In this document: piece after piece, positions 1-64,000 of the stretch
Layout: every line of letters starts with the position of its first letter
How positions within the stretch are numbered: position 1 is the first letter of the stretch
DNA from: Amycolatopsis sp. WQ 127309
GTDB taxonomy: Bacteria > Actinomycetota > Actinomycetes > Mycobacteriales > Pseudonocardiaceae
Assembly (NCBI RefSeq): GCF_023023025.1
Contig: NZ_CP095481.1
Location: 2,914,001 to 2,978,000, forward strand
Direction: 5' to 3'
DNA length: 64,000 nucleotides
The notes under the pieces: model-generated
Databases searched by the model: none
Told to the model about the DNA's origin: nothing
What the model saw: the letters and a program-made list of their open reading frames with translations, nothing else
Made by a program: the position numbers and the translations under genes

Positions 1-603
1 TGGATCGGCCCGCACGTGACGATCGGCACGCCCGGCGAGGACCGCGGCCGCCCCCACCCGGCCGCCTGGGACACCGCGCCGACCGGTGACCCGGATCACG
101 ACGGCCACGGCGTCGTCATCGGCAGCCGCAACAAGATCCGCGAGTACGCGAGCGTCCACCAGGGCACCTGGCGCACGACGACGCTGGGCAGCGACGGCTA
201 CTACCTGCGCGGCTCGCACATCGCGCACGACTGCCTGGTCGGCGACGCCGTGACCATCGCGTCCAACGTCGTCACCGGCGGCCACTGCCACATCTGGGAC
301 GGCGCGAACCTGGGCATGGGCGCGGTGCTGCACCAGAAGGTCGTGATCGGCCCCGGCGCGATGGTCGGGATGGGCTCCGCGGTCCGCCGCGAGATCGGCG
401 CGTTCACCATCGCGGTCGGCAACCCGGCCCGGGTCACCGGCGTCAACGTGGTGGGCCTGTCCCGCCGCGGCCTCGACGAGGCGACCATCGAGGCGCTCGG
501 GCCGTGGCTGAAGGGTAAGGAAGGTCTCCCGGACGCCACCCTGCCCGGCGACCTCTCTACCTTGGTAAAGGCGTGGGACGCCCGCCCGCGCGAAGAGCAC
601 TAG
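1..603 (+). CDS. LpxA-type acyl-ACP-dependent acyltransferase (3' part)
   Basis: The frame is open from the first base, so the true start lies upstream of the window. The visible 200 residues form hexapeptide repeats of a left-handed beta helix, with an HIAHDC segment whose second His (bases 226-228) matches the catalytic His of LpxA. A C-terminal GVNVVGLSRRG segment is the usual LpxA helical-domain entry. LpxA enzymes move a (3-hydroxy)acyl group from acyl carrier protein to a nucleotide sugar in the cytoplasm. A Gram-positive actinomycete makes no lipid A, so another sugar or amino-sugar acceptor is likely. An acyl carrier protein gene follows 11 bases after the stop, which fits an ACP-dependent enzyme. 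The family call is firm; the substrate is unknown. Confidence 0.85.
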   Translation, partial: WIGPHVTIGTPGEDRGRPHPAAWDTAPTGDPDHDGHGVVIGSRNKIREYASVHQGTWRTTTLGSDGYYLRGSHIAHDCLVGDAVTIASNVVTGGHCHIWDGANLGMGAVLHQKVVIGPGAMVGMGSAVRREIGAFTIAVGNPARVTGVNVVGLSRRGLDEATIEALGPWLKGKEGLPDATLPGDLSTLVKAWDARPREEH

Positions 604-614
604 GAGTCGTGAGC

Positions 615-860
615 ATGTCTGAAGTGGCCCCCAAGCTGCGTGAGGTCTTCGTCGAGGCGCTGGACCTGGACGGCGACGTGGACGTCGAGAACCTGAAGTA
701 CCGCGAGATCGAGGCGTGGGACTCCGTCGGCCACATGGCGCTGGTCGCGGCCATCGAGGACGAGTTCGACGTCGAGTTCGACACCGACCAGGTCATCGAC
801 ATGTCGAGCTTCAAGGTCGCCGTGGACATGGTCACCGAGCTCCAGTCGAAGAATGACTGA
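615..860 (+). CDS. Acyl carrier protein
   Basis: An 81-residue acidic, mostly helical protein with the phosphopantetheine attachment motif DSV (Ser37, in AWDSVGHM). ACPs carry acyl intermediates as thioesters. The ATG at 615 is preceded by AGGAG at 602-606, which decides the start; an in-frame GTG at 609 is less well placed. It lies between an LpxA-type acyltransferase and a FabG-type reductase and overlaps the latter by 8 bases, so it is probably a dedicated carrier for this cluster rather than the fatty acid synthase ACP. Confidence 0.93.
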   Translation: MSEVAPKLREVFVEALDLDGDVDVENLKYREIEAWDSVGHMALVAAIEDEFDVEFDTDQVIDMSSFKVAVDMVTELQSKND

Positions 861-1590
861 CGACTCCCTGTCCGGTCGCGTCGCGCTCGTCACGGGCGGG
901 ACGCGGGGGATCGGCCTGGCCACCGTCCGCGCGCTCGCCGGGGCGGGCGCGACGGTGGTGCTCACCGGCCGCGACGAGACCCGCGCGAAGGAAGCCGCTT
1001 CGGCTGCGGGCGCCGCGGCCGGGCTCGCGCTCGACGTCACCGACGCGAAGGCGGTGTCTTCGCTGGTCAGGGGCGTCGCGAAGGAGTACGGCCGGCTCGA
1101 CATCGTCGTGGCCAACGCCGGGATCATGGAGGACGCGCTCCTCGGGATGATCCGCGAAGAGCTCGTCGACACGACGCTGAGCACGAACGTCGCCGGCACG
1201 CTGCACACCGTGCAGGCGGCCGCGCGGGCGATGATGCGCAAGAAGACCGGCTCGATCGTGGTGCTCGCCTCGATCGTCGGCGAGCACGGAAGCGCCGGCC
1301 AGACGGTGTACGCGGCGTCGAAAGCGGCGGTGGCGAACATCGCGCGGTCGGCGGCGAAGGAGCTCGGCCGGTCCGGCATCCGGGTCAACGCGGTCGCGCC
1401 CGGCGTGATCGAGACCGACCTGACCGCGGGCCTGAGCGAGGACGCGAAGGCCGAGAACGCCGGCAAGACGCCGCTCGGGCGGCTCGGCCGGGCGGAAGAC
1501 GTGGCGAACGCGATCCGGTTCCTGGTGAGCGATGATGCGTCCTTCATCACCGGCCAGGTGCTGGGCGTCGACGGAGGCTTGGTGCTGTGA
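853..1590 (+). CDS. 3-oxoacyl-ACP reductase, FabG-like SDR
   Basis: A 245-residue classical short-chain dehydrogenase. The NAD(P)-binding TGGTRGIG is at residues 14-21, NAG at 88-90, and the catalytic Ser140, Tyr153 and Lys157 (YAASK) are present. The C-terminal GQVLGVDGG is typical of FabG. It probably reduces a 3-oxoacyl group carried on the ACP encoded just upstream; its ATG overlaps the ACP stop. The context suggests it makes a 3-hydroxyacyl-ACP for the LpxA-type acyltransferase or for the LuxC/LuxE pair. Substrate chain length cannot be read from sequence. Confidence 0.88.
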   Translation: MTDDSLSGRVALVTGGTRGIGLATVRALAGAGATVVLTGRDETRAKEAASAAGAAAGLALDVTDAKAVSSLVRGVAKEYGRLDIVVANAGIMEDALLGMIREELVDTTLSTNVAGTLHTVQAAARAMMRKKTGSIVVLASIVGEHGSAGQTVYAASKAAVANIARSAAKELGRSGIRVNAVAPGVIETDLTAGLSEDAKAENAGKTPLGRLGRAEDVANAIRFLVSDDASFITGQVLGVDGGLVL

Positions 1591-2981
1591 CGCTGTTGGG
1601 TGCGGGAGCTCGGCTGGTGGACGTGGCCGGGGGCCGCACGCTGGCGGGCGCGGAACTGTCGGCCGAGGTCGGCCGCCGGATGGAAGCCCTGGCGGAGCTG
1701 CCGGTCGGCGTCGTGTTCGCGCGGATGTCCGTCGACCTGCCGAGCGTGCTGACCTACCTGGGCGCGTTCGAGTCCGGCCGGGCGATCGCGCTGATCGACC
1801 CGGCGCTGGACGTGGACGTGCTCGCCGGGCTCGTCGAACGCTTCCGCCCGGCCGCCGTGCTGTCCGCTTCGGGTGACGCGCCTGCCGGGTACATGATCCG
1901 GGGCGACGACTGGATCCGCTCGTCGGCCGACGGCGTCGCGCCGCACCCCGACCTCGCCGTGCTGCTCCCGACCAGCGGGTCCACCGGCAACCCGAAGCTC
2001 GTCCGGCTCTCGCGCCAGGCGATCCTGTCGAACGCCGACGCCATCGCGCAGGTGCTCCGCATCGACGCCGACGAGGTCGCGCCCACCTGCCTGCCGCTGC
2101 ACTACAGCTACGGCCTGTCGGTGCTGAACTCGCACCTGGTGCGCGACGCGACCGTCGTGATCGAGCCGTCCGGCGTGCTCGGCCGCGGCTTCTGGGACGC
2201 GGTGAACGCCCACGGCGTGACGTCCCTCTCGGGCGTCCCGTACCACTACGAGATGCTGCGGCGGCTCAAGTTCGACCCCGCGAAGTACCCGACGCTGCGC
2301 ACCCTGACGCAGGCCGGCGGGAAGCTGCGCGACGACCTGATCACCGAGTTCAACGACAAGATGATCGCCGTCGGCGGCCGGATGTACGTGATGTACGGCC
2401 AGACCGAGGCGGCCCCGCGGATGACGACGGTGCCCGCCGAGCGGCTGGCCGAAAAGCTCGGTTCCGCCGGGCCGGCGCTGCCGGGCGGCCGGTTCGCCGT
2501 CCGCCGCGACGACGGGTCGGAGACCACGCACCCGAAAATTGTCGGTGAGGTCGTCTACCGTGGGCCCAATGTGATGCTGGGTTACGCGGACGACGAGTCC
2601 GGCCTGGCCAAGGGTGACGAATGCGGCGGCGTGCTCGCCACCGGTGACCTCGGGTACCTCGACCAAGACGGGTTCCTGTTCATCACCGGCCGGCTCAAAC
2701 GCATCGGCAAGGTCTTCGGCAACCGCGTCAGCCTCGACGATCTCGAGCAGGCCGTCCGCACCGCGGCGGTCGGGATCGACGTCGTGGCGGCGGTGCCCGC
2801 CGGCGACAAGGTCGTGCTGTTCGCCGAGGGCGTCGGCAAGGACATCTGCAAGGACGCGTCGAAGGCGCTGTCCGAGCGGCTGCACCTGCACACGAGCGGG
2901 TTCGACGTGCGCCCGATCGACACCGTGCCGCTGCTGGCCAGCGGCAAGATCGACTACCGGTCGTTGGAGGCGAAGGTATGA
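1587..2981 (+). CDS. AMP-dependent acyl ligase (ANL superfamily)
   Basis: A 464-residue adenylate-forming enzyme. The P-loop TSGSTGNPK is at residues 129-137. YGQTE, TGDLGY and a C-terminal SGKIDY with the catalytic Lys (about 454) follow in the usual order. It activates a carboxylic acid as acyl-AMP, likely for loading onto the nearby ACP. The GTG start at 1587 overlaps the fabG-like stop (GTGA), which indicates translational coupling. At about 460 residues it is shorter than long-chain acyl-CoA synthetases and closer to stand-alone ACP-loading ligases. The substrate is not predictable. Confidence 0.85.
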   Translation: MTLLGAGARLVDVAGGRTLAGAELSAEVGRRMEALAELPVGVVFARMSVDLPSVLTYLGAFESGRAIALIDPALDVDVLAGLVERFRPAAVLSASGDAPAGYMIRGDDWIRSSADGVAPHPDLAVLLPTSGSTGNPKLVRLSRQAILSNADAIAQVLRIDADEVAPTCLPLHYSYGLSVLNSHLVRDATVVIEPSGVLGRGFWDAVNAHGVTSLSGVPYHYEMLRRLKFDPAKYPTLRTLTQAGGKLRDDLITEFNDKMIAVGGRMYVMYGQTEAAPRMTTVPAERLAEKLGSAGPALPGGRFAVRRDDGSETTHPKIVGEVVYRGPNVMLGYADDESGLAKGDECGGVLATGDLGYLDQDGFLFITGRLKRIGKVFGNRVSLDDLEQAVRTAAVGIDVVAAVPAGDKVVLFAEGVGKDICKDASKALSERLHLHTSGFDVRPIDTVPLLASGKIDYRSLEAKV

Positions 2982-3058
2982 GCGAGCCTGCGAGTGAATC
3001 ATTCAACACAGCGTTCGCCGCTCAGGCCGAGCTGAGCGTCAGCGAGGTCGGCGCATGA
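2978..3058 (+). CDS. 26-aa mini-ORF coupled at both ends
   Basis: A reading frame of 26 codons beginning MSEPASESF and ending SEVGA. Its ATG overlaps the ligase stop (ATGA at 2978-2981), and its own TGA overlaps the ATG of the LuxE-like gene (ATGA at 3055-3058). It therefore bridges what would otherwise be a 73-base untranslated gap. It has no domain I recognise. It may be a real small protein, a coupling peptide that carries ribosomes from one gene to the next, or a small inserted repeat with ATGA ends. Homologue or copy searches would separate these. Confidence 0.45.
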   Translation: MSEPASESFNTAFAAQAELSVSEVGA

Positions 3059-4107
3059 GCGTGTTCACTCGGTCGCAGGCTGACCGGGAGGCGTTGCTGT
3101 TGCCCGAGCTCGCCGCCCTGACCGCACACCACCGGGCGAGTTCCGAGGGCTACAAACGGATCCTGTCGTCGCTCGGAATCGCGCCGGACGCGTCTTTCGA
3201 CACGATCGCCGACCTGCCCTGGCTGCCGGTGCGGATGTTCAAGACGCACGACCTGAAGTCCGTTCCGGACAGTGAGGTGTTCAAGACCCTCACCTCGTCC
3301 GGCACCACCGGTGCCGGCGCGTCGCGGATCTACCTCGACAAGGAAGCCGCGGGCGCGCAGACCAAGCAGCTCGGCGCGACCCTGCAGGAGGTCCTCGGCG
3401 GCGAGCGGCTGCCGATGCTGATGGTCGACACCATCGGCATCATCAAGAACCGCCGCTCGTTCTCCGCGCGCGGCGCGGGGGTGCTGGGCATGGCGAACTT
3501 CGGCCGCAAGCACACGTACGTGCTCGACGAGAACGACCGGCCGGACGTCGAGGCCGTCAAGAAGTTCCTGGCCGAGTACGGCGGCAAGCCGTTCCTGATC
3601 TTCGGCTTCACGTTCATGGTCTGGCAGTACCTCTACGAGGTCGCCCGGGAGCACCAGCTCGACCTGTCCAACGGCATCCTCGTCCACTCCGGTGGCTGGA
3701 AGAAGCTGATCGACCGCGCGGTGGACAACACCGAGTTCCGGCGCCGGTTCAAGGAGGACACCGGGCTCACCCGGATCCACAACTACTACGGGATGATCGA
3801 GCAGATCGGCACCGTGTTCCTCGAAGGCCCGTCCGGCAACTCGCTGTACTGCCCGGACTTCGCCGACGTCGTGATCCGCAACCCGGAGACCTGGGAAGAG
3901 CAGCCGGTGGGGGAGCCGGGCGTGATCGAGGTCGTCTCGACGCTGCCGCGGTCCTACCCCGGGCACGTGCTGCTCACCGAAGACCTCGGCGTCTGCAACG
4001 GGATCGACGACGGCGACTGGCCGGGCAAGCACTTCTCCGTCCTCGGGCGGCTGCCGAAGGCCGAGGCCCGCGGTTGCTCGGACACGTTCTCGGGAGCGGC
4101 GGCGTGA
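3055..4107 (+). CDS. LuxE-family acyl-protein synthetase
   Basis: A 350-residue member of the LuxE acyl-protein synthetase family, which is distantly related to AMP ligases. The ATP-binding TSSGTTG is near residue 82, and the internal FGFTFMVW and HSGGWKKL segments are typical of LuxE. In luminous bacteria LuxE activates a fatty acid with ATP and passes the acyl group to a cysteine of the reductase LuxC. Here the LuxC-type gene follows with a GTGA overlap, so the pair is intact. No LuxD and no LuxAB pair is present, so the product aldehyde probably enters cell-surface or secondary metabolism. Confidence 0.9.
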   Translation: MSVFTRSQADREALLLPELAALTAHHRASSEGYKRILSSLGIAPDASFDTIADLPWLPVRMFKTHDLKSVPDSEVFKTLTSSGTTGAGASRIYLDKEAAGAQTKQLGATLQEVLGGERLPMLMVDTIGIIKNRRSFSARGAGVLGMANFGRKHTYVLDENDRPDVEAVKKFLAEYGGKPFLIFGFTFMVWQYLYEVAREHQLDLSNGILVHSGGWKKLIDRAVDNTEFRRRFKEDTGLTRIHNYYGMIEQIGTVFLEGPSGNSLYCPDFADVVIRNPETWEEQPVGEPGVIEVVSTLPRSYPGHVLLTEDLGVCNGIDDGDWPGKHFSVLGRLPKAEARGCSDTFSGAAA

Positions 4108-5348
4108 GCACCCTTGCCCAGCGTTTTCCGTTGGCTGACGCGGTTTCCGTGACCGACCTGGTCGGCGAGCTGCGTGCCGAGCCGCCCGGTGGCCGGTTGC
4201 GCGTCGGTGACCCGCGGGTCGTCGAGTTCGTCACGAAGTTCGCCCGCAAGCTGCTGGCCCCGGCCACCGCGCGCCGGTTCCCGGAGCTGGCGTCGCTCGG
4301 GTTCTTCCTGCGCAAGGGCGAGATCGCCAAGGCGTTGTCCACTTTGGACACCAAGGGTGGCGCGCTGCGGTTCCCGCGCGGGCTCGTGTTCCACGTGCCG
4401 CCGGCCAACGTCGACACGATCTTCGTCTACTCGTGGGCGCTGTCCGCACTGGCGGGCAACCACAACGTCGTGCGGGTGTCGTCGCGCTCGGCCGGGGCCG
4501 CCGAAGCGGTGCTGGAGGCGCTGAACGCCGCACTGTCCGAAGTGGACCCGGCCACCGCGGCGGCGATCACCGCCACCCAGCGGATGGTCACCTACGACCG
4601 CAGCGACGAGGTGAGCGGCGCCCTGTCGCTGGCCGCCGACCTACGCGTCATCTGGGGTGGCGACGGTTCGGTCGCGGCGCTGCGCAAGTACCCGCTCGCG
4701 CCGCACGCGCGTGACCTGACGTTCCCGGACCGTTCGTCGTTCGCCGTCGCGTCGGTGGCGGGCTGGCAGCGGGCGTCCGAAGCGGAGCGCCGCGCGGCCG
4801 CCGAGGGCTTCTACAACGACTCGTACTGGTTCGACCAGGCCGCCTGCTCGTCCCCGCGCGCGGTGTTCTGGGTCGGCGACGAAGACGGCGCGCGCGTCGC
4901 GGGGCAGGAGTTCCGCACGCTGCTGGCGCAGGTGCTCGTGACGAAGCAGCACGTCACCGAGCCGGCGATGGCGGTCCAGAAGCGCGTCTCGGCGTACGGC
5001 GCGGCGGTCGACGGCCTGGTCAAGGACATCTCCTTCGCGGGCAACGGGCTGGCCACGCTGGAGCTGGCCGACCCGGCGACCATGCCGCGCGAGTGGCTCG
5101 GCGCCGGCACGTTCGCCAACGCGCGGGTCGCGTCCCTGTCCGATTTGGTCCCGACCGTCCTCCGCAAGGACCAGACGGTCGGCCAGTTCGGCTTTACCAC
5201 GGAAGAGCTGACGGCGTTCGCCCACGAACTCGCCGGTCGCGGAGTCGACCGGATCGTGCCGTTCGGCTCCGCCCTGACGTTCTCGGCGGTCTGGGACGGT
5301 TACGATCTGCTGGCCGAGTTCAGCCGCCTGGTCACCGTGCAGGCCTGA
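4104..5348 (+). CDS. LuxC-family acyl-CoA/acyl-protein reductase
   Basis: A 414-residue aldehyde-dehydrogenase-fold reductase of the LuxC family, which reduces an activated acyl group to an aldehyde with NADPH. The catalytic Cys248 lies in WFDQAACSSP, as in LuxC. The GTG start at 4104 overlaps the LuxE-type stop; a longer upstream frame exists but would overlap the previous gene by more than 30 bases. Reductase and synthetase normally form one complex. The neighbouring ACP, ketoreductase, ligase and LpxA-type genes suggest the acyl substrate is made and activated locally. Confidence 0.9.
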   Translation: MSTLAQRFPLADAVSVTDLVGELRAEPPGGRLRVGDPRVVEFVTKFARKLLAPATARRFPELASLGFFLRKGEIAKALSTLDTKGGALRFPRGLVFHVPPANVDTIFVYSWALSALAGNHNVVRVSSRSAGAAEAVLEALNAALSEVDPATAAAITATQRMVTYDRSDEVSGALSLAADLRVIWGGDGSVAALRKYPLAPHARDLTFPDRSSFAVASVAGWQRASEAERRAAAEGFYNDSYWFDQAACSSPRAVFWVGDEDGARVAGQEFRTLLAQVLVTKQHVTEPAMAVQKRVSAYGAAVDGLVKDISFAGNGLATLELADPATMPREWLGAGTFANARVASLSDLVPTVLRKDQTVGQFGFTTEELTAFAHELAGRGVDRIVPFGSALTFSAVWDGYDLLAEFSRLVTVQA

Positions 5349-5360
5349 GGAGATGCGTCG

Positions 5361-6344
5361 ATGACGACATTGGAGTCGCCGGAGTGGGAGACGCCGGCTG
5401 CCAAGAAGCAGCCGAAGTCCACCAAGGCGAAGATCCTCGACGTCGTCAGGTGGGTCGCGATCCTGCTGGTCATCGGCTTCGCGGCCAAGCAGCTCGCGGC
5501 GAACTGGGGTGAGTTCTGGCGCACCCTGCACGACGTGGCCTGGCAGTCGTCGCTGCTGAGCCTGGTGGCCCTGGTCGCGGCGATCATGGTGTCCACCTGG
5601 GGCTGGCAGGTGATGGTCGACGACCTGGGCAAGCCGATCGGCTACGCCCGCGGCGCCCAGATCTGCCTGGTCGGCTCGCTCGGCAAGTACGTGCCCGGCT
5701 CGGTCTGGGCGTACCTGCTGCAGATGGAGCTGGGCCGCAAGGCCGGCCTGGCCCGCGCGCGCATCTTCACCGGTTCACTGATCCAGCTCGGCGTCGGCAT
5801 CGTGTCGGCGCTGGTCGTGTCGCTGCTGGCGGCCCCGGCGGTGTTCAGCAACAGCCCGCGCGCGCTGTGGCTGTTCGTGCTGATCCCGGTCGGCCTGGCG
5901 ATGCTGCACCCGAAGATCCTGACGTGGGGCACGTCGCTGGTGCTGCGTGTGCTGCGTCGGCCGCCGCTGCAGCAGCCGCTGACCTGGAAGGTCGTCGGCA
6001 AGGTGTTCGGCGCCTCGACGGCGGCGTGGTGCCTGCAGGGCGTCCACCTGTGGCTCCTGGCGAACTCCGTGGGCACCCCCGGCATCAGCGGCTTCATCCT
6101 CTGCGTCGGCGCGATGGCCGTGGCGATGACGGTGGGCACGTTCGCGTTCATCCTGCCCAGCGGCGTCGGCGTCCGCGAAGTGGCCCAGGTCGCGGTCCTC
6201 ACGGCGAGCGGCCTGACGGTCGGCCAGGCCACGGCGTTCGCGGTGGCTTCCCGGGTGATGTTCACGGTCGCGGACCTGCTGACGGCGGGCGGCGCGGCCC
6301 TCGCGGCCCGCTCGCTGCGCGGCAAGACCCCCGCAGCCGCCTGA
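5361..6344 (+). CDS. Flippase-like membrane protein (LPG_synthase_TM family)
   Basis: A 327-residue polytopic protein with a cytoplasmic N-terminus and about eight hydrophobic segments. It contains the hallmarks of the lysylphosphatidylglycerol synthase TM/AglD-like family, GKYVPGSVW and PSGVGVRE. Members are suspected to move lipid-linked sugars or lipids across the membrane. It starts 12 bases after the LuxC-type gene, with GAGGAG just upstream, and ends the run. That position suggests export of the lipid or glycan product of the cluster. The exact cargo is unknown. Confidence 0.8.
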   Translation: MTTLESPEWETPAAKKQPKSTKAKILDVVRWVAILLVIGFAAKQLAANWGEFWRTLHDVAWQSSLLSLVALVAAIMVSTWGWQVMVDDLGKPIGYARGAQICLVGSLGKYVPGSVWAYLLQMELGRKAGLARARIFTGSLIQLGVGIVSALVVSLLAAPAVFSNSPRALWLFVLIPVGLAMLHPKILTWGTSLVLRVLRRPPLQQPLTWKVVGKVFGASTAAWCLQGVHLWLLANSVGTPGISGFILCVGAMAVAMTVGTFAFILPSGVGVREVAQVAVLTASGLTVGQATAFAVASRVMFTVADLLTAGGAALAARSLRGKTPAAA

Positions 6345-6365
6345 CCTGCCGCTTCGCTCTTGGCC

Positions 6366-6547
6366 TGTGGACAACTAGCCCGCGGGAGCTCTCTTCAGAG
6401 CCGCAACCGGGGCCTTTCGTCACCGTGACGCAAGCGGGCTTTCCGGGGCTGTCACAGCATTCCACCCCGATTTCCGCACGATCGGGCAGCTGCCCACAGG
6501 CCTGTACCCAAGTTGTCCACAGGCACTTGTGCACCTGTGGACAACTT
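6366..6547. repeat. DnaA-box-like nonamers with 14-nt inverted repeat
   Basis: The 202-base space between two convergent genes holds three copies of TTGTCCACA: 6513-6521 on the + strand, and 6366-6374 and 6536-6544 on the - strand. The last two form a perfect inverted repeat, AAGTTGTCCACAGG at 6510-6523 and its complement at 6534-6547, around a 10-base loop. TTGTCCACA is the DnaA-box consensus known from Streptomyces. The hairpin could also end transcription from both sides; its last base touches the stop of the downstream - strand gene. Confidence 0.75.
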
Positions 6548-8538
6548 CAGGGTCGGAGTCGATAAATCACCGCGTCCGAGTCACGCCAGACCTCCTGCAG
6601 GAACGGCTCCCCGGCCAGCCCGATCAGCCCCGGCTGGTACGGCTTCCCCGGCTCCGTGGACGGCTTCCCCAAGATCACCCAGCGCACGTTCAACCGCCGC
6701 ACCGCCGCCCGCACCGCCGCGTCCATCTCGTAGTCGCGGAACCGGTCCGCCAGCAGCAGGGCGTCCGACGGCGGGAGCGTCTCGTCGTAGTGCGCCGCCA
6801 CCGTGCGGACGCCCGAGAGCGCGTACGTCCACGCCGTCCCGTCGAAGCGGTCGTTCATCGCCCACTCACCCGGCTCGGCCAGCTTCCCGAGCTCCGCCAT
6901 CGCCGCGGCCTCGCCCGGCGTCACCCGCAGCTTCGCCGGGTCCGCGGCCTGGTAGCCCGCGGCCACCCGGGCGCCGTTGGACCGGAAGTACAGGCCGTTC
7001 GACAGCAGGACGAACCCCAGCAGGACCACCACCGCCACGGCGACCGCCGGTATCCGAGAGAACCGCGAAGACAGCCACGCCTGCGTCTCCGCCAAGCCGT
7101 GCGCCGCCAGGACGCACAGGGGGACCGCCGCCATCGCGAAGAACCGGTACGGGTCGTCCCACCACGGCCTCGACAGCGCCATCACCAGCGGGGCGTTCGA
7201 CGACGCCACCGCCATGTACGCCAGGCCCGTCACCGCCGCCGTCAGGCCGATCCAGCGCAGCGCCCCCGCGCGGGCGAAGAACACGATGCCCAGGAACAAC
7301 GCCACCGACAGCCAGATCTGCGGGTGCGGCTCCTGGTGCTGGAACCCGAGCAGCGCCCCCAGCGCCGTCGACGCGCGCCACTCGCTCGGCCAGCCGTAGT
7401 ACGGCACCGCGCTGTTGGCCAGGCCCAGCGCCCCGAACAGCTGCAGCCACGCCACCAGCAGCGCCACCACCGCGATCGGCAGCAGGGCCAGCAGGTCTCG
7501 GCCGATCCGGCGCCACCCGCCGAGCCAGCGCTGGACCAGCAGCGGGCCGGCGAACAGGATCCCGCCGAACAACGTCGACGAGTGGACGCACAGCAGCCCG
7601 ACCGCGGCCAGCAGCAGCACCAGCCCGGTGTCCGGCGCGACCCGCTCCAGGTACCGGCGCAGCGCGACCGCGCTCAACGGCGTCAGCGTCAGCCCCAGCG
7701 CGAACGGCAGCAGCGGCCCGCGGTCCATCGACTCGTAGACGCCCATCACCGGCGCCACCGCCGTCAGCGCGACCGCGCCGGCCAGCACCGCGCGGCCGCG
7801 GAACTCGCGCACCAGCGTCACCAGCGACAGGGCCAGCAAACCCGGCAGCAGCACGGTGTTCGCGTCCAGCACCTCCGGGATCGACGCGCCGCTCAGCCGG
7901 TACGTCACGGCCGCCAGCAGGTGGTAGGCGTTGGGGTAGAACACCGGCGCCGCGTCGCCGTACCAGTTCACGTGGCCGGTGCCGAACAGGCCGCCGTCGC
8001 CGGTGTCGGCGATGTAGCGGACGGCGTTGCCGTGGTACACCGCGTCGAACCCCTGCGGCAGCGCGCCGAGGTGCCCCAGGCCGAGCAGGGTCGCGTAACC
8101 GCCGATCACCGCCGCGAACAGCAGGCACGCGCCCACCGCGAGGTGCCCGCGCCGCGCCCACAGCCCCGGTCCGGGCTCCGGCGAGCTGCGGCGCACGGTC
8201 AGTTTCCGGACCCCGAAGGCGATCGCGACGAACACGACGGTCGACACGGCGTAGGTCAGCGGGGTGAACGACAGGCCGACCGCCGCGGTCCACGGTCCGG
8301 TCAGCCCGCCGACGGCGTAGCTCAGCAACGGCGTCAGCCCGGCCAGGGCCCAGCCGCGCACGCCCGCCGCGTACCCGGTCAGGAGGCCCGGGACGGCGAG
8401 GACGGCAATGGCGGCGCAGACGGAGAGCACGCTGGAGACTAAGCCGACAACGGCCGGCCGGGCAGCCCGGGGGACGGCCCTGATCAGGGCTTTTGCGCGT
8501 GATTTCGAAGGCGTCGCGGGAATCGTCGGAATTGCCAC
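6547..8538 (-). CDS. DUF6541-type polytopic membrane protein, likely GT-C glycosyltransferase
   Basis: A 663-residue protein with a long run of hydrophobic segments and a soluble C-terminal stretch. It carries conserved RYIADTGDG and FYPNAYHL motifs and a SRPWWDDPYRF motif that are also present in the protein at 14514-16523, so the two are paralogues. The architecture is that of lipid-linked-sugar-dependent GT-C enzymes of envelope biogenesis, and the AG locus context supports this. No donor or acceptor can be named. The start taken is GTG at 8538; the ribosome site there is weak, so the true start may lie a little downstream. Confidence 0.7.
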   Translation of the reverse strand: MAIPTIPATPSKSRAKALIRAVPRAARPAVVGLVSSVLSVCAAIAVLAVPGLLTGYAAGVRGWALAGLTPLLSYAVGGLTGPWTAAVGLSFTPLTYAVSTVVFVAIAFGVRKLTVRRSSPEPGPGLWARRGHLAVGACLLFAAVIGGYATLLGLGHLGALPQGFDAVYHGNAVRYIADTGDGGLFGTGHVNWYGDAAPVFYPNAYHLLAAVTYRLSGASIPEVLDANTVLLPGLLALSLVTLVREFRGRAVLAGAVALTAVAPVMGVYESMDRGPLLPFALGLTLTPLSAVALRRYLERVAPDTGLVLLLAAVGLLCVHSSTLFGGILFAGPLLVQRWLGGWRRIGRDLLALLPIAVVALLVAWLQLFGALGLANSAVPYYGWPSEWRASTALGALLGFQHQEPHPQIWLSVALFLGIVFFARAGALRWIGLTAAVTGLAYMAVASSNAPLVMALSRPWWDDPYRFFAMAAVPLCVLAAHGLAETQAWLSSRFSRIPAVAVAVVVLLGFVLLSNGLYFRSNGARVAAGYQAADPAKLRVTPGEAAAMAELGKLAEPGEWAMNDRFDGTAWTYALSGVRTVAAHYDETLPPSDALLLADRFRDYEMDAAVRAAVRRLNVRWVILGKPSTEPGKPYQPGLIGLAGEPFLQEVWRDSDAVIYRLRP

Positions 8539-8624
8539 CCGATCGGGTTATATTGGCCCGGGGTTCGCCTCCCGATGCCCGATAACCTGGCGGGGCCGGC
8601 AGGGCGACGAGGTGAGGGGGCCGG

Positions 8625-10289
8625 GTGGTCTACGCGGTCGTGGTGGCGTGGCTGGTGCTCGCCGCGATCGTGGTGCTGACCTGGGGTCGGCTGGGCACCG
8701 ACCGCGGCCTGCGCGGTGTTGTCCTCACCCTCACGCTGGGTCTTTCGCTGCTGCACCAGCTGTTGTTCGCGACCGTCACGGAAGACGCGCTCGTTTCGTT
8801 CCGGTACGCGACGAACATCGCCGACGGCAACGGCCCGGTCTTCAACCCCGGTGAACGCGTCGAGGGTTATACGAACTTCTTCTGGCTGGTGCTGATCGCC
8901 CTTCCGCGCGCCGCATTCGGCGCCGACGTGCAAACCACCGCCGTCGTGTTCGGGGTGCTCTCGGCCCTCGGTTGTGTGTTGCTTTCCTACTTCCTCGTCA
9001 ACCGGGTGGTCGCGGCCGCGACGCCGGAGGGCACCGAGCCGCGGCCGGCGATCGGGGTCGCCGCCGCGGTGCTGACGGCGGCCGCCGGCGGGCTGGCCGT
9101 CTACGGGCCGTCCGGCTCCGAGGTGCCGCTGTTCGTGCTCCTCGTCCTCGCCGTCTGCTACTCGCTCGCCGCGCGCCGTCCGGTCGTGGCCGGGGTGCTC
9201 GTCGCGTTCGCGGTGATGACCAGCCCGACCGGCCTGGTGGTCGGCGTCCTCGGCGGTCTCTGGCTGGCCGGTGCCGCCGTGAAGAAGCAGCACAGCTGGT
9301 GGGCGCCCGCGGGCTACACGCTGGGCGCGCTGGTGTTCCTGATCCCCCGGCTGGCCTGGCGGCTGACGTTCTACCAGCACTACGTCCCGGCGCCGCTGGC
9401 CGCGAGACTCGGCGGCCCGTTCGGCGCGCAGGTGGCGGGCGGCTGGCCGTACCTGTCCGGGTTCGCCTTGGTGCACCAGGGTTTCCTGCTACTCGCGCTG
9501 GTCGCCGCGGTCGCGCTGCTGCTGCGTCGCGCGGCCGGCGCTGCCCTGGAGTCCCGCGCGCTGATCTGGCTGATGTTCGCCATGACGGCGGGCCTCGCCG
9601 CCGCGGCCGTCCTGTCGGGCGGTGACGCGGGGCCGTCGTGGCGGCTGCTGGCCGCGGTGCCGCCCCTGCTCTCGGTCGGGTCCGTCGCGGCGTACGGCGT
9701 GCTGACGGCGGACGTCGACGGGAAGCCGTCACCGCGGCCGCGCGCCTGGCCCGCCGGCACGCGATTGGTCCCGGTGACCGCCTGCGGCCTGGCCGGGATC
9801 GCCGTGCTCGTCTCGGTGTTCAGCCCCGAGATGCTCGGCCGGGTGCGCGACTGGCACACCTACGGCACCGAGCTCACCGAGATCGGCGGCTGGCTGGGCA
9901 CGTACCTGCCGCCGGGGTCGGTGGTCAGCGCCGCCGCGCCCGGCGCGCTCTCGGCCCGCGGCGGGCAGCTGCTCATCGTCGACGTCCTCGGCCGCACCGA
10001 CGACCACATCGCGCGTGACGGAACGCACGACGGCGGGTACGCCACGGACTACGACTACGTCGTCAACCGTCGCCGCCCGACCGTCGCCGTGCCCGCCGAC
10101 GGCGGTTACGCCGACAGCCAGCACTGCACCATCGACCCGGTCTACGCGGGCCAGTACGAGGTCGCGACGTTCCGCCGGGTCGGCACGCCGTACTGGGTCT
10201 CCGTCTACCCGCGGGTGGAGCAGGCGAAGTCCGTGGTCGACGACCTCGACAAGGATCCGGACTTCCGCTACGTACCCTGTCCTTCGTGA
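8625..10289 (+). CDS. AftB/ZomB-like GT-C membrane glycosyltransferase
   Basis: A 554-residue polytopic protein. An acidic ED pair (Glu53, Asp54) sits in the first extracytoplasmic loop, followed by a pattern ending GNGPVFNPGERVEGYTN. This is the signature loop of the AftB terminal arabinofuranosyltransferase family, in which the acidic pair is catalytic. AftB uses decaprenylphosphoryl-arabinose outside the membrane. The protein at 20485-22002 is a second, more divergent candidate, so which of them performs the AftB reaction is open. GTG start; divergent from the gene at 6547-8538; coupled to the next gene by GTGA. Confidence 0.7.
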   Translation: MVYAVVVAWLVLAAIVVLTWGRLGTDRGLRGVVLTLTLGLSLLHQLLFATVTEDALVSFRYATNIADGNGPVFNPGERVEGYTNFFWLVLIALPRAAFGADVQTTAVVFGVLSALGCVLLSYFLVNRVVAAATPEGTEPRPAIGVAAAVLTAAAGGLAVYGPSGSEVPLFVLLVLAVCYSLAARRPVVAGVLVAFAVMTSPTGLVVGVLGGLWLAGAAVKKQHSWWAPAGYTLGALVFLIPRLAWRLTFYQHYVPAPLAARLGGPFGAQVAGGWPYLSGFALVHQGFLLLALVAAVALLLRRAAGAALESRALIWLMFAMTAGLAAAAVLSGGDAGPSWRLLAAVPPLLSVGSVAAYGVLTADVDGKPSPRPRAWPAGTRLVPVTACGLAGIAVLVSVFSPEMLGRVRDWHTYGTELTEIGGWLGTYLPPGSVVSAAAPGALSARGGQLLIVDVLGRTDDHIARDGTHDGGYATDYDYVVNRRRPTVAVPADGGYADSQHCTIDPVYAGQYEVATFRRVGTPYWVSVYPRVEQAKSVVDDLDKDPDFRYVPCPS

Positions 10290-11719
10290 AACTCGACGTC
10301 CCGAAGCAGCGGCTGACCACCGGGGCCGCGCTCGGGATCGGGGTCTTCGCGGCGTCGTTCGCCCTGTTCGTGGTGCGGTTCCTGGTGCCGCGCCCGATCG
10401 CGATGTCCAACAACGGCGACGGCCTGCGCGTGCTTTGCGGCGCCGGCATCACCTGGCACGGCGGGCCCGAGCCGTTCATCCACCTCGCCTACAGCGCCCC
10501 GCCCGGCGCGGCGCCGTGCCGGCCCACCTACCTGCTGACGCAGAGCTGGCTGGCCGACCTGGCCGTCCGGCTCGACGGCCTCTTCGGCTTCCCCGCGACG
10601 CTGAGCCTGGTCGTCCTCGGCCTGCTGAGCAGCCTGATCGCCGCCGCGGCCGTCGCCGCGATCGTGCTCGGCCTGCCCTGCGGCCGCCGGGCGCGGCTCG
10701 CCGTGGCGGCCGGGCTGCTGCTGGTCGTCGCCGATTCGGCGTTCTTCGGGTACTTCGCGGCGGTCCTCGGTGAAGGCGCGGCCTTCCTCGGGCTGCTGCT
10801 GATCGCCGGCGGCCTGCTGCTGACCGCCCGGGAGGGCCGGTGGAGCTACGCGGGCATGGCCGTGACGCTCGCCGGTGGCGTCCTGGCGGTCAACGCCAAG
10901 GTCCAGACGCTGACCATCCTGCCGATCCTGGTGGTCGCGATCCTGCTGGTCCGGCCGGGCACGCTGCGCGGGGCCCGGCGGTGGGCGGCGGCGGTGCTGG
11001 TCATCGGCGCGCTCGGGGCCGTGACGCTCGCCGCGCAGCTGAGCGTCGAGCCCGCCGTCACCCCCGAGGGCACGCTCGCCGAGCTGCCCGGCGACGACTC
11101 GCGCGAGATCAACATGTTCAACACGATCTTCCTGAACATCGTCGACGGCCGGCACGACACCCAGGCCGACCTGGCGGACCTCGGGCTGCCGCCGTCGTTC
11201 GCGCAGTACGCGGGCAACGGCTGGTGGCACCCGCACCCGGCGCGGATCGACCCGCTCTACCCGGCCTACCGCGACCGGATGGACCGCGCGAACGTCATCG
11301 CCTACTTCGCGGGCCACCCCGGCCGGACGCTCGGGGTGCTGAACCGCGCCGCGACCGACCAGCTCACCGCGCGGCCGGACTACCTCGGCAGCTTCGACGA
11401 GTCGGCGGGCTTCGCGCCGCACGCGCAGGAGTACCGGGTGCCCGTCGTGTCGTGGCTGACCGGGCTGATCGCGCCGCTCGGGCTGTTCGCGCTGGTGCCG
11501 CTGTGGCTGCTGGTGGCGGCCCGGGCGTGGCACCAGCGCCGGGCCGCGCTGGGCGTCGTGCTGGCGTTCCTGCTGGTCGTCTCGGTGACGCAGTTCGGCA
11601 TGGCGGCGCTCGGCGACGGCATCGAAGGCGTCAAGCACCAGTCCGTCGCGCTGTTCACGCTGCTGCTGGCCCTGGTGCTCGCCGTGCCCGGCCGGCGGGC
11701 CGGCGTGCGGGCGGCGTGA
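10286..11719 (+). CDS. Polytopic membrane protein, envelope locus
   Basis: A 477-residue integral membrane protein with about ten hydrophobic helices and one large extracytoplasmic loop (about residues 250-370) rich in acidic and aromatic residues (NGWWHPHP, DPLYPAYRDRMDR). I recognise no named family with certainty; the layout resembles GT-C or Wzy-type glycan enzymes. The GTG start overlaps the preceding AftB-like stop (GTGA), so the two are probably made together and may act on the same polymer. Function unknown. Confidence 0.6.
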   Translation: MKLDVPKQRLTTGAALGIGVFAASFALFVVRFLVPRPIAMSNNGDGLRVLCGAGITWHGGPEPFIHLAYSAPPGAAPCRPTYLLTQSWLADLAVRLDGLFGFPATLSLVVLGLLSSLIAAAAVAAIVLGLPCGRRARLAVAAGLLLVVADSAFFGYFAAVLGEGAAFLGLLLIAGGLLLTAREGRWSYAGMAVTLAGGVLAVNAKVQTLTILPILVVAILLVRPGTLRGARRWAAAVLVIGALGAVTLAAQLSVEPAVTPEGTLAELPGDDSREINMFNTIFLNIVDGRHDTQADLADLGLPPSFAQYAGNGWWHPHPARIDPLYPAYRDRMDRANVIAYFAGHPGRTLGVLNRAATDQLTARPDYLGSFDESAGFAPHAQEYRVPVVSWLTGLIAPLGLFALVPLWLLVAARAWHQRRAALGVVLAFLLVVSVTQFGMAALGDGIEGVKHQSVALFTLLLALVLAVPGRRAGVRAA

Positions 11720-11788
11720 GGTTCGCCCGGTTTGTGTTCTTCCCCGCTGAACCCACGGCCCCAACCTACGGTCCCGTAACCTGACGGG

Positions 11789-12520
11789 ATGGCTGACTTC
11801 GTGTACCCGCCCGTGATCGCGGCGGCCCGGGCGATGTTCCGGGTACTGGACAACCGCATCCGGGTCGAGGGCGCGGAGCACATCCCGCGCACCGGCGGCG
11901 CGGTCATCGCGTGCAACCACGTGAGCTACCTGGACTTCATCTTCTGCGGCCTCGGCGCGCGCCCGGCCAAGCGGCTGACGCGGTTCATGGCGAAGCAGGA
12001 GATCTTCGACAACAAGATCGCCGGGCCGCTGATGCGCGGGATGCACCACATCCCCGTCGACCGCGCCGCCGGCATCGCCTCCTACCGCGAGGCCCTCCAG
12101 AAGCTGAAGGACGGCGAGGTCGTCGGCGTCTTCCCGGAGGCGACCATCAGCCGGTCGTTCACCGTCAAGGAGATCAAGTCGGGCGCCGTCCGGATGGCCG
12201 CCGCGGCGGGCGTCCCGGTCGTGCCGATGGCGCTGTGGGGCACCCAGCGGCTGTGGACGAAGGGCCGGCCGAAGGACCTGACGCGGCGGCACGTGCCGGT
12301 CTCGATCCTCATCGGCGAGCCGATGCACCCGGCGAAGGGCGACGACTGGGACGTCGTGACGAAGGAGCTGCGCGACCGGATGAGCGCGCTCGTCGACCGC
12401 GCCCAGGCCGACTACCCGGACCGGCCGGCGTCCGACGAGGAACGCTGGTGGCTGCCCGCCCACCTGGGCGGGACCGCGCCCACGCCGGAGGAAGCGGCCG
12501 AGCTCGACAACCGCTCCTGA
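11789..12520 (+). CDS. 1-acyl-glycerol-3-phosphate acyltransferase, PlsC family
   Basis: A 243-residue acyltransferase with the catalytic NHVSYLD (His44, Asp49) and the FPEATIS substrate-binding block at 115-121. PlsC enzymes acylate lysophosphatidic acid or related lipids at the inner membrane face. In M. tuberculosis, PlsC-like genes Rv3814c-Rv3816c lie beside a HAD phosphatase (Rv3813c) close to glf; the same pairing occurs here, because the convergent HAD gene begins 5 bases after this stop. The acyl acceptor is not known. Confidence 0.85.
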   Translation: MADFVYPPVIAAARAMFRVLDNRIRVEGAEHIPRTGGAVIACNHVSYLDFIFCGLGARPAKRLTRFMAKQEIFDNKIAGPLMRGMHHIPVDRAAGIASYREALQKLKDGEVVGVFPEATISRSFTVKEIKSGAVRMAAAAGVPVVPMALWGTQRLWTKGRPKDLTRRHVPVSILIGEPMHPAKGDDWDVVTKELRDRMSALVDRAQADYPDRPASDEERWWLPAHLGGTAPTPEEAAELDNRS

Positions 12521-12524
12521 CGCC

Positions 12525-13340
12525 TCAGAACCAGCGCTCGAGGACCTGCGCGACGCCGTCGTCGCCGGCCGGGCCGGTGACCTCGTCGGCCACGCCGAGC
12601 ACCGCCGGGTGGCCGTTCTCCATCGCCACGCCGTGGCCGGCCCAGCTGAGCATCTCGAGGTCGTTGGGCATGTCGCCGAAGGCGATCACCCGGTCGGCCG
12701 GGACCTCGAAGCGCGCGGCGACGTCGGCGAGGCCGGTCGCCTTGGTGATGCCGTGCGCGGCGATCTCGACCAGCCCGCCGGACGACGAGTAGGTGGCGTC
12801 GACCTCGCGGCCGAACAGCGAGTCCACGGCTTCGGCCATCTCCTCGGACGTCATGCCGCGGTGGCTGACCAGCAGCTTGATCGCCGGGTGCCCGAGCACC
12901 TCGGCGCGCGGCCCGGTGCGGCCTTCGTTGTCGCCCCACGGGTTGTGGTAGTCCGGCTCGATCACGAAGTTGCGCATGTCGTGGTCCACCGCGCCGATGG
13001 CGACGCGCTCCGAGGCCAGCCGGCAGCCGGGCAGCGCCTTGTCCAGCGCGCTCGCGATGTCGTGCAGCAGCGGGGGTTCGAGCAGGCCGTGGACCTCGAC
13101 GATCTCCTCGGTGCCGCAGTCGTAGAGCACAGCGCCGTTCGCACACACCGCGTACCCGGTCAGCTCGAGCGGCCGCGCGATCGGCGCGATCCAGCGCGGC
13201 GGCCGGCCGCTGGCCAGTACGAACGGCACACCGGCCTCGATCACCCGGCGCACGGTCGCGATCGTGCGCTCGCTGAGGGCTTCGGACGGGCCGAGCAGGG
13301 TGCCGTCGACGTCGGACGCGATCAGAAGGGGTCTCTCCAC
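12525..13340 (-). CDS. HAD-superfamily phosphatase, Cof type
   Basis: A 271-residue HAD hydrolase. Motif I DVDGT (nucleophile Asp10, general acid Asp12) is at the N-terminus and FGDMPNDLEML, motif IV, near the C-terminus. A C2-type cap lies between them, which marks the Cof/IIB subfamily acting on sugar or small-molecule phosphates. The GTG at 13340 is chosen because it places motif I at residues 10-14. Position beside plsC matches Rv3813c in M. tuberculosis. The substrate is unknown. Confidence 0.82.
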   Translation of the reverse strand: MERPLLIASDVDGTLLGPSEALSERTIATVRRVIEAGVPFVLASGRPPRWIAPIARPLELTGYAVCANGAVLYDCGTEEIVEVHGLLEPPLLHDIASALDKALPGCRLASERVAIGAVDHDMRNFVIEPDYHNPWGDNEGRTGPRAEVLGHPAIKLLVSHRGMTSEEMAEAVDSLFGREVDATYSSSGGLVEIAAHGITKATGLADVAARFEVPADRVIAFGDMPNDLEMLSWAGHGVAMENGHPAVLGVADEVTGPAGDDGVAQVLERWF

Positions 13341-13477
13341 CCCGTCATTGTCCCTGACACGTCCGGGTGAGGTTCCGCCCGTCTGCGCGAATGTCGGTGG
13401 TTCCCGATACGTTCCGACCTTCCTCCCCGCCGCCACCCTCAACGGAGAAGCTTCGCTTCACTGTTACGTTCCGCACT

Positions 13478-14374
13478 GTGCGAGTAGGCATCGTGATTCT
13501 CCCGGAAGATCGTTGGTGGGCCGCCGAGCCGAAGTGGCGAGCCGCCGAGGAGTACGGCTTCGACCACGCGTGGACGTACGACCACCTGGGCTGGCGCAAC
13601 CTGGTCGACGGCCCGTGGTTCTCCGCGATCCCGACCCTGACCGCGGCGGCGATGGTGACCTCCCGGATCCGGCTCGGCACCTTCGTGGCGTCGCCGGTCG
13701 CGCGGCACCCCGTGCCGTTCACGCGCGAGCTGACCACCCTCGACGACGTCTCCGACGGCCGGTTCGTCCTCGGCGTCGGCGCGGGTGTCGACCACCGGCA
13801 CTACGACGGCGAGGTGCTCGCCGCGCCGGAGCTGACGACCAAGCAGCGCGTCGACCGCTTCACGGAGTTCGTCGAGTCGCTCGACGGGCTGCTGATGACC
13901 GACAAGTTCGACTTCGACGGCGAGTACTACAAGGCCCGCGGCGCCCGGAACCTGCCGGGCACCGTCCAGCGGCCGCGGCTGCCGTTCGTGGTCGCGGCCA
14001 ACGGCCCGCGCACGATGACGCTCGCGGCCCGGTTCGGCGCGGGCTGGGTGACCACCGGCAAGGGCGGCGAGACCGTCGACGCCTGGTGGCGCGGGATCAA
14101 GGAACTGACCGGGGTCTTCGACGAGCGTCTCGACGCCGTCGGCCGCGAGCGGGCGGGCATCCAGCGCCACCTCAGCCTGGACTCGTGCCCGGTGTTCTCC
14201 CTGAGCAGTGTGGAGGCGTTCCGCGACGCGGCCGGCCGCGCGGGGGAGCTGGGCTTCACCGACGTCATCTCGCACTGGCCGCGGTCGTCGTCGCCGTACG
14301 AGGGCCACGAAGCCGTGCTGGAGCAGGTGGCGAGCGACGTCCTGCCGGAGCTGCACGCTGGGCCGAACGGGTGA
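13478..14374 (+). CDS. Luciferase-like monooxygenase, F420-type
   Basis: A 298-residue TIM-barrel protein of the luciferase-like monooxygenase family. It shows WTYDHLGW, the SRIRLGTFV strand, and DDVSDGRFVLGVGAG with the usual cofactor-side glycines. Related actinomycete proteins commonly use coenzyme F420. GTG at 13478 is taken as start because the barrel begins immediately (VRVGIVILPED). It is a lone gene with its own terminator downstream and no partner subunit, so it is unlikely to be a light-producing LuxA. Substrate unknown. Confidence 0.75.
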   Translation: MRVGIVILPEDRWWAAEPKWRAAEEYGFDHAWTYDHLGWRNLVDGPWFSAIPTLTAAAMVTSRIRLGTFVASPVARHPVPFTRELTTLDDVSDGRFVLGVGAGVDHRHYDGEVLAAPELTTKQRVDRFTEFVESLDGLLMTDKFDFDGEYYKARGARNLPGTVQRPRLPFVVAANGPRTMTLAARFGAGWVTTGKGGETVDAWWRGIKELTGVFDERLDAVGRERAGIQRHLSLDSCPVFSLSSVEAFRDAAGRAGELGFTDVISHWPRSSSPYEGHEAVLEQVASDVLPELHAGPNG

Positions 14375-14465
14375 CATCCGGGTAGCCGGGAAACCGATTG
14401 CCGTCCCTCAGGCGTCCTTCAGAGCAGACGTCAAGGATCACCCCGGGGGTGGTTGGGGGACGGGG

Positions 14466-14508
14466 AGCCCTCGTGGCCGCGGCACGGGGCGCCGCGGCCA
14501 CGAGGGCT
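14466..14508. terminator. Strong bidirectional terminator hairpin
   Basis: An 18-base-pair perfect stem (14466-14483 with 14491-14508, arms beginning AGCCCTCGTGG) closes a 7-base loop between two convergent genes. A T-containing tail (TTGTCC) follows. Its place and strength fit termination for the monooxygenase gene and, in reverse, for the DUF6541-type gene. Confidence 0.8.
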
Positions 14509-14513
14509 TTGTC

Positions 14514-18333
<3,820 letters not shown>

Positions 18334-18337
<4 letters not shown>

Positions 18338-19320
18338 GCGAGACGACCGAGCAGCGCAACAGCGACGAAGCGGCCGTGACTCCTGAGGCACCGGAGACAC
18401 CGGTGACGGCGGAGACGACAACGGGGACCGCGGCACGCGGCCCGTTCGGCCTGGTCGGCGGCGTGATCAAGACCGCACGTCCGCGCCAGTGGGTGAAGAA
18501 CGTGCTGGTCTTCGCGGCCCCGTTCTTCGCCTTCTCGAAATCGACCGACCGCACGGGCCTGCTGCTCGACGCGGTCGTCGCCTTCGTGGCCTTCTCGCTG
18601 GTGGCGAGCTCGGTCTACCTCATCAACGACGCGGTCGACGTCGAGGCCGACAAGGCGCACCCGACCAAGCGGAACCGGCCGATCGCGGCCGGGATCGTGC
18701 CGGTACCCGTCGCGTACGGGTCCGCGGTCGTGTTCTTCCTCGCCGGCCTCGGCGTCTCGTTCCTCGCCAGCTGGCAGCTGGCGGTCGTGCTGGCGGTCTA
18801 CGAAGCCGTCCAGCTCGGCTACTGCTTCGGCCTCAAGCACCAGCCGGTGGTCGACCTGGCCATCGTCGGCTCGGGCTTCCTGATGCGCTCGATCGCCGGT
18901 GGTGTCGCGGGCGGGCTCGCCCTGTCCCAGTGGTTCCTGCTGGTCACGGCGTTCGGCTCACTGTTCATGGTGGCCGGCAAGCGCTACGCGGAGATCATGC
19001 TGTTCGAGCGCACCGGGGCGAAGATCCGGTCGTCGCTGAAGAAGTACTCGGCCAGCTACCTGCGGTTCGTCTGGGCGACGTCGGCGGCGATCCTGATCAT
19101 GTCCTACTGCCTGTGGGCGTTCGAGATCCGCCAGACCGAGCACAACTCGGTGTGGGCGCTGATCTCGATGGTGCCGTTCGTGGTGGCGGTGCTGCGCTAC
19201 GCGGTGGACGTCGACGGTGGCATCGCGGGCGAGCCCGAAGAGATCGCGCTCAAGGACCGCGTGCTCCAGGTGCTCGGCGCGACGTGGGTGGCCACGCTGT
19301 TCCTGTCGTTCTACCTGTGA
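18334..19320 (+). CDS. ubiA: Decaprenyl-phosphate phosphoribosyltransferase (DPPR synthase)
   Basis: A 328-residue UbiA-superfamily prenyltransferase with about eight membrane segments after a 45-residue Thr/Glu-rich N-terminal tail. The first Asp-rich motif is NDAVDVEADKAHPTKRNRP. Rv3806c-type enzymes join PRPP to decaprenyl phosphate, the first committed step to the arabinose donor. The ATGA overlap with the PAP2 gene indicates coupling. The next steps, DprE1 and DprE2, are encoded at 24039-26161. Confidence 0.93.
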
Positions 19321-19431
19321 AGTCTCATGGCCGATCGACAGGTTGGCTTCAGGTTCAGCACAGCTGACGGGGTCACCCTGAGGTGGTGGGGGCGGGCAGC
19401 GCGCTCGTCCCCGTAGACCACAGGAGCGACC

Positions 19432-20382
19432 ATGACCGACCAGCCGCGCGACCCGAACCAGGTCCCGCCGAACGCGGGCGCGGAGCAACCGGCCGCCGAA
19501 CAGCCCACGGCCCAGGCCGGCGCGGCTGAGCAACCGGCCACGGCCCAGCCCGGGCAGCCCGCCGCCGCACAGCCGTCCGCCACGGCCGCGCAGCCTTCTG
19601 CTGCGCAGCCGGGGTCCGAGCAACCGACCGCTGTGCAGCCCTCCGCCGCGTCTGCGACCGGGCAACCGGCAGCCGAGCAGCCCACTGCCGTGCAGTCCTC
19701 CGCCGCGCCTGCAGCCGGGCAGCCGGGAGCCGAGCAACCGACTGCCGTGCAGCCGCCCGCGCAACCGGCGGCTGGGCAACCGGCGGCTGGGCAACCGGCG
19801 GCTGGGCAACCGGCCACCGGACAGCCGTCATCCGGGCAGCCGACCATGACGCTGCCCTCCGCTGGGCCACCGTCCGCCGCTCCGGGTCAGCCCAGTGCCG
19901 CGGCCCAGCCCGGCGCTGCTTCGGCGGCCGACCAGACCGCCGCCCACGGCCAGCAGGGCCCGCCCACCCCGCAGCTCAACCAGCCCGGCCCCGGGCAGGC
20001 CTACGGCGCTCCCGGCCCGGGCTACGGCGCCTGGGGCGCCCCCGCAGCGGCCGCACCACGGCAGTCCGGCGGGCTCCGCCGGTTCGTCGGGCACCGCGCC
20101 ACCCAGCTCGTCGCCGTCGGGATCCTAGGGCTCCTGATCGGCGGCGGCATCGTCGGCGGGATCGCGGCGGCCACGAGCCACGGCGGCGGCCCCCGCGACG
20201 GCCGTCCGGGCATCCACCGCCAGTACTCCGGCCCCGGCGCAGGCCCGGGCACGGACGGCCGCGGCGGCTTCGGCAACCGCGGCGGCGGCAACTCCGGCAA
20301 CACCAACCCTGATCCCGGCAACCCCAACGGCGGCAACTCCGGCAGCACCGACGGCACGAACGGCTCCGGAGCCGGTATCTGA
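19432..20382 (+). CDS. Ala/Pro/Gln-repeat single-pass membrane protein
   Basis: A 316-residue low-complexity protein that I cannot assign to a family. Residues 1-220 are almost entirely Ala, Pro, Gln, Gly and Ser, with three 19-residue repeats of the EQPTAVQ type (57-nt DNA units from 19618). One membrane helix (about 230-250) follows a short basic stretch, and the last 60 residues are Gly/Asn/Asp-rich and probably extracytoplasmic. AGGAG precedes the ATG. It sits between ubiA and an AftB-like gene and could be a wall-spanning or scaffolding protein. Confidence 0.75.
   Translation: MTDQPRDPNQVPPNAGAEQPAAEQPTAQAGAAEQPATAQPGQPAAAQPSATAAQPSAAQPGSEQPTAVQPSAASATGQPAAEQPTAVQSSAAPAAGQPGAEQPTAVQPPAQPAAGQPAAGQPAAGQPATGQPSSGQPTMTLPSAGPPSAAPGQPSAAAQPGAASAADQTAAHGQQGPPTPQLNQPGPGQAYGAPGPGYGAWGAPAAAAPRQSGGLRRFVGHRATQLVAVGILGLLIGGGIVGGIAAATSHGGGPRDGRPGIHRQYSGPGAGPGTDGRGGFGNRGGGNSGNTNPDPGNPNGGNSGSTDGTNGSGAGI
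19618..19805 (+). repeat. In-frame tandem repeats (57-nt and 15-nt units)
   Basis: Three diverged 57-nt units start at 19618, 19675 and 19732. A 15-nt unit GCAACCGGCGGCTGG is repeated three times exactly at 19761-19805. All are in frame and encode Ala/Pro/Gln/Gly-rich segments. Such perfect short repeats tend to vary in number between strains. Confidence 0.85.
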
Positions 20383-20390
20383 CCCACCTC

Positions 20391-20425
20391 AGAGCCGTCA
20401 CTTTCGCCGTGAAAGTGACGGCTCT
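20391..20425. terminator. Terminator-like hairpin
   Basis: A perfect 15-base-pair stem (AGAGCCGTCACTTTC at 20391-20405 with its complement at 20411-20425) around a 5-base loop, 9 bases after the repeat-protein stop and upstream of the AftB-like start. It should separate these two transcription units. Confidence 0.75.
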
Positions 20426-20484
20426 GGTGTCACTTGATACCGGTCAGATCACGTTCGCGTCACGAGCAGAGTACGGTGTTCGTG

Positions 20485-22002
20485 ATGCGAAGCGCCTCCG
20501 CAGAACTCGACGAGGCCACCGGTGCGCTGCCGGTGGCCCGGCCCGCCACCCGTCCGTGGATCCTCCCGGCGGGTGCCGCGGTGGCGTCCGCCGTGGTGTT
20601 CGCCCTGGTCAGTCGCCATCTGATCGATGACACCTACATCACGCTGTCCTACGCCAAGAACCTCGCCTTCCACGCGCACTGGGGCCTGATCGAGCAGGGC
20701 ACGGCGAACACCGCGACGTCCCCGCTGAACGTGCTGGCCCTCGCCGCGGTCACGTTCGTCGTCCGCGACGCCGTGCTGGCCGCCGGGATCGTGTTCGTCG
20801 CCGCGCAGGTGGGGCTCGTGCTCGGGCTGCGCCGGCTGGCCGGGCGCGTAGGCCTGCCGCCGGCGTTCGCGCCTCTGACGTTCGCCTTGCTGCTGGTCAA
20901 CCCGCTGCTGCTGTCGTCGGTCGGCCTGGAGGTGGCGCTCGGCGCCACCGGCGTCGTCTGGACGCTCGTCTACGCGGGGGAGCGCCGGCCGGGCCGGCTG
21001 GGGCTCGTGATCGGGCTGCTCGCGCTCGTCCGGATCGACCTGCTGCTCATCGCGCTCGTGGTGTTCCTGGCCCGCCGCGAGTTCTGGGACGGCATCTGGC
21101 GGACGGTCTTCGGCGCCCTCGCCGTGACGCTCCCGTGGTTCGGCTTCAGCTGGCTGGTGCTCGGCTCGGCCGTGCCGGACACGCTGGTCATCAAGATCAG
21201 CCAGCAGTCGTGGGGCCCGTTCAGCTTCACCAACGGCCCGCTCCTCTACTGGCGCAACTTCCCGGCCGCGGCCACGCTGTCGTTCCTGCCGCTGCTGCTC
21301 GGCGGCCTGGCCGGGCTGCTCTGGCTGGTCCAGCTCCGCCGCGGCTCGGCGACGGCCCGCCGCCTGACGCCGTTCGCGATGCTCGCCGTCGCGGGCGCGT
21401 TGCACTACCTCGCCTACAGCCAGCTCGGCGTCCCGCCGTACCACTGGTACTACGCGCCGAGCATCATCGGCGCGACGATCTTCCTGGGCGCCTGCGTCAC
21501 GGCGGCGCCGCACCGGGCGAAGCAGGCCGCGTGGACCGGCGCCGGCGCGGTGCTCGCCGCGAGCGTCGCGGTGTACGTGCTGCCGGGTGTCCCGCGTCAG
21601 TTCGCGCCGATCACCAGCAACCACGCGTCGACGACGGAGTACCGCGAGATCGGCCAGGAACTGGCGGCGATCGCCCACGGCCGCACGGTCGAGACGGCGG
21701 GCGAGGTCGGCGCGCTGGCGTACGCGTGCGACTGCGAGCTGGTGGACGAGTTCTCCGACCGCGGCGCGGTCGACCCGGCGATCGCCGAGACGAAACGCCG
21801 CAGCGGCGAGCTGGGCCGCGCGCTGCTCGAGGCCAACTTCCACAACTTCGACCACAGCGTCGCCCCGATCAGCCCGCAGCTGGTCCTGGCGACCACGCGC
21901 CACGCACCGCCGTCGACGGCGCTGGCGAGCTGGCGCATCGACTCGCCGTGGATGGGCCGGCAGAACCTCTACCTGATGCCCGCGCCGGCCCCCGGAAGCT
22001 GA
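20485..22002 (+). CDS. AftB-like GT-C membrane glycosyltransferase
   Basis: A 505-residue polytopic protein with a short cytoplasmic tail, about ten hydrophobic segments and a soluble C-terminal domain of roughly 130 residues. An acidic pair (Asp48, Asp49) in IDDTYITLSYAKNLA lies right after the first helix, as in GT-C enzymes of the AftB kind. By position after ubiA it corresponds to aftB (Rv3805c), which adds terminal beta-1,2-arabinofuranose from decaprenylphosphoryl-arabinose. The GERVE pattern after the acidic pair is not conserved, so the call rests mainly on topology and synteny. ATG 20485 is preferred over an upstream in-frame ATG at 20434. Confidence 0.65.
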   Translation: MRSASAELDEATGALPVARPATRPWILPAGAAVASAVVFALVSRHLIDDTYITLSYAKNLAFHAHWGLIEQGTANTATSPLNVLALAAVTFVVRDAVLAAGIVFVAAQVGLVLGLRRLAGRVGLPPAFAPLTFALLLVNPLLLSSVGLEVALGATGVVWTLVYAGERRPGRLGLVIGLLALVRIDLLLIALVVFLARREFWDGIWRTVFGALAVTLPWFGFSWLVLGSAVPDTLVIKISQQSWGPFSFTNGPLLYWRNFPAAATLSFLPLLLGGLAGLLWLVQLRRGSATARRLTPFAMLAVAGALHYLAYSQLGVPPYHWYYAPSIIGATIFLGACVTAAPHRAKQAAWTGAGAVLAASVAVYVLPGVPRQFAPITSNHASTTEYREIGQELAAIAHGRTVETAGEVGALAYACDCELVDEFSDRGAVDPAIAETKRRSGELGRALLEANFHNFDHSVAPISPQLVLATTRHAPPSTALASWRIDSPWMGRQNLYLMPAPAPGS

Positions 22003-22013
22003 CCCGCCGGCGC

Positions 22014-22045
22014 GTTGTCCACAGGCGACGTCTGATGTGGACAAC
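22014..22045. repeat. DnaA-box-like inverted pair, convergent junction
   Basis: Between convergent genes, GTTGTCCACA at 22014-22023 and its exact complement at 22036-22045 flank a 12-base loop. Each arm holds the nonamer TTGTCCACA. A GC-rich imperfect hairpin (about 22106-22137) follows in the same intergenic space and may be the real terminator. Confidence 0.7.
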
Positions 22046-22151
22046 TCGGCCCGCCGGCGGCTTCGAAGCAGGTTTCGCCGCCCGGCACCGATAGACTGGA
22101 CGTGGGCACGCCCCCCTGGAGGAGGGCGGGGGTGGGGCCCGCTCCGTGAGT

Positions 22152-22658
22152 TCAGCTCCGCAGCGCGGTGACGTCGAGGGTGAGCGTGAACTCGCGGCCG
22201 CCCATGCGTTTGCCGTACGTGAGGCCGAACGCGAAGCGGTCGACCACCGTTGCCGCGCGGGCCGTGAAGCCGTCCGGGGTCAGCGTGACCGCGTCGATCT
22301 CGCACTGGACTCGGCCCGCTGTCCCGCGGACCGTCACGATGCCGTCCAGCAGCCAGCGCGTGCCGTCCTGGCGTGGGTGGCCCTCGGTGAACGTGATCCG
22401 TGGGTGCTCGTGGCCGTGCAGGAAGCGGCGGGACTGCAGTTCGGTGTCGCGCAGGCGGTCGCCGGTCGTGAGGCCCGTCGCGTCGATCTCCGCCGTCACC
22501 AGCGACGCCGTGACCGGGTCGCCGACGAGCACCGTGCCGCCGGCCAGCGGGAACTCGCCGGTCACCGTCGACACGCCGAACAGGTGCGTGCCGGACACGC
22601 CGACCCGGCACCGCGCCGGGTCGAGCCGGTACTCGCCGGGTGGCGGGATCTCGATCAT
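22152..22658 (-). CDS. YceI-family protein
   Basis: A 168-residue protein of the YceI lipocalin-like family, beta-rich and known to bind polyisoprenoid or other hydrophobic ligands. It has the family's N-terminal YRLDPARCRVGVSGTH and the LRDTELQSRRFLHGHEHPRITF segment. No signal peptide is visible, so it is probably cytoplasmic. Its ATG overlaps the upstream gene's stop (ATGA at 22655-22658), so it is co-translated with a small membrane protein. A role in isoprenoid-lipid handling near the AG genes is possible but unproven. Confidence 0.85.
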   Translation of the reverse strand: MIEIPPPGEYRLDPARCRVGVSGTHLFGVSTVTGEFPLAGGTVLVGDPVTASLVTAEIDATGLTTGDRLRDTELQSRRFLHGHEHPRITFTEGHPRQDGTRWLLDGIVTVRGTAGRVQCEIDAVTLTPDGFTARAATVVDRFAFGLTYGKRMGGREFTLTLDVTALRS

Positions 22659-23266
22659 CGGCGCGCCCACATCCGGTTCATCGTGCCCTCCCGCGCGAGC
22701 AGCACCTGGGTGACCACCTGGAGCACCACGAAACTCGCGATCGACAGCACCGTATCGAGCCCGGGCACGCTGTCCACCGGGAACGTGTACGCCAGCGCCA
22801 CGCTCAGCCCGCTGTGCACCAGCCCGCCGACGCCCCAGACCACCGTCAGCACGCGCCAGACCCGGCGGAAGGACGGCGTGTCCGCCCACCGCGCCTCCAG
22901 CGTGTCGGCGCGGTGCGGCACCAGCGCCAGCACGGCCTGGTACGTCGTCGGGCGGCGGCCCACCCACAGGCTCGCCAGCATCCAGACGCTGAACAGGATG
23001 CTGAACCACGCGCTCCGGACCAGCTGCAGCCGCGCGTCGCCGGTCAGCAGCGACGTCACCAGCCCGATCGCGACGACGAACAGCACGAACAAGCCCATGC
23101 CGTCGACCCGCCGGTACCGCAGCGCCAGGTACAGCATCCGCAGTGCCGGCGGGAGGCCGCTGAACGCCAGCGCCCAGATCGGCGCGACGTCGAACGCCCG
23201 CAGCAGGTAGTACCCGCCGACCGGCGCGGCGATGTCGCAGAACAGCGCGACGAGCGATTTCCCCAT
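22655..23266 (-). CDS. VC0807-like integral membrane protein
   Basis: A 203-residue protein with about six hydrophobic helices, starting MGKSLVALFCDIAAPVGGYY. It is clearly related to its upstream neighbour (23317-23937): both share LLRxFDV near residue 22, GDxRL(L/Q)LVRSAW, and WGVGG. The family resembles VC0807-like proteins with no established role. It is translationally coupled to the YceI gene. Confidence 0.65.
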   Translation of the reverse strand: MGKSLVALFCDIAAPVGGYYLLRAFDVAPIWALAFSGLPPALRMLYLALRYRRVDGMGLFVLFVVAIGLVTSLLTGDARLQLVRSAWFSILFSVWMLASLWVGRRPTTYQAVLALVPHRADTLEARWADTPSFRRVWRVLTVVWGVGGLVHSGLSVALAYTFPVDSVPGLDTVLSIASFVVLQVVTQVLLAREGTMNRMWARR

Positions 23267-23316
23267 GCCCCGAGCCTCGCGGCCGGGCCGGGCCGGAGCC
23301 ATCGTCGACCTGGCTC

Positions 23317-23937
23317 CTACGCATCCACCGTCCGGTTGATGCCGGGGATCAACCGCTTCCGGGTGAGCTTCACGCCGAGCAGCAGGCAGCCGACGGTCAG
23401 CGCGGTGTCGAGGAACGGCACGACGTCGACCGGCAGCGTGAACGCCATCAGCACGACGGCACAGCCCAGCAGCACGCCGCCCACGCCCCACCCGAGGGTC
23501 ACCGTGCGCCACTGCTGCCGGACGCCCTCGTCGGCGGCCCAGCCGGCCTCGAGTTCGGCGGCGCGGGCCGGCTGGAGCGTGCAGATCGCCCGGAACAGGA
23601 ACGGCCGCCGTCCGACGACCAGGCTCCCCAGCATCAGCCCGCCCAGCAGCAGCCCGACCCAGGCGCTGCGGACCAGCAGCAGCCGCGGGTCGCCGGAGAT
23701 CAGCGCCACCGCGCCGTTGACCACGAGCACGGCCAGCACGAACGCGCCGATCGGGTCCATCCGGCGGTGCCGCGCCAGGACGTAGCCGGAGCGGATCGCC
23801 GGCGGCAGCGCGCTGACCAGCAGCGCCCACAGCGCGTCGACGTCGAAGGAGCGCAGGACGTAGAACAGGGCCATCGGGAGCGCGACGTCGCGCAGGAGCA
23901 TCGTCAGCCGGGCGCGGTCACTCGAGGTGTTCGTCAT
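23317..23937 (-). CDS. VC0807-like integral membrane protein, paralogue
   Basis: A 206-residue six-helix membrane protein paralogous to the next gene downstream; the two are tandem and 50 bases apart, probably by duplication. It ends in a basic tail (KLTRKRLIPGINRTVDA). It is first in a three-gene - strand unit with the YceI gene. Function unknown. Confidence 0.65.
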   Translation of the reverse strand: MTNTSSDRARLTMLLRDVALPMALFYVLRSFDVDALWALLVSALPPAIRSGYVLARHRRMDPIGAFVLAVLVVNGAVALISGDPRLLLVRSAWVGLLLGGLMLGSLVVGRRPFLFRAICTLQPARAAELEAGWAADEGVRQQWRTVTLGWGVGGVLLGCAVVLMAFTLPVDVVPFLDTALTVGCLLLGVKLTRKRLIPGINRTVDA

Positions 23938-24038
23938 GACGACAGTCTGTTTCGACCGCCGTCACGACACATCGGCTCACGGGTCGGGCGCGGATGGAAA
24001 TCCGGCTCCACCCGCGGGTGGAGGCCCCAGTAGAGATC

Positions 24039-24794
24039 TCAGATGGGGAGCTTGCGGAAGATCGGCCGCGGGACGTGCCGCAGCGCCGACATCACCAGCC
24101 GGAACGGCGCCGGCGCCCACACCAGGTCCTTGCCGGCGCGCGCGGCCGACACGGCGATGTCGGCGACCTGCTCGGCGGTCTGCGCCAGCGGGGCGTCCTT
24201 CATGCCCTCGGTCATCTTCGTCTTGACGTGCCCGGGGCGGACGACGGTCACCTTCGCGCCGTGCGGCGCGAGGGCCTCGCCGAGGCCCAGGTAGAAGCCG
24301 TCGAAACCGGCCTTGGTCGAGCCGTAGACGAAGTTGGACCGCCGGACGCGCTCACCGGCCACCGACGACAGCGCGATCACCGTGCCGTGGCCCTGGACCT
24401 TGAGCTTCTCCGACAGCGCGACGCCGACCGACACCGCGGCCGAGTAGTTCACGGTCGCCAGCTCGACGGCCTTCGCGTGGTCCTGCCACAGCTCCTCGGC
24501 GTCGCCGAGCAGGCCGAACGCCACGACCGCGACGTCGATGTCGCCGCCTTCGAACGCCTTGTCCAGCACGCCCGGGTGTGACGCCAGGTCCTTCGCGTCG
24601 AAGTCGACGGTCGCGACCTCGGCGCCCTTGTCCTTCAGGCGCTGCGCGGCCGCGTCGAGCCGCGGCGAGGGCCGGGCCGCGAGCACGACCCGCAGCGGCT
24701 TCTCGGCCAGGTACTTCTCCGCGATCGCCAGTGCGATGTCGGAGGTGCCGCCGAGCAGCAGCAGGGACTGGGGGTTGCCAACGGCGTCGATCAC
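24039..24794 (-). CDS. dprE2: Decaprenylphosphoryl-2-keto-ribose reductase
   Basis: A 251-residue short-chain dehydrogenase with the variant cofactor motif LLGGTSDIA near residue 15 and the catalytic YGSTK. DprE2 reduces the 2-keto intermediate made by DprE1 to decaprenylphosphoryl-arabinose, the sole arabinose donor for the wall. Its ATG overlaps the dprE1 stop (ATGA at 24791-24794). Gene pairing and motifs match Rv3791. Confidence 0.94.
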
Positions 24795-26161
24795 AGTGCG
24801 AGCCTCCGGCTCATGTCAGAGGCGAAAACGCCTTCGGGGTCCACGGCGGCGCGAACCTTGCGCCACTCTTCGAGCCGCGGGTACATCTTCGCGAACGTCT
24901 CGGGCGAGGTGCGCGAGTCCTTCGCGGTGTACAACCGCCCGCCGAGTTCGAGAACGTCGTCGTCGAGCTCCTGGCAGAACCGGCTGAGCCCGTCCTTGAT
25001 CGGGAAGTCGACGCAGACCATCCAGCCGGGGTGCGGGAACGACAGCGGCGCCGCGTTGCCCTCACCCATCCGCTTGAACACGTTGAGGAAGGAGACGTGC
25101 CCCGACTCGGCGATCTTCTTGACGATCTTCCGCAGTGGCTCGGCCGCGCCCAGCGGCGTCGAGAACTGGTACTGCAGGAAACCCTTGGAGCCGTAGGCCC
25201 GGTTCCACTCGCCGAACATGTCCAGCGGGTGGTAGAAGGCGGTCAGGTTCTGGATGACGCCGTGGGCTTCCTTCGGCGTCTTCCGGTAGTACAGCTCGCC
25301 GATCGTGCCGAAGGTCAGCTTGTTCGCCAGCCCGTTCGGGAAGACGTCCGGCAGCGTCGCGAGCTGCGGAGCGTCGAACTTCAGCGGGTTCGCGCGCAGC
25401 TTCGGCGGCAGTTCGTCGAGCTTGGCGAGCGAGCCGCGGCCGAAGGCGGCGCGGCCCAGCTTCGAACCGGTGGAGATCGTGTCGAACCACGCCGAGGAGT
25501 ACGTGTACTTGTCGTCGGAGCCGTTGCTGACCAGCTCGAGCGTCTCGTCGAGGTTGTTCGTGCGCTCGTTGTCGGCGAGGAAGTACGCCGTCTCCGTCTT
25601 GGTCATCCGGATCTTGGCCCGGACGATGATCCCGGTCAGGCCGATGCCCGCCACGGTCGCCCAGAACAGCTCGGCGTCCGGGCCTTCCGGCGTCAGCGTG
25701 CGGACCTTGCCGTCCGCGGTCACCAGGTCCATCGACACGACGTGGTTGCCGAAGCTGCCCGCGCTGTGGTGGTTCTTGCCGTGGATGTCGTTGGCGATCG
25801 CGCCGCCGATCGTCACCTGGCGCGTGCCCGGCAGCACCGGGACCCACAGGCCGTACGGCAGCGCCTCGCGCATCAGCTGGTCCAGGCTCACGCCGGCGTC
25901 GAGGTCGACGAGCGCGCTGTCCGGGTCGATCGAGTGGATCCGGTTCAGGGCCGTCATGTCGATGACGAGGCCGCCCGCGTTCTGCGCCGGGTCGCCGTAG
26001 GAGCGGCCGAGCCCGCGGGCGATGACACCGCGTTCGCCGGCCTGGGTCACGGCCCGCGCGATGACTTCGACGTCTGCGGTGCTCAGCACGTCGGCGGTGG
26101 TCGGTGCCGTCCGCGCCCAGCCCGTGAGCGTGCGACGCTGTGTGTCGAGTCCTGGGGTCAC
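24791..26161 (-). CDS. dprE1: Decaprenylphosphoryl-ribose 2-oxidase
   Basis: A 456-residue FAD-linked oxidase of the VAO family. The FAD-binding [15 protein letters not shown] and [14 protein letters not shown] segments are in the N-terminal half, and the substrate domain ends in FASDMSRRL. DprE1 oxidises C2 of decaprenylphosphoryl-ribose. Cys383 in [14 protein letters not shown] aligns with Cys387 of the M. tuberculosis enzyme, the residue modified by benzothiazinones. The start is a GTG. It is divergent from the gtrA-type gene. Confidence 0.95.
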
Positions 26162-26197
26162 CCGACCAGGGTAGCCACGCCGAACGATGCCCGGAAC

Positions 26198-26225
26198 GTG
26201 ACCCTGAAGTGCTCGCTTCTACACT
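26198..26225 (+). promoter_or_regulatory. Candidate promoter for gtrA-glfT2
   Basis: In the 125-base divergent space between dprE1 and the gtrA-type gene, GTGACC (26198-26203) and TACACT (26220-26225) are 16 bases apart. They resemble actinomycete housekeeping -35 and -10 boxes, about 60 bases before the GTG at 26287. This is motif reading only. Confidence 0.35.
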
Positions 26226-26286
26226 TTGCGCATCAAGGCACAAGCGCCCGCGCGGGTGACCATGACTCAGGCAACGAGGTAATGCA

Positions 26287-26757
26287 GTGGTGGCGACCGA
26301 TCCGCAAGCCGACATCGCAGCTGCGCAGCCGTCCTCCATCGGACTGCTCGGGCAGCTGATCCGCTTCGCCCTGATCGGTGGCTTCTGCGCCCTGATCGAC
26401 CTGGGTACGTACACGTTGCTGACCCAGGTGGCCGGGATGGCCGCTTCACCGTGGGTCGACATCGCGCGCGCTATCAGTTTCATCGTGGGCACGACCACGG
26501 CGTTCTTCCTGAACCGCAAGTTCACCTTCTCCGGCGGGCGGCGTGACGGGAAGACGCAGGTCGGCTCGTTCGTCCTGCTCTACACCGTGACGTTCTTCGT
26601 CGCGGTCGGGGTGAACCAGCTGATGCTGCAGGTGCTGCCGGAGTCCGCGTGGCAGCACACCCTGTGCTGGGCCGTGTCGCAGGCCACCGCCACCGTGATC
26701 AATTTCGTGATGCTCAAGTGGGTCGTCTTCCGCGAGCCGTCGACTGAGGAGAACTGA
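26287..26757 (+). CDS. GtrA-family membrane protein (Rv3789-like)
   Basis: A 156-residue GtrA-type protein with four membrane helices (about 20-40, 52-75, 95-115 and 122-142) and the family strand FLNRKFTFSG. Its M. tuberculosis counterpart Rv3789 lies beside dprE1 and has been linked to arabinan assembly. The order gtrA next to dprE1-dprE2 is kept here. glfT2 starts 8 bases downstream, so both are likely on one transcript. GTG start. Whether it moves a lipid-linked sugar or recruits another enzyme is not settled. Confidence 0.85.
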   Translation: MVATDPQADIAAAQPSSIGLLGQLIRFALIGGFCALIDLGTYTLLTQVAGMAASPWVDIARAISFIVGTTTAFFLNRKFTFSGGRRDGKTQVGSFVLLYTVTFFVAVGVNQLMLQVLPESAWQHTLCWAVSQATATVINFVMLKWVVFREPSTEEN

Positions 26758-26765
26758 GGAACTTC

Positions 26766-28685
26766 ATGCCCGGTAAAACAGCTACCCCGGCGCCGACCAC
26801 CACTGCCGGCGCGGCCGCCGAGACGCGGTTCACCGAGCACACTCCGCAGGGTCGCCTGACGGCGCAGCGCGGGCTCTACGCCGGCCCGGCGCCGATCGTC
26901 AGCAAGGACCTCTACGCCGAGCTCGAGTGGGGCTCGGCCGTGCGGGAGCGTGCGGCGATCAGCCTCGAGCCCGCCTCCAAGGTGTCGGGCAACACGTACT
27001 TCGGGCGGTTCCCGGCCTCCTACTGGCAGCGCTGGACGACCGTCACCGAGGTGTCGGTCGAGGCGGTCGTCACCGGCACCGGGCTGCTGTCGATGGGTGC
27101 TTCCGACGTCGAAGGTGAGCCGCGGGTCATCGAGGCCGAGCAGGTCACCGACGTCAAGCAGCACAAGGTCGCCCTCACCGGGAAGCTGGACAAGTTCTAC
27201 GACGGTGGCGCGCTGTGGCTGGACCTGGAAACCGAAGGCGGCCAGACCCTGCGGGTGGAGCAGGTCCGCTGGACCGTCGAAGCCCCCGACACGATCCGCC
27301 CGACCGCGGTCACCATCTGCACCATGAACCGCGCGGATGACTGCCTGAAGAACCTGCAGGCCCTCGCCGCCGACGTGTCGTCGCTGGACACCCTCGACGC
27401 GATCTACGTCGCCGACCAGGGCACCGACCTGGTCGAATCCCGCGACGGGTTCGACCAGGTCGTGAAGGACCTCGGGGAGAAGCTGCACTACATCAAGCAG
27501 CCCAACCTCGGGGGCGCCGGCGGGTTCACCCGCGGGCTCTACGAGGTCGCCGGGCACACCGCCACCGCCCACGCCAACGTCCTGTTCATGGACGACGACG
27601 TCCTTTTGGAGCCGGACCTGGTGATCCGGATGACGGCGTTCTCCAACCGCGCCGCCAACCCGATCATCGTCGGCGGGCAGATGCTGAACCTGTTCCACCC
27701 CAACCAGCTCCACGTCGGCGCCGAATACGCGAGGTTGAACACCCTCGAACCCGGTCAGCCGGTCGAGCACTCGCTGACCACCGCGGACCTGCTCGGGGTG
27801 GACGAGGAGACGTTGAAGCCGAACCGGCAGGAACGCCGTCTCGACGCCGGCTACAACGGCTGGTGGTCCTGCCTGATCCCCTATGAGGTGGTGCAGGCCA
27901 CCGGGTATCCGATGCCGTTCTTCTTCCAGTGGGACGACGCCGAGTACTCCTACCGGGCCCGGGCGCACGGTTTCCCGACGGTGACGCTGCCGGGTGCGGG
28001 GGTGTGGCACGCGGACTTCCACATGAAGGACTGGGACGAGTGGCACCGCTACTTCAACCTGCGCAACTCCATCATCACCGCCGCCCTGCACTCCCCGTTC
28101 AACCTGAACCTGCTCTCCCGTGTCCTGCTCGCGCAGCTGGTGCGGTACCTGCTCGGGATGCAGTACGGGCTGTCGGCGACGTTGATCAAGGCGGTGGAGG
28201 ACTTCCTCGAAGGCCCTGAGGTCCTGCGCGACGGTGGTGTGGAGGCGATGAAGGAGATCCGCCGGATCCGGGACCAGTACCCGGAGACCAAGCGCCACAA
28301 GGCCACCGACGTCCCGGGGATCGCGTCGAACGACATCGGCATCATCAACAGCGCGCCGCGGCCCAGCATGCAGCGCCTGGTGCTGATCAAGCGCGTGCTC
28401 GACCGGGTGCTCGGCCGTAGCCGCTTCGGGCTCGGCGCGGTGCCGATCGACGAGGCGAACTGGTGGCACATCGCCCTGTTCGACACGGCGGTCGTCACCG
28501 ACGCGAACCAGGAAGGCGTCCGCGTCCGCTCCTACGACAAGGTCAAGATGTTCGACCTGGCCAAGCGCGGCGCGAAGGTCGTCCAGCGGCTGCGCAAGGA
28601 AGGCGCGGGAGTGCAGGAGCAGTACAAGCGCGCCATGCCGGAACTCACCTCGCGTGAGAACTGGAAGCGCCTGTACAAGCTCTGA
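26766..28685 (+). CDS. glfT2: Galactofuranosyltransferase GlfT2
   Basis: A 639-residue polymerase that extends the galactan with alternating beta-1,5 and beta-1,6 galactofuranose from UDP-Galf. An N-terminal beta domain (to about 170) is followed by the GT-A core with DDD at 276-278, WDDAEY (Asp390, Asp391) and His415 in WHADFHMKDWDEWH. These match Asp256-258, Asp371/372 and His396 of the mycobacterial enzyme with a constant offset of 19-20. A helical C-terminal region follows. In mycobacteria glfT2 adjoins glf; here it has moved beside gtrA. Confidence 0.95.
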   Translation: MPGKTATPAPTTTAGAAAETRFTEHTPQGRLTAQRGLYAGPAPIVSKDLYAELEWGSAVRERAAISLEPASKVSGNTYFGRFPASYWQRWTTVTEVSVEAVVTGTGLLSMGASDVEGEPRVIEAEQVTDVKQHKVALTGKLDKFYDGGALWLDLETEGGQTLRVEQVRWTVEAPDTIRPTAVTICTMNRADDCLKNLQALAADVSSLDTLDAIYVADQGTDLVESRDGFDQVVKDLGEKLHYIKQPNLGGAGGFTRGLYEVAGHTATAHANVLFMDDDVLLEPDLVIRMTAFSNRAANPIIVGGQMLNLFHPNQLHVGAEYARLNTLEPGQPVEHSLTTADLLGVDEETLKPNRQERRLDAGYNGWWSCLIPYEVVQATGYPMPFFFQWDDAEYSYRARAHGFPTVTLPGAGVWHADFHMKDWDEWHRYFNLRNSIITAALHSPFNLNLLSRVLLAQLVRYLLGMQYGLSATLIKAVEDFLEGPEVLRDGGVEAMKEIRRIRDQYPETKRHKATDVPGIASNDIGIINSAPRPSMQRLVLIKRVLDRVLGRSRFGLGAVPIDEANWWHIALFDTAVVTDANQEGVRVRSYDKVKMFDLAKRGAKVVQRLRKEGAGVQEQYKRAMPELTSRENWKRLYKL

Positions 28686-28698
28686 TCCAGGTGTCCCG

Positions 28699-28732
28699 AA
28701 GGCCGTCTCACGATGCGTCGTGAGGCGGCCTT
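28699..28732. terminator. Terminator-like hairpin after glfT2
   Basis: A 15-bp stem with one G-T pair (28699-28713 with 28718-28732) around TGCG, with arms beginning AAGGCCG and ending GGCCTT. It lies between glfT2 and the convergent small gene, so it can serve both directions. Confidence 0.75.
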
Positions 28733-28738
28733 CGTGCG

Positions 28739-28984
28739 TCAGGTGTGCATGCCGAAGATGGTGGTCTTCCGGTTGAGGTCGTCGATGTAGGCGGCGGCGA
28801 CGTGGGCGAAGTTGATCGTCACCTCGGCGTCGTCCTTGGTGGTCACCGTGTCCACCGCGGCGGACTTCACCAGCTGGGGGAGCTTGCCCGCCAGCTTCCC
28901 GGATTCTTCGGCGGTCAGTGCGAACAGCAGCGGCTCGCCGCCGGTGGCGAGGTGCAGCACGAGTGCGGGTTTCTGGTCAGCCAT
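28739..28984 (-). CDS. Hypothetical 81-aa protein
   Basis: An 81-residue soluble protein starting MADQKPALVLHLATGG. It alternates short beta-like stretches with one helix (LTAEESGKLAGKLPQLV) and a second helix near the C-terminus (AHVAAAYIDDLN). I do not recognise a family. A longer frame upstream is possible but less like coding sequence. It stands alone, convergent with glfT2 and at the border of the ESX-type island. Confidence 0.55.
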   Translation of the reverse strand: MADQKPALVLHLATGGEPLLFALTAEESGKLAGKLPQLVKSAAVDTVTTKDDAEVTINFAHVAAAYIDDLNRKTTIFGMHT

Positions 28985-29125
28985 GCACCCATCGGACCAG
29001 CGGCGATCTTCGCGCGGCAAGCGAGTTCGCTGAGGGCGCAGCGGCTTCGGCGTCCGGCTGCGGTCATCGCGTGCGGTGGACTACCGTTTCCCGGAGATCT
29101 GAAACCCGCGGGGGAGATGCAAGCG

Positions 29126-29890
29126 ATGCCACACACGTTCTCGCTGTCGCTGGCGGCGGTGGACATCCTGGTCGAACGCCTCGGTCTCGGCCGCGCGCCG
29201 ACGCCGTTCGAGGTCCCGCACGTCGGCACGACCGTCGAGCAGCGGGGGATGATCCGCGACGCCGTCGTCCGCGACCTCACCGGGCGTGGGCTGTGGCAGC
29301 GTGGCCGCCTCGACGCGGACGCCGAACTGGCGCTGGCCACGTTCGTCCGCGGCAGCCTGACCATCAGCGCGGTCGCCGAGCTGGGCGGCAAGCAGCTCTT
29401 CGCCCGCGTCGCCTCCGACGGCCAGTTCGCCGTGCTCGCGAAGCAGGACGAGAACCTCATCGTCTTCGAGGAGGTCCGCCCGACGGGCATCGTCCCGGCG
29501 ATCGTCGACCTGCTGCCGCTGACCCCGGCCGCGCCCGGCCAGTCGGTCACCATCTCCCGCCCGGCCGAGCAGCCCCGCCAGCAGCGTCGCGACGACGCGT
29601 ACGACCCCTTCGCCGGCGTCAGCGGCCCGCGCTCGCACAGCGGCGCCGGCGGTCCGCAGGTCCGGATGATCGAGCGCGTCTTCCAGGAGCCGAAGAAGCG
29701 CATCGGCCAGTTCACCGCCCAGACCCGCGGCGGCACGTTCCCCCCGCTGGCCTGGTTCGACACGGAGCAGGGCCGCTGGCTGATGTCCTCCCGCCGATCC
29801 GACGACGGCCAGCGCTGGATCACCTACGCCCCCGCCGACAACGCCCGCCTGGCCCAGCAGCTGTACGCCCAGCTCGAAGGCCAGTTCTGA
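29126..29890 (+). CDS. ESX secretion-associated chaperone, EspG family
   Basis: A 254-residue protein matching the EspG fold family. It has an N-terminal LSLAAVDILVERLGLGRAP-like segment, a central beta sheet (ALATFVRGSLTISAVAEL, QLFARVASDGQFAVLA), and a C-terminal WFDTEQGRWLMSSRR...WITYAPAD segment. EspG binds the tip of PPE proteins in the cytosol and hands PE-PPE pairs to the type VII machinery. ATG 29126 is favoured because GGGGGAG is 9 bases upstream; ATG 29117 abuts it. The PE-like and PPE-like genes downstream are its likely clients. Confidence 0.85.
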   Translation: MPHTFSLSLAAVDILVERLGLGRAPTPFEVPHVGTTVEQRGMIRDAVVRDLTGRGLWQRGRLDADAELALATFVRGSLTISAVAELGGKQLFARVASDGQFAVLAKQDENLIVFEEVRPTGIVPAIVDLLPLTPAAPGQSVTISRPAEQPRQQRRDDAYDPFAGVSGPRSHSGAGGPQVRMIERVFQEPKKRIGQFTAQTRGGTFPPLAWFDTEQGRWLMSSRRSDDGQRWITYAPADNARLAQQLYAQLEGQF

Positions 29891-30020
29891 CCCCTGCGGA
29901 ACCTCCGGCGGCGGCCACGCGTCACAGGTGAAGATCGGTGAACGGCAGTTGCGCAGGGTACCCGGCTAGTAGACTCCCGGGTGCACACGCACGGGCGAAG
30001 CGATACGGGGTGGAATAGCG

Positions 30021-30470
30021 ATGTTGATAGCCGACGGCGGCGGAGGCGGCTCGTTCGCGGACATAGTCAACCCGCTCTCCTCGGGCAGCATGAGCGAAGC
30101 CGTGAAGAGCGTCACGGCGGAGACCCAGAAGCTGGTCGACGCCGCGAAGAGCGGCGGCTTCAAGATCACCCCCGAAGGCGTCAAGCCGATCCGGGACGCG
30201 CTGACCGAGCTGGTCAACGACCTCGACGCGTTGGGCTTCCAGGTCCAAGCCCTCGACCAGGCGCCGCAGCTGGGCAGCCACCCGTACGGCCAGACCATCG
30301 CGTCACACGACCAGAAGAGCGCCACTGACGCCGAGGGTTCGGCAAGGGCCGTGCTGGACCAGCTCAAGCAGGTCGCCACGCAGGCCGACGAGGCGCTCGC
30401 CCGGGCGGCTGGCCTGTACAAGGAAACGGAGAACCAAGCCTTCTCCTCACTCCGGACCGGTCAGGCCTGA
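30021..30470 (+). CDS. PE-like ESX substrate partner
   Basis: A 149-residue, mostly helical protein with a Gly-rich N-terminus. Near the C-terminus it has YKETE (Tyr133), matching the type VII export signal YxxxD/E. It has no signal peptide. It lies between espG and a DUF3558 lipoprotein, upstream of a PPE-like gene. This is the layout expected of a PE-type partner forming a helical pair with the PPE protein. The PE label is inferred from layout and motif, not from clear sequence identity. Confidence 0.6.
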   Translation: MLIADGGGGGSFADIVNPLSSGSMSEAVKSVTAETQKLVDAAKSGGFKITPEGVKPIRDALTELVNDLDALGFQVQALDQAPQLGSHPYGQTIASHDQKSATDAEGSARAVLDQLKQVATQADEALARAAGLYKETENQAFSSLRTGQA

Positions 30471-30474
30471 GGTA

Positions 30475-31050
30475 ATGACAAAACTGTTCGTTCGTGTTGT
30501 TCTTCCGCTCGCGGTCGGCGGGGCATTGCTGGCCGGGTGCACCAGCACCCAGGGCGGGACCGCGTCGCCCGCCCAGACACCTTCGGCCACCGATTCCGGA
30601 GCACCGGAGACCTCTTCGTCCTCTTCCGGCGGCGGAACCGAGTCGATCACCGACCCTTGCTCGCTCCTCGAGGTGGGCGATCTGGGCAGCTACGGCGAGT
30701 TCAACGCTCCGGTGAACAAGACGCTCGGCAGCGCCAGATCGTGCAGCTACCAGAAGAAGATCGCGTCGGCGAGTGACAAGGGCATGGTGATCGGCACGAA
30801 CGTCCGCGATGACGCGTCGGTCGACCAGGTGCGGGACACCGGCCGCGGGGTGACCGACAAGGACGTCAACGGCCGTCGTGCGAAGGAAGCGCCTGATGGA
30901 GCCGCTCCGGGGTGCACGCTCGGACTGGCCGTCGGCGATTCGTCGCGAGTGGACGTGGCGGTCACAGCGGTCGACTCGTCGGACGAGGCTTGCCAGATCG
31001 CCGAGGCGGTGGCCAAGGCCGCTGTCGAACCGCGGTTGCCGAAGGGATAG
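30475..31050 (+). CDS. DUF3558 lipoprotein
   Basis: A 191-residue exported lipoprotein. A signal peptide ends in the lipobox LLAGC (Cys22), followed by a Ser/Thr/Gly-rich linker (about 25-55) and a DUF3558-type domain beginning DPCSLL with cysteines at PC, SCSYQ, GCTLG and EACQ. Such proteins are frequent beside ESX substrates in Pseudonocardiaceae, though their role is unknown. It starts 4 bases after the PE-like stop and ends 9 bases before the PPE-like gene, so all three are co-transcribed. Confidence 0.85.
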   Translation: MTKLFVRVVLPLAVGGALLAGCTSTQGGTASPAQTPSATDSGAPETSSSSSGGGTESITDPCSLLEVGDLGSYGEFNAPVNKTLGSARSCSYQKKIASASDKGMVIGTNVRDDASVDQVRDTGRGVTDKDVNGRRAKEAPDGAAPGCTLGLAVGDSSRVDVAVTAVDSSDEACQIAEAVAKAAVEPRLPKG

Positions 31051-31059
31051 GGGACCCAG

Positions 31060-32577
31060 ATGAGCACGCGACAGCAGCCTCCGGCGCCGAAGACGCCGGA
31101 CAAGACGCCGCAGCAGGTCCAGGACATGGCGCCCGCCGAGCGGGACGCCTACCTGCAGCAGAAGGCCGACGAGGGTGTAGACCCCGGCAACTGGCTCTTC
31201 GGGCCTCTTCAGCAGTGGATCGCGCAGGAGAAGGCCAAGAACCAGTCCCAGGAACTCGGGGACAAGAACGTCGCGGAGGCCACCAAAGGCCGTGACGTCG
31301 ACTACGTCGCCGGCCTGAACGCCCCGAACGCGGACTACAAGGGCAGCGACCACGCGCAGCTCCAGGCGTACCTGCAGAGCAACTTGAACGTCGATCAGGT
31401 TTCCGACGTCTCGACCGCGTACCACGAGGTCGGCAAGGTCTTCGACAAGTTCTCCACGTCGATGAACACCGCGGTGAACGCGTCCAAGGGCACGTGGGAA
31501 GGCGGCGCGGCCGAGAACGCGCAGTCCTACTTCACCAGCCTCGGCAAGTGGTCCGACGCCAACTCGCAGAACGCGAAGCTGGCCTCGGAGACCATCTACG
31601 ACCAGGGCCAAGCCGCTTCCACGGCCAAGAACTCGATGCCCGCCCCCATCCCGTTCAGCTGGACCGACGAGATGAAGAACTGGGCGACGTCCAACCCGTT
31701 CAGCCTGCCGGACAACGTCGACAAGTCGTTGCAGAAGCAGAAGGACAGCCAGGCGGCGCACGACCAGGCCGCCAGCGTGATGTCGACCTACGACAAGAAC
31801 CTCTACGAGGCCGCGTCGAAGCAGCCCGCCTTCGCGCCGCCGCCCAGCTTCAGCACCGGGGGTGGCAGCGGTGACCCCAACGGGGGCGATGACAAGGGCG
31901 GGATCAACAACCCGTCGAGTGTCAACGTGCCCGGCTCCAGCTCCGTGAACACGCCGGGCGGCAGCAGCAACTTCACCAGTGGCAACGTCCCGGGCGGCAA
32001 CACCCCCGGCGCCAACGTCACGCCGCACTTCTCCGGGCCCGGCTCGACCACCGGTGCCGGGATCCTGCCCGCCGGCACGACCACGCCGTCCGGGTTCCAG
32101 CCCGGCGGGGTGCCCACCGGGTCGGCCGGCAACCCGAACACGTCCATGGGTGGCATGCCGATGAGCCCGATGCCGATGGGCGGCGGTGGTATGGGCGGCT
32201 TCGGCGGAGACGAGGCCTACAACTCCAAGCTCGGTGGCGGCGCGGGCGGCAGTGGCGGTGGCCGCGGCGGTTCCGGTTTCGGTCCCGGCGGCGCCGGCGC
32301 CGGCAGCTCGACCGGCGCGGGCGCCGCCTCGGGTGCGGCCCGGCCGGGTGGCATCGGCGCGGCCGAAGCGGCCGCGGGGCGCGGCATGGGTGGCCTCGGC
32401 TCGGGCAGCGGCGCGGCGGGCCGCGGCGGGATGGGCGCGGGCGGCATGGGCCGCGGCCAGAAGGGCGAGGGCGACGAGGACACGGAGCACTCGCGCCCGA
32501 CGTACCTGGTCGAGGGTGACCCCGACGAGGTCTTCGGCACCGACATGCGCACGGCTCCGCCGGTCATCGGCGAATAA
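31060..32577 (+). CDS. PPE-like ESX-secreted protein
   Basis: A 505-residue protein. A helical N-terminal region (about 1-260) carries WEG at 146-148 in GTWEGGAAENAQSYF, the WxG turn of type VII substrates. A long Gly/Pro/Ser/Met-rich tail follows (about 275-465), then a conserved acidic end, YLVEGDPDEVFGTD...APPVIGE, which I associate with actinomycete PPE-domain proteins. It is probably secreted with the PE-like protein at 30021-30470 with EspG as chaperone. A terminator hairpin follows. Effector activity unknown. Confidence 0.75.
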   Translation: MSTRQQPPAPKTPDKTPQQVQDMAPAERDAYLQQKADEGVDPGNWLFGPLQQWIAQEKAKNQSQELGDKNVAEATKGRDVDYVAGLNAPNADYKGSDHAQLQAYLQSNLNVDQVSDVSTAYHEVGKVFDKFSTSMNTAVNASKGTWEGGAAENAQSYFTSLGKWSDANSQNAKLASETIYDQGQAASTAKNSMPAPIPFSWTDEMKNWATSNPFSLPDNVDKSLQKQKDSQAAHDQAASVMSTYDKNLYEAASKQPAFAPPPSFSTGGGSGDPNGGDDKGGINNPSSVNVPGSSSVNTPGGSSNFTSGNVPGGNTPGANVTPHFSGPGSTTGAGILPAGTTTPSGFQPGGVPTGSAGNPNTSMGGMPMSPMPMGGGGMGGFGGDEAYNSKLGGGAGGSGGGRGGSGFGPGGAGAGSSTGAGAASGAARPGGIGAAEAAAGRGMGGLGSGSGAAGRGGMGAGGMGRGQKGEGDEDTEHSRPTYLVEGDPDEVFGTDMRTAPPVIGE

Positions 32578-32587
32578 CAGCGACACG

Positions 32588-32615
32588 AAACGCCCCGCAC
32601 CTGGTGCGGGGCGTT
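32588..32615 (+). terminator. Terminator hairpin after PPE-like gene
   Basis: Arms AAACGCCCCGCAC and GTGCGGGGCGTTT form a 13-bp stem around a 2-base core (CT), with a T-run in the right arm (GTTTTCG). It lies 11 bases after the PPE-like stop, a classical intrinsic terminator that splits the ESX island into two transcripts. Confidence 0.85.
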
Positions 32616-32680
32616 TTCGCGTCCACGCTGGTCACGGAACCAGTAACCTTCCCCGCGCGTCGGACTGCGGGGAGGCCGGG

Positions 32681-33178
32681 ATGACACCTGAGGAATGGCT
32701 GGCGAACTTCGAGACGAAGATCGCCGACGTCCGCGAGAAGGCCGAAGAGTTCCGCGTCGGGCTCGAAGCCGCCGGCACGACCGTCACTTCGCCCGACGGG
32801 ACGATCCACGTCGGGGTCGCGCCCAACGGTTCGCTGACCGACCTGCGGCTCACCGACTCCGCGATCGCGGGCAAGTCCGGGGCCAAGCTCGCCGAGGAGA
32901 TCCTCAAGCTCGCCCGCAAGGCGCAGCGCGACGCCGCGGTCAACGTCGCGGCCGCGTTCGCGCCGCTGGGCGGGGACTCCGAGGCCATGCACATGGTCAC
33001 CGGCTACGTCCCGCCGGCGGAACCCGAGGAGCCACCGGCGCCCGAGCCGATCCGCGAACGACGGCTCTGGCAGCACGAAGAGCCGGAAACGCCACCGCCA
33101 CCGCCACGCCGTCCGACGCGCCCGCCGCGCGACGACGATGACGACTTCGGCGGCTCCGCGATCATGCGCCGCGACTGA
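32681..33178 (+). CDS. YbaB/EbfC-family protein
   Basis: A 165-residue protein. Residues 1-95 form a helix-strand-helix fold of the YbaB type (VTSPDGTIHVGVAPNGSLTDLRL, then a long helix ending in AAVNVAA). A Pro/Glu/Arg-rich acidic tail follows. YbaB proteins are DNA-binding or nucleoid-associated dimers, but ESX-linked variants (EspL-like) occur in actinobacteria and are thought to support secretion. It begins the second transcript of the island, 13 bases before the WxG-type gene, so a secretion-linked role is likelier. Confidence 0.75.
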   Translation: MTPEEWLANFETKIADVREKAEEFRVGLEAAGTTVTSPDGTIHVGVAPNGSLTDLRLTDSAIAGKSGAKLAEEILKLARKAQRDAAVNVAAAFAPLGGDSEAMHMVTGYVPPAEPEEPPAPEPIRERRLWQHEEPETPPPPPRRPTRPPRDDDDDFGGSAIMRRD

Positions 33179-33191
33179 GGGGACTTCGGAC

Positions 33192-34010
33192 ATGACCACC
33201 GCCACTTCCGGGGCCGGTGTCTTCGACACCTACGCCGGGCTCGTCGACTCCGTCACCGCCGACTCGGAGTCCGAGGGCCAACGCGTCCTCGACGTCTCCA
33301 TCAGCGCGGCCGGCGCGGTCGTCGACACCGTCGGCGCCGCCATCGACCCGCTCGGCGCCGTCCTCAACGCCGGCGTCGGCTGGCTGCTGGAGCACATCAG
33401 CTTCCTGCGCGAGCCGCTGGACGCCCTGCTCGGCAACCCCGACGAGATCAACGCGAACGTCGACCAGCTCAAGTCCGCCGCGGCCGAGATGCACACGCTC
33501 GCCCAGGAACACCGGGACGACCTGCGCAGCGTCGCCGAATGGACCGGCCAGGCCGCCGACGCCTACCGCGACAGCCTCACGAAGATGGCCGAGGAGCTGG
33601 AGTCGCTCGGCAAGACGCTCGACGGGACCGCCGCGGTGGCCGGCATCTCCGGCATGCTCGTCACGACGTTGCGCGGCATCGTCTTCGGGCTGATCTCGTC
33701 GGTGATCGCCGAGCTGATCCGGGACGCGCTGATCGCGGCCGCCTCGGCGGTGTGCACCTTCGGCGGCTCGATCGCCGCGTTCTGCGGGGTCGCGTCGGCC
33801 CGCGCCGCGGCGACGGCGTCGAAGATCGCCGGCAAGATCAGCAAGCTCCTCGAAGGCTTCGGGCGCCAGGGCGGCCGGCTGGCCAAGCTCCTCGAAGCCA
33901 TGGAGAAGCTCACCACGGGCCTCGACCGGTTCTCCACGGTCGGCGGGCTCGCGATGGGCGCGTACCAGGCCGCCAAGCCGTACGACACCCAGCAGCCGGC
34001 GGAGGCGTGA
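33192..34010 (+). CDS. WxG-type helical protein with membrane-like segment
   Basis: A 272-residue protein. Its centre carries EWTGQAADAYRDSL with the WxG turn at Trp117-Gly119, preceded by a helix (NANVDQLKSAAAEMHTLAQEH), so a WXG100-like hairpin spans about 85-150. A hydrophobic stretch follows (about 155-215), then an amphipathic region. No YxxxD/E signal is obvious after the hairpin. It overlaps the putative toxin gene by one base (TGATG) and may be its secretion partner or adaptor. Confidence 0.65.
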   Translation: MTTATSGAGVFDTYAGLVDSVTADSESEGQRVLDVSISAAGAVVDTVGAAIDPLGAVLNAGVGWLLEHISFLREPLDALLGNPDEINANVDQLKSAAAEMHTLAQEHRDDLRSVAEWTGQAADAYRDSLTKMAEELESLGKTLDGTAAVAGISGMLVTTLRGIVFGLISSVIAELIRDALIAAASAVCTFGGSIAAFCGVASARAAATASKIAGKISKLLEGFGRQGGRLAKLLEAMEKLTTGLDRFSTVGGLAMGAYQAAKPYDTQQPAEA

Positions 34011-35338
34011 TGGCGACCCACCACACCAGCACTCCGCACCACACGAGCACGCCGCACCACACCCCGGACGTCTCGCCGGCGCACCACGAGACGTCGAGCC
34101 CGCACCCGGCCGAGCCACGTCCGGCGGCGGGTGGCGGCCACGGCGGCGGGTACGCCCTGCACACGGAGTCCCTGGGCACCATGGAGGGCCACCTCGGCCG
34201 GACGAAGGACAAGGTGCACGCGGTCGGCCGGACCGTCTCCGGCGCGAACTTCGGCGCCCAGTCGATGGGCCTGGTCGGGTCCACGATGACCGGCACGCTC
34301 AACACCACCGTCTCGGCGGCCAAGGAGCACGTCACCCGCGCGGGCAAGGCGGTCGAGGACGCCGGCACCCGCACCAAGGCGGTCCGCGAGCACTACCAGA
34401 CCACCGAGGCGAACGCGGCGGACACGATGACCGCGGCCGGCAAGCGCGTCGACGCGCCCACGGAGAAGACCGCGGCGGCCGGTTCGGGCGGCGGCGGAAC
34501 CCCGCCGCCCGGCGCGAACCCGCCCCACCCGCCGGACGACCCCGGCGGCATGCACAACAACCAGGGCCACCACGCCACCGACGACGAGCTGCGCGGCCAG
34601 TACACCCGCGACTCGATGCAGACGCGCCCGACGTCCACGGACGACCAGATCCGCGGCGCGGCAAGCAGGTTGGGCTACGACCCGGACCGCCACCTGGCGA
34701 TGACCCTGCAACCGGTCACGGACCTCACCCATGCCCAACGCGCCGAAATCGTGGCGGTGCGCAACGAACTGAAGGCCAACCCGGGCGAGCTCATGACGAA
34801 GGTCGTGAAGCCGGAGATCGGCGAGGCCACGCTCGCCAACCAGACCACATACGTCGATCGCCACTCCGGGGCGACTGAGACCAATTACCCCACCTCAGTG
34901 GCCGGGTCGATCGCCCGCGGCAGCGACAGTGCGCAGTACGGGACTCCTCAGGAATTCCGGGACAGGCTCGCACTCGACGACGAAGGGGCCGGGTGGACCC
35001 CGATCAAGGCGGGCGCCGGTGAGGCTTACCAGCTGCGCTTCCCCGCGTTGGACGAAAGCAAGGCCATGGAGATCAGCTACGGCGGCACGGATCCGGTGAC
35101 GGCCCACGAGATGCAATCGCTGTCCGGACAGCAGGGACCCCGTGAGCTGAAGCCGCCGTTCCTCGGAACCGGCTACACCGGCGGCGGTGTGCCGGAGTGG
35201 ATGCACGCCCCACGCGGCTACGCGGGGCGTGGTGAGATGTGGCTGGTGCACGCGGACGGGACGGAATCCCTGGCCGGTGTCTACCTGGAGAAGCGCGGTT
35301 GGTTCGACGTTCGCGGTCGAGGAGGATCCGGTGCCTGA
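34010..35338 (+). CDS. Putative ESX polymorphic toxin, EspC-like leader
   Basis: A 442-residue modular protein. It begins with His/Thr/Pro repeats (HHTSTP twice, about 4-27). An EspC/WXG-like helical domain follows (about 48-140) with the type VII signal YQTTE at Tyr129, then a Pro/Gly-rich linker. The C-terminal domain (about 240-441) holds YGTPQEFRDRL, Trp329, SYGGTD (Tyr357), PPFLGTGY and a terminal KRGWFDV. This is the standard leader-linker-toxin plan. I cannot assign the C-terminal domain to a known toxin class. The small downstream gene overlaps by 8 bases, as immunity genes usually do. Confidence 0.6.
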   Translation: MATHHTSTPHHTSTPHHTPDVSPAHHETSSPHPAEPRPAAGGGHGGGYALHTESLGTMEGHLGRTKDKVHAVGRTVSGANFGAQSMGLVGSTMTGTLNTTVSAAKEHVTRAGKAVEDAGTRTKAVREHYQTTEANAADTMTAAGKRVDAPTEKTAAAGSGGGGTPPPGANPPHPPDDPGGMHNNQGHHATDDELRGQYTRDSMQTRPTSTDDQIRGAASRLGYDPDRHLAMTLQPVTDLTHAQRAEIVAVRNELKANPGELMTKVVKPEIGEATLANQTTYVDRHSGATETNYPTSVAGSIARGSDSAQYGTPQEFRDRLALDDEGAGWTPIKAGAGEAYQLRFPALDESKAMEISYGGTDPVTAHEMQSLSGQQGPRELKPPFLGTGYTGGGVPEWMHAPRGYAGRGEMWLVHADGTESLAGVYLEKRGWFDVRGRGGSGA

Positions 35339-35744
35339 CAGTTATGCCGTGCACCAGGGCAGGACGTACGAGGCCTCCGGTCGGCCGCCCGGCCGGCTGG
35401 CGCTCTACGAAGGTGATGCCCAGGTGGCCGAGGTGCCGATCGCGGACCTCGACGAGTGGTACTCGGTCCGCACCCGGGGCACCTTCCTCGAGCACGAGTT
35501 CGAGGTGGTGGACGAGCGCGACGGCTGCTACTCGCTGTTCTACATGGCCGGCGACGGTCAGTGGGCGGCACGAGTCTGGGCCGAGCCGGAAGCTCACCCG
35601 GACGTGCAGTTCCAACGGCAGGACATGTACACGTTCATCGCGGTCACGCCGAAAGACAAGGTAGCCGACATCCACGAGGTCCGTACGGACCTCCTCGGAC
35701 CGTGGCGGAAAGAGCAGGAAGAGCGTGAATCCCGTGAGTCCTGA
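35331..35744 (+). CDS. Candidate immunity protein
   Basis: A 137-residue acidic cytosolic protein starting at GTG 35331, with GGAGGA at 35320-35325. It overlaps the putative toxin stop by 8 bases, typical of toxin-immunity pairs. The sequence is beta-rich with many aromatics (YSVRTRGTFLEHEFEVV, RDGCYSLFYMAGDGQW) and ends in HEVRTDLLGPW. Its second half resembles the C-terminal part of the next protein (35725-36702), which ends VPAAELTDVRTEAEP. The immunity role is inferred from position and size. Confidence 0.55.
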   Translation: MPDSYAVHQGRTYEASGRPPGRLALYEGDAQVAEVPIADLDEWYSVRTRGTFLEHEFEVVDERDGCYSLFYMAGDGQWAARVWAEPEAHPDVQFQRQDMYTFIAVTPKDKVADIHEVRTDLLGPWRKEQEERESRES

Positions 35745-36702
35745 CGCTCCCGCCGGTCTCGCGGGCGGCACCGTCGTCCAGCTGCCGGTCAAGCCCGGGC
35801 TCGTCGGGCTCTACCTGGGGAACGTTATCGTCCCCGGGCGCTTCGAGCCGCACCGGATCCAGGGGTTCGCCGGACGCGCGGAGGACGTCGCCGAGCTCGA
35901 CGCGGCCACCGCTCTCCGGAACTACGGGCTGGCCAAGATCCCCGGCTGGGGCTCGCTCGACGCCCTCTACCTGCTCAAGTTCGCGGCCGGCCACACCTTT
36001 CCGTTCCGCACCTCCTACGGCTCGTCGGACCGGGAGATCGCGGCCGAGCTGGGGGTGGCGCGGGTGTACCCGCCGCCGTTCCTCGGGACCGGGTACTTCC
36101 CCGGGGTCGACCACCCGCTGCCCGAGTACGTCCTGCGGCTCGTCGAGATCCCGGCCGGCGCGGAACTGGTCGTCCGCCGCGACGAAGGCGACGTGCGGCT
36201 GGCGCAGTACCACAGCCGGAAGGTCGGCTGGATCCCCGACCAGAAGGACGGTTTCGGCGAAGCCGCGTTCTTCCCACCGCCCGTACCGCTACCGCCGCTG
36301 GTGCGCCGCGGCTACACCGCCCGGTACCGCGGGGGCGACTTCGACGCCGAGTTCGCCGGTGCGGGCCGGGTCGTGCTGCACCCGTTGCCGGGTGCGGCCG
36401 CGCCGGCCGACTTCACCGAGACCTACGGCTTCCGGATGAAGGTCGTCGAGCAGGTCGAACTGGACGACCTGACGTTCGTGCGGACGCTGTGCCGGTGGCG
36501 CGGCGGCACCTTCGAGGTCCTCGGCCGCGGGCGGGACAATGCCGACCTGCACCTGGTCGACGAGGACTTCCTGCTCGCCCGCGATCTCGGGCTCGTCGAG
36601 GTGGACTACCGCGTCTGGCGGCAGACCGTGCCGGCCGCCGAGCTCACCGACGTCCGGACCGAAGCCGAGCCGGTGCCGATCGAAGGCGCGTACCGCGGCT
36701 GA
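35725..36702 (+). CDS. Toxin-domain/immunity-domain fusion-like protein
   Basis: A 325-residue protein of unknown function. Residues 74-170 align by eye with the C-terminal domain of the putative toxin: GW, YLLKFAA, SYGSSD, PPFLGTGY and KVGW match GW, YQLRFPA, SYGGTD, PPFLGTGY and KRGW, in the same order. Residues about 235-315 resemble the candidate immunity protein (FVRT, GTFEV, VPAAELTDVRTE). It has no secretion leader. It could be a decoy, an extra immunity factor, or a relic in which toxin and immunity genes fused. The GTG start overlaps the preceding gene by 20 bases. Confidence 0.55.
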   Translation: MNPVSPDAPAGLAGGTVVQLPVKPGLVGLYLGNVIVPGRFEPHRIQGFAGRAEDVAELDAATALRNYGLAKIPGWGSLDALYLLKFAAGHTFPFRTSYGSSDREIAAELGVARVYPPPFLGTGYFPGVDHPLPEYVLRLVEIPAGAELVVRRDEGDVRLAQYHSRKVGWIPDQKDGFGEAAFFPPPVPLPPLVRRGYTARYRGGDFDAEFAGAGRVVLHPLPGAAAPADFTETYGFRMKVVEQVELDDLTFVRTLCRWRGGTFEVLGRGRDNADLHLVDEDFLLARDLGLVEVDYRVWRQTVPAAELTDVRTEAEPVPIEGAYRG

Positions 36703-36706
36703 AAAG

Positions 36707-37618
36707 CTAGTAGCGGTAGAACTTCTCCGCCCGGCCCTGGCGGACCAGCTTCAGCCACGCCAGGAACGCCTTCGGGTCGCGCTTCACGCCCACGAAGTAC
36801 AGGCCGAAGCGGAGCACCTCCAGCGCGCCGATCTTGCGCATTCCCGGCTGGGACAGCAGGTAGCCGCGGTTGCGGTACGTGTAGTACCGCTTGACCTCGT
36901 TCTCCGGGTCCTGGGCGTGGAACTTGCCGCCCAGCATCGGCTTGAACTCGTCGGAGCCGTCCGGGTGCAGGTACTTCGTCTTGAGCGACGTGCCGAACGG
37001 CAGGCCCGAGCGGGCGAGCCGCCGGTGCAGCTCGACCTCGTCGCCGCGGAAGAACAGGCGCAGGTCCGGCACGCCGACGACGTCCAAAGTGGACGCCCGG
37101 AACAGGGCGCCGTTCATCAGGGACGCGATGCCCGGTAGGAAGTCGACGCCCAGCTCGGACTGCGACCGCTTCCACGTCAGGCCGCGGCGCAGCGGGAACG
37201 CGAGCTTGTCCGGCGCGTCGATGTTCGACACCACCGGGGAAATCTCGGCCAGGCCCCGCTTTTCCGCTTCCTCCAGCAGGATCGCCAGCACGTTCTCGTC
37301 GGCCGGACGGCCGTCGTCGTCGGCCAGCCAGACCCACTCCGCGCCCAGCGAGAGCGCGTGCAGCATGCCCAGCGCGAACCCGCCGGCGCCGCCGAGGTTC
37401 CGGTGCGACGGCAGGTACGTGCAGGGCAGCGGGTAGTTCTCGACGACCTCGCGGGCCGAGTTGTCCGGCCCGTTGTCGACGACGACCAGGTGGTCGACCG
37501 GACGGGTCTGGGCCGCGATGACCTTCAGCGAGTCCGCGAGCAGCTCGCGCCGGTGCCGCGTGACGACCACGCCGACGACCGCGCCGTCGGGCAGCTGCTG
37601 GGTCTCGCTGGCCATCAT
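36707..37618 (-). CDS. glfT1: Galactofuranosyltransferase GlfT1
   Basis: A 303-residue GT2-type glycosyltransferase that adds the first Galf residues to the rhamnosyl-GlcNAc linker on decaprenyl phosphate. It shows VVVTRHRRELLADSL, VVVDNGPDN, the NLGGAGGF loop shared with GlfT2, DDDG for metal and donor binding, and FFRGDEVELHRRL as the acceptor-side acidic motif. ATG 37618 overlaps the wzt stop (ATGA); a longer frame upstream would run inside wzt. Length and order match Rv3782. Confidence 0.93.
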   Translation of the reverse strand: MMASETQQLPDGAVVGVVVTRHRRELLADSLKVIAAQTRPVDHLVVVDNGPDNSAREVVENYPLPCTYLPSHRNLGGAGGFALGMLHALSLGAEWVWLADDDGRPADENVLAILLEEAEKRGLAEISPVVSNIDAPDKLAFPLRRGLTWKRSQSELGVDFLPGIASLMNGALFRASTLDVVGVPDLRLFFRGDEVELHRRLARSGLPFGTSLKTKYLHPDGSDEFKPMLGGKFHAQDPENEVKRYYTYRNRGYLLSQPGMRKIGALEVLRFGLYFVGVKRDPKAFLAWLKLVRQGRAEKFYRY

Positions 37619-38430
37619 TCCCCGCCGTTCGTCGTCGCCACCGGCTCGATGCCCAGGCGCTGCAGCGTTTCCTGGCTCATGTCCATGAACGGGTCGCGGC
37701 CCTTGTACCCGGTGAGGACGTCCCGCAGCGACCCCTGCTGCTTGAGGTGCCCCTCGTCCATCCAGAGGGCCGAGTCGCACAGCTCGAACAGGAACTCGTC
37801 CGAGTGGCTGGCGAACACCAGGATGCCCGAGCGCTTCACCAGGTCCTTGAGGCGGTCGCGCGCCTTGTTGAGGAAAGCCGCGTCGACCGCGCCGATGCCC
37901 TCGTCGAGGATCAGGATCTCGGGGTCGATCGAGGTGACGACGCCGAGCGCCAGCCGCACGCGCATGCCCGTGGAGTACGTCCGCAGCGGCATCTGCAGGT
38001 AGTCGCCGAGTTCGGTGAACTCGGCGATGTCGTCGACCCGCTTCTCCATCTCCTTGGCCGTCATCCCGAGGAAGAGGCCGCGGATGATGATGTTCTCTTC
38101 GCCGGAGATCTCCGGGTCCATGCCGATGCCGAGGTCGAAGACCGGCGCGATCTTGCCGGTGATCCGCGACGAGCCGCGGGTGGGCTCGTAGATCCCGGCG
38201 AGCAGCCGCAGCAGCGTGGACTTGCCCGCGCCGTTGTGGCCGACCAGGCCGACCCGGTCGCCCTCGCGGAGGTTGAGGGTCACGTCGTGGAGGGCCTCGA
38301 TGATCGGCACCTTGGTGTCGGTGCCGATCTTGCCGCCGACCTTGCCGAGGACGCGTTTCTTCATCGACCGGGTCTTCGCGTCGAAGATCGGGAAGTCGAC
38401 GAAGGCGTTCTGTACGTCAATGGAGACCAT
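37615..38430 (-). CDS. wzt: Galactan exporter ATP-binding protein Wzt
   Basis: A 271-residue ABC ATPase. Walker A GHNGAGKST is at 64-72, the signature has the polysaccharide-exporter form YSTGM (152-156), and Walker B LILDE ends at Glu177. It lacks the C-terminal carbohydrate-binding extension of O-antigen Wzt proteins. With Wzm it should flip the lipid-linked galactan across the membrane, as proposed for Rv3781/Rv3783. Three bases separate it from wzm, and it overlaps glfT1. Confidence 0.92.
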   Translation of the reverse strand: MVSIDVQNAFVDFPIFDAKTRSMKKRVLGKVGGKIGTDTKVPIIEALHDVTLNLREGDRVGLVGHNGAGKSTLLRLLAGIYEPTRGSSRITGKIAPVFDLGIGMDPEISGEENIIIRGLFLGMTAKEMEKRVDDIAEFTELGDYLQMPLRTYSTGMRVRLALGVVTSIDPEILILDEGIGAVDAAFLNKARDRLKDLVKRSGILVFASHSDEFLFELCDSALWMDEGHLKQQGSLRDVLTGYKGRDPFMDMSQETLQRLGIEPVATTNGGE

Positions 38431-38433
38431 GTG

Positions 38434-39387
38434 TCACACCCAGTAGGAGACGCGGGCACGGTAATTGCGCATCGCGACGAGCGCGAGCGCCCAGCCGACG
38501 ATGGTGATGGAGCCGACCACGATCCAGTTGCCCGCCGTGAACGACTGGCCGAGCAGCGGGGCGCGGACCACCTGCATGAAGTGGTACAGCGGGTTCAGCT
38601 GGATGATCGGCAGCACCCACGAGATGCTCGCGCGAGCCCCGCCGCCGAGCAGCTGGTCGACCGGCCACACGATCGGCGTGCCGTAGAACAGCAGCTGGAT
38701 CAGCGAGTTGATGACCTGCGGGATGTCGCGGAAGCGGGTCGAGATGATGCCCAGCAGCAGCGTCACCCAGCCCGCGTTCAGCGCCAGCAGGACGAAACCG
38801 GGGATCGCGAGCAGGATGTTCCAGCTCAGGCCCGGGTGGCAGTACAGGTCCGCGTGGCAGAGGCCGTCCGCCGAACCGAGCGAGTACCGGTTGTCCAGCG
38901 CGCCGAAGAAGATCACGAGGATGACGACGTAGACGATCATGTTGTGCGCGAGCAGCAGCGTCTGGCGCCACACGGTGCGCAGCATGTAGACGCTCAGCGG
39001 CGCCGGGAGCTGCTTGATCATCCCCTCGTTGGCGATGAACGTCTCCATGCCCTCGGCCAGGCACCCGCTGATGAAGCCCCAGAGGATGAAGCCGGTGCTC
39101 AGGTAGGGCAGGAACACCTCGATGGGCGAGTGGAACAGCTGCGAGTACAGCAGCCCGAGCCCGAGCGCGATGACCGCCTGGCTGATCGTGATCCAGAAGG
39201 GCCCGATCACCGACCGGCGGTAGCGCTGCTTGATGTCCTGCCAGCCGAGGTGACCCCACAGCTCGCGGGCGGAGAAACCGGCCTTGATGTCGGCTATGGC
39301 GCGCGAGAACGTCTTGCTGTCCGACCTCGGCGGTGCCGACGTCGCTACGGGTGAGTCCGCGGCCTGAACCGTGCTGGTGGCATGCAC
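38434..39387 (-). CDS. wzm: Galactan exporter permease Wzm
   Basis: A 317-residue ABC-2 type permease with a soluble N-terminal stretch (about 60 residues, including an ELWGHLGWQDIKQRYRRS amphipathic helix) and six membrane helices. A cysteine pair (CHADLYCH) lies in an extracytoplasmic loop. It pairs with Wzt downstream. The start is a GTG at 39387. In M. tuberculosis this permease (Rv3783) is near bpa (Rv3780); here the pseudaminic acid block lies between them. Confidence 0.92.
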   Translation of the reverse strand: MHATSTVQAADSPVATSAPPRSDSKTFSRAIADIKAGFSARELWGHLGWQDIKQRYRRSVIGPFWITISQAVIALGLGLLYSQLFHSPIEVFLPYLSTGFILWGFISGCLAEGMETFIANEGMIKQLPAPLSVYMLRTVWRQTLLLAHNMIVYVVILVIFFGALDNRYSLGSADGLCHADLYCHPGLSWNILLAIPGFVLLALNAGWVTLLLGIISTRFRDIPQVINSLIQLLFYGTPIVWPVDQLLGGGARASISWVLPIIQLNPLYHFMQVVRAPLLGQSFTAGNWIVVGSITIVGWALALVAMRNYRARVSYWV

Positions 39388-39500
39388 GTGGACGAGGGTA
39401 CCGATGGGATGAGCGGCGTCCTGGCCACCCCGTCGCTGTGGTAGACGTTCTGGCCGCTATGCGCCTGCCCGGGTGCTGCGTGCTGGTACTTTCTCGGCTT

Positions 39501-40157
39501 ATGACTGCTGCTCTCGACGCGGCGAGCTTGATGGTCAACCTGCTCGCGGCGTACGCCGACCGGCCCGACCCGCGTTCGGTCGCCGTCGTCGGCAACCAGC
39601 CGCTCCCGCCCGACCCCCAGCGGGCCAAGGCGATCGACGCCTGCGACCTGGTCATCCGGGTCAACGGCTTCGTCGTCGACAAGCCCGGCGAGGAGGTCGT
39701 GGGCTCCCGGACGCACGTGGTGGTGTTCAACCGCGCGATCCGCGCGACGCCGTACGTCTTCCAGGACTACCGCAAGCGGCTCTACCTGCTGGTCGAGCCC
39801 GGCCGGCTGCACTGGGAGCCGGAGGACCTGCCGGGCTGGTGGCCCGAGGACCTGGGCGCGGTCCAGGTGCCGAACCGCGAGGTCGTGCTGCCCCTCTCGG
39901 ACGCGCTGGGGCTGCCCACGCGCGACGAGCCGACGTGGTCGACCACCGGCACCCTGGCCGCCTGGATCGCGCGGACGTCGTTCCCGGGCGCGCAGCTCGT
40001 GCTCACCGGGTTCTCGTTCATCGACAACCCGGAGCAGACGTCGTGGGAGCACGCCGCGGGCGACTCCTGCATCGTGGGCCCGGAGCACCAGATCGCCGCC
40101 GAAGGGCGGCTGCTGGACTCCTGGACCAAGACCGGTGACACCACTCTCCTGCGCTGA
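39501..40157 (+). CDS. GT29 sialyltransferase-like protein, candidate pseudaminyltransferase
   Basis: A 218-residue soluble protein with features of GT29 sialyltransferases. A motif-L-like block VAVVGNQP...IDACDLVIRVNGF (27-57) resembles the sialylmotif L. A motif-S-like WSTTGTLAAWIA...LVLTGFSF spans 146-173, and HQIAAE (His196, Glu201) fits the HxxxxE very-small motif. GT29 enzymes transfer nonulosonic acids from CMP donors. The gene lies directly upstream of the CMP-pseudaminic acid genes, so it is the natural candidate to transfer that sugar. It is short for GT29 and lacks a membrane anchor. The family call needs a profile search. Confidence 0.65.
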   Translation: MTAALDAASLMVNLLAAYADRPDPRSVAVVGNQPLPPDPQRAKAIDACDLVIRVNGFVVDKPGEEVVGSRTHVVVFNRAIRATPYVFQDYRKRLYLLVEPGRLHWEPEDLPGWWPEDLGAVQVPNREVVLPLSDALGLPTRDEPTWSTTGTLAAWIARTSFPGAQLVLTGFSFIDNPEQTSWEHAAGDSCIVGPEHQIAAEGRLLDSWTKTGDTTLLR

Positions 40158-40191
40158 ACCGCGCGTCCCCACCCCACGCAAAGGAACACCC

Positions 40192-40644
40192 ATGGCAGTG
40201 CAGAAACTCGGCAGAGGCCTGATCGACCGGATCGTCCGCGTCGTCGACTTCCGCGTGGACGAGCGCACCCGCGGGCTCGCCGACCGGGTCAACAACCTCG
40301 AGCACGCGACCGCCGACCACCGGCGCCGGCTCGACAACGCCGAGCACAACCTCGACCAGGCCCGCGGCGATCTGGGCTGGGCCCGCGCCGAGCTGGACCG
40401 GCTGATCCCGCACGTCGCCGCCCAGGAAGGCCGGCTGGAGACGCTGCGCGAGTCGATCTCCCTGGTCCCGAACACCGACACCCCGCAGCTCGCCGAGGCC
40501 CGCACGCTGATCGAGGAGATCCAGCGCCAGCACGCGCAGATCCGCGCCCGGCTGGCCGGCATCTCCCGCTACGAAGACCGGCTGCGCCGTCTCGAGGACC
40601 GCGTCGAGGACCAGGTCGAGCAGCAGCAGCCGGTCGCGCAGTAG
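40192..40644 (+). CDS. Coiled-coil protein
   Basis: A 150-residue, strongly charged protein. From about residue 25 it is almost continuous coiled coil with heptad-like Leu, Ile and Val spacing (LADRVNNLEHAT, RRLDNAEHNLDQ, RLRRLEDRVEDQVEQ), broken around PNTDTPQ (about 99-105). The first 20 residues (GRGLIDRIVRVVDF) could form an amphipathic membrane-surface helix. No enzyme domain is visible. AAGGA precedes the ATG. It lies between the GT29-like gene and pseH, so it may tether or scaffold enzymes of the pathway. Confidence 0.7.
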   Translation: MAVQKLGRGLIDRIVRVVDFRVDERTRGLADRVNNLEHATADHRRRLDNAEHNLDQARGDLGWARAELDRLIPHVAAQEGRLETLRESISLVPNTDTPQLAEARTLIEEIQRQHAQIRARLAGISRYEDRLRRLEDRVEDQVEQQQPVAQ

Positions 40645-40645
40645 C

Positions 40646-41095
40646 TTGCGCGCCCGGGAGGCCACCGAAGCCGACGCCGAGCTGCTGCTGAGCTGGCGCA
40701 ACGACCCGCGCACGCGGCAGTCGTCCCGGTCGACGGCGGTGGTCTCCCTGGCCGAGCACACCGGCTGGCTGCGCGGGGTGCTCACGGACGACGAGCGGCT
40801 GCTGCTCGTCGTCGAGCACGAAGGCGCCCCGGTCGGCACCGTCCGGTTCGACCGGCGTGCCGGCGGCTGGGAGGTCAGCATCACGCTCGCCCCGGCGAGC
40901 CGGGGCCGCGGGCTGTCCGGGGCGGTGCTCGCCGAGGGGGAGCGGGCGCTGCGCGAGCGGCTCGACGTCCGGGTCGTGCTGGCCGCCGTCCACCAGGACA
41001 ACGCCGCTTCGGCGAAGCTCTTCGAGCACGCCGGGTACGCCGAAGCCGCGCCTGCCGTCAACGGCTTCCGGCAGCTGCGCAAGACTCTGAGGTGA
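40646..41095 (+). CDS. pseH: PseH-like N-acetyltransferase (GNAT)
   Basis: A 149-residue GNAT acetyltransferase of the PseH type. It has the N-terminal ELLLSWRNDPRTRQSS typical of amino-sugar acetyltransferases in nonulosonate pathways. The acetyl-CoA loop is ASRGRGLSG, and a C-terminal VHQDNAASAKLFEHAGY follows. PseH N-acetylates UDP-4-amino-4,6-dideoxy-AltNAc at N4. TTG start two bases after the coiled-coil stop, so the two genes are coupled. The specific name rests on the complete pse set around it. Confidence 0.85.
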   Translation: MRAREATEADAELLLSWRNDPRTRQSSRSTAVVSLAEHTGWLRGVLTDDERLLLVVEHEGAPVGTVRFDRRAGGWEVSITLAPASRGRGLSGAVLAEGERALRERLDVRVVLAAVHQDNAASAKLFEHAGYAEAAPAVNGFRQLRKTLR

Positions 41096-41126
41096 CCTGA
41101 CCCGTTCCACTGGGAGGCGGCACCCC

Positions 41127-42176
41127 ATGCACGACATCCGGTTCGGCGCGCACCAGATCGGTCCGGGCCACCCGCCGTTCGTGATCGCCGAGATGTCCGG
41201 CAACCACAACGGCGACCTCGACCGGGCGCTGGCCATCGTCGACGCCATCGCGGAAACCGGCGCGCACGCGGTCAAGCTGCAGACCTACCGCCCGGACACG
41301 ATCACCATCGACGTCGACACCCCGGCGTTCCGGATCGGCGACTCGCATTCCCTGTGGGGCGGCGAAAACCTGTACAAACTGTACGAAAAGGCCCACACGC
41401 CCTGGGAGTGGCACGCGCCGATCTTCGAGCGCGCCCGCGCCAAGGGCCTGGAGATCTTCTCCAGCCCCTTCGACCCGACCGCCGTCGAGCTGCTGGAGTC
41501 ACTGGACGCGCCGGCGTACAAGATCGCGTCGTCGGAGATCGTCGACCTGCCGCTGATCGACCTCTGCGCCCGCACCGGCAAGCCGCTGGTCATCTCGACC
41601 GGCATGGCGAACGTCGCCGAGATCGACGCCGCCGTCCGCACCGCCCGCGAAGCCGGCAACGACCAGCTGATCGTGCTCGGCTGCACGGCGAGCTACCCGG
41701 CGTCGCCGCGCGAGAGCAACCTGCGCGGCCTGCCGCTGCTGGCCGGCCTGACGCAGACGCTGGTCGGGCTGTCGGACCACACGCCGGGCATCGGCGCGCC
41801 GGTCGCGGCCGTCGCGCTGGGTGCCGTCGCCATCGAGAAGCACGTCACGCTGGCGCGCGCGGACGGCGGCGTCGACTCGGAGTTCTCGCTGGAGCCGTCG
41901 GAGCTGGCCGCGCTGGTCGCCGAGACGCACCGGGCGTGGGAAGCGCTGGGCGAGCCGGTGCTGGGCCCGCGTGAGAGCGAGAAGGAGGGCCTGCGGCTGC
42001 GCCGGTCCCTCTACGTCGTCGAGGACGTCCGGGCGGGCGACGAGGTGACGCCGGCGAACGTCCGGTCGATCCGGCCCGCCGGCGGCCTGGCCCCGGCCGA
42101 GATCACGGCCGTGGCCGGGCGCACCTTCCGCGTCGACGCCGCGAAGGGCACACCCCTCACCTGGGACCTGCTCTAG
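41127..42176 (+). CDS. pseI: Pseudaminic acid synthase
   Basis: A 349-residue NeuB-family TIM barrel with a C-terminal antifreeze-like (SAF) domain (about 285-349). PseI condenses phosphoenolpyruvate with the 2,4-diacetamido-trideoxy-altrose released by PseG. IAEMSGNHNGD, LWGGENLYKLYEKAHTPWEWH, SSPFD, KIASSE and GLSDHTPG are all in place; the LWGGxxLYxLYxxA segment is the form I associate with PseI rather than NeuB or LegI. GGGAGG precedes the ATG. Its TAG and the convergent pseC stop share CTAG at 42173-42176. Confidence 0.93.
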   Translation: MHDIRFGAHQIGPGHPPFVIAEMSGNHNGDLDRALAIVDAIAETGAHAVKLQTYRPDTITIDVDTPAFRIGDSHSLWGGENLYKLYEKAHTPWEWHAPIFERARAKGLEIFSSPFDPTAVELLESLDAPAYKIASSEIVDLPLIDLCARTGKPLVISTGMANVAEIDAAVRTAREAGNDQLIVLGCTASYPASPRESNLRGLPLLAGLTQTLVGLSDHTPGIGAPVAAVALGAVAIEKHVTLARADGGVDSEFSLEPSELAALVAETHRAWEALGEPVLGPRESEKEGLRLRRSLYVVEDVRAGDEVTPANVRSIRPAGGLAPAEITAVAGRTFRVDAAKGTPLTWDLL

Positions 42177-43306
42177 AAGAAGTCGCGCACGGCGTCGACG
42201 ACGCGGTCGACGTCGGCGTCCGTCAGCGACGGGAACAGCGGCAGCGAGAGCTCCTGCTCGTAGTACGCCTCGGCGTTCGGGCAGAGCCCGCGCCGGTAGC
42301 CGAGGTCCTCGAACACCGGGTGCCAGTACGCCGGGATGTAGTTGACCTGGACGCCGATGCCGGCGCCGCGCAGGTGCTCGAACAGCGCCTTGCGCCGGCC
42401 TGCCAGCACTCGCAGCGGGTAGAGGTGCCACACGGGGTCGGCGCCCGGGCGGCTCGGCGGGGTCGCGACGCCGTCGACGTCCGCGAGGGCCGCGCTGTAG
42501 CGGGCGTGGATCTCGGCGCGGCGCTTCTTGAACTCGCCGAGCCGGGTGAGCTGGCTGCTGCCGAGCGCGCAGAGGACGTCGGGCAGGCGGTAGTTCAGCC
42601 CGAACTCGTGGACTTCCTGGTGCCAGGCGCCTTCGTCCGGGTAACGCTGCTCGGCGCGGTCGCGGACCAGGCCGTGGTTGCGGAACTTCCGCGCGCGGTC
42701 CAGCAGGTGCGCGTCCGGGGTGACGACCGCGCCGCCCTCGGCGGTCGTGAGGTTCTTGGTCGGGAAGAACGAGAACGTCGTCAGGTCGGCGATCGAGCCC
42801 ACCGCGCGGCCCTGCCACGCGCCGCCGACGGAGTGCGCCGCGTCCTCCAGCAGCAGCGCCCCGGCGTCGTGCGCGAGCTTGCCGAGGGCGTCCAGCTCCG
42901 CGGGGTGGCCCGCGTAGTCGACGGCGGCGACGACCTTCGTGCGCTCGGTCATCGCAGCGGTGGCCGCTTCGACCGAAAGGTTCCCGGTGTCCGCTTCGAC
43001 GTCGGCGAACACGACCTTCGCACCGAACAGCGCGGCCGTGGCGGCCGTCGCGACGAACGTCATCGGGGAGACGACGACCTCGTCGCCCGCGCCGATGCCC
43101 GCGGCCGCGTAGGCGACGTGCAGCGCCGCCGTCCCGGAGGTCACGGCCACCGCGGGAGTGCCGCCGGTGTGCGCCGCGAGGTCCCTCTCGAACTGCTGGA
43201 CCGCGGGCCCGGTGGTCAGCCAGTCGCCGCGGAGCACCGCGACGACCGCCTCGATGTCCGCGTCACTGATCGACTGGCGGCCGTACGGGAGAAACGGCTC
43301 AGCCAT
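42173..43306 (-). CDS. pseC: UDP-4-amino-sugar aminotransferase PseC
   Basis: A 377-residue DegT/DnrJ-family PLP aminotransferase. The PLP lysine is Lys184 in FSFFPTKNLTTAEGG, and LLEDAAHSVGG holds the Asp that contacts the PLP ring. PseC aminates the 4-keto product of PseB. Its ATG overlaps the pseB stop by 8 bases, so PseB and PseC come from one transcript running opposite to pseI. Confidence 0.92.
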   Translation of the reverse strand: MAEPFLPYGRQSISDADIEAVVAVLRGDWLTTGPAVQQFERDLAAHTGGTPAVAVTSGTAALHVAYAAAGIGAGDEVVVSPMTFVATAATAALFGAKVVFADVEADTGNLSVEAATAAMTERTKVVAAVDYAGHPAELDALGKLAHDAGALLLEDAAHSVGGAWQGRAVGSIADLTTFSFFPTKNLTTAEGGAVVTPDAHLLDRARKFRNHGLVRDRAEQRYPDEGAWHQEVHEFGLNYRLPDVLCALGSSQLTRLGEFKKRRAEIHARYSAALADVDGVATPPSRPGADPVWHLYPLRVLAGRRKALFEHLRGAGIGVQVNYIPAYWHPVFEDLGYRRGLCPNAEAYYEQELSLPLFPSLTDADVDRVVDAVRDFF

Positions 43307-44282
43307 ACTGCTCGACCAGCTCGCGCAGCTCCTGCGCGTCCAGCCACAGGTCGTTCGTGTCGGAGCGGTAGGCGAAGCCGTCGGGCATCGGCTTACCGTC
43401 CGCCGGCGACTCGTAGCCCCAGCCCGCGAGGTGCGGCTGGACGACGTAGCGGTCGGACAGCTGGACCGTCCGGCGCGCGTCGTCCGGCGCGATCATCTCC
43501 TCGTGCAGCTTCTCGCCGGGGCGGATGCCGACCTCGTGCATCTCGCTGCCCGGCGCGATCGCCTGGGCGAGATCGACGAGCCGCATGCTCGGGATCCGCG
43601 GCACGTACAGCTCACCGCCGCGCATCTGGTCGAACGAGTCGACGACGAACCGCACGGCCTGGGGGAGCGTGATCCAGAAGCGGGTCATCTCCTTGTGCGT
43701 GATCGGCAGCGACTCGCCCTGCTCGGCGAGCTTGCGGAAGAACGGGATGACGCTGCCGCGCGAGCCCATCACGTTGCCGTAGCGGACCACGGAGAACCGG
43801 GTCACGTGCGCGGCCGCGTAGTGGTTGCCGCTGATGAACATCCGGTCGGCGCACAGCTTCGTGGCGCCGTAGAGGTTGATCGGGCTGGACGCCTTGTCGG
43901 TCGACAGCGCGACGACCTTCTTGACGCCCGTGTCGATCGCGGCCTCGATCACGTTCTGCGAGCCCATGACGTTGGTCTGGACGAACTCGAACGGGTTGTA
44001 CTCACCGGTGTCGACCTGCTTGAGCGCGGCGGCGTGCACGACGTAGTCGACGCCGTGCATGGCGCGCTCGAGCCGGCGCCGGTCGCGGACGTCGCCGATG
44101 AACCAGCGCAGGCGCGGGTCGTCGTTGAACAACTGCCGGGCTTCGTACTGCTTGAGCTCGTCGCGGGAGAGCACGACCAGCCGGCTCGGGTTCAGTTCGG
44201 CGAGGGCGTGCGCGATGAACGCCTTGCCGAACGAACCGGTCCCGCCGGTGAGCAGGATGCTGGAGCCATCCAGCTCGGACAT
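43299..44282 (-). CDS. pseB: UDP-GlcNAc 4,6-dehydratase, 5-inverting
   Basis: A 327-residue SDR-extended dehydratase/epimerase with cofactor motif TGGTGSFGK at 12-20, the PseB hallmark STDKASSPINLYGATK with an active-site Asp-Lys pair, and HAAALKQVDTGEYNP. It performs the first committed step, turning UDP-GlcNAc into a 4-keto-L-altrose-configured sugar. ATG 44282 is chosen because GGAGG lies 6 bases upstream; a longer frame would cross into the divergent pseF. It is divergent from pseF with a 40-base gap, too short for two separate full promoters. Confidence 0.94.
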   Translation of the reverse strand: MSELDGSSILLTGGTGSFGKAFIAHALAELNPSRLVVLSRDELKQYEARQLFNDDPRLRWFIGDVRDRRRLERAMHGVDYVVHAAALKQVDTGEYNPFEFVQTNVMGSQNVIEAAIDTGVKKVVALSTDKASSPINLYGATKLCADRMFISGNHYAAAHVTRFSVVRYGNVMGSRGSVIPFFRKLAEQGESLPITHKEMTRFWITLPQAVRFVVDSFDQMRGGELYVPRIPSMRLVDLAQAIAPGSEMHEVGIRPGEKLHEEMIAPDDARRTVQLSDRYVVQPHLAGWGYESPADGKPMPDGFAYRSDTNDLWLDAQELRELVEQYG

Positions 44283-44322
44283 CGTTGACCTCCGCGTTTG
44301 GGGTTGGGTGCCGTCGGCCATC

Positions 44323-45069
44323 ATGTCACCCATGCGTGCAGTGCCCGGTGTCAACGCCGTCATCCAGGCCCGGTCGACGTCGACGAGGCTGCCCGGCAAG
44401 GTGCTGCGCCCGCTGGCCGGCCGCAGTGTGCTGGGCTGGGTCGTCCGGGCCGCGGCGGCCGCTCCCGGGGTGGACCGCGTGGTGGTCGCGACCTCGTCGG
44501 ACGCTTCCGACGACGCCGTCGCCGCCGAGGCCGTGCGGTGCGGCGCGGCCGTGGTCCGCGGCCCGCTGGACGACGTCCTCGCGCGCTTCGGGCTGGCCTT
44601 GCGGGAGCACCCGGCCGACGCCGTGATCAGGCTCACCGCGGACTGCCCGCTGCTGGACCCGGCACTGATCGGCCAGCTGGCGACGCTCTGGCGGGCCCAG
44701 CCGTCGCTGGACTACGTCAGCACGACGCTGGTCCGGACGCTGCCGCGCGGGTTCGACGCCGAGCTGGTGCGCGCTTCGGTACTGGCCGAGCAGGTCGAGA
44801 CGGCCACCGGCGCCGACCGGGAGCACGTCACCTCGGGCATCTACTCGCAGCCTGCGCGCTATTCGTGCACCGGGATCGTGGTGAGCCCGGCCGCCGACGA
44901 CCTGCGGGTGACGTTGGACACGGCCGAGGACTGGGCCCTGCTGGAAGCGCTCGTGGCGGAGCTGGGCGACCGCGTCGGCGACTGGCGGTCCGTGGTCGGG
45001 CTGCTGCGGTCGCGGCCGGATCTGGTGGCGCTGAACGCCGAGGTCGAGCAGAAGAAGGTCGGGCAGTGA
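44323..45069 (+). CDS. pseF: CMP-pseudaminic acid cytidylyltransferase
   Basis: A 248-residue nucleotidyltransferase of the CMP-sugar (SpsF/PseF) family. NAVIQARSTSTRLPGKVL is the CTP-binding N-terminus, and RLTADCPLLDP carries the metal-binding acidic residue. It activates pseudaminic acid to the CMP donor. Two in-frame ATGs (44323, 44332) are possible; no strong ribosome site decides between them. GTGA couples it to pseG. Confidence 0.88.
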   Translation: MSPMRAVPGVNAVIQARSTSTRLPGKVLRPLAGRSVLGWVVRAAAAAPGVDRVVVATSSDASDDAVAAEAVRCGAAVVRGPLDDVLARFGLALREHPADAVIRLTADCPLLDPALIGQLATLWRAQPSLDYVSTTLVRTLPRGFDAELVRASVLAEQVETATGADREHVTSGIYSQPARYSCTGIVVSPAADDLRVTLDTAEDWALLEALVAELGDRVGDWRSVVGLLRSRPDLVALNAEVEQKKVGQ

Positions 45070-46022
45070 GGCTGCTCCTGCGGGCGGACTCGTCGGCGTC
45101 GATCGGCGCCGGGCACATCTCGCGGGTGGTCGCCTACGCCGAGCGCGCGGTGGCGCGGGGCTGGCCGGTCTCGTTCGCCGGCAGCACGGCGAACGCCGAA
45201 TGGCTCGCGTCGCGGTTCGACGAGCTGGCGGTCCCGCGGCTGGCCGACGCGCCCCTCGGTGAGCTGGCGGCCGGGTTCGACGCCGTGCTCGTCGACCACT
45301 ACGGCGTCGGCGACGTGCGCAAGGAGATCAACGCGGCGGGCGCGGCGCTGGTGTCGATCGAGGACGACGTGTTCGGCCGCCGCCCGGCCGACGTCGTCGT
45401 GGACGCCGGTTTCGCGCCCGGACCGCGGCCGGACGACGGCTCCGGCGTCCTGCTGCGCGGAGTCGCGTACGCGCCGCTGCGGGACGTCGTCCTGCGCACC
45501 CGGGACCGCCGCGCGCCGTCCGGTACCCCGCACGTCACGGTCGTCCTCGGGGGCGGCGCGGAGTGGGCGTCGACGGTCGCGGTGCTGCTTCGCGCGCTTC
45601 GCGACACGGAACTGCCGTTCGTGGCGGACGCTTTGGTGCGCGGCGAGCCTTCCCTGCCGTCGCTGGGCCCCGGCCAGACGATCCGCGTCTCGGCGCCGAG
45701 CCCCGCTCTGCTCGACACGCTGGCGACGACGGACGTCGCGGTGAGCGCGTCCGGGGTGACGTTCGTGGAGCTGTGCTGCCTCGGCGTCCCGACGGCCGCG
45801 GTGCAGCTGGTCGCCAACCAGGAGACCGGCTACCGGGCCGCGCTGGAGCTGGGCCTCGCGGCCGGGCTCGGGCACGCGGAGTCCCTTGAGGACAGACTGC
45901 CGGAGGTGACGGCGGTGTTGCGCGCACTGCTGTCCGACGCCGCGGTCCGCCACGCGCTGTCCGCGACGGCGTCGGCCACAGTGGACGGTCGCGGCGTGGA
46001 CCGGGTCCTGGATTCCCTCTGA
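45066..46022 (+). CDS. pseG: UDP-sugar hydrolase PseG
   Basis: A 318-residue GT-B-fold hydrolase that removes UDP from 2,4-diacetamido-2,4,6-trideoxy-altrose. The N-terminal LRADSSASIGAGHISR contains the catalytic-type His17. The C-terminal half has the nucleotide site (VLGGGAEW, VSASGVTFVELCCLGVP, NQETGY). PseG is specific to the pseudaminic route, unlike the hydrolysing epimerases of the sialic and legionaminic routes, so it fixes the pathway identity. GTG start overlaps the pseF stop. Confidence 0.92.
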   Translation: MRLLLRADSSASIGAGHISRVVAYAERAVARGWPVSFAGSTANAEWLASRFDELAVPRLADAPLGELAAGFDAVLVDHYGVGDVRKEINAAGAALVSIEDDVFGRRPADVVVDAGFAPGPRPDDGSGVLLRGVAYAPLRDVVLRTRDRRAPSGTPHVTVVLGGGAEWASTVAVLLRALRDTELPFVADALVRGEPSLPSLGPGQTIRVSAPSPALLDTLATTDVAVSASGVTFVELCCLGVPTAAVQLVANQETGYRAALELGLAAGLGHAESLEDRLPEVTAVLRALLSDAAVRHALSATASATVDGRGVDRVLDSL

Positions 46023-46023
46023 A

Positions 46024-46044
46024 CGAGGACCGTCTGTGTCCTCG
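46024..46044. terminator. Short inverted repeat after pseG
   Basis: Arms CGAGGAC (46024-46030) and GTCCTCG (46038-46044) around a 7-base loop, directly after the pseG stop and 20 bases before the epoxide hydrolase start. It may be a weak terminator or attenuator between the pse genes and the hydrolase, or an operator. Confidence 0.4.
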
Positions 46045-46064
46045 ATCGTTTCTAGGTTGGGGGC

Positions 46065-47210
46065 ATGACGATCACCCCGTTCCGCATCGACATCCCGCAA
46101 GCCGAGATCGACGACCTTCGTGCGCGGCTCGCGAACACCCGCTGGCCCGACCAGCCCGCCGATACCGGGTGGCGGCTCGGGGCGCCCGTCGACTACGTGC
46201 GTGAGCTGGCCGAGTACTGGCGGCTGGAGTTCGACTGGCGCGCGCAGGAGGAGCGGCTCAACGGCTTCCCGCAGTTCACGACGGCCATCGACGGGACGAC
46301 CGTGCACTTCCTGCACGTGGAGTCGCCGGAACCGGGTGCGACGCCGGTGCTGCTCACGCACGGCTGGCCGGGCTCGGTCGTCGAATTCCTCGACGTGATC
46401 GGGCCGCTCACCGATCCGCGCGCGTACGGCGGCGATCCCGCGGACGCGTTGCACGTGGTGGTGCCGTCGATCCCGGGTTACGGCTTCTCCGGCCCGACGC
46501 CGGAGGCGAACTGGGGGCCGGACCGGATCGCCCGGGCGTTCGCGGAGCTGATGACCCGCCTCGGTTACGAGAACTTCGGCGCCCACGGCGGCGACTGGGG
46601 CGCGTCCATCGCGCGCGAACTGGCGGTGCAGTTCCCCGAGCGGGTCGTGGGGATCCACGTGACGACGCTGCCGTCGGCGGTGGTCCGGAGCGAGGCCGCC
46701 CTCGAGGGCCTGACCGGCGACGAGCTCGCGGCGGCCCGGCGCTCGCTGGAGAAGGGGCTGAAGTTCTCGTACCTGGGCACGGGCTACGCGATGATCCAGT
46801 CGACCAAGCCGCAAACGCTGGCGTACGGCCTGACCGACTCGCCGGCGGGCCAGCTGGCGTGGATCGCGGAGAAGTTCCGCGCGTTCTCGAACACCTCGGA
46901 AGACCTCATCGACCGCGACGACCTGCTGGCGGACGTCTCGATCTACTGGTTCACGGGCACGGCCAACTCGTCGGCGCGGTTGTACGCGGCCCTGGCCGCG
47001 CCGTGGGGCTCCCCGCCGCCGCCGAACACGGTCCCGACGGGCTTCGGCGTCTTCCCGGACGACATCGGCCTGCCGATCCGGACGCTCGCGGAGCGAACGG
47101 ACAAGATCGTCCGCTGGACGGAGTTCCCGCGGGGCGGTCACTTCCCCGGGCTGGAGGAGCCGGACGCGCTGATCGGCGACGTCCGGGCGTTCTTCCGCAG
47201 CTTGCGCTGA
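46065..47210 (+). CDS. Epoxide hydrolase, EHN-type alpha/beta hydrolase
   Basis: A 381-residue microsomal-type epoxide hydrolase. The N-terminal EHN lid domain begins TITPFRIDIPQAEIDDLRARL. The oxyanion motif HGWPGS is at 99-104, the nucleophile Asp177 is in GGDWGA, and the catalytic His is in FPRGGHFPGLEEP. It opens epoxides to diols, probably in catabolism or detoxification. It lies between pseG and bpa with no obvious link to either. Confidence 0.88.
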   Translation: MTITPFRIDIPQAEIDDLRARLANTRWPDQPADTGWRLGAPVDYVRELAEYWRLEFDWRAQEERLNGFPQFTTAIDGTTVHFLHVESPEPGATPVLLTHGWPGSVVEFLDVIGPLTDPRAYGGDPADALHVVVPSIPGYGFSGPTPEANWGPDRIARAFAELMTRLGYENFGAHGGDWGASIARELAVQFPERVVGIHVTTLPSAVVRSEAALEGLTGDELAAARRSLEKGLKFSYLGTGYAMIQSTKPQTLAYGLTDSPAGQLAWIAEKFRAFSNTSEDLIDRDDLLADVSIYWFTGTANSSARLYAALAAPWGSPPPPNTVPTGFGVFPDDIGLPIRTLAERTDKIVRWTEFPRGGHFPGLEEPDALIGDVRAFFRSLR

Positions 47211-47258
47211 GTTGTCCACAGGGGTTGTCCACAGGCCGGCAAGACTGTGGACAACCCC
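47211..47258. repeat. Three DnaA-box-like nonamers, inverted pair, convergent junction
   Basis: TTGTCCACA occurs at 47212-47220 and 47225-47233 on the + strand and at 47246-47254 on the - strand, all within the 58-base gap between convergent genes. The inner pair makes a perfect 14-base inverted repeat (GGGGTTGTCCACAG at 47221-47234 with 47245-47258) around a 10-base loop, the same geometry as at 6510-6547. Confidence 0.78.
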
Positions 47259-47268
47259 GGCGCACGTC

Positions 47269-47850
47269 CTAGAGGTATTGCCCGGTCCCCGAAATCCCGG
47301 GCCCATGCCCTTCGACACCCGGCACACCGAGGCTGCCGCCGGCGGCCGACGGACCCGCCGGCAGGCCCCGCCGCATCTGCTCCAGCTGGACCCGCGCCGC
47401 CATCTGCTGGGCGAACAGCGCGGTCTGTATCCCGCTGAACAAGCCCTCCAGCCAGCCGACCAGCTGGGCCTGGGCGATCCGCAGCTCCGCGTCCGACGGC
47501 GTCGAGTCGTCGGCGAACGGGTGGACCAGGCGCTCCAGCTCGTCGCGCAGCTCCGGCGCCAGCGAGTTCGACAGCTCCTTCACCGACGTCTGGTGGATCT
47601 CGCGCACCCGCGTGCGGGACGCGTCGTCGAGCGGGGCGGCGCGGACCTCCTCCAGGAGCTGCTTGATCATCGTGCCGATCCGCATCACCTTCGCCGGCTC
47701 TTCGATGAGCTCGCCCACGGCCTCGGCGTGCTCCGCGCCCTCGAGGGGCGAGCCGTCCGGTCCGACTACCACCACGTGGGGTGAAGATTCGTGGCCGGCG
47801 TCACCCGCTGTGCCCGATTCCCGGAAGTTCGGCTCGGTCATGTGCTCCAT
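47269..47850 (-). CDS. bpa: Bacterial proteasome activator Bpa/PafE
   Basis: A 193-residue four-helix protein of the DUF2587 family that forms a dodecameric ring and opens the 20S proteasome for ATP-independent degradation. The decisive feature is the C-terminal GQYL (190-193), which docks in the proteasome alpha ring. A flexible Gly/Pro-rich segment precedes it. Two starts, 47850 and 47841, are possible. In M. tuberculosis bpa (Rv3780) lies beside wzt-glfT1, consistent with this neighbourhood. Confidence 0.93.
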   Translation of the reverse strand: MEHMTEPNFRESGTAGDAGHESSPHVVVVGPDGSPLEGAEHAEAVGELIEEPAKVMRIGTMIKQLLEEVRAAPLDDASRTRVREIHQTSVKELSNSLAPELRDELERLVHPFADDSTPSDAELRIAQAQLVGWLEGLFSGIQTALFAQQMAARVQLEQMRRGLPAGPSAAGGSLGVPGVEGHGPGISGTGQYL

Positions 47851-47984
47851 CCTGGCTTGCCTTCAACACGCTCCGCGACACCCGAGGGGTGTCCGTCTCC
47901 GAGCGTAGCCGCAATCGGCGTTCCCGGTGGCTCTCCACCCAACCCCGGACGCACGGCGAAACCGCACGTCCGTACGGTGTCCCC

Positions 47985-49184
47985 ATGGCGTTCGACGTCG
48001 CTCGTATCCGTGGGCTCTTTCCCGCGCTGGGTGACGGCTGGATCCACTTCGACGGCGCCGCCGGAATGCTGGTCCCGGAACAGGTCGCTTCGGCCGTTTC
48101 GACGGCGATGCGCGCCCCGGTGTCGGGGCCGGGTGGAGCGTTTCCGGCCTCACAGCGCGCGGAAAGCATCGTGACCGCGGCCCGCAGGGCCGTGGCCGAC
48201 CTGGTCGGTGCCGACCCGGCCGCCGTCGTGCTCGGACCCAGTTCACCGGTGATGCTGCGCCGCCTCTGCGACGCGCTCGCCGAACGCTGGACGATCGGCG
48301 ACGAGGTCGTCGTCTCCCGGCTCGACGAGCAGGCCAACCTCGCGCCGTGGCAGCGCGCCGCGAAGCGCGTCGGCGCCGTCGTGCGCTGGGGCGAGATCGA
48401 CATCGAGACCTGCGAGCTGCCCGCGTGGCAGTACGAGCAGCTCGTTTCGGCGCGCACCAAGGCCGTCGCGGTCACGCTCGCGTCCGGCTCGGTCGGCACC
48501 CGCCCGGACGTCCCGACGATCATCGAGTTCGCCAAGCGCGTCGGCGCGCTCGTCGTCGTCGACGCCACGTACGCCGCGCCGTTCCTGCCGCTGGACATCA
48601 ACGCCCTCGGTGCCGACGTCATGGTCGTGTCCGCGCAGGCCTGGGGCGGCCCTTCGGTGGGCGCACTGGTGTTCCGCGACCCCGAACTGATCGAACGCAT
48701 CTCGTCCGTCTCGCTCGACCCGGCCGCGCGCGGGGCAGCGCGGCTCGAACTGGGCCCGCACGCCTACCCGCTGCTGGCCGGGCTGATCGCGTCCATCGAC
48801 TACCTCGCGGGCCTCGACGACGCGGCCTCCGGGTCGCGGCGCGAGCGCCTCGTCACCTCGCTCGGCTCGGCGAAGTCGTACCACGCCGGCCTGCTCGCGC
48901 AGCTGTCCACCGAACTGCTGACGCTGCGGCACATCATGGTCATCGGCAACGCCATGCGCCGGATCCCCGCGCTCGCCTTCGCCGTCGCCGGCAAGAAGTC
49001 GCCCGAAGTCGCCGAATACCTTGCCTCACAAGGGTTGTGCGCGTTCGCCGACGACGGCGCGGCCGGCGTCTTCGCGTCACTCGGCGTCGGAGAAGTGGGC
49101 GGCGCCGTGCGGATCGGGCTCGCCCACTACTCCAACGTCTTCGAGATCAACCAGCTCGTGCGGGTCCTCGAAGAGCTGCGCTAA
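47985..49184 (+). CDS. Class V aminotransferase-like protein lacking PLP lysine
   Basis: A 399-residue protein with the fold pattern of cysteine desulfurase-like class V aminotransferases (FDGAAGMLVPEQV, VVVDATY with the PLP-ring Asp193, and GVGEVGGAVRIGLAHYSN at the C-terminus). Where active enzymes have SGHK before a Gly-Pro loop, this one has SAQAWGGP: Ala219 stands where the Schiff-base Lys should be. It may be a pseudoenzyme or use another lysine. Its position beside bpa and a quinone oxidoreductase matches Rv3778c. ATG 47985 is the start nearest the first conserved block. Confidence 0.8.
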   Translation: MAFDVARIRGLFPALGDGWIHFDGAAGMLVPEQVASAVSTAMRAPVSGPGGAFPASQRAESIVTAARRAVADLVGADPAAVVLGPSSPVMLRRLCDALAERWTIGDEVVVSRLDEQANLAPWQRAAKRVGAVVRWGEIDIETCELPAWQYEQLVSARTKAVAVTLASGSVGTRPDVPTIIEFAKRVGALVVVDATYAAPFLPLDINALGADVMVVSAQAWGGPSVGALVFRDPELIERISSVSLDPAARGAARLELGPHAYPLLAGLIASIDYLAGLDDAASGSRRERLVTSLGSAKSYHAGLLAQLSTELLTLRHIMVIGNAMRRIPALAFAVAGKKSPEVAEYLASQGLCAFADDGAAGVFASLGVGEVGGAVRIGLAHYSNVFEINQLVRVLEELR

Positions 49185-50158
49185 GACGTCGCGGTCAGCA
49201 GGATCTTCCCGAACACGCTGCCCTCTTCCATCGCGCGGTGCGCGGACGCGGCCTCGGACATCGGGGTGACCTGGCCGACGATCGGCTTGACGGCGCCTTC
49301 GGAAACCAGCGGCCACAGGCGTTCCCGGACGTCGGCGACGATCGCCGCCTTCTGGTCCAGCGGCCGGAATCGCAGGCCCGCGGCGAACACTTCGGCGCGC
49401 TTCCCGAGCATGGCGCCGACGTTCAGCTCGCCCTTCACCCCGCCCTGCATGCCGATGATCACGAGCCGCCCGTCGGGCTTCAGCGCGTCGACGTTGCGGC
49501 CCAGGTAGGACGCGCCCATGTTGTCGAGGATGACGTCCGCGCCGCCGGTCTCCTTGCGGAGCACCTCGACGAAGTCCTCTTCCTTGTAGTTGATCGTGAG
49601 GTCGGCGCCGAGCTGGCGGCAGCTTTCGAGCCGCTCCGCCGAGCCCGCGGTGACCACGACGGTCGCGCCGAGCGCCTTGCCCACCTGGATCGCGTGCGTG
49701 CCGATGCCGCCGGCGCCGCCGTGGACCAGCAGCACCTCGCCCTCGGTGAGCTTCGCGTGCATCACGACGTTCGCCCACACCGTGCAGGCCACCTCGGGCA
49801 GCCCGGCCGCGGCGATCAGGTCGACCTCGCCCGGCACCGGCAGCAGCTGCCCGGCCGGGACGACGACCTTCTGCGCGTAACCGCCGCCGGCGAGCAACGC
49901 GCAGACCTCGTCGCCGACGTTCCACCCTTCGACGTCTTCGCCGAGTTCGGCGATCGTGCCGGAGCACTCCAGGCCGATCGTCTCGCTGGCGCCGGGCGGC
50001 GGGGGATAGTGCCCCTGCCGCTGCAGCAGATCGGCCCGGTTGACCGCGCTCGCGGCGACGTCGAGGAGGACTTCGCCGGGTCCGGGCCGCGGATCCGCGA
50101 TCTCCGTCCACTCGAGGACGTCCGGGTCACCTGGTTCACGGATGGTGATCGCGTACAT
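49181..50158 (-). CDS. NADPH:quinone oxidoreductase, zinc-free MDR
   Basis: A 325-residue medium-chain reductase of the quinone oxidoreductase type. It has AVNRADLLQRQGHYPPPP, LGLECSG-like ETIGLECSGTI, and the NADPH loop HGGAGGIGTHAIQ; the structural and catalytic zinc cysteines are absent. It reduces quinones or enals with NADPH. It corresponds to Rv3777 by position. Its stop overlaps that of the convergent aminotransferase-like gene. Confidence 0.88.
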   Translation of the reverse strand: MYAITIREPGDPDVLEWTEIADPRPGPGEVLLDVAASAVNRADLLQRQGHYPPPPGASETIGLECSGTIAELGEDVEGWNVGDEVCALLAGGGYAQKVVVPAGQLLPVPGEVDLIAAAGLPEVACTVWANVVMHAKLTEGEVLLVHGGAGGIGTHAIQVGKALGATVVVTAGSAERLESCRQLGADLTINYKEEDFVEVLRKETGGADVILDNMGASYLGRNVDALKPDGRLVIIGMQGGVKGELNVGAMLGKRAEVFAAGLRFRPLDQKAAIVADVRERLWPLVSEGAVKPIVGQVTPMSEAASAHRAMEEGSVFGKILLTATS

Positions 50159-50240
50159 GCGTCGACCGTATACCGGTGGGTGAGAGTCCCGCCGAATGAC
50201 GCATTGACGTACCTCTCATATCGCACAAAAGTGAGCAACC

Positions 50241-51782
50241 ATGTCACTCTTCCGAAAGAGATTCGTCCCGCCGGTGGCCTTGGCCGCCTGCGCGACACTC
50301 GCGCTCGGCCTCACCCCGGCCGCCGCCGCGAACACGGTCCCCGACGGCCCTGCGCTGGCCAAACAGCTCGTCAAGAAGGTCGACATCAACGGCGTCAACC
50401 GCCACCTCATCGCGCTGCAGCGCATCGCCGACACCAACGGCGGCACGCGCGCGGCGAGCACCGACGGCCACAAGAAGTCCGCCGAGTACATCGCCACCAA
50501 GCTCGAGGCGGCCGGCTTCCAGGTGACCCGCCAGGAGTTCCCCTTCACGTTCTCGCAAACGCTGGCCGAGAAGCTCACCGCCGGCGGCGCGAACGTGCCG
50601 GTCATCGCGATGGAGTACACGACGTCGACGCCGGTCGGCGGCATCACCGCGCCGCTCGCCGTGGTCGCGGTGGACGACACCAGCGGCTGCGAGGCGACCG
50701 ACTACACCGCCGACGTCGCGGGCAAGATCGCGCTGATCAAGCGCGGCGGCTGCTCCTTCGCGCAGAAGCAGGCGACGGCCGCGGCGGCGGGCGCGATCGG
50801 CGCCGTCGTCTACAACAACACCGACGGCGACCTCAACGGGACGCTCGGGGACCCGGCCGACGCGAAGATCCCGACCGGCGGCGTGACCGCGGCCGCGGGC
50901 GCGCAGCTGGCCACCCTGGCCGGCCAGCCCGTGACGCTGGAGCTCCGGGCCTTCCAGGAGGCGCGGACCAGCTACAACGTCATCGCCGAGACCAAGTCCG
51001 GGCGCAAGGACAACGTCGTGATGCTCGGGTCGCACCTCGACAGCGTCCCGGCCGGCCCCGGCATCAACGACAACGGCACCGGCTCGGCGACCCTGCTCGA
51101 GACGGCGCTGCAGCTGGGGAGCAGCCCGAAGGTCGGCAACGCCGTCCGCTTCGGCTTCTGGAGCGCGGAGGAGTTCGGCCTGATCGGCTCGACCTACTAC
51201 GTCGACTCGCTGAGCTTCGAGCAGCAGCTCGACATCGCGCTGTACCTCAACTTCGACATGATCGGCTCGCCGAACGCCGGGTACTTCGCCTACGACGGTG
51301 ACAACTCCGACGGCGTCGGCGCGGGCGCCGGCCCGTACGGCTCGGCGCAGATCGAGAAGACCTTCGTCGACTACCTGCAGGCCGCGCGGGGCGTGTCCCT
51401 CGAGGGCACCGACTTCACCGGCCGCTCGGACTACGGCGAGTTCATCGCCGTCGGCATCCCGGCCGGCGGCCTGGACACCGGCGCCGAGGTCCTGAAGACC
51501 CCGGCGCAGGCGGCGAAGTGGGGCGGCACGGCGGGCATCGCGTTCGACCCGTGCTACCACCAGGCCTGCGACAACCTGGGCAACATCGACCGCGTCGCGC
51601 TGGACCGCAACGCGGACGGCGTCGCCTGGGCCCTCGGCGTCTACGCGACGAGCACCGAGAGCATCAACGGCGTCAAGCCGGGCAAGGCGAAGAACGTCAA
51701 GCAGAAGGCCGCCGAACGCAGCGGGCAGCGGAACTTCTCCGCGCACGCCGTCGCCGGTGACCCGCACGCGCTGACCGCCTGA
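50241..51782 (+). CDS. Secreted M28-family zinc aminopeptidase with PA domain
   Basis: A 513-residue exported peptidase. The signal peptide has a basic start, a hydrophobic core and an AAAA cleavage region (about 1-30). A protease-associated domain (about 130-235, with GGCSFAQKQATAA) is inserted before the catalytic domain. Zinc ligands and acid are in GSHLDS (His265), NDNGTG, and WSAEEFGLIGS. A CYHQACDN segment near the C-terminus supplies the last His. It resembles Streptomyces aminopeptidases and probably trims peptides outside the cell. Confidence 0.9.
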   Translation: MSLFRKRFVPPVALAACATLALGLTPAAAANTVPDGPALAKQLVKKVDINGVNRHLIALQRIADTNGGTRAASTDGHKKSAEYIATKLEAAGFQVTRQEFPFTFSQTLAEKLTAGGANVPVIAMEYTTSTPVGGITAPLAVVAVDDTSGCEATDYTADVAGKIALIKRGGCSFAQKQATAAAAGAIGAVVYNNTDGDLNGTLGDPADAKIPTGGVTAAAGAQLATLAGQPVTLELRAFQEARTSYNVIAETKSGRKDNVVMLGSHLDSVPAGPGINDNGTGSATLLETALQLGSSPKVGNAVRFGFWSAEEFGLIGSTYYVDSLSFEQQLDIALYLNFDMIGSPNAGYFAYDGDNSDGVGAGAGPYGSAQIEKTFVDYLQAARGVSLEGTDFTGRSDYGEFIAVGIPAGGLDTGAEVLKTPAQAAKWGGTAGIAFDPCYHQACDNLGNIDRVALDRNADGVAWALGVYATSTESINGVKPGKAKNVKQKAAERSGQRNFSAHAVAGDPHALTA

Positions 51783-51792
51783 GAACAGGCAG

Positions 51793-51826
51793 AAGGGGCC
51801 GTCCCGAACTCCCGGGACGGCCCCTT
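51793..51826. terminator. Terminator hairpin between convergent peptidase genes
   Basis: A perfect 14-bp stem (AAGGGGCCGTCCCG at 51793-51806 with 51813-51826) and a 6-base loop in the 53-base gap between the M28 peptidase and the convergent YpfJ-type gene. A- and T-ends flank the stem on both sides, as expected for a bidirectional terminator. Confidence 0.85.
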
Positions 51827-51835
51827 CGTCGTGTG

Positions 51836-52768
51836 TCAGCCCAGGTTGCTGGCGCCGAAGGTGTCGCAGCGGGCCGGGTCACCGGTCTGGAAGCCGGTGG
51901 TGAACCACTTCTTGCGCTGCGCGGACGTGCCGTGGGTGAACTGCGAGCTGTCCACCTGGCCGCCGCCGAGCTTGGTCTGGATGTAGTCGTCGCCGATCCG
52001 GGACGCCGTGTCCAGCGCCGACGCGATGTCGTCCTGCGTGATGTCGAGGATCAGCGGCTTGCCGGTGTCGGTCGGCGTCGTCGTCGCGTGGTTGCCCCAG
52101 ACGCCGGCGTAGCAGTCGGCCTGCAGCTCGAGCCGGACCGAACCCGACGTCGGGCCGGTGCCGGTGCCCTTCTTCGACGTGCCGAGCAGGTTCTGCACGT
52201 GGTGGCCGTACTCGTGCGCCAGGACGTACGCCTCGGTGAACTGGCCGCCCTGCGCGCCGAAGCGCGTCTTCAGCTCGTTGAAGAAGCTCAGGTCGATGTA
52301 GACCTCGGAGTCGGCCGGGCAGTAGAACGGCCCGGTGTCCGAGGTGGCGCTGCCGCACCCGGTGCGGACGCCGCCGTTGAAGAAGTTCGTCGGCGCCTTC
52401 CGGTAGGTCGAGCCGGAGCGCGCGAACTGCTGCGCCCAGTAGTCCTGGACGGAGTTGACGATCGCGACGATGGCGCAGTCGTGGTTCTTGTTCGCGTCCG
52501 CGCCGGTCTTGCAGGTGCTCGCGAGCTGGGAGTTGTCGACCTGCTGCCCGGAGCCGACGCTGCCGAGCCCGCCGCCGCTGCCCAGGTTCACCGCCCCCGG
52601 GCTGATCCCGCCGAGCTGCGAGATCACGAAGTAGATGATCAGCCCGACCACGCCGAGCCCACCACCACCGAGCGCCACGCGGCCACCGATCCCGCCGCCA
52701 CCACCACCGCTGCCGCGCATGTCCTGGACCTCGGAAGCGTCCAAGCCCGCGTCGTCGTCGAATCTCAC
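51836..52768 (-). CDS. YpfJ-family neutral zinc metallopeptidase
   Basis: A 310-residue predicted metallopeptidase. It has a Gly-rich cytoplasmic stretch, one membrane helix (about 36-55), and an extracytoplasmic domain with HEYGHH (the HExxH zinc motif) and RLELQADCYAGVW, which carries the third ligand. CPADSEVYIDLSFF is a further family block. GTG 52768 is chosen since RFDDDAGLDAS is the usual N-terminus. The physiological substrate is unknown. Confidence 0.88.
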   Translation of the reverse strand: MRFDDDAGLDASEVQDMRGSGGGGGGIGGRVALGGGGLGVVGLIIYFVISQLGGISPGAVNLGSGGGLGSVGSGQQVDNSQLASTCKTGADANKNHDCAIVAIVNSVQDYWAQQFARSGSTYRKAPTNFFNGGVRTGCGSATSDTGPFYCPADSEVYIDLSFFNELKTRFGAQGGQFTEAYVLAHEYGHHVQNLLGTSKKGTGTGPTSGSVRLELQADCYAGVWGNHATTTPTDTGKPLILDITQDDIASALDTASRIGDDYIQTKLGGGQVDSSQFTHGTSAQRKKWFTTGFQTGDPARCDTFGASNLG

Positions 52769-53293
52769 GCGGCAGATCGTAGCCGGACATGGTCCTGGGC
52801 GCGGCCTTCGCGGCCACGCCCAGGACTTGTACCGAGGTTTGTCTCTACAGAGCGGCTGGCCGCGAACGGACCGGCGTTCAGGCGCTGTCGCCACGATTGC
52901 TGAGATCGCGGCCTGACACAGGCCCGATCGACGCCGAATGCGTGAACGCAGGAAAGCCCGCACGGTGCTGTTCGCAGTGAGGCTGGTTCGCCTCGGTCAC
53001 GACCGACCCGGTAGGTGTCCGTTCCGGTCGCGGGGACGCAGCTGGCGGTCAACCGCGAGAATCACCCGTCACGCAACCACCTGACCTCTCTGGCGGGGAG
53101 CCGGGCCGGCACGTCGCCGTCGTCGCGCCTATACCTCGGCCAACCGTCCGCCGACAAGCAGAATGCGCCTTTTCCGGCCGAGTCTCAACCTTTTCGTAAC
53201 CCCACCTTCGGGCGATGTTGCAACGGTATTTTTACCCGCAGACAACTCGGACTCGGACCGCGCGGTCCCTTGATCAACGTTCTACGCTGCCTT
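52769..53293. other. 525-base non-coding region upstream of marR
   Basis: No convincing gene is present; open frames here lack the local codon pattern. The part next to the MarR gene is relatively AT-rich (CAACCTTTTCGTAACC, GTATTTTTACC near 53226-53235) and includes a small palindrome TTGATCAA at 53270-53277, 17 bases before the ATG. That is a plausible place for its promoter and a self-binding operator. The rest shows no repeat or RNA I can name. Confidence 0.5.
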
Positions 53294-53767
53294 ATGACCG
53301 AGGAGCGGCCTGTGCGGTGGTTGGACGAAGCCGAGTCTGATGCGTGGCGCTCCTACATCGTCGCGACGTTGCGGTTGCGGCAGCGGCTGCACCGCGAGCT
53401 GGCCGACCGGCACGACGTCTCGCTGACCGACTATGAGGTGCTCGTCTGCCTGGAGTTCCAGCCCGGGCAGCGGATGCGGATGACGGAGCTGGCGACCCTG
53501 ATGGGCTCGACCAAAAGCCGGTTGTCCCACCAGATCGGCCGCCTCGAGGACGCGGGGATGGTCCGCCGGGTCCGCGACCCGGAGGACAAGCGCGGCGTGA
53601 TCACCGAACTGACCGAGGACGGCGTGCGGCTGCTGGAGTCCGCGGCCCCGACACACGTCGAGGGCGTGCGCGAGCACCTGATCGACCTGCTGAGCCCGGA
53701 AGAGCAGGCCACGATCGCCTCGGCGTTCGGCCGGGTGCTGGACCACCTGACCCAGGTGGAGGGCTAG
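53294..53767 (+). CDS. MarR-family transcriptional regulator
   Basis: A 157-residue winged-helix regulator. The recognition region is MTELATLMGSTKSRLSHQIGRLEDAGMV, followed by the wing RRVRDPEDKRGVITELTEDG, and flanking helices form the dimer interface. It acts on double-stranded palindromic operators and often responds to small phenolic ligands. No target operon adjoins it; the palindrome 17 bases upstream suggests self-regulation. Confidence 0.88.
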   Translation: MTEERPVRWLDEAESDAWRSYIVATLRLRQRLHRELADRHDVSLTDYEVLVCLEFQPGQRMRMTELATLMGSTKSRLSHQIGRLEDAGMVRRVRDPEDKRGVITELTEDGVRLLESAAPTHVEGVREHLIDLLSPEEQATIASAFGRVLDHLTQVEG

Positions 53768-53849
53768 CCCGCCGAGGAGCGGAAGCGGCGGGCGGAGGTC
53801 CGGTGCCCGCGCTGCCCCGGCAACGAGCGGAAGCCGACCCCGCGGGGGT

Positions 53850-53893
53850 CCGGGGGCTCGCCCCCGGCGGGGGTCTGGGGGCTCGGCCCCCAG
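53850..53893. repeat. Tandem GC hairpins, direct repeat
   Basis: Two related inverted repeats follow one another: CCGGGGGCTCGCCCCCGG at 53850-53867 and CTGGGGGCTCGGCCCCCAG at 53875-53893, each preceded by GGGGGTC. They lie between the MarR gene and tRNA-Ser. They may terminate transcription; similar GC-rich palindromes are scattered in many actinomycete genomes. Confidence 0.6.
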
Positions 53894-53954
53894 GGGCGAT
53901 GGCGGACGCAAGCGCCCGGTCCGCGCGTTCCGCGGACACGCCTCACCCAGCTTG

Positions 53955-54041
53955 CGGTAGCGGTGGGATTCGAACCCACGGAGAGGTTGCCCCCTCGCAT
54001 GTTTTCAAGACATGTTCCTTCGGCCGCTCGGACACGCTACC
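53955..54041 (-). tRNA. tRNA-Ser (UGA)
   Basis: An 87-nt cloverleaf on the - strand. The acceptor stem is GGTAGCG/CGCTACC with discriminator G, and the D arm is GTCCGAGCGGCCGAAGGA. The anticodon stem CATGT/ACATG holds the loop CTTGAAA, so the anticodon is TGA. A long variable arm (GAGGGGGCAACCTC) is typical of serine tRNAs, and the T arm is GTGGGTTCGAATCCCAC. No CCA is encoded. Confidence 0.96.
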
Positions 54042-54127
54042 TCTGGTCACGAGGGTAGCCGACCGGGTTTCGTGGCAACCTCAGCCGTGTCCCGGACGTG
54101 CTCGGGGTCCTGGGCGTCGCCCGCGGC

Positions 54128-54967
54128 CTAGGACCAGGTGAGCGTCAGCGTCGCGCCCTGGGCGTGGCCCGCCTCCGCGGCCGGGGTGCGGGTCGACGGG
54201 TCCAGGGGGTTCTGGCCGATCGCCGCCACCGAGGCTTCGTCCGGGCTGATCACCGCGATCTCCGCGCCCGCCTTTCGCAGGTCCTCCAGCACGGTGAGCA
54301 GGGCCTTCTCGCCGGGCAACGGCGATTCCAGGCCCAGCGGCGCGACCACCGTGACGCGGGTGGCGCCCGCCGCGTAGTCCGCGTTCTCGCCGGAGCGGAC
54401 GCCGCCGTCGATGTAGCGGCGGCCGTCGATCGTGGTCGGGGGCCAGATGCCCGGGACCGCGCAGCTCGCCGCCACCGCGTCCACCAGGCTGACGCCCGAC
54501 TCGCGGTCGAACTGCCGTGGCTCGCCCGTTTCCGCGTCGACCGCGACCAGGACGATGCGCTGCTCCGGCCAGTCGTGGGACGGCAGGCGGGCGGCGATCA
54601 CCGCGCGGCGGTCTGCTTCGGACACCGTTTCGGCGCTCAGCGCCAGCTCACCGACGCGCTGCCGCACCTCGGCGGGTGAGCCGGTGTCCTCGAACGCGGC
54701 GCCGAAGTCCGCGACGAACTTCTCCATGTCGATCTCGGCCGGGATCTCCGGGGTCTGCCGCGCCGGGTCGGCCTGGCGCGCGAGGAGGTCTTCCAGCGCG
54801 ACGCCGCTGGTGACCTGCGCGGCGACCGTCGCGCCCGCCGACGTGCCGACGATCAGGTCCGCGCCGGTGAGGTCCTGCCCGTGACCCGCGAGCCCGGCCA
54901 GCAACCCCGTCGTCCACGCGATCCCGGCGACCCCGCCGCCACCCAGCACCAACGCCTGTCCGCTCAT
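54128..54967 (-). CDS. Patatin-like phospholipase
   Basis: A 279-residue lipid acyl hydrolase. The oxyanion LGGGGVAG is at 8-15, the nucleophile Ser43 is in GTSAG, and the dyad Asp187 is in YIDGGV. Patatin-like enzymes cleave phospholipids or other acyl esters. No signal peptide is seen, so it should act in the cytosol or at the inner membrane face. It stands alone next to the tRNA gene. Confidence 0.9.
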   Translation of the reverse strand: MSGQALVLGGGGVAGIAWTTGLLAGLAGHGQDLTGADLIVGTSAGATVAAQVTSGVALEDLLARQADPARQTPEIPAEIDMEKFVADFGAAFEDTGSPAEVRQRVGELALSAETVSEADRRAVIAARLPSHDWPEQRIVLVAVDAETGEPRQFDRESGVSLVDAVAASCAVPGIWPPTTIDGRRYIDGGVRSGENADYAAGATRVTVVAPLGLESPLPGEKALLTVLEDLRKAGAEIAVISPDEASVAAIGQNPLDPSTRTPAAEAGHAQGATLTLTWS

Positions 54968-55008
54968 GCGGGCACCCTAACGGCCCCCACCGACAGTTCC
55001 GGAACGGC

Positions 55009-55290
55009 TCAGGGCTGGCGCAGCTGCTTCGCGGCGATCCGGGCCCGCACCTCGGGGCGGCGCAGCGGCGGCACGGTCGCCGGCGGCTGACGGCGTTCGG
55101 GCAGCTGCTCCAGCAGCCTCGTGGTGATCCCGGTGATCTCCGCGACGGCCGCTTCGAACGGCTCGCGCGTGGCGTCCGACAAGGACTGCACGCCCGTCAC
55201 CTTGCGGACGTACTGGCGGGCCGCGGCCTCGATCTCCTCGTCCGTCGCGGACGGCTGGAGTCCCCGGAGGGTGGTGATGTTTCGGCACAT
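55009..55290 (-). CDS. DUF2277 family protein
   Basis: A 93-residue protein beginning MCRNITTLRGLQPSATDEEI, the conserved start of DUF2277, followed by two helices and a basic Pro/Arg-rich tail. The role is unknown. It shares no operon with its neighbours. Confidence 0.85.
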   Translation of the reverse strand: MCRNITTLRGLQPSATDEEIEAAARQYVRKVTGVQSLSDATREPFEAAVAEITGITTRLLEQLPERRQPPATVPPLRRPEVRARIAAKQLRQP

Positions 55291-55392
55291 GCCGTCCAGG
55301 GTACGACTCCGCGGAGGTCCGGATCACACGGTCGGGTTGGCTGTCGCCGACCTCGTTGACGCTGCTGCCTGCGCTTGGGCAATGTCGGGGTA

Positions 55393-56334
55393 GTGCCCCT
55401 GAGACCGCGTCCCTTCCGCTCCACCCGCCCCGAATCCGGCATTCTCGAAGAACGACCCGAAACCCCGATCCCGGAACAGGCTTGGCCCCGCGTGCGGGCC
55501 GACGAGCTGGTCACCCTCGTGGCACACGTCTTCGCCGCCCACGGTTTCCCCGAAGCGCGGGCCCGCATCGCGGCCGAAGCGCTCTGCCACGGCGATCTGA
55601 CCGGATCGCCGGCCACCGGCGTCGCCGAGCTGACCCGGACCCACCTGCCGTTGCTGAAGAACGGCCACGTCGTGCCGCGCGCCGAGCCGTTGATGATCGC
55701 CGACCGCGGGGCCGCCGCGCTGCTCGACTACCGGCGCGCGTCCGGCCTCTGGGCCGTCGGCGACGCGATGGACCGCGCGGTGACGCGGGCCGGGCGCTTC
55801 GGCGTCGGGCTCGTCTCGCTGCGTGGGGTCGGGCCGTTCGGCCGGGCCGGGCACCACGCCGCGCGGGCGTTGCCGCACGCGATGATCGGGCTGGTGCTGG
55901 CGGCGGGCGGCGAGCCCGGCCAGCCGATGAACCCGCTGGGGATGGCCGCGCCGGGTGGCGCGTACCCCGAGTTCGTCTTCGACATGGACCACCCCGGGCA
56001 GGAAGCCGCCGCCGGGTTCACGCTGCTCGTCGAGGTCCTCGCCGGGGTGCTCTCCGGCGTCGCCGACCACGAACACGACACCGGTCTGCTGGTGATGGCC
56101 ATCGCGCCGACGACGCTGCGCAGCGCCGACGGCTTCTACCGCGCGGCGAGCGCGCTGTTCGGCAGCATGCTCGGCTGGGAGGGCGGCGCCCCGATCCGCT
56201 ACCCCGGCTGGCGCGAGGCCCAGCACCTCGAGCAGTGCCGGGCGCTGGGCGTCCCGCTGGCCGGCCCGGTGCGGCGCGAACTGGACGGCCTGGCCGCATC
56301 GCTCGGGCTGCCGCCGCTGACGAACGTGGGTTAG
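55393..56334 (+). CDS. Ldh-family oxidoreductase, probably inactive
   Basis: A 313-residue member of the type 2 malate/L-lactate dehydrogenase family. It has the N-terminal helical HGFPEARARIAAEALCHGDLTG and the AGRFGVGLVSLRG strand. Active members have an Asn-Ser-x-His pattern before FGxAG; here it reads GVGPFGRAG, so the catalytic His is replaced by Pro. It is also about 30 residues shorter than usual. It may have lost catalysis or act on a different substrate. GTG 55393 is a tentative start. Confidence 0.65.
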   Translation: MPLRPRPFRSTRPESGILEERPETPIPEQAWPRVRADELVTLVAHVFAAHGFPEARARIAAEALCHGDLTGSPATGVAELTRTHLPLLKNGHVVPRAEPLMIADRGAAALLDYRRASGLWAVGDAMDRAVTRAGRFGVGLVSLRGVGPFGRAGHHAARALPHAMIGLVLAAGGEPGQPMNPLGMAAPGGAYPEFVFDMDHPGQEAAAGFTLLVEVLAGVLSGVADHEHDTGLLVMAIAPTTLRSADGFYRAASALFGSMLGWEGGAPIRYPGWREAQHLEQCRALGVPLAGPVRRELDGLAASLGLPPLTNVG

Positions 56335-56555
56335 TGGACCAGGATGACCTTGCCGCGGTCGGGGCCGACGGCCACGACGTCGCCGTTCGTCAGCTGGCGG
56401 CCGCGGCGGGTCTCCACTTCGCCGTTGACCGTGACCTCCTCGGCGTCGATCAGGTCCTTCGCGTGGGAGCCGTCTTCGGCGAGGCCGGCGAGTTTGAGGA
56501 ACTGGCCGAGCCGGATCGGCTCGCCGGTGATGGGTACGTCGACGGGGTCGCTCAT
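56331..56555 (-). CDS. S4-domain RNA-binding protein
   Basis: A 74-residue protein consisting of one S4 domain (IRLGQFLKLAGLAEDGSHAKDLIDAEEVTVNGEV...). It resembles the YbcJ/YaaA-type small S4 proteins that bind structured RNA. It overlaps the stop of the convergent Ldh-like gene by 3 bases and lies 17 bases after the protease gene upstream on the same strand, so the two may be co-transcribed. Confidence 0.85.
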   Translation of the reverse strand: MSDPVDVPITGEPIRLGQFLKLAGLAEDGSHAKDLIDAEEVTVNGEVETRRGRQLTNGDVVAVGPDRGKVILVH

Positions 56556-56572
56556 ACGCGCATCATGCCGGG

Positions 56573-57370
56573 TCAGGCGCGGGAGTCCGTCTGCCGGTAG
56601 AGCCCTTGGACGTCCGTGTCGAAGTAGCTCGAGTACGACGTGTCCGGGTCGTCGCCGCCGTACTCGAAACCGCCGATGACGCCGATGACCGTGCCCAGCC
56701 GGGTTTTCGGGTCCTCGCCGACCACCCACGGCCCGCCGCTGGTGCCGGTCGGGAAGCCCGCGCAGTCCACTTTGAGCTGGAAGGTGTCCTGACGGCTGGT
56801 GGTGTTCCGGCAGACGGCCGGGGTCTCGGAGTCGTCCGGGTAGCCGGTCAGGGTGATCGGCTGCTCGAACGCGCTGCCGGTGGCCAGGGTGTTCGCGCCG
56901 ACCAGGCTCTCCAGGGTCTTCGTGGTGCCCGCCTGGTGCGCGGTGGCGAAGCCGACGTCGAGGTCCGGGTCCGACGACTCGGTCCAGCCCGGGGCGACGA
57001 GTTCGTCGGACACCGTCCAGTAGCCGAACGGCGCGAGACCGTCGTGGTAGGCGGGCGCGAAGGTGACGCCGGTGACGTAGTCGCCGCCCTCGCCGTCGTG
57101 GATGCAGTGGGCGGCGGTCAGCAGCACGTCACCCTGCCGGCTGTGGATGACGCTCGCGGTGCAGTAGTGCGCGCCGTCGACGAACAACGCGCCGACGGCC
57201 GGGCTGGACACGGCGGGCAGGTCCACCGTCGACGCCGGGGTGGCGTCGAGAGCCGGGGTCGTCGCGTCCGCGGACTGCGGCCGCCGGGCGACGCCGACCA
57301 CGACGAAAGCCGCGCCGAGCAGCAGGACGGCGGCGAGGGACAGCAGAACGGCGGGCCGCCGCACGCGCAT
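56573..57370 (-). CDS. Membrane-anchored or secreted trypsin-like serine protease
   Basis: A 265-residue S1-type protease with an N-terminal hydrophobic helix (6-27) that serves as signal or anchor. The triad is His88 in TAAHC, Asp138 in DLDVGFA and Ser211 in GTSGGP. ATG 57370 is chosen because GAGGAGG lies just upstream; GTG 57397 has no such site. It should act outside the membrane. It is followed by an S4-domain gene. Confidence 0.88.
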   Translation of the reverse strand: MRVRRPAVLLSLAAVLLLGAAFVVVGVARRPQSADATTPALDATPASTVDLPAVSSPAVGALFVDGAHYCTASVIHSRQGDVLLTAAHCIHDGEGGDYVTGVTFAPAYHDGLAPFGYWTVSDELVAPGWTESSDPDLDVGFATAHQAGTTKTLESLVGANTLATGSAFEQPITLTGYPDDSETPAVCRNTTSRQDTFQLKVDCAGFPTGTSGGPWVVGEDPKTRLGTVIGVIGGFEYGGDDPDTSYSSYFDTDVQGLYRQTDSRA

Positions 57371-57506
57371 CGCCTCCTCGTCCGTCGCCCCCGGCACGAC
57401 CAGATCACCTTAGGACGTCACACCGACACTTTCAGCACACCCACAGCAAGCTCACAGCCGCTAGTATCCGTAACTCGGGAGTAACACCTAACGGGCGGGA
57501 GGGCCG

Positions 57507-58325
57507 ATGAAGCAGTTCGCGGACAAGGTCGTGGTGATCACCGGGGCGGGGTCGGGGATCGGCCGGGCGACGGCGCTGGAGTTCGCGCGGCGGGGCGCGC
57601 GGGTGGCCCTCTCCGACGTCAACGCCGCGAACGCGGAGGAGACGGCGAAGCTGGCCGGGGAGAACGCGCGGGCCTACGCGCTCGACGTCGCCGACCGGGC
57701 CGCCGTGCTCGCGCACGCCGACGAGGTCCTGAGCGACTTCGGGCGCGTGAACGTCGTCGTGAACAACGCGGGTGTCGCGCTCGGCGCGACGGTCGAGGAG
57801 ATGGCGTTCGAGGACTACGACTGGCTGATGGGCGTCAACCTCGGCGGCGTCGTGAATGGCACGAAGGCGTTCCTGCCGCACCTGATCGCCTCCGGCGAGG
57901 GGCACGTCGTGAACATTTCCAGCGTGTTCGGCTTCGTCGGCGTGCCGACGCAGAGCGCGTACAACGCGGCGAAGTTCGCGGTCCGCGGATTCACCGAAGC
58001 GCTGCGCGAAGAAATGCTGATCGCGCGGCACCCGGTCGCGGTCAGCTGCGTGCATCCCGGTGGGATCAAAACGAACATCGTCCGCAACTCGCGAGGCGGT
58101 GACGGCGATCAGGAGAAGGCCGCGGTGGGCTTCGACCGGATCGCGCAGACCACGCCGGAGAAGGCCGCGTTGACGATCCTGCGCGGGATCGAGCGGAAGT
58201 CCGCGCGGATCCTCATTGGACCGGACGCCTACGTGATCGACGCCATCCCGCGTGTCCTCGGCTCCGCTTACCAGCGGCCGCTCGCCGTCCTCGCACGGCT
58301 CGGCCTGAAACAACTGAAAAGCTGA
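57507..58325 (+). CDS. Short-chain dehydrogenase/reductase
   Basis: A 272-residue classical SDR. It has cofactor motif TGAGSGIGRA at 13-22, a following Asp in SDVN that suggests NAD preference, NNAGVALG, Ser in NISSVFG and YNAAK for catalysis. The C-terminal region is longer than in FabG and contains ILIGPDAYVID, seen in SDRs acting on lipid-like alcohols. GGGCGGGAGG precedes the ATG. Substrate unknown; it stands alone. Confidence 0.88.
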   Translation: MKQFADKVVVITGAGSGIGRATALEFARRGARVALSDVNAANAEETAKLAGENARAYALDVADRAAVLAHADEVLSDFGRVNVVVNNAGVALGATVEEMAFEDYDWLMGVNLGGVVNGTKAFLPHLIASGEGHVVNISSVFGFVGVPTQSAYNAAKFAVRGFTEALREEMLIARHPVAVSCVHPGGIKTNIVRNSRGGDGDQEKAAVGFDRIAQTTPEKAALTILRGIERKSARILIGPDAYVIDAIPRVLGSAYQRPLAVLARLGLKQLKS

Positions 58326-58516
58326 AACTCTTTTCGCTGCTGCGCCTTTCGGGCGAACGCTCTGGTCCGGGCCGGCGGACCTGCGTCACTGTGGATCACT
58401 CTTCCCGGCCTGCTCTGCTCCGGAACGCTTCACTCAATGGAGTTGCGTTTCTGACAAGGCCGTCCGAAATGGTCCAGAATGCGTGGGGTCCGTGAGCCCC
58501 GTACCGGAGGTCCCCG

Positions 58517-59161
58517 ATGCCGCGCACCGCACCGAGCGTTGCGACCCGTCCGTCCAGCGACCGCGCCGCGGTGGAACTGCTGGATCGCACCGGCATCGTC
58601 GCGGCCAGCCTGCCCCGGCGCCGCCGCTCCGACGACGAGCTGCCCGAGCGCACCGAGCCGATCTACACCCGGCCGCCGGTGTGCGACCAGGACCTGCGCC
58701 CGAAGTCCGTGGTGATCCGCCGCCGCGCCCGCACGTGGCTCGGCAGCGGCGCCGCGGTGCTGCTCGTCGCGGCCGGCTGGGTCGCCGGCGGCCTGCTGAG
58801 CGGCGGGCTCTTCGCGCCGGCGCCGGCGGACGACGTCGCCCAGGTCGACCCGCGGCCCGCCGTCGCGGCCGCCCCGGCGCCGCTGCCCCAACCCCAGCCG
58901 TTGCCCCAGCCGCAGGCGCCGGTCGTCGTCGCGGCGCCGACGACCGTCTACGTGCCGGTGCCCGCGTCGAAGCCGGCGTCGAAACAGGTCCAGGTGCAGG
59001 CGAAAGCCCAGCCGACGAAGCCGTCGGCGGCCGACACCGACGTGCCGCGCGTCGACCTGCCGTCGGCGACGACCCCGCCGCCGAGCACCAACGCGGTCCA
59101 GGAGTGGGTCGCCGCGGCGGAAAGCATGATGCGGCAGTACCAGTACCGCTCCGGCCGCTGA
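58517..59161 (+). CDS. Single-pass protein with Pro/Ala/Gln linker
   Basis: A 214-residue protein I cannot place in a family. A cytoplasmic basic N-terminus (to about 73) is followed by one membrane helix (about 76-96), a Pro/Gln/Ala/Val-rich extracytoplasmic linker (with LPQPQPLPQPQ), and a short C-terminal helix (TNAVQEWVAAAESMMRQY). It lies convergent with the DcuR-type regulator, with one base between the stops. Confidence 0.65.
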   Translation: MPRTAPSVATRPSSDRAAVELLDRTGIVAASLPRRRRSDDELPERTEPIYTRPPVCDQDLRPKSVVIRRRARTWLGSGAAVLLVAAGWVAGGLLSGGLFAPAPADDVAQVDPRPAVAAAPAPLPQPQPLPQPQAPVVVAAPTTVYVPVPASKPASKQVQVQAKAQPTKPSAADTDVPRVDLPSATTPPPSTNAVQEWVAAAESMMRQYQYRSGR

Positions 59162-59162
59162 G

Positions 59163-59822
59163 TCAGGCGCCGGACCAGCGGTATTCGTGTTCCGGGCGCC
59201 CGGTGGCGCCGTAACGCAGCCGCATCTGGACCGTGCCCGACTCCGCCAGCGCCGTCAGGTACCGCTGCGCCGTCGCGCGCGCCATGCCCAGCTCACCGGC
59301 GACTTCCGCCGCCGACAGCGGACGTCCCGCGCGCCGCAGCTGCTCCGAGACCAGCCGGGACGTCGCCGTCGACTGGCCCTTCGGCGCGGACGTCCGGTCC
59401 TGGTCGTGCAGCACGCGGTACGCGCGGTCGACGTCGTCCTGGGCCAGGGTGCGCCCGTCGGTGAGCAGGCCGCGGAAGCGCGCGTACGACGTCAGCCGCT
59501 CGGCCAGCTGCCGCGTGGTGAACGGCTTGATCAGGTAGTTCAGCGCGCCGGCCCGGATCGCCGCGGCCACCGACGCGCTGTCGGTCGCCGCGGACAGGAC
59601 GATCGTGTCGGTCTGCAGCTCCGGCAGCACGGCGAGGCCGGACTCGTCGGGCAGGTAGACGTCGAGCAGCACCAGGTCCGGCGTCAGCTCGCGCACCCGG
59701 GCCCGGGCCTCGGCCGCGGTGTGCGCGGTGCCGACCACCGCGAAGCCCGCGACCTCCTCGACGAACCCGGCGTGCACGCCGGCGACCCGGAAGTCGTCGT
59801 CCACGATGAGCGTGCGGATCAT
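59163..59822 (-). CDS. CitB/DcuR-type response regulator
   Basis: A 219-residue response regulator. The receiver domain has the acidic pocket VDDD at 7-10, phospho-acceptor Asp54 in LLDVYLP and Lys99 in LIKPF. A C-terminal helix-turn-helix (AAEVAGELGMARATAQRYLTAL) is of the CitB kind. Its ATG overlaps the kinase stop (ATGA at 59819-59822). It probably controls the divergent ABC importer at 61586. Confidence 0.9.
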   Translation of the reverse strand: MIRTLIVDDDFRVAGVHAGFVEEVAGFAVVGTAHTAAEARARVRELTPDLVLLDVYLPDESGLAVLPELQTDTIVLSAATDSASVAAAIRAGALNYLIKPFTTRQLAERLTSYARFRGLLTDGRTLAQDDVDRAYRVLHDQDRTSAPKGQSTATSRLVSEQLRRAGRPLSAAEVAGELGMARATAQRYLTALAESGTVQMRLRYGATGRPEHEYRWSGA

Positions 59823-61435
59823 CGGTCCTCCGTCAGCATTCCGGGCAGTTTGGCGACGAACAGGGCGCCGGTCTCGCCTTCGCCGGGGTCGGCCAGCCAG
59901 ACGTCGCCGCCGCGCGCCCGCGCGGCTTGGCGGGCCAGCGCGAGCCCGAGTCCGTGCCCGGGCGCGATCTTCGTCGAGACGCCTTCGTCGAACAACGTCC
60001 GGCGCAGGTCGGTCGGCACGCCGGGGCCACTGTCCACAACGGACACGTGGAGCGTCGCGCCGTCGGTGAGCAGGCCGATCTCGACGGTCGCCGGGCGGCG
60101 CGGGCCCATCCGCGCGGCGTGCAGCGCGTTGTCCACGAGGTTGCCGATCACGGTGTTCGCGGCGATCGGGTCGGTCACCGTCGTCGGCACCCAGGTGTCG
60201 TCGGCGAGCTTGAGCGTGAGGCCCTTTTCCTGCGCCTGCTCGGTTTTCGCGACCAGCAGCGCCTGCAGGTACGGGTCGGCGACGGCGTCGCCCAGCTCGG
60301 TCGGGTGCGCCGACGGCGAGTCCGTGAGCGTCTGCAGGTACTCGACGGCTTCGGTGTGGTGGCCGAGCTGGAGCAGCCCGTAGAGCGTGTGCAGCCGGTT
60401 CGCGAACTCGTGCCGCTGTGCGCGCAGGCCGTCGGACAGGGCGCGGATGCCGTCCAGCTCGCGGGTGAGCGTGTCGAGGTCGGTGCGGTCGCGGAAGGTC
60501 AGCACGGTGCCGATCGGCCGGTCGTCCAGCCGCACCGCGCGGGAGTTGATCACCAGCACGCGGTTCCCGGCCACGGCCAGCAGGTTGTCCACCGGCCGGC
60601 CCTCGCCGACGGCCTTGTGCAGCCGCGGCGACAGCTCCAGCTCGGCCAGCGCCGCGCCGATCGGGAGCTGGGTGCCGAGCAGGCGTTCGGCCTCGTCGTT
60701 GCGGACGGAGACGCGGTTCGCGTCGTCGACGGCCAGCACGCCTTCGCCGATCCCGTGCAGCACGGCTTCGCGTTCGTAGAGCAATTCGGTGAGTTCGTGC
60801 GGCTCGAGGCCGTGGGTGACGCGCCGCAGGCGCCGGTTGAGCAGCGCGGACGCGCCCGCGCCGAGCAGCAGCGCGCCGCCCGCGAACAGCAGCGTGATGA
60901 CGAGCAGCCGGTTGAAGTCGCCGGTCGGGTCGCCGACCTCGAAGCCGACGCTCACCTCGCCGACCACGCGCCGCCCCTGCCAGATCGGCGTCTTGCTGCG
61001 CACCGACAGCCCGAGCGTGCCGCTCTGCACCGCGCTGATCTCGTCCTGCCCGGCCAGCGCCAGCTCCGGGGACGTGCTCACCCGCTGGCCGATCAGGCTG
61101 GTCGTCGGGTGGGCGAGCCGGATGCCCTGGTCGTCGGTGATCACCACGAACAGCGCGTCGTTGACCTCGGTCACCGCCAGGACGCGGTCCTCGAGCGGGC
61201 CGCCGGGGCGCTTCGCGGCCGCGTTCGCGACGACCACCGGGTCGGCGGCCACGGACTTCGCGATGGCCAGCGCGCGGCGGCCGTACTGGTCGGTGAGCGT
61301 GCGGCTCAGCAGGACGCTGACCAGCGCGACACCCAGCCCGACGACGAGGACGACCACGCCGATCTGCAGCAGCAGCACCTGCCTGCTGAACCGCATCCGC
61401 GGGAAGAGCGCCCACTTTGGCATGGCTGGGAACAT
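59819..61435 (-). CDS. CitA/DcuS-type sensor histidine kinase
   Basis: A 538-residue membrane kinase. Two helices (about 20-44 and 178-199) flank an extracytoplasmic PAS-like sensor, and a cytoplasmic PAS follows (about 215-320). The phospho-acceptor His342 is in QRHEFANRLH, the form found in Spo0B-like dimerisation domains of CitA/DcuS. An HATPase with NLVDNALHAA, DSGPGVP and GHGLGLAL ends the protein. Relatives sense citrate or C4-dicarboxylates; the ligand here is unknown. An internal ATG at 61396 is an alternative start. Confidence 0.9.
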   Translation of the reverse strand: MFPAMPKWALFPRMRFSRQVLLLQIGVVVLVVGLGVALVSVLLSRTLTDQYGRRALAIAKSVAADPVVVANAAAKRPGGPLEDRVLAVTEVNDALFVVITDDQGIRLAHPTTSLIGQRVSTSPELALAGQDEISAVQSGTLGLSVRSKTPIWQGRRVVGEVSVGFEVGDPTGDFNRLLVITLLFAGGALLLGAGASALLNRRLRRVTHGLEPHELTELLYEREAVLHGIGEGVLAVDDANRVSVRNDEAERLLGTQLPIGAALAELELSPRLHKAVGEGRPVDNLLAVAGNRVLVINSRAVRLDDRPIGTVLTFRDRTDLDTLTRELDGIRALSDGLRAQRHEFANRLHTLYGLLQLGHHTEAVEYLQTLTDSPSAHPTELGDAVADPYLQALLVAKTEQAQEKGLTLKLADDTWVPTTVTDPIAANTVIGNLVDNALHAARMGPRRPATVEIGLLTDGATLHVSVVDSGPGVPTDLRRTLFDEGVSTKIAPGHGLGLALARQAARARGGDVWLADPGEGETGALFVAKLPGMLTEDR

Positions 61436-61585
61436 ACCCCCAGCTCACGGGGGTGCGCTAAATGAGCAAAACATGCATAACGCGCGGCTCGCACGCAGAA
61501 CGTCGACAAGCTTCACCTGGGCGCCACGCGTACTTAACGTGCCTTCCAACGTGACAGGCACCACGTGACGAAGGAGTCACTCCCC
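61436..61585. promoter_or_regulatory. Divergent control region of kinase and ABC importer
   Basis: A 150-base space between the kinase gene and the divergent transporter. It contains a stretch unusually AT-rich for this genome (61457-61484, including GCTAAATGAGC and CATGCATAACG). It also has CGTACTTAACGTG near 61530, a candidate -10 or operator half for the transporter. The regulator encoded next door probably binds here. Confidence 0.35.
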
Positions 61586-62392
61586 ATGGTTCCCCCACTG
61601 ATCGAACTCACCGGAGCCACCAAGCGGTTCCCGAGCGGGTCCGGTTCCGTGCACACGGCCGTCCGCGACCTGACCATGACCGTCCGGCCCGGCGAGTTCG
61701 TCGCCGTCGTCGGCCCCACCGGCTGCGGCAAGTCGACGACGCTCTCGCTGGTGTCCGGGCTGCAGCCGCCGTCCGCCGGGCGGGTGCAGGTGAACGGCAC
61801 CGACGTGAAGTCCATTCCGGACGGTGTCGGTTACATGTTCCAGACCGACGCCGTGATGCCGTGGCGCTCGGTGCTGGACAACGTCGCGTCGGGGCCGCGC
61901 TTCCGGGGCGTGCCGAAGGCCGAGGCCCGGGCGCAGGCCGTCGACTGGATCGGCCGCGTCGGGCTCGCCGGGTTCGAGAAGTACTACCCGCACCAGCTCT
62001 CCGGCGGCATGCGCAAGCGCGTCGCGCTGGCCCAGACGCTCGTCACCAAGCCGAAGATCCTGCTGATGGACGAGCCGTTCTCGGCGCTGGACGTGCAGAC
62101 CCGCGCGCTCATGCAGGACGAGCTGCTGCGGCTGTGGTCCGGTTCCGGTGCCGCGGTGATCTTCGTGACGCACGACCTCGACGAGGCGATCGCGCTGTCG
62201 GACAAGGTCGTCGTGCTGACGTCGTCGCCGGCCACCGTGAAGGACGTCTTCGAGATTCCCCTGGAGCGGCCGCGGAAGGTCGAGGACCTGCGCCTCACCG
62301 AGGAGTTCCGCAAGCTCTACGCCGACATCTGGGAATCGCTGCGCAGCGAGGTCGACAAGGCCCGCGAGAAGGGAGCGACCAGTGTCGCTTGA
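61586..62392 (+). CDS. ABC importer ATPase, SsuB/TauB/NrtD type
   Basis: A 268-residue ATPase. Walker A GPTGCGKST is at 43-51, the Q loop in MFQTDAVMPW is typical of the nitrate/sulfonate/taurine family, the signature is LSGGM, and Walker B LLMDEPFSALD and the switch THDLDEA follow. AAGGAG lies 10 bases before ATG 61586, so this start is preferred to the upstream GTG. It forms an importer with the permease and lipoprotein downstream. Confidence 0.9.
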   Translation: MVPPLIELTGATKRFPSGSGSVHTAVRDLTMTVRPGEFVAVVGPTGCGKSTTLSLVSGLQPPSAGRVQVNGTDVKSIPDGVGYMFQTDAVMPWRSVLDNVASGPRFRGVPKAEARAQAVDWIGRVGLAGFEKYYPHQLSGGMRKRVALAQTLVTKPKILLMDEPFSALDVQTRALMQDELLRLWSGSGAAVIFVTHDLDEAIALSDKVVVLTSSPATVKDVFEIPLERPRKVEDLRLTEEFRKLYADIWESLRSEVDKAREKGATSVA

Positions 62393-63263
62393 CACCCCGG
62401 CGGTGAACACGAACCCGTTGCCGGTCCTGGAGACCGAGCAGGACATCATGGCCCGCGCGAAGCAGGCCTCCAGCCGCCGCAAGCGCAACATCTGGCTGCT
62501 GCGCCTGGCGATCGTCGTCGTCTGGCTGGGCAGCTGGGAGCTGACGGCGACGTACTGGATCGACCCGTTCTTCTACTCGAAGCCGTCGAACATCTGGCAG
62601 CGGCTGGTCGAGTGGTTCAGCACCGGCACCGACTTCGGGTCCATCTGGTACAACATCTTCACCACCGTCGAGGAAGCCTTGCTGGGCTTCGTGATCGGCG
62701 CGATCGCCGGGGTCGTGCTCGGTGTCGTCCTGGGCCGCAGTGAGTACCTCGCGCAGGTGCTCGCGCCGTTCATCAAGGCCGCCAACGCCCTGCCCCGCAT
62801 CGTGCTCGCGGCGCTGTTCGTGATCTGGTTCGGCCTCGGGCTGTCGTCGAAGGTCGCGACCGTCGTCGTGCTGGTGTTCTTCGCGGTGTTCTTCAACGCC
62901 TTCACCGGCGCCCGCGAGGTGGACCGCAACCTGATCGACAACGCCCGCATCCTCGGGGCGACGCGCGGCCAGGTGCTGAAGTCGATCGTGCTGCCGAGCG
63001 CGACGTCCTGGATCCTCTCGTCGCTGCACGTCGCCTTCGGGTTCGCGCTGATCGGCGCGGTCGTCGGCGAGTACACCGGCGCCAAGGCCGGCATGGGCTT
63101 CCTGATCAGCAATGCGCAGGGCACGTTCGACACCGCCGGGGTCTACGCCGGGATGCTGATCATCACCGTCGTCGCGCTGCTGGCCGAATGGGGCATCGGC
63201 ACCCTGGAGGGCCGCCTGCTGCGCTGGCGGCCGAACGTCAGCTCCGCGGCGCAGGGGATCTGA
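62382..63263 (+). CDS. ABC importer permease, SsuC/TauC type
   Basis: A 293-residue permease with six membrane helices and the coupling segment EVDRNLIDNARILGATRGQVLKSIVLPSA split over the usual EAA loop. The GTG start lies inside the ATPase gene (11-base overlap). It should transport an organic anion or vitamin precursor delivered by the lipoprotein encoded next; the exact solute is not readable. Confidence 0.9.
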   Translation: MSLDTPAVNTNPLPVLETEQDIMARAKQASSRRKRNIWLLRLAIVVVWLGSWELTATYWIDPFFYSKPSNIWQRLVEWFSTGTDFGSIWYNIFTTVEEALLGFVIGAIAGVVLGVVLGRSEYLAQVLAPFIKAANALPRIVLAALFVIWFGLGLSSKVATVVVLVFFAVFFNAFTGAREVDRNLIDNARILGATRGQVLKSIVLPSATSWILSSLHVAFGFALIGAVVGEYTGAKAGMGFLISNAQGTFDTAGVYAGMLIITVVALLAEWGIGTLEGRLLRWRPNVSSAAQGI

Positions 63264-63264
63264 C

Positions 63265-64000
63265 ATGCGTCTCAAGAGGACACTCGCGATCACGGCCGCG
63301 CTGGCCGTCACCGTCGGCGGGGTCACGGCGTGCCGTGACTCGCGCTCGATCGACTTCGGCGACGGCGGGCAGCCGCACATCAAGATCATGGTCGGCGGCC
63401 TGTCCAAGGTGATCTACCTGCCGGCCCAGCTCGCGCAGCAGCTGGGCGAGTACAAGAAGCAGGGCATCGACGTCGAGCTGTTCGACCAGCCGTCGGGCGC
63501 CAACGCGGAGACGTCGCTGCTGGCCGGCGAGGTGCAGGGGGTGGTCGGGTTCTATGACCACACGATCGACCTGCAGGCCAAGGAGCAGTGCATGCAGAGC
63601 GTCGTGCAGTTCGCGAACGTGCCGGGTGAGGCGGAGATGGTCGCCGCGGCCAAGGCGGGCGAGATCAAGTCCGGCGAGGACTTCAAGGGACGCACCCTCG
63701 GCGTGACGTCGCTCGGTTCGTCGACGGACTTCCTCACCAAGGCCCTCGCGCAGCGCGGCGGCGTCAGCTCGAAGGACTACACGCCGTACAAGGCGGGCGC
63801 CGGGCAGACGTTCATCACCGCGCTGAACCAGGGCACGATCGACGCCGGGATGACCACCGACCCGACGATCGCGCAGCTCACGAACACGGGCCAGGCCAAG
63901 GTGCTTTACGACATGCGCACGATCGAGGGCACCAAAGCCGCTTTGGGCGGTTTGTACCCGGCGAGCTCGTTGTACATGAGCTGCACCATTGTCGAGCGTT
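63265..64000 (+). CDS. Substrate-binding lipoprotein of ABC importer (5' part)
   Basis: The first 245 residues of a solute-binding protein; the gene runs past the window end. A signal peptide ends in a lipobox VTAC (Cys23). The mature part shows the NMT1/SsuA-like fold: YLPAQLAQQLGEYKKQGIDVEL, GEVQGVVGFYDHTIDLQAK, TLGVTSLGSSTDFL and LNQGTIDAGMTTDP. It is adjacent to the permease with one base between. A sulfonate-, nitrate- or thiamine-precursor-like ligand is possible. Confidence 0.88.
   Translation, partial: MRLKRTLAITAALAVTVGGVTACRDSRSIDFGDGGQPHIKIMVGGLSKVIYLPAQLAQQLGEYKKQGIDVELFDQPSGANAETSLLAGEVQGVVGFYDHTIDLQAKEQCMQSVVQFANVPGEAEMVAAAKAGEIKSGEDFKGRTLGVTSLGSSTDFLTKALAQRGGVSSKDYTPYKAGAGQTFITALNQGTIDAGMTTDPTIAQLTNTGQAKVLYDMRTIEGTKAALGGLYPASSLYMSCTIVER

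Follow-up and report, generated by a model that had tools for sequence, protein, structure and literature searches.

A nonulosonic acid gene module beside the galactan exporter genes of Amycolatopsis and related actinomycetes

Gene content of the interval between wzm and bpa

The window, meaning the whole analysed stretch of 64,000 nucleotides, carries a galactan locus in which the GlfT1, Wzt and Wzm genes recognised in the earlier note all score above the galactan equivalog cut-offs; the identification of BPA is likewise confirmed (Table 1). In mycobacteria and related bacteria galactan is a core polymer of the wall. The same wider locus includes a GlfT2-family polymerase as well as SDR and FAD-binding/ALO proteins that occupy what we take to be the place of DprE2 and DprE1. 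ABC_tran is the sole Pfam match over cut-off on Wzt (271 aa), and no carbohydrate-binding module was found on this protein at that threshold. The block between wzm and bpa does lie in this slot, with an epoxide-hydrolase-type gene intervening before bpa, and what had been described as six genes is really eight, the genes for a sialyltransferase-like and a coiled-coil-like protein next to wzm having been overlooked.

Table 1. Features of the galactan locus and of the wzm-bpa slot in the window
Feature	Coordinates	Strand	Evidence
SDR and FAD-binding/ALO proteins	24039..26161	-	Pfam adh_short, FAD_binding_4, ALO
GlfT2-family galactan polymerase, same wider locus	26766..28685	+	PF19320 and PF17994 over cut-off
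GlfT1, initiating galactofuranosyltransferase	36707..37618, start approximate	-	NF050113 501.5 bits (cut-off 330)
Wzt, galactan-exporter ATPase	37615..38430	-	NF050108 465.3 bits (cut-off 400)
Wzm, galactan-exporter permease	38434..39387	-	NF050109 426.6 bits (cut-off 380)
GT29/GT42-fold glycosyltransferase, candidate CMP-nonulosonate:galactan transferase	39501..40157	+	PF00777 23.8 bits (cut-off 23.0)
Constant helical partner of the transferase, coiled-coil-like	40192..40644	+	AF2 model and gene-neighbour conservation
PseH-like GNAT N-acetyltransferase	40646..41095	+	TIGR03585 48.2 bits (below cut-off 93.1); GNAT Pfam models
PseI pseudaminic acid synthase, NeuB and SAF domains	41127..42176	+	TIGR03586 449.7 bits (cut-off 340.25)
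PseC aminotransferase	42173..43306	-	TIGR03588 426.0 bits (cut-off 423.5)
PseB inverting 4,6-dehydratase	43299..44282, start approximate	-	TIGR03589 486.3 bits (cut-off 407.75)
Cytidylyltransferase in the PseF role	44332..45069	+	PF02348 (CTP_transf_3) 85.6 bits
PseG-like UDP-sugar hydrolase	45066..46022	+	TIGR03590 78.5 bits (below cut-off 153.55)
Epoxide-hydrolase-type gene, separating the block from bpa	46065..47210		
Bacterial proteasome activator (BPA), at the far edge of the slot	47269..47850	-	PF10759 246 bits

All six steps of the CMP-pseudaminic acid pathway (PseB, PseC, PseH, PseG, PseI and PseF) are found in the block, as had been claimed, and PseB, PseC and PseI pass the NCBIfam equivalog cut-offs; the PseG and PseH matches fall below theirs, and the PseF model TIGR03584 is absent among the matches of the cytidylyltransferase at E <= 1e-10. 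Against proteins of known structure, PseI matches the pseudaminic acid synthase 8h2c (E 3.9e-69), the product in the PseF role the cytidylyltransferase 6oew (E 3.8e-25) and the PseG-like hydrolase the UDP-sugar hydrolase 3hbm (E 0.017), while the PseH-like GNAT matches PseH (4xpk) with E 0.0054 and another PDB entry better. The reported integrity of the catalytic motifs is borne out by alignment for PseI; for the other five enzymes it is a judgement by eye. Curated-model scores, together with conservation in relatives, exclude a chance origin of the block.

The exact sugar is uncertain because PseG and PseH lie under the family cut-offs. To judge from these gene assignments, the product here is most likely a derivative of pseudaminic acid, a nine-carbon acidic sugar. 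The block resembles the known CMP-pseudaminic acid pathway in having all six steps, three of them over equivalog cut-offs, and differs from it in its diverged PseG, PseH and cytidylyltransferase and in its location at a galactan exporter. A different 5,7-diamino nonulosonate, or pseudaminic acid with a different N-acyl group, in place of Pse5Ac7Ac is possible but rather improbable, and would be compatible with the decoration of galactan proposed below. Such a product would be in keeping with the sub-threshold PseG and PseH, with a cytidylyltransferase that lacks a TIGR03584 match at the above E-value, and with the GNAT in the PseH place, which is just 36-38% identical in three close relatives (L060, L088 and L092) whose neighbouring genes are 76-97% identical, but the passing of all the Pse-route cut-offs by PseB, PseC and PseI argues for the standard product. 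A profile search of the genome of this soil bacterium (G000) returned no match to flagellin PF00669, with 4 of 14 control genomes positive, so flagellin as the acceptor, and with it a flagellin glycosylation system, is ruled out.

The product of the first gene (218 aa) has a sialyltransferase fold and resembles GT29/GT42 enzymes, animal sialyltransferases included. With PF00777 (gathering threshold 23.0), five members of the family gave 23.8 bits (the window), 27.7 (L139), 16.0 (L148) and, for L157 and L134, no match. Two alignments, of 24 and 41 sequences, show no variation at H196 and E201, the two residues of an H-x4-E motif; we take this motif to be sialyltransferase motif VS, and a second stretch, presumably motif L, aligns to ST6Gal1 with E 0.0022, the H-x4-E part aligning below threshold. 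The fold, the motif-L-like stretch and H-x4-E are shared with ST3Gal1, ST6GalNAc2 and CstII, whereas the actinomycete protein is only 218 aa long, barely passes PF00777, is apparently cytosolic (by eye) and has a constant coiled-coil-like partner. The gene of this partner follows the transferase gene directly, in the same orientation, at 127 of 128 loci (drawn from overlapping sets, so that some genomes are counted twice), the remaining locus being cut by the sequence end. Its AF2 model (pLDDT 92.4, pTM 0.52) consists of helices 2-90 and 98-145, i.e., 89 and 48 residues, and the protein is probably a scaffold.

Linkage to the exporter and exchange of the sugar-making genes

The transferase is encoded in 48 of 200 genomes of the family, and a nonulosonic acid (NulO) synthase accompanies it in 46 of these 48, compared with 11 of the 152 genomes that lack it (a tabulation that excludes PseI matches with E > 1e-50, in G029 and G158). 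Wzm itself has a match in 199/200 genomes, over the cut-off in 196/200. In 45 of the 48 carriers the transferase gene is near wzm; the exceptions are G017, G032 and G167 (at a contig end), and the named locus L158 behaves likewise. The linkage of the block to the galactan exporter observed earlier thus extends across genera, but the idea that it might always lie between wzm and bpa does not hold: among the 37 genomes with PseI over cut-off, 31 have it near wzm (23 of these also with bpa in the fetched stretch), four lack the transferase and encode the synthase at a distance from galactan genes, and in two the slot is split by rearrangement. Many species of Amycolatopsis, Prauserella, Saccharomonospora, Actinophytocola and Actinokineospora carry the module; some of their sister species do not.

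The module is linked to galactan genes in Geodermatophilus too, and in Schumannella a different Galf-type exporter locus lies 10-12 kb away from it. At 8 of 9 Blastococcus/Modestobacter loci the available stretch contains no GlfT/Wzm match, and the neighbours at the three loci viewed by Pfam include purK or sbcC/sbcD. In a survey of 17 genomes, from which L152, L156 and L165 (Geodermatophilus) and L154 and L158 (Actinokineospora) were left out, three Nocardioidaceae MAGs have the module but neither GlfT1 nor Wzm at equivalog level.

The slot shows no specificity for pseudaminic acid: across relatives it holds Pse, Neu5Ac-type or, by inference, Kdn-type cassettes. Within Amycolatopsis, the cassette is of the Pse type in A. 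keratiniphila and A. decaplanina, Neu-type in A. rifamycinica and apparently Kdn-type in A. thermalba. On the exporter-gene tree the cassette type changes 8 times over 55 labelled loci, a count that leaves out the 7 unlabelled loci among 62 linked to galactan genes; the labels are BLAST-match rules (NeuC; KdnB >60%; PseB >60%), and the Pse label of L144, resting on PseB alone, is doubtful. The transferase and the coiled-coil-like protein are the constant part of the slot module, and the sugar-making genes are exchangeable. The donor of the transferase probably varies by lineage among Pse, Neu and Kdn.

Other genes occupy the slot as well. All five sampled module-less Amycolatopsis genomes have a pyruvyltransferase-like gene there, and the slot gene of G020 is likewise of the polysaccharide pyruvyltransferase family. 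PF04230 and NulO genes are not strict alternatives: both are present in Amycolatopsis marina (L109) and in an Actinophytocola MAG (a single contig, listed as both L063 and L127). In three module-less genomes of three genera (G190, G010 and G022) a methyltransferase whose N-terminal part is coiled-coil by eye lies beside wzm, and Pfam gave no name to genes of 533 (L184), 499 (L202) and 525 aa (L093). The slot is essentially empty, with gaps of 92-272 bp, in 11 of 18 measurable other genomes. These come from a sample of 20, chosen among the Wzm matches listed, with a single genome per genus for 20 of the 31 genera that lack the transferase; 18 of the 20 genomes have both Wzm and BPA. These gaps, together with the unrelated BREX-like, PepX and GCS2 genes in the slot of L189 and an MFS protein in that of L203, rule out a slot reserved for glycan genes as a rule.

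A possible nonulosonic acid modification of galactan

Since the link to the exporter is conserved across genera and the block includes a candidate CMP-nonulosonate transferase, galactan carrying NulO is our leading reading, to which, on the genomic evidence, we give somewhat better than even weight. Specifically, UDP-GlcNAc would be converted to CMP-Pse by PseB, PseC, PseH, PseG, PseI and PseF, a route supported by the gene assignments; as its fold and conservation suggest, the 218-aa enzyme would use the CMP-NulO as donor; and linkage and topology point to lipid-linked galactofuran, built by GlfT1 and GlfT2 on the cytoplasmic face, as the acceptor, so that Wzm-Wzt would then export a NulO-bearing galactan. 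The swaps to other acidic sugars in relatives suggest an exchangeable tag on a wall polymer, and given the exchange of Pse, Neu5Ac-type and Kdn-type genes, the slot would set the acidic sugar displayed on the wall. Counting against the decoration of galactan are most Blastococcus/Modestobacter modules and the three in Nocardioidaceae MAGs, for which no equivalog-level galactan genes are seen alongside in the available stretches, the unrelated genes of L189, the 3/48 genomes without the module beside wzm, and the narrow margin by which PF00777 is passed.

An alternative is that the wzm-bpa junction is an insertion hot spot, the module decorating a protein or another surface polymer (e.g., of the teichulosonic or capsule type) and its link to galactan being historical. 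We regard this as unlikely, although unrelated genes do occur at the junction in some genomes, most Blastococcus/Modestobacter modules and those of Nocardioidaceae have no equivalog-level galactan genes next to them in the regions examined, and NulO-containing wall polymers are described in Streptomyces (PMC11481543) and teichulosonic acids in Kribbella (PMC6113628). The Streptomyces teichulosonic acids, which are Kdn polymers, combine NulO and galactose in the wall of an actinomycete (PMC11481543), as is proposed here, but they are polymers of their own, whereas here the genes adjoin the galactan exporter and a single site exchanges one sugar type for another. Retention of the link to wzm in most carriers and through repeated cassette exchange, its recurrence in Geodermatophilus, the proximity of the Schumannella module to a different Galf-type exporter locus, and the fact that the alternative slot genes in Amycolatopsis and G020 are of the polysaccharide pyruvyltransferase family, also a glycan-tailoring function, all argue against a mere neighbour.

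A stronger form of the decoration of galactan, not exclusive of it, would have a single NulO as a chain-terminating cap at the non-reducing end that stops elongation with the help of the coiled-coil partner. In Klebsiella O4 and O12 O antigens, Kdo is reported to cap the non-reducing end and halt the chain (PMC11231755), and the gene composition is similar to that of the O4/O12 and WbdD systems in bringing together a CMP-ulosonate-type transferase, a coiled coil and an ABC exporter. The constancy of the partner and its two modelled helices fit this plan, and the methyltransferase beside wzm in G190, G010 and G022 resembles the methyl terminators described in that work. However, Wzt here shows no carbohydrate-binding module, the coiled coil is short and encoded by a gene of its own, and the polymer would be wall galactan; furthermore, the absence of the transferase from 152 of 200 family genomes, nearly all with a Wzm match, implies that such a cap is not needed for export. 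By this analogy NulO as a cap and the coiled coil as its ruler are possible, and we hold the idea only tentatively. Broader still, and quite unlikely in our estimate, is an exchangeable cap cassette in which NulO, pyruvyl or methyl groups, added cytoplasmically, would stop galactan with a coiled-coil ruler and constitute a horizontally switched, species-specific surface epitope, with phages or lectin-targeted toxins as a conceivable selective force.

No account of a NulO module linked to galactan genes was recognised among the titles and abstract openings listed by searches of open-licence papers; the one such paper that mentions both pseudaminic acid and Amycolatopsis is a review of nucleotide sugar dehydratases (PMC8987622). 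Regulation of galactan size is presented as a hypothesis still under study (PMC10951656). The module probably modifies galactan before export, and its presence or absence among sister species offers a tractable test of length control. If the proposed decoration is true, the locus would parallel O-antigen switching in the cell wall, with several acidic sugars at one site. With respect to enzymology, the transferase is a small bacterial protein with the sialyltransferase fold, and the donors of its relatives are apparently Pse, Neu5Ac-type and Kdn-type sugars.

Arabinan is a less likely acceptor because it is added after export, according to the account in PMC10951656. Neither PF12250 nor PF04602 was found in three Geodermatophilus assemblies, of unchecked completeness, that carry both the module and galactan genes, and the searched Blastococcus and Modestobacter genomes have PF04602 (4/4) or, for L163, PF12250.

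Gene content of the window locus

In the 11.13-Mb, single-contig genome of the window (G000), the gene order confirms the placement of a pseudaminic acid (Pse) block between Wzm and BPA proposed in the earlier note; GlfT1, Wzt and Wzm were identified with equivalog models, BPA with PF10759, and a GlfT2-family protein was assigned with Pfam. Of the six-step pathway described there, PseB, PseC and PseI score over their equivalog cut-offs; the matches for PseG and PseH stay under theirs. The top PDB relative of PseI, the single PseI-family match in G000, is a pseudaminic acid synthase (E 3.9e-69). The sialyltransferase-fold (GT29/GT42-like) transferase that opens the block has its closest match in Amycolatopsis lexingtonensis (96% identical).

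Genes between Wzm and BPA in the window, in Wzm-to-BPA order
Order	Gene	Position	Remarks
First after Wzm	Transferase, 218 aa	39501-40157	
Second	Coiled-coil-like gene, 150 aa	40192-40644	
Third	PseH-like		Under equivalog cut-off
Fourth	PseI		Over equivalog cut-off
After PseI	PseC, then PseB		Opposite strand; both over equivalog cut-offs
After PseB	Cytidylyltransferase		
After cytidylyltransferase	PseG-like		Under equivalog cut-off
Last before BPA	Epoxide-hydrolase-type gene	46065-47210	

Between GlfT2 and GlfT1 (28745-36702), the window encodes EspG-family and WXG100-like proteins (the WXG100 match is under the Pfam cut-off), and the galactan region thus appears to contain a type VII secretion cluster. 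No match to AftA_N (PF12250) was detected in G000, which has two matches to Arabinose_trans (Emb, PF04602); arabinan priming there may rely on a different type of arabinosyltransferase.

Linkage to the galactan exporter

Among 200 genomes of the family, Wzm is matched in 199 (over the cut-off in 196), the transferase in 48 (15 of 46 genera) and the PseI family in 59 (57 of these strong). A strong synthase occurs in 46 of the 48 genomes with the transferase vs. 11 of the 152 without it (Fisher p 4e-32, uncorrected for kinship). Transferase and wzm share a stretch in 45 of the 48, at a median gap of 217 bp (maximum 4.1 kb), the exceptions being G017, G032 and G167, the last of which reaches a contig end; a recount left the linkage figures unchanged. 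The earlier note's question whether the block always lies between wzm and bpa is answered in the negative: among 37 genomes that exceed the PseI cut-off, the block is near wzm in 31 (23 of these with bpa in the stretch), the synthase is elsewhere in four and the slot is split in two. In the four, all of one genus (g5; loci L045, L047, L048, L058), the synthase lies away from the galactan genes in genomes that lack the transferase; the stretches carry a Wzt-like ABC exporter ATPase (29-33% to Wzt), further Pse genes were seen in three of the four, and Pse is apparently used there on another glycan. In the two split cases, G074 and G040 (Sciscionella on the basis of coinciding coordinates; L119/L120, L064/L065), a rearrangement left the transferase and coiled-coil genes at wzm and the Pse genes at bpa.

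In genomes lacking the transferase, a pyruvyltransferase homologue stands beside wzm in all five sampled members of the window's genus and in G020 (PF04230 confirmed in L179 and L182, the other four being 75-81% identical to L179). The same position holds, in G190, G010 and G022, a methyltransferase (PF13578/TylF) whose N-terminal part reads by eye as a putative coiled coil, and, in G064 and G146, a 533-aa protein, for which no Pfam match was found at L184; in G045 the gap is 422 bp. In a survey of 20 such genomes from 20 genera, 18 show both wzm and bpa, separated by 92-272 bp in 11; the other seven comprise a methyltransferase, an MFS protein, a protein without Pfam match, three unassigned stretches of 0.4-1.7 kb and the unrelated genes of locus L189. 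Thus wzm and bpa are commonly adjacent in genomes without the module, and the slot is not generally restricted to glycan genes, as the MFS protein and the L189 genes show. In L189, BREX BrxC/BrxD-like ATPase genes occupy 1745-3993 between wzm and bpa.

The transferase is rare in the class, with seven matches among 394 genomes, four of them strong, counting G000. Beyond the family, transferase and coiled-coil partner lie near relatives of GlfT1, Wzt, Wzm and GlfT2 in Geodermatophilus (L148, L152, L156, L165) and Blastococcus atacamensis (L163). At the other eight Blastococcus/Modestobacter loci, three of which adjoin purK or sbcC/sbcD, no galactan-gene neighbours were seen within the stretch examined; all eight genomes encode GlfT1 and Wzm at equivalog level. 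A search of 17 genomes, L141 and L151 from the family and 15 from beyond it, gave equivalog-level GlfT1 and Wzm in 12; the exceptions are three Nocardioidaceae MAGs and two Schumannella. Both Schumannella carry another ABC exporter and GlfT1-like genes 10-12 kb beyond the cassette, with a GlfT2-like gene also at the exporter in one (34% over 94%). At 11300-18488 of L148, next to the galactan/nonulosonic acid (NulO) region, lies a pair of large proteins with LGFP repeats, one of which carries an amidase domain.

Probable acceptor and possible role of the transferase

A same-strand coiled-coil-like gene directly follows the transferase gene in 127 of 128 loci, a set in which some genomes count twice; the remaining locus ends at the sequence end. 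The modelled partner consists of helices of 89 and 48 residues (pLDDT 92.4, pTM 0.52), which, judged from the sequence, probably form a coiled coil. G173 and G196 (L180, L181) lack a NulO synthase match and keep a partly matching transferase copy beside wzm, with the coiled-coil gene also retained; in the G173 copy the frame is open, but the H-x4-E motif is gone, as are further invariant residues, and the G196 copy has the same partial match pattern.

Galactan grows as a lipid-linked chain on the cytoplasmic side of the membrane before Wzm-Wzt exports it, and arabinan is added later (PMC10951656). From its sequence, the transferase reads as a soluble, cytosolic protein, and a soluble CMP-sugar enzyme encoded next to the exporter would have access to galactan and none to exported arabinan; for this reason galactan is, on balance, favored as the likeliest acceptor. 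A bold reading, offered as such and not as a verdict, is that NulO transfer might end the galactan chain, in parallel with Klebsiella O4 and O12, in which a CMP-Kdo enzyme and its coiled-coil ruler terminate the chain ahead of ABC export (PMC11231755). However, the Klebsiella O4/O12 Wzt proteins possess a carbohydrate-binding module, whereas none is visible in the window Wzt, and in most of the family the exporter occurs in the absence of the NulO module.

NulO wall polymers are already known in actinomycetes, with a Kdn-galactose teichulosonic acid in the Streptomyces wall (PMC11481543) and a teichulosonic acid in that of Kribbella (PMC6113628). Among the papers listed by searches of an open-licence library, none was seen to describe a NulO module at a galactan locus.

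Apparent exchange of sugar cassettes

A transferase-alignment search found 90 loci, of which 80 were kept and named; 62 of these are galactan-linked, labelled Pse (38), Kdn (9) or Neu (8), or unlabelled (7). In G009 (L067) and G032 (L080), the synthase best matches NeuB (354 and 356 bits, under the 399.65 cut-off) and is accompanied by a NeuC over its equivalog cut-off, and thus a Neu5Ac-type sugar is indicated. In G175 (L068) and G152 (L072), a short synthase, devoid of a SAF domain in L068, is accompanied by a cytidylyltransferase that carries a fused domain resembling KdsC or Kdn-9-phosphatase; since these domain matches all fall under their cut-offs, the Kdn-type label is inferred from which genes are present. 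G032 alone among the four genomes lies off the galactan slot.

All three kinds occur in Amycolatopsis and likewise in Actinokineospora, and a GlfT1+Wzt+Wzm tree of the 55 labelled loci, built by a quick method and with some long branches, requires eight changes of sugar type against a possible minimum of two. The exporter genes of the Neu-type Amycolatopsis loci L153, L155, L166 and L167 group with Pse species and their transferases fall in the Neu/Kdn clade, a disagreement that suggests exchange of the module as a whole. In A. arida (L128), NeuB/NeuC go with a Pse-clade transferase, and donor and transferase type are therefore not strictly coupled. Lectin-guided toxins, which in Streptomyces target species-specific surface glycans (PMC13274773), could possibly drive such swaps. 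In L060, L088 and L092, the GNAT encoded after the coiled-coil gene and ahead of PseI shares only 36-38% identity with that of the window, with neighbouring genes at 76-97%; because this PseH-position protein diverged while its neighbours stayed similar, the N-acyl group may vary among these close relatives.
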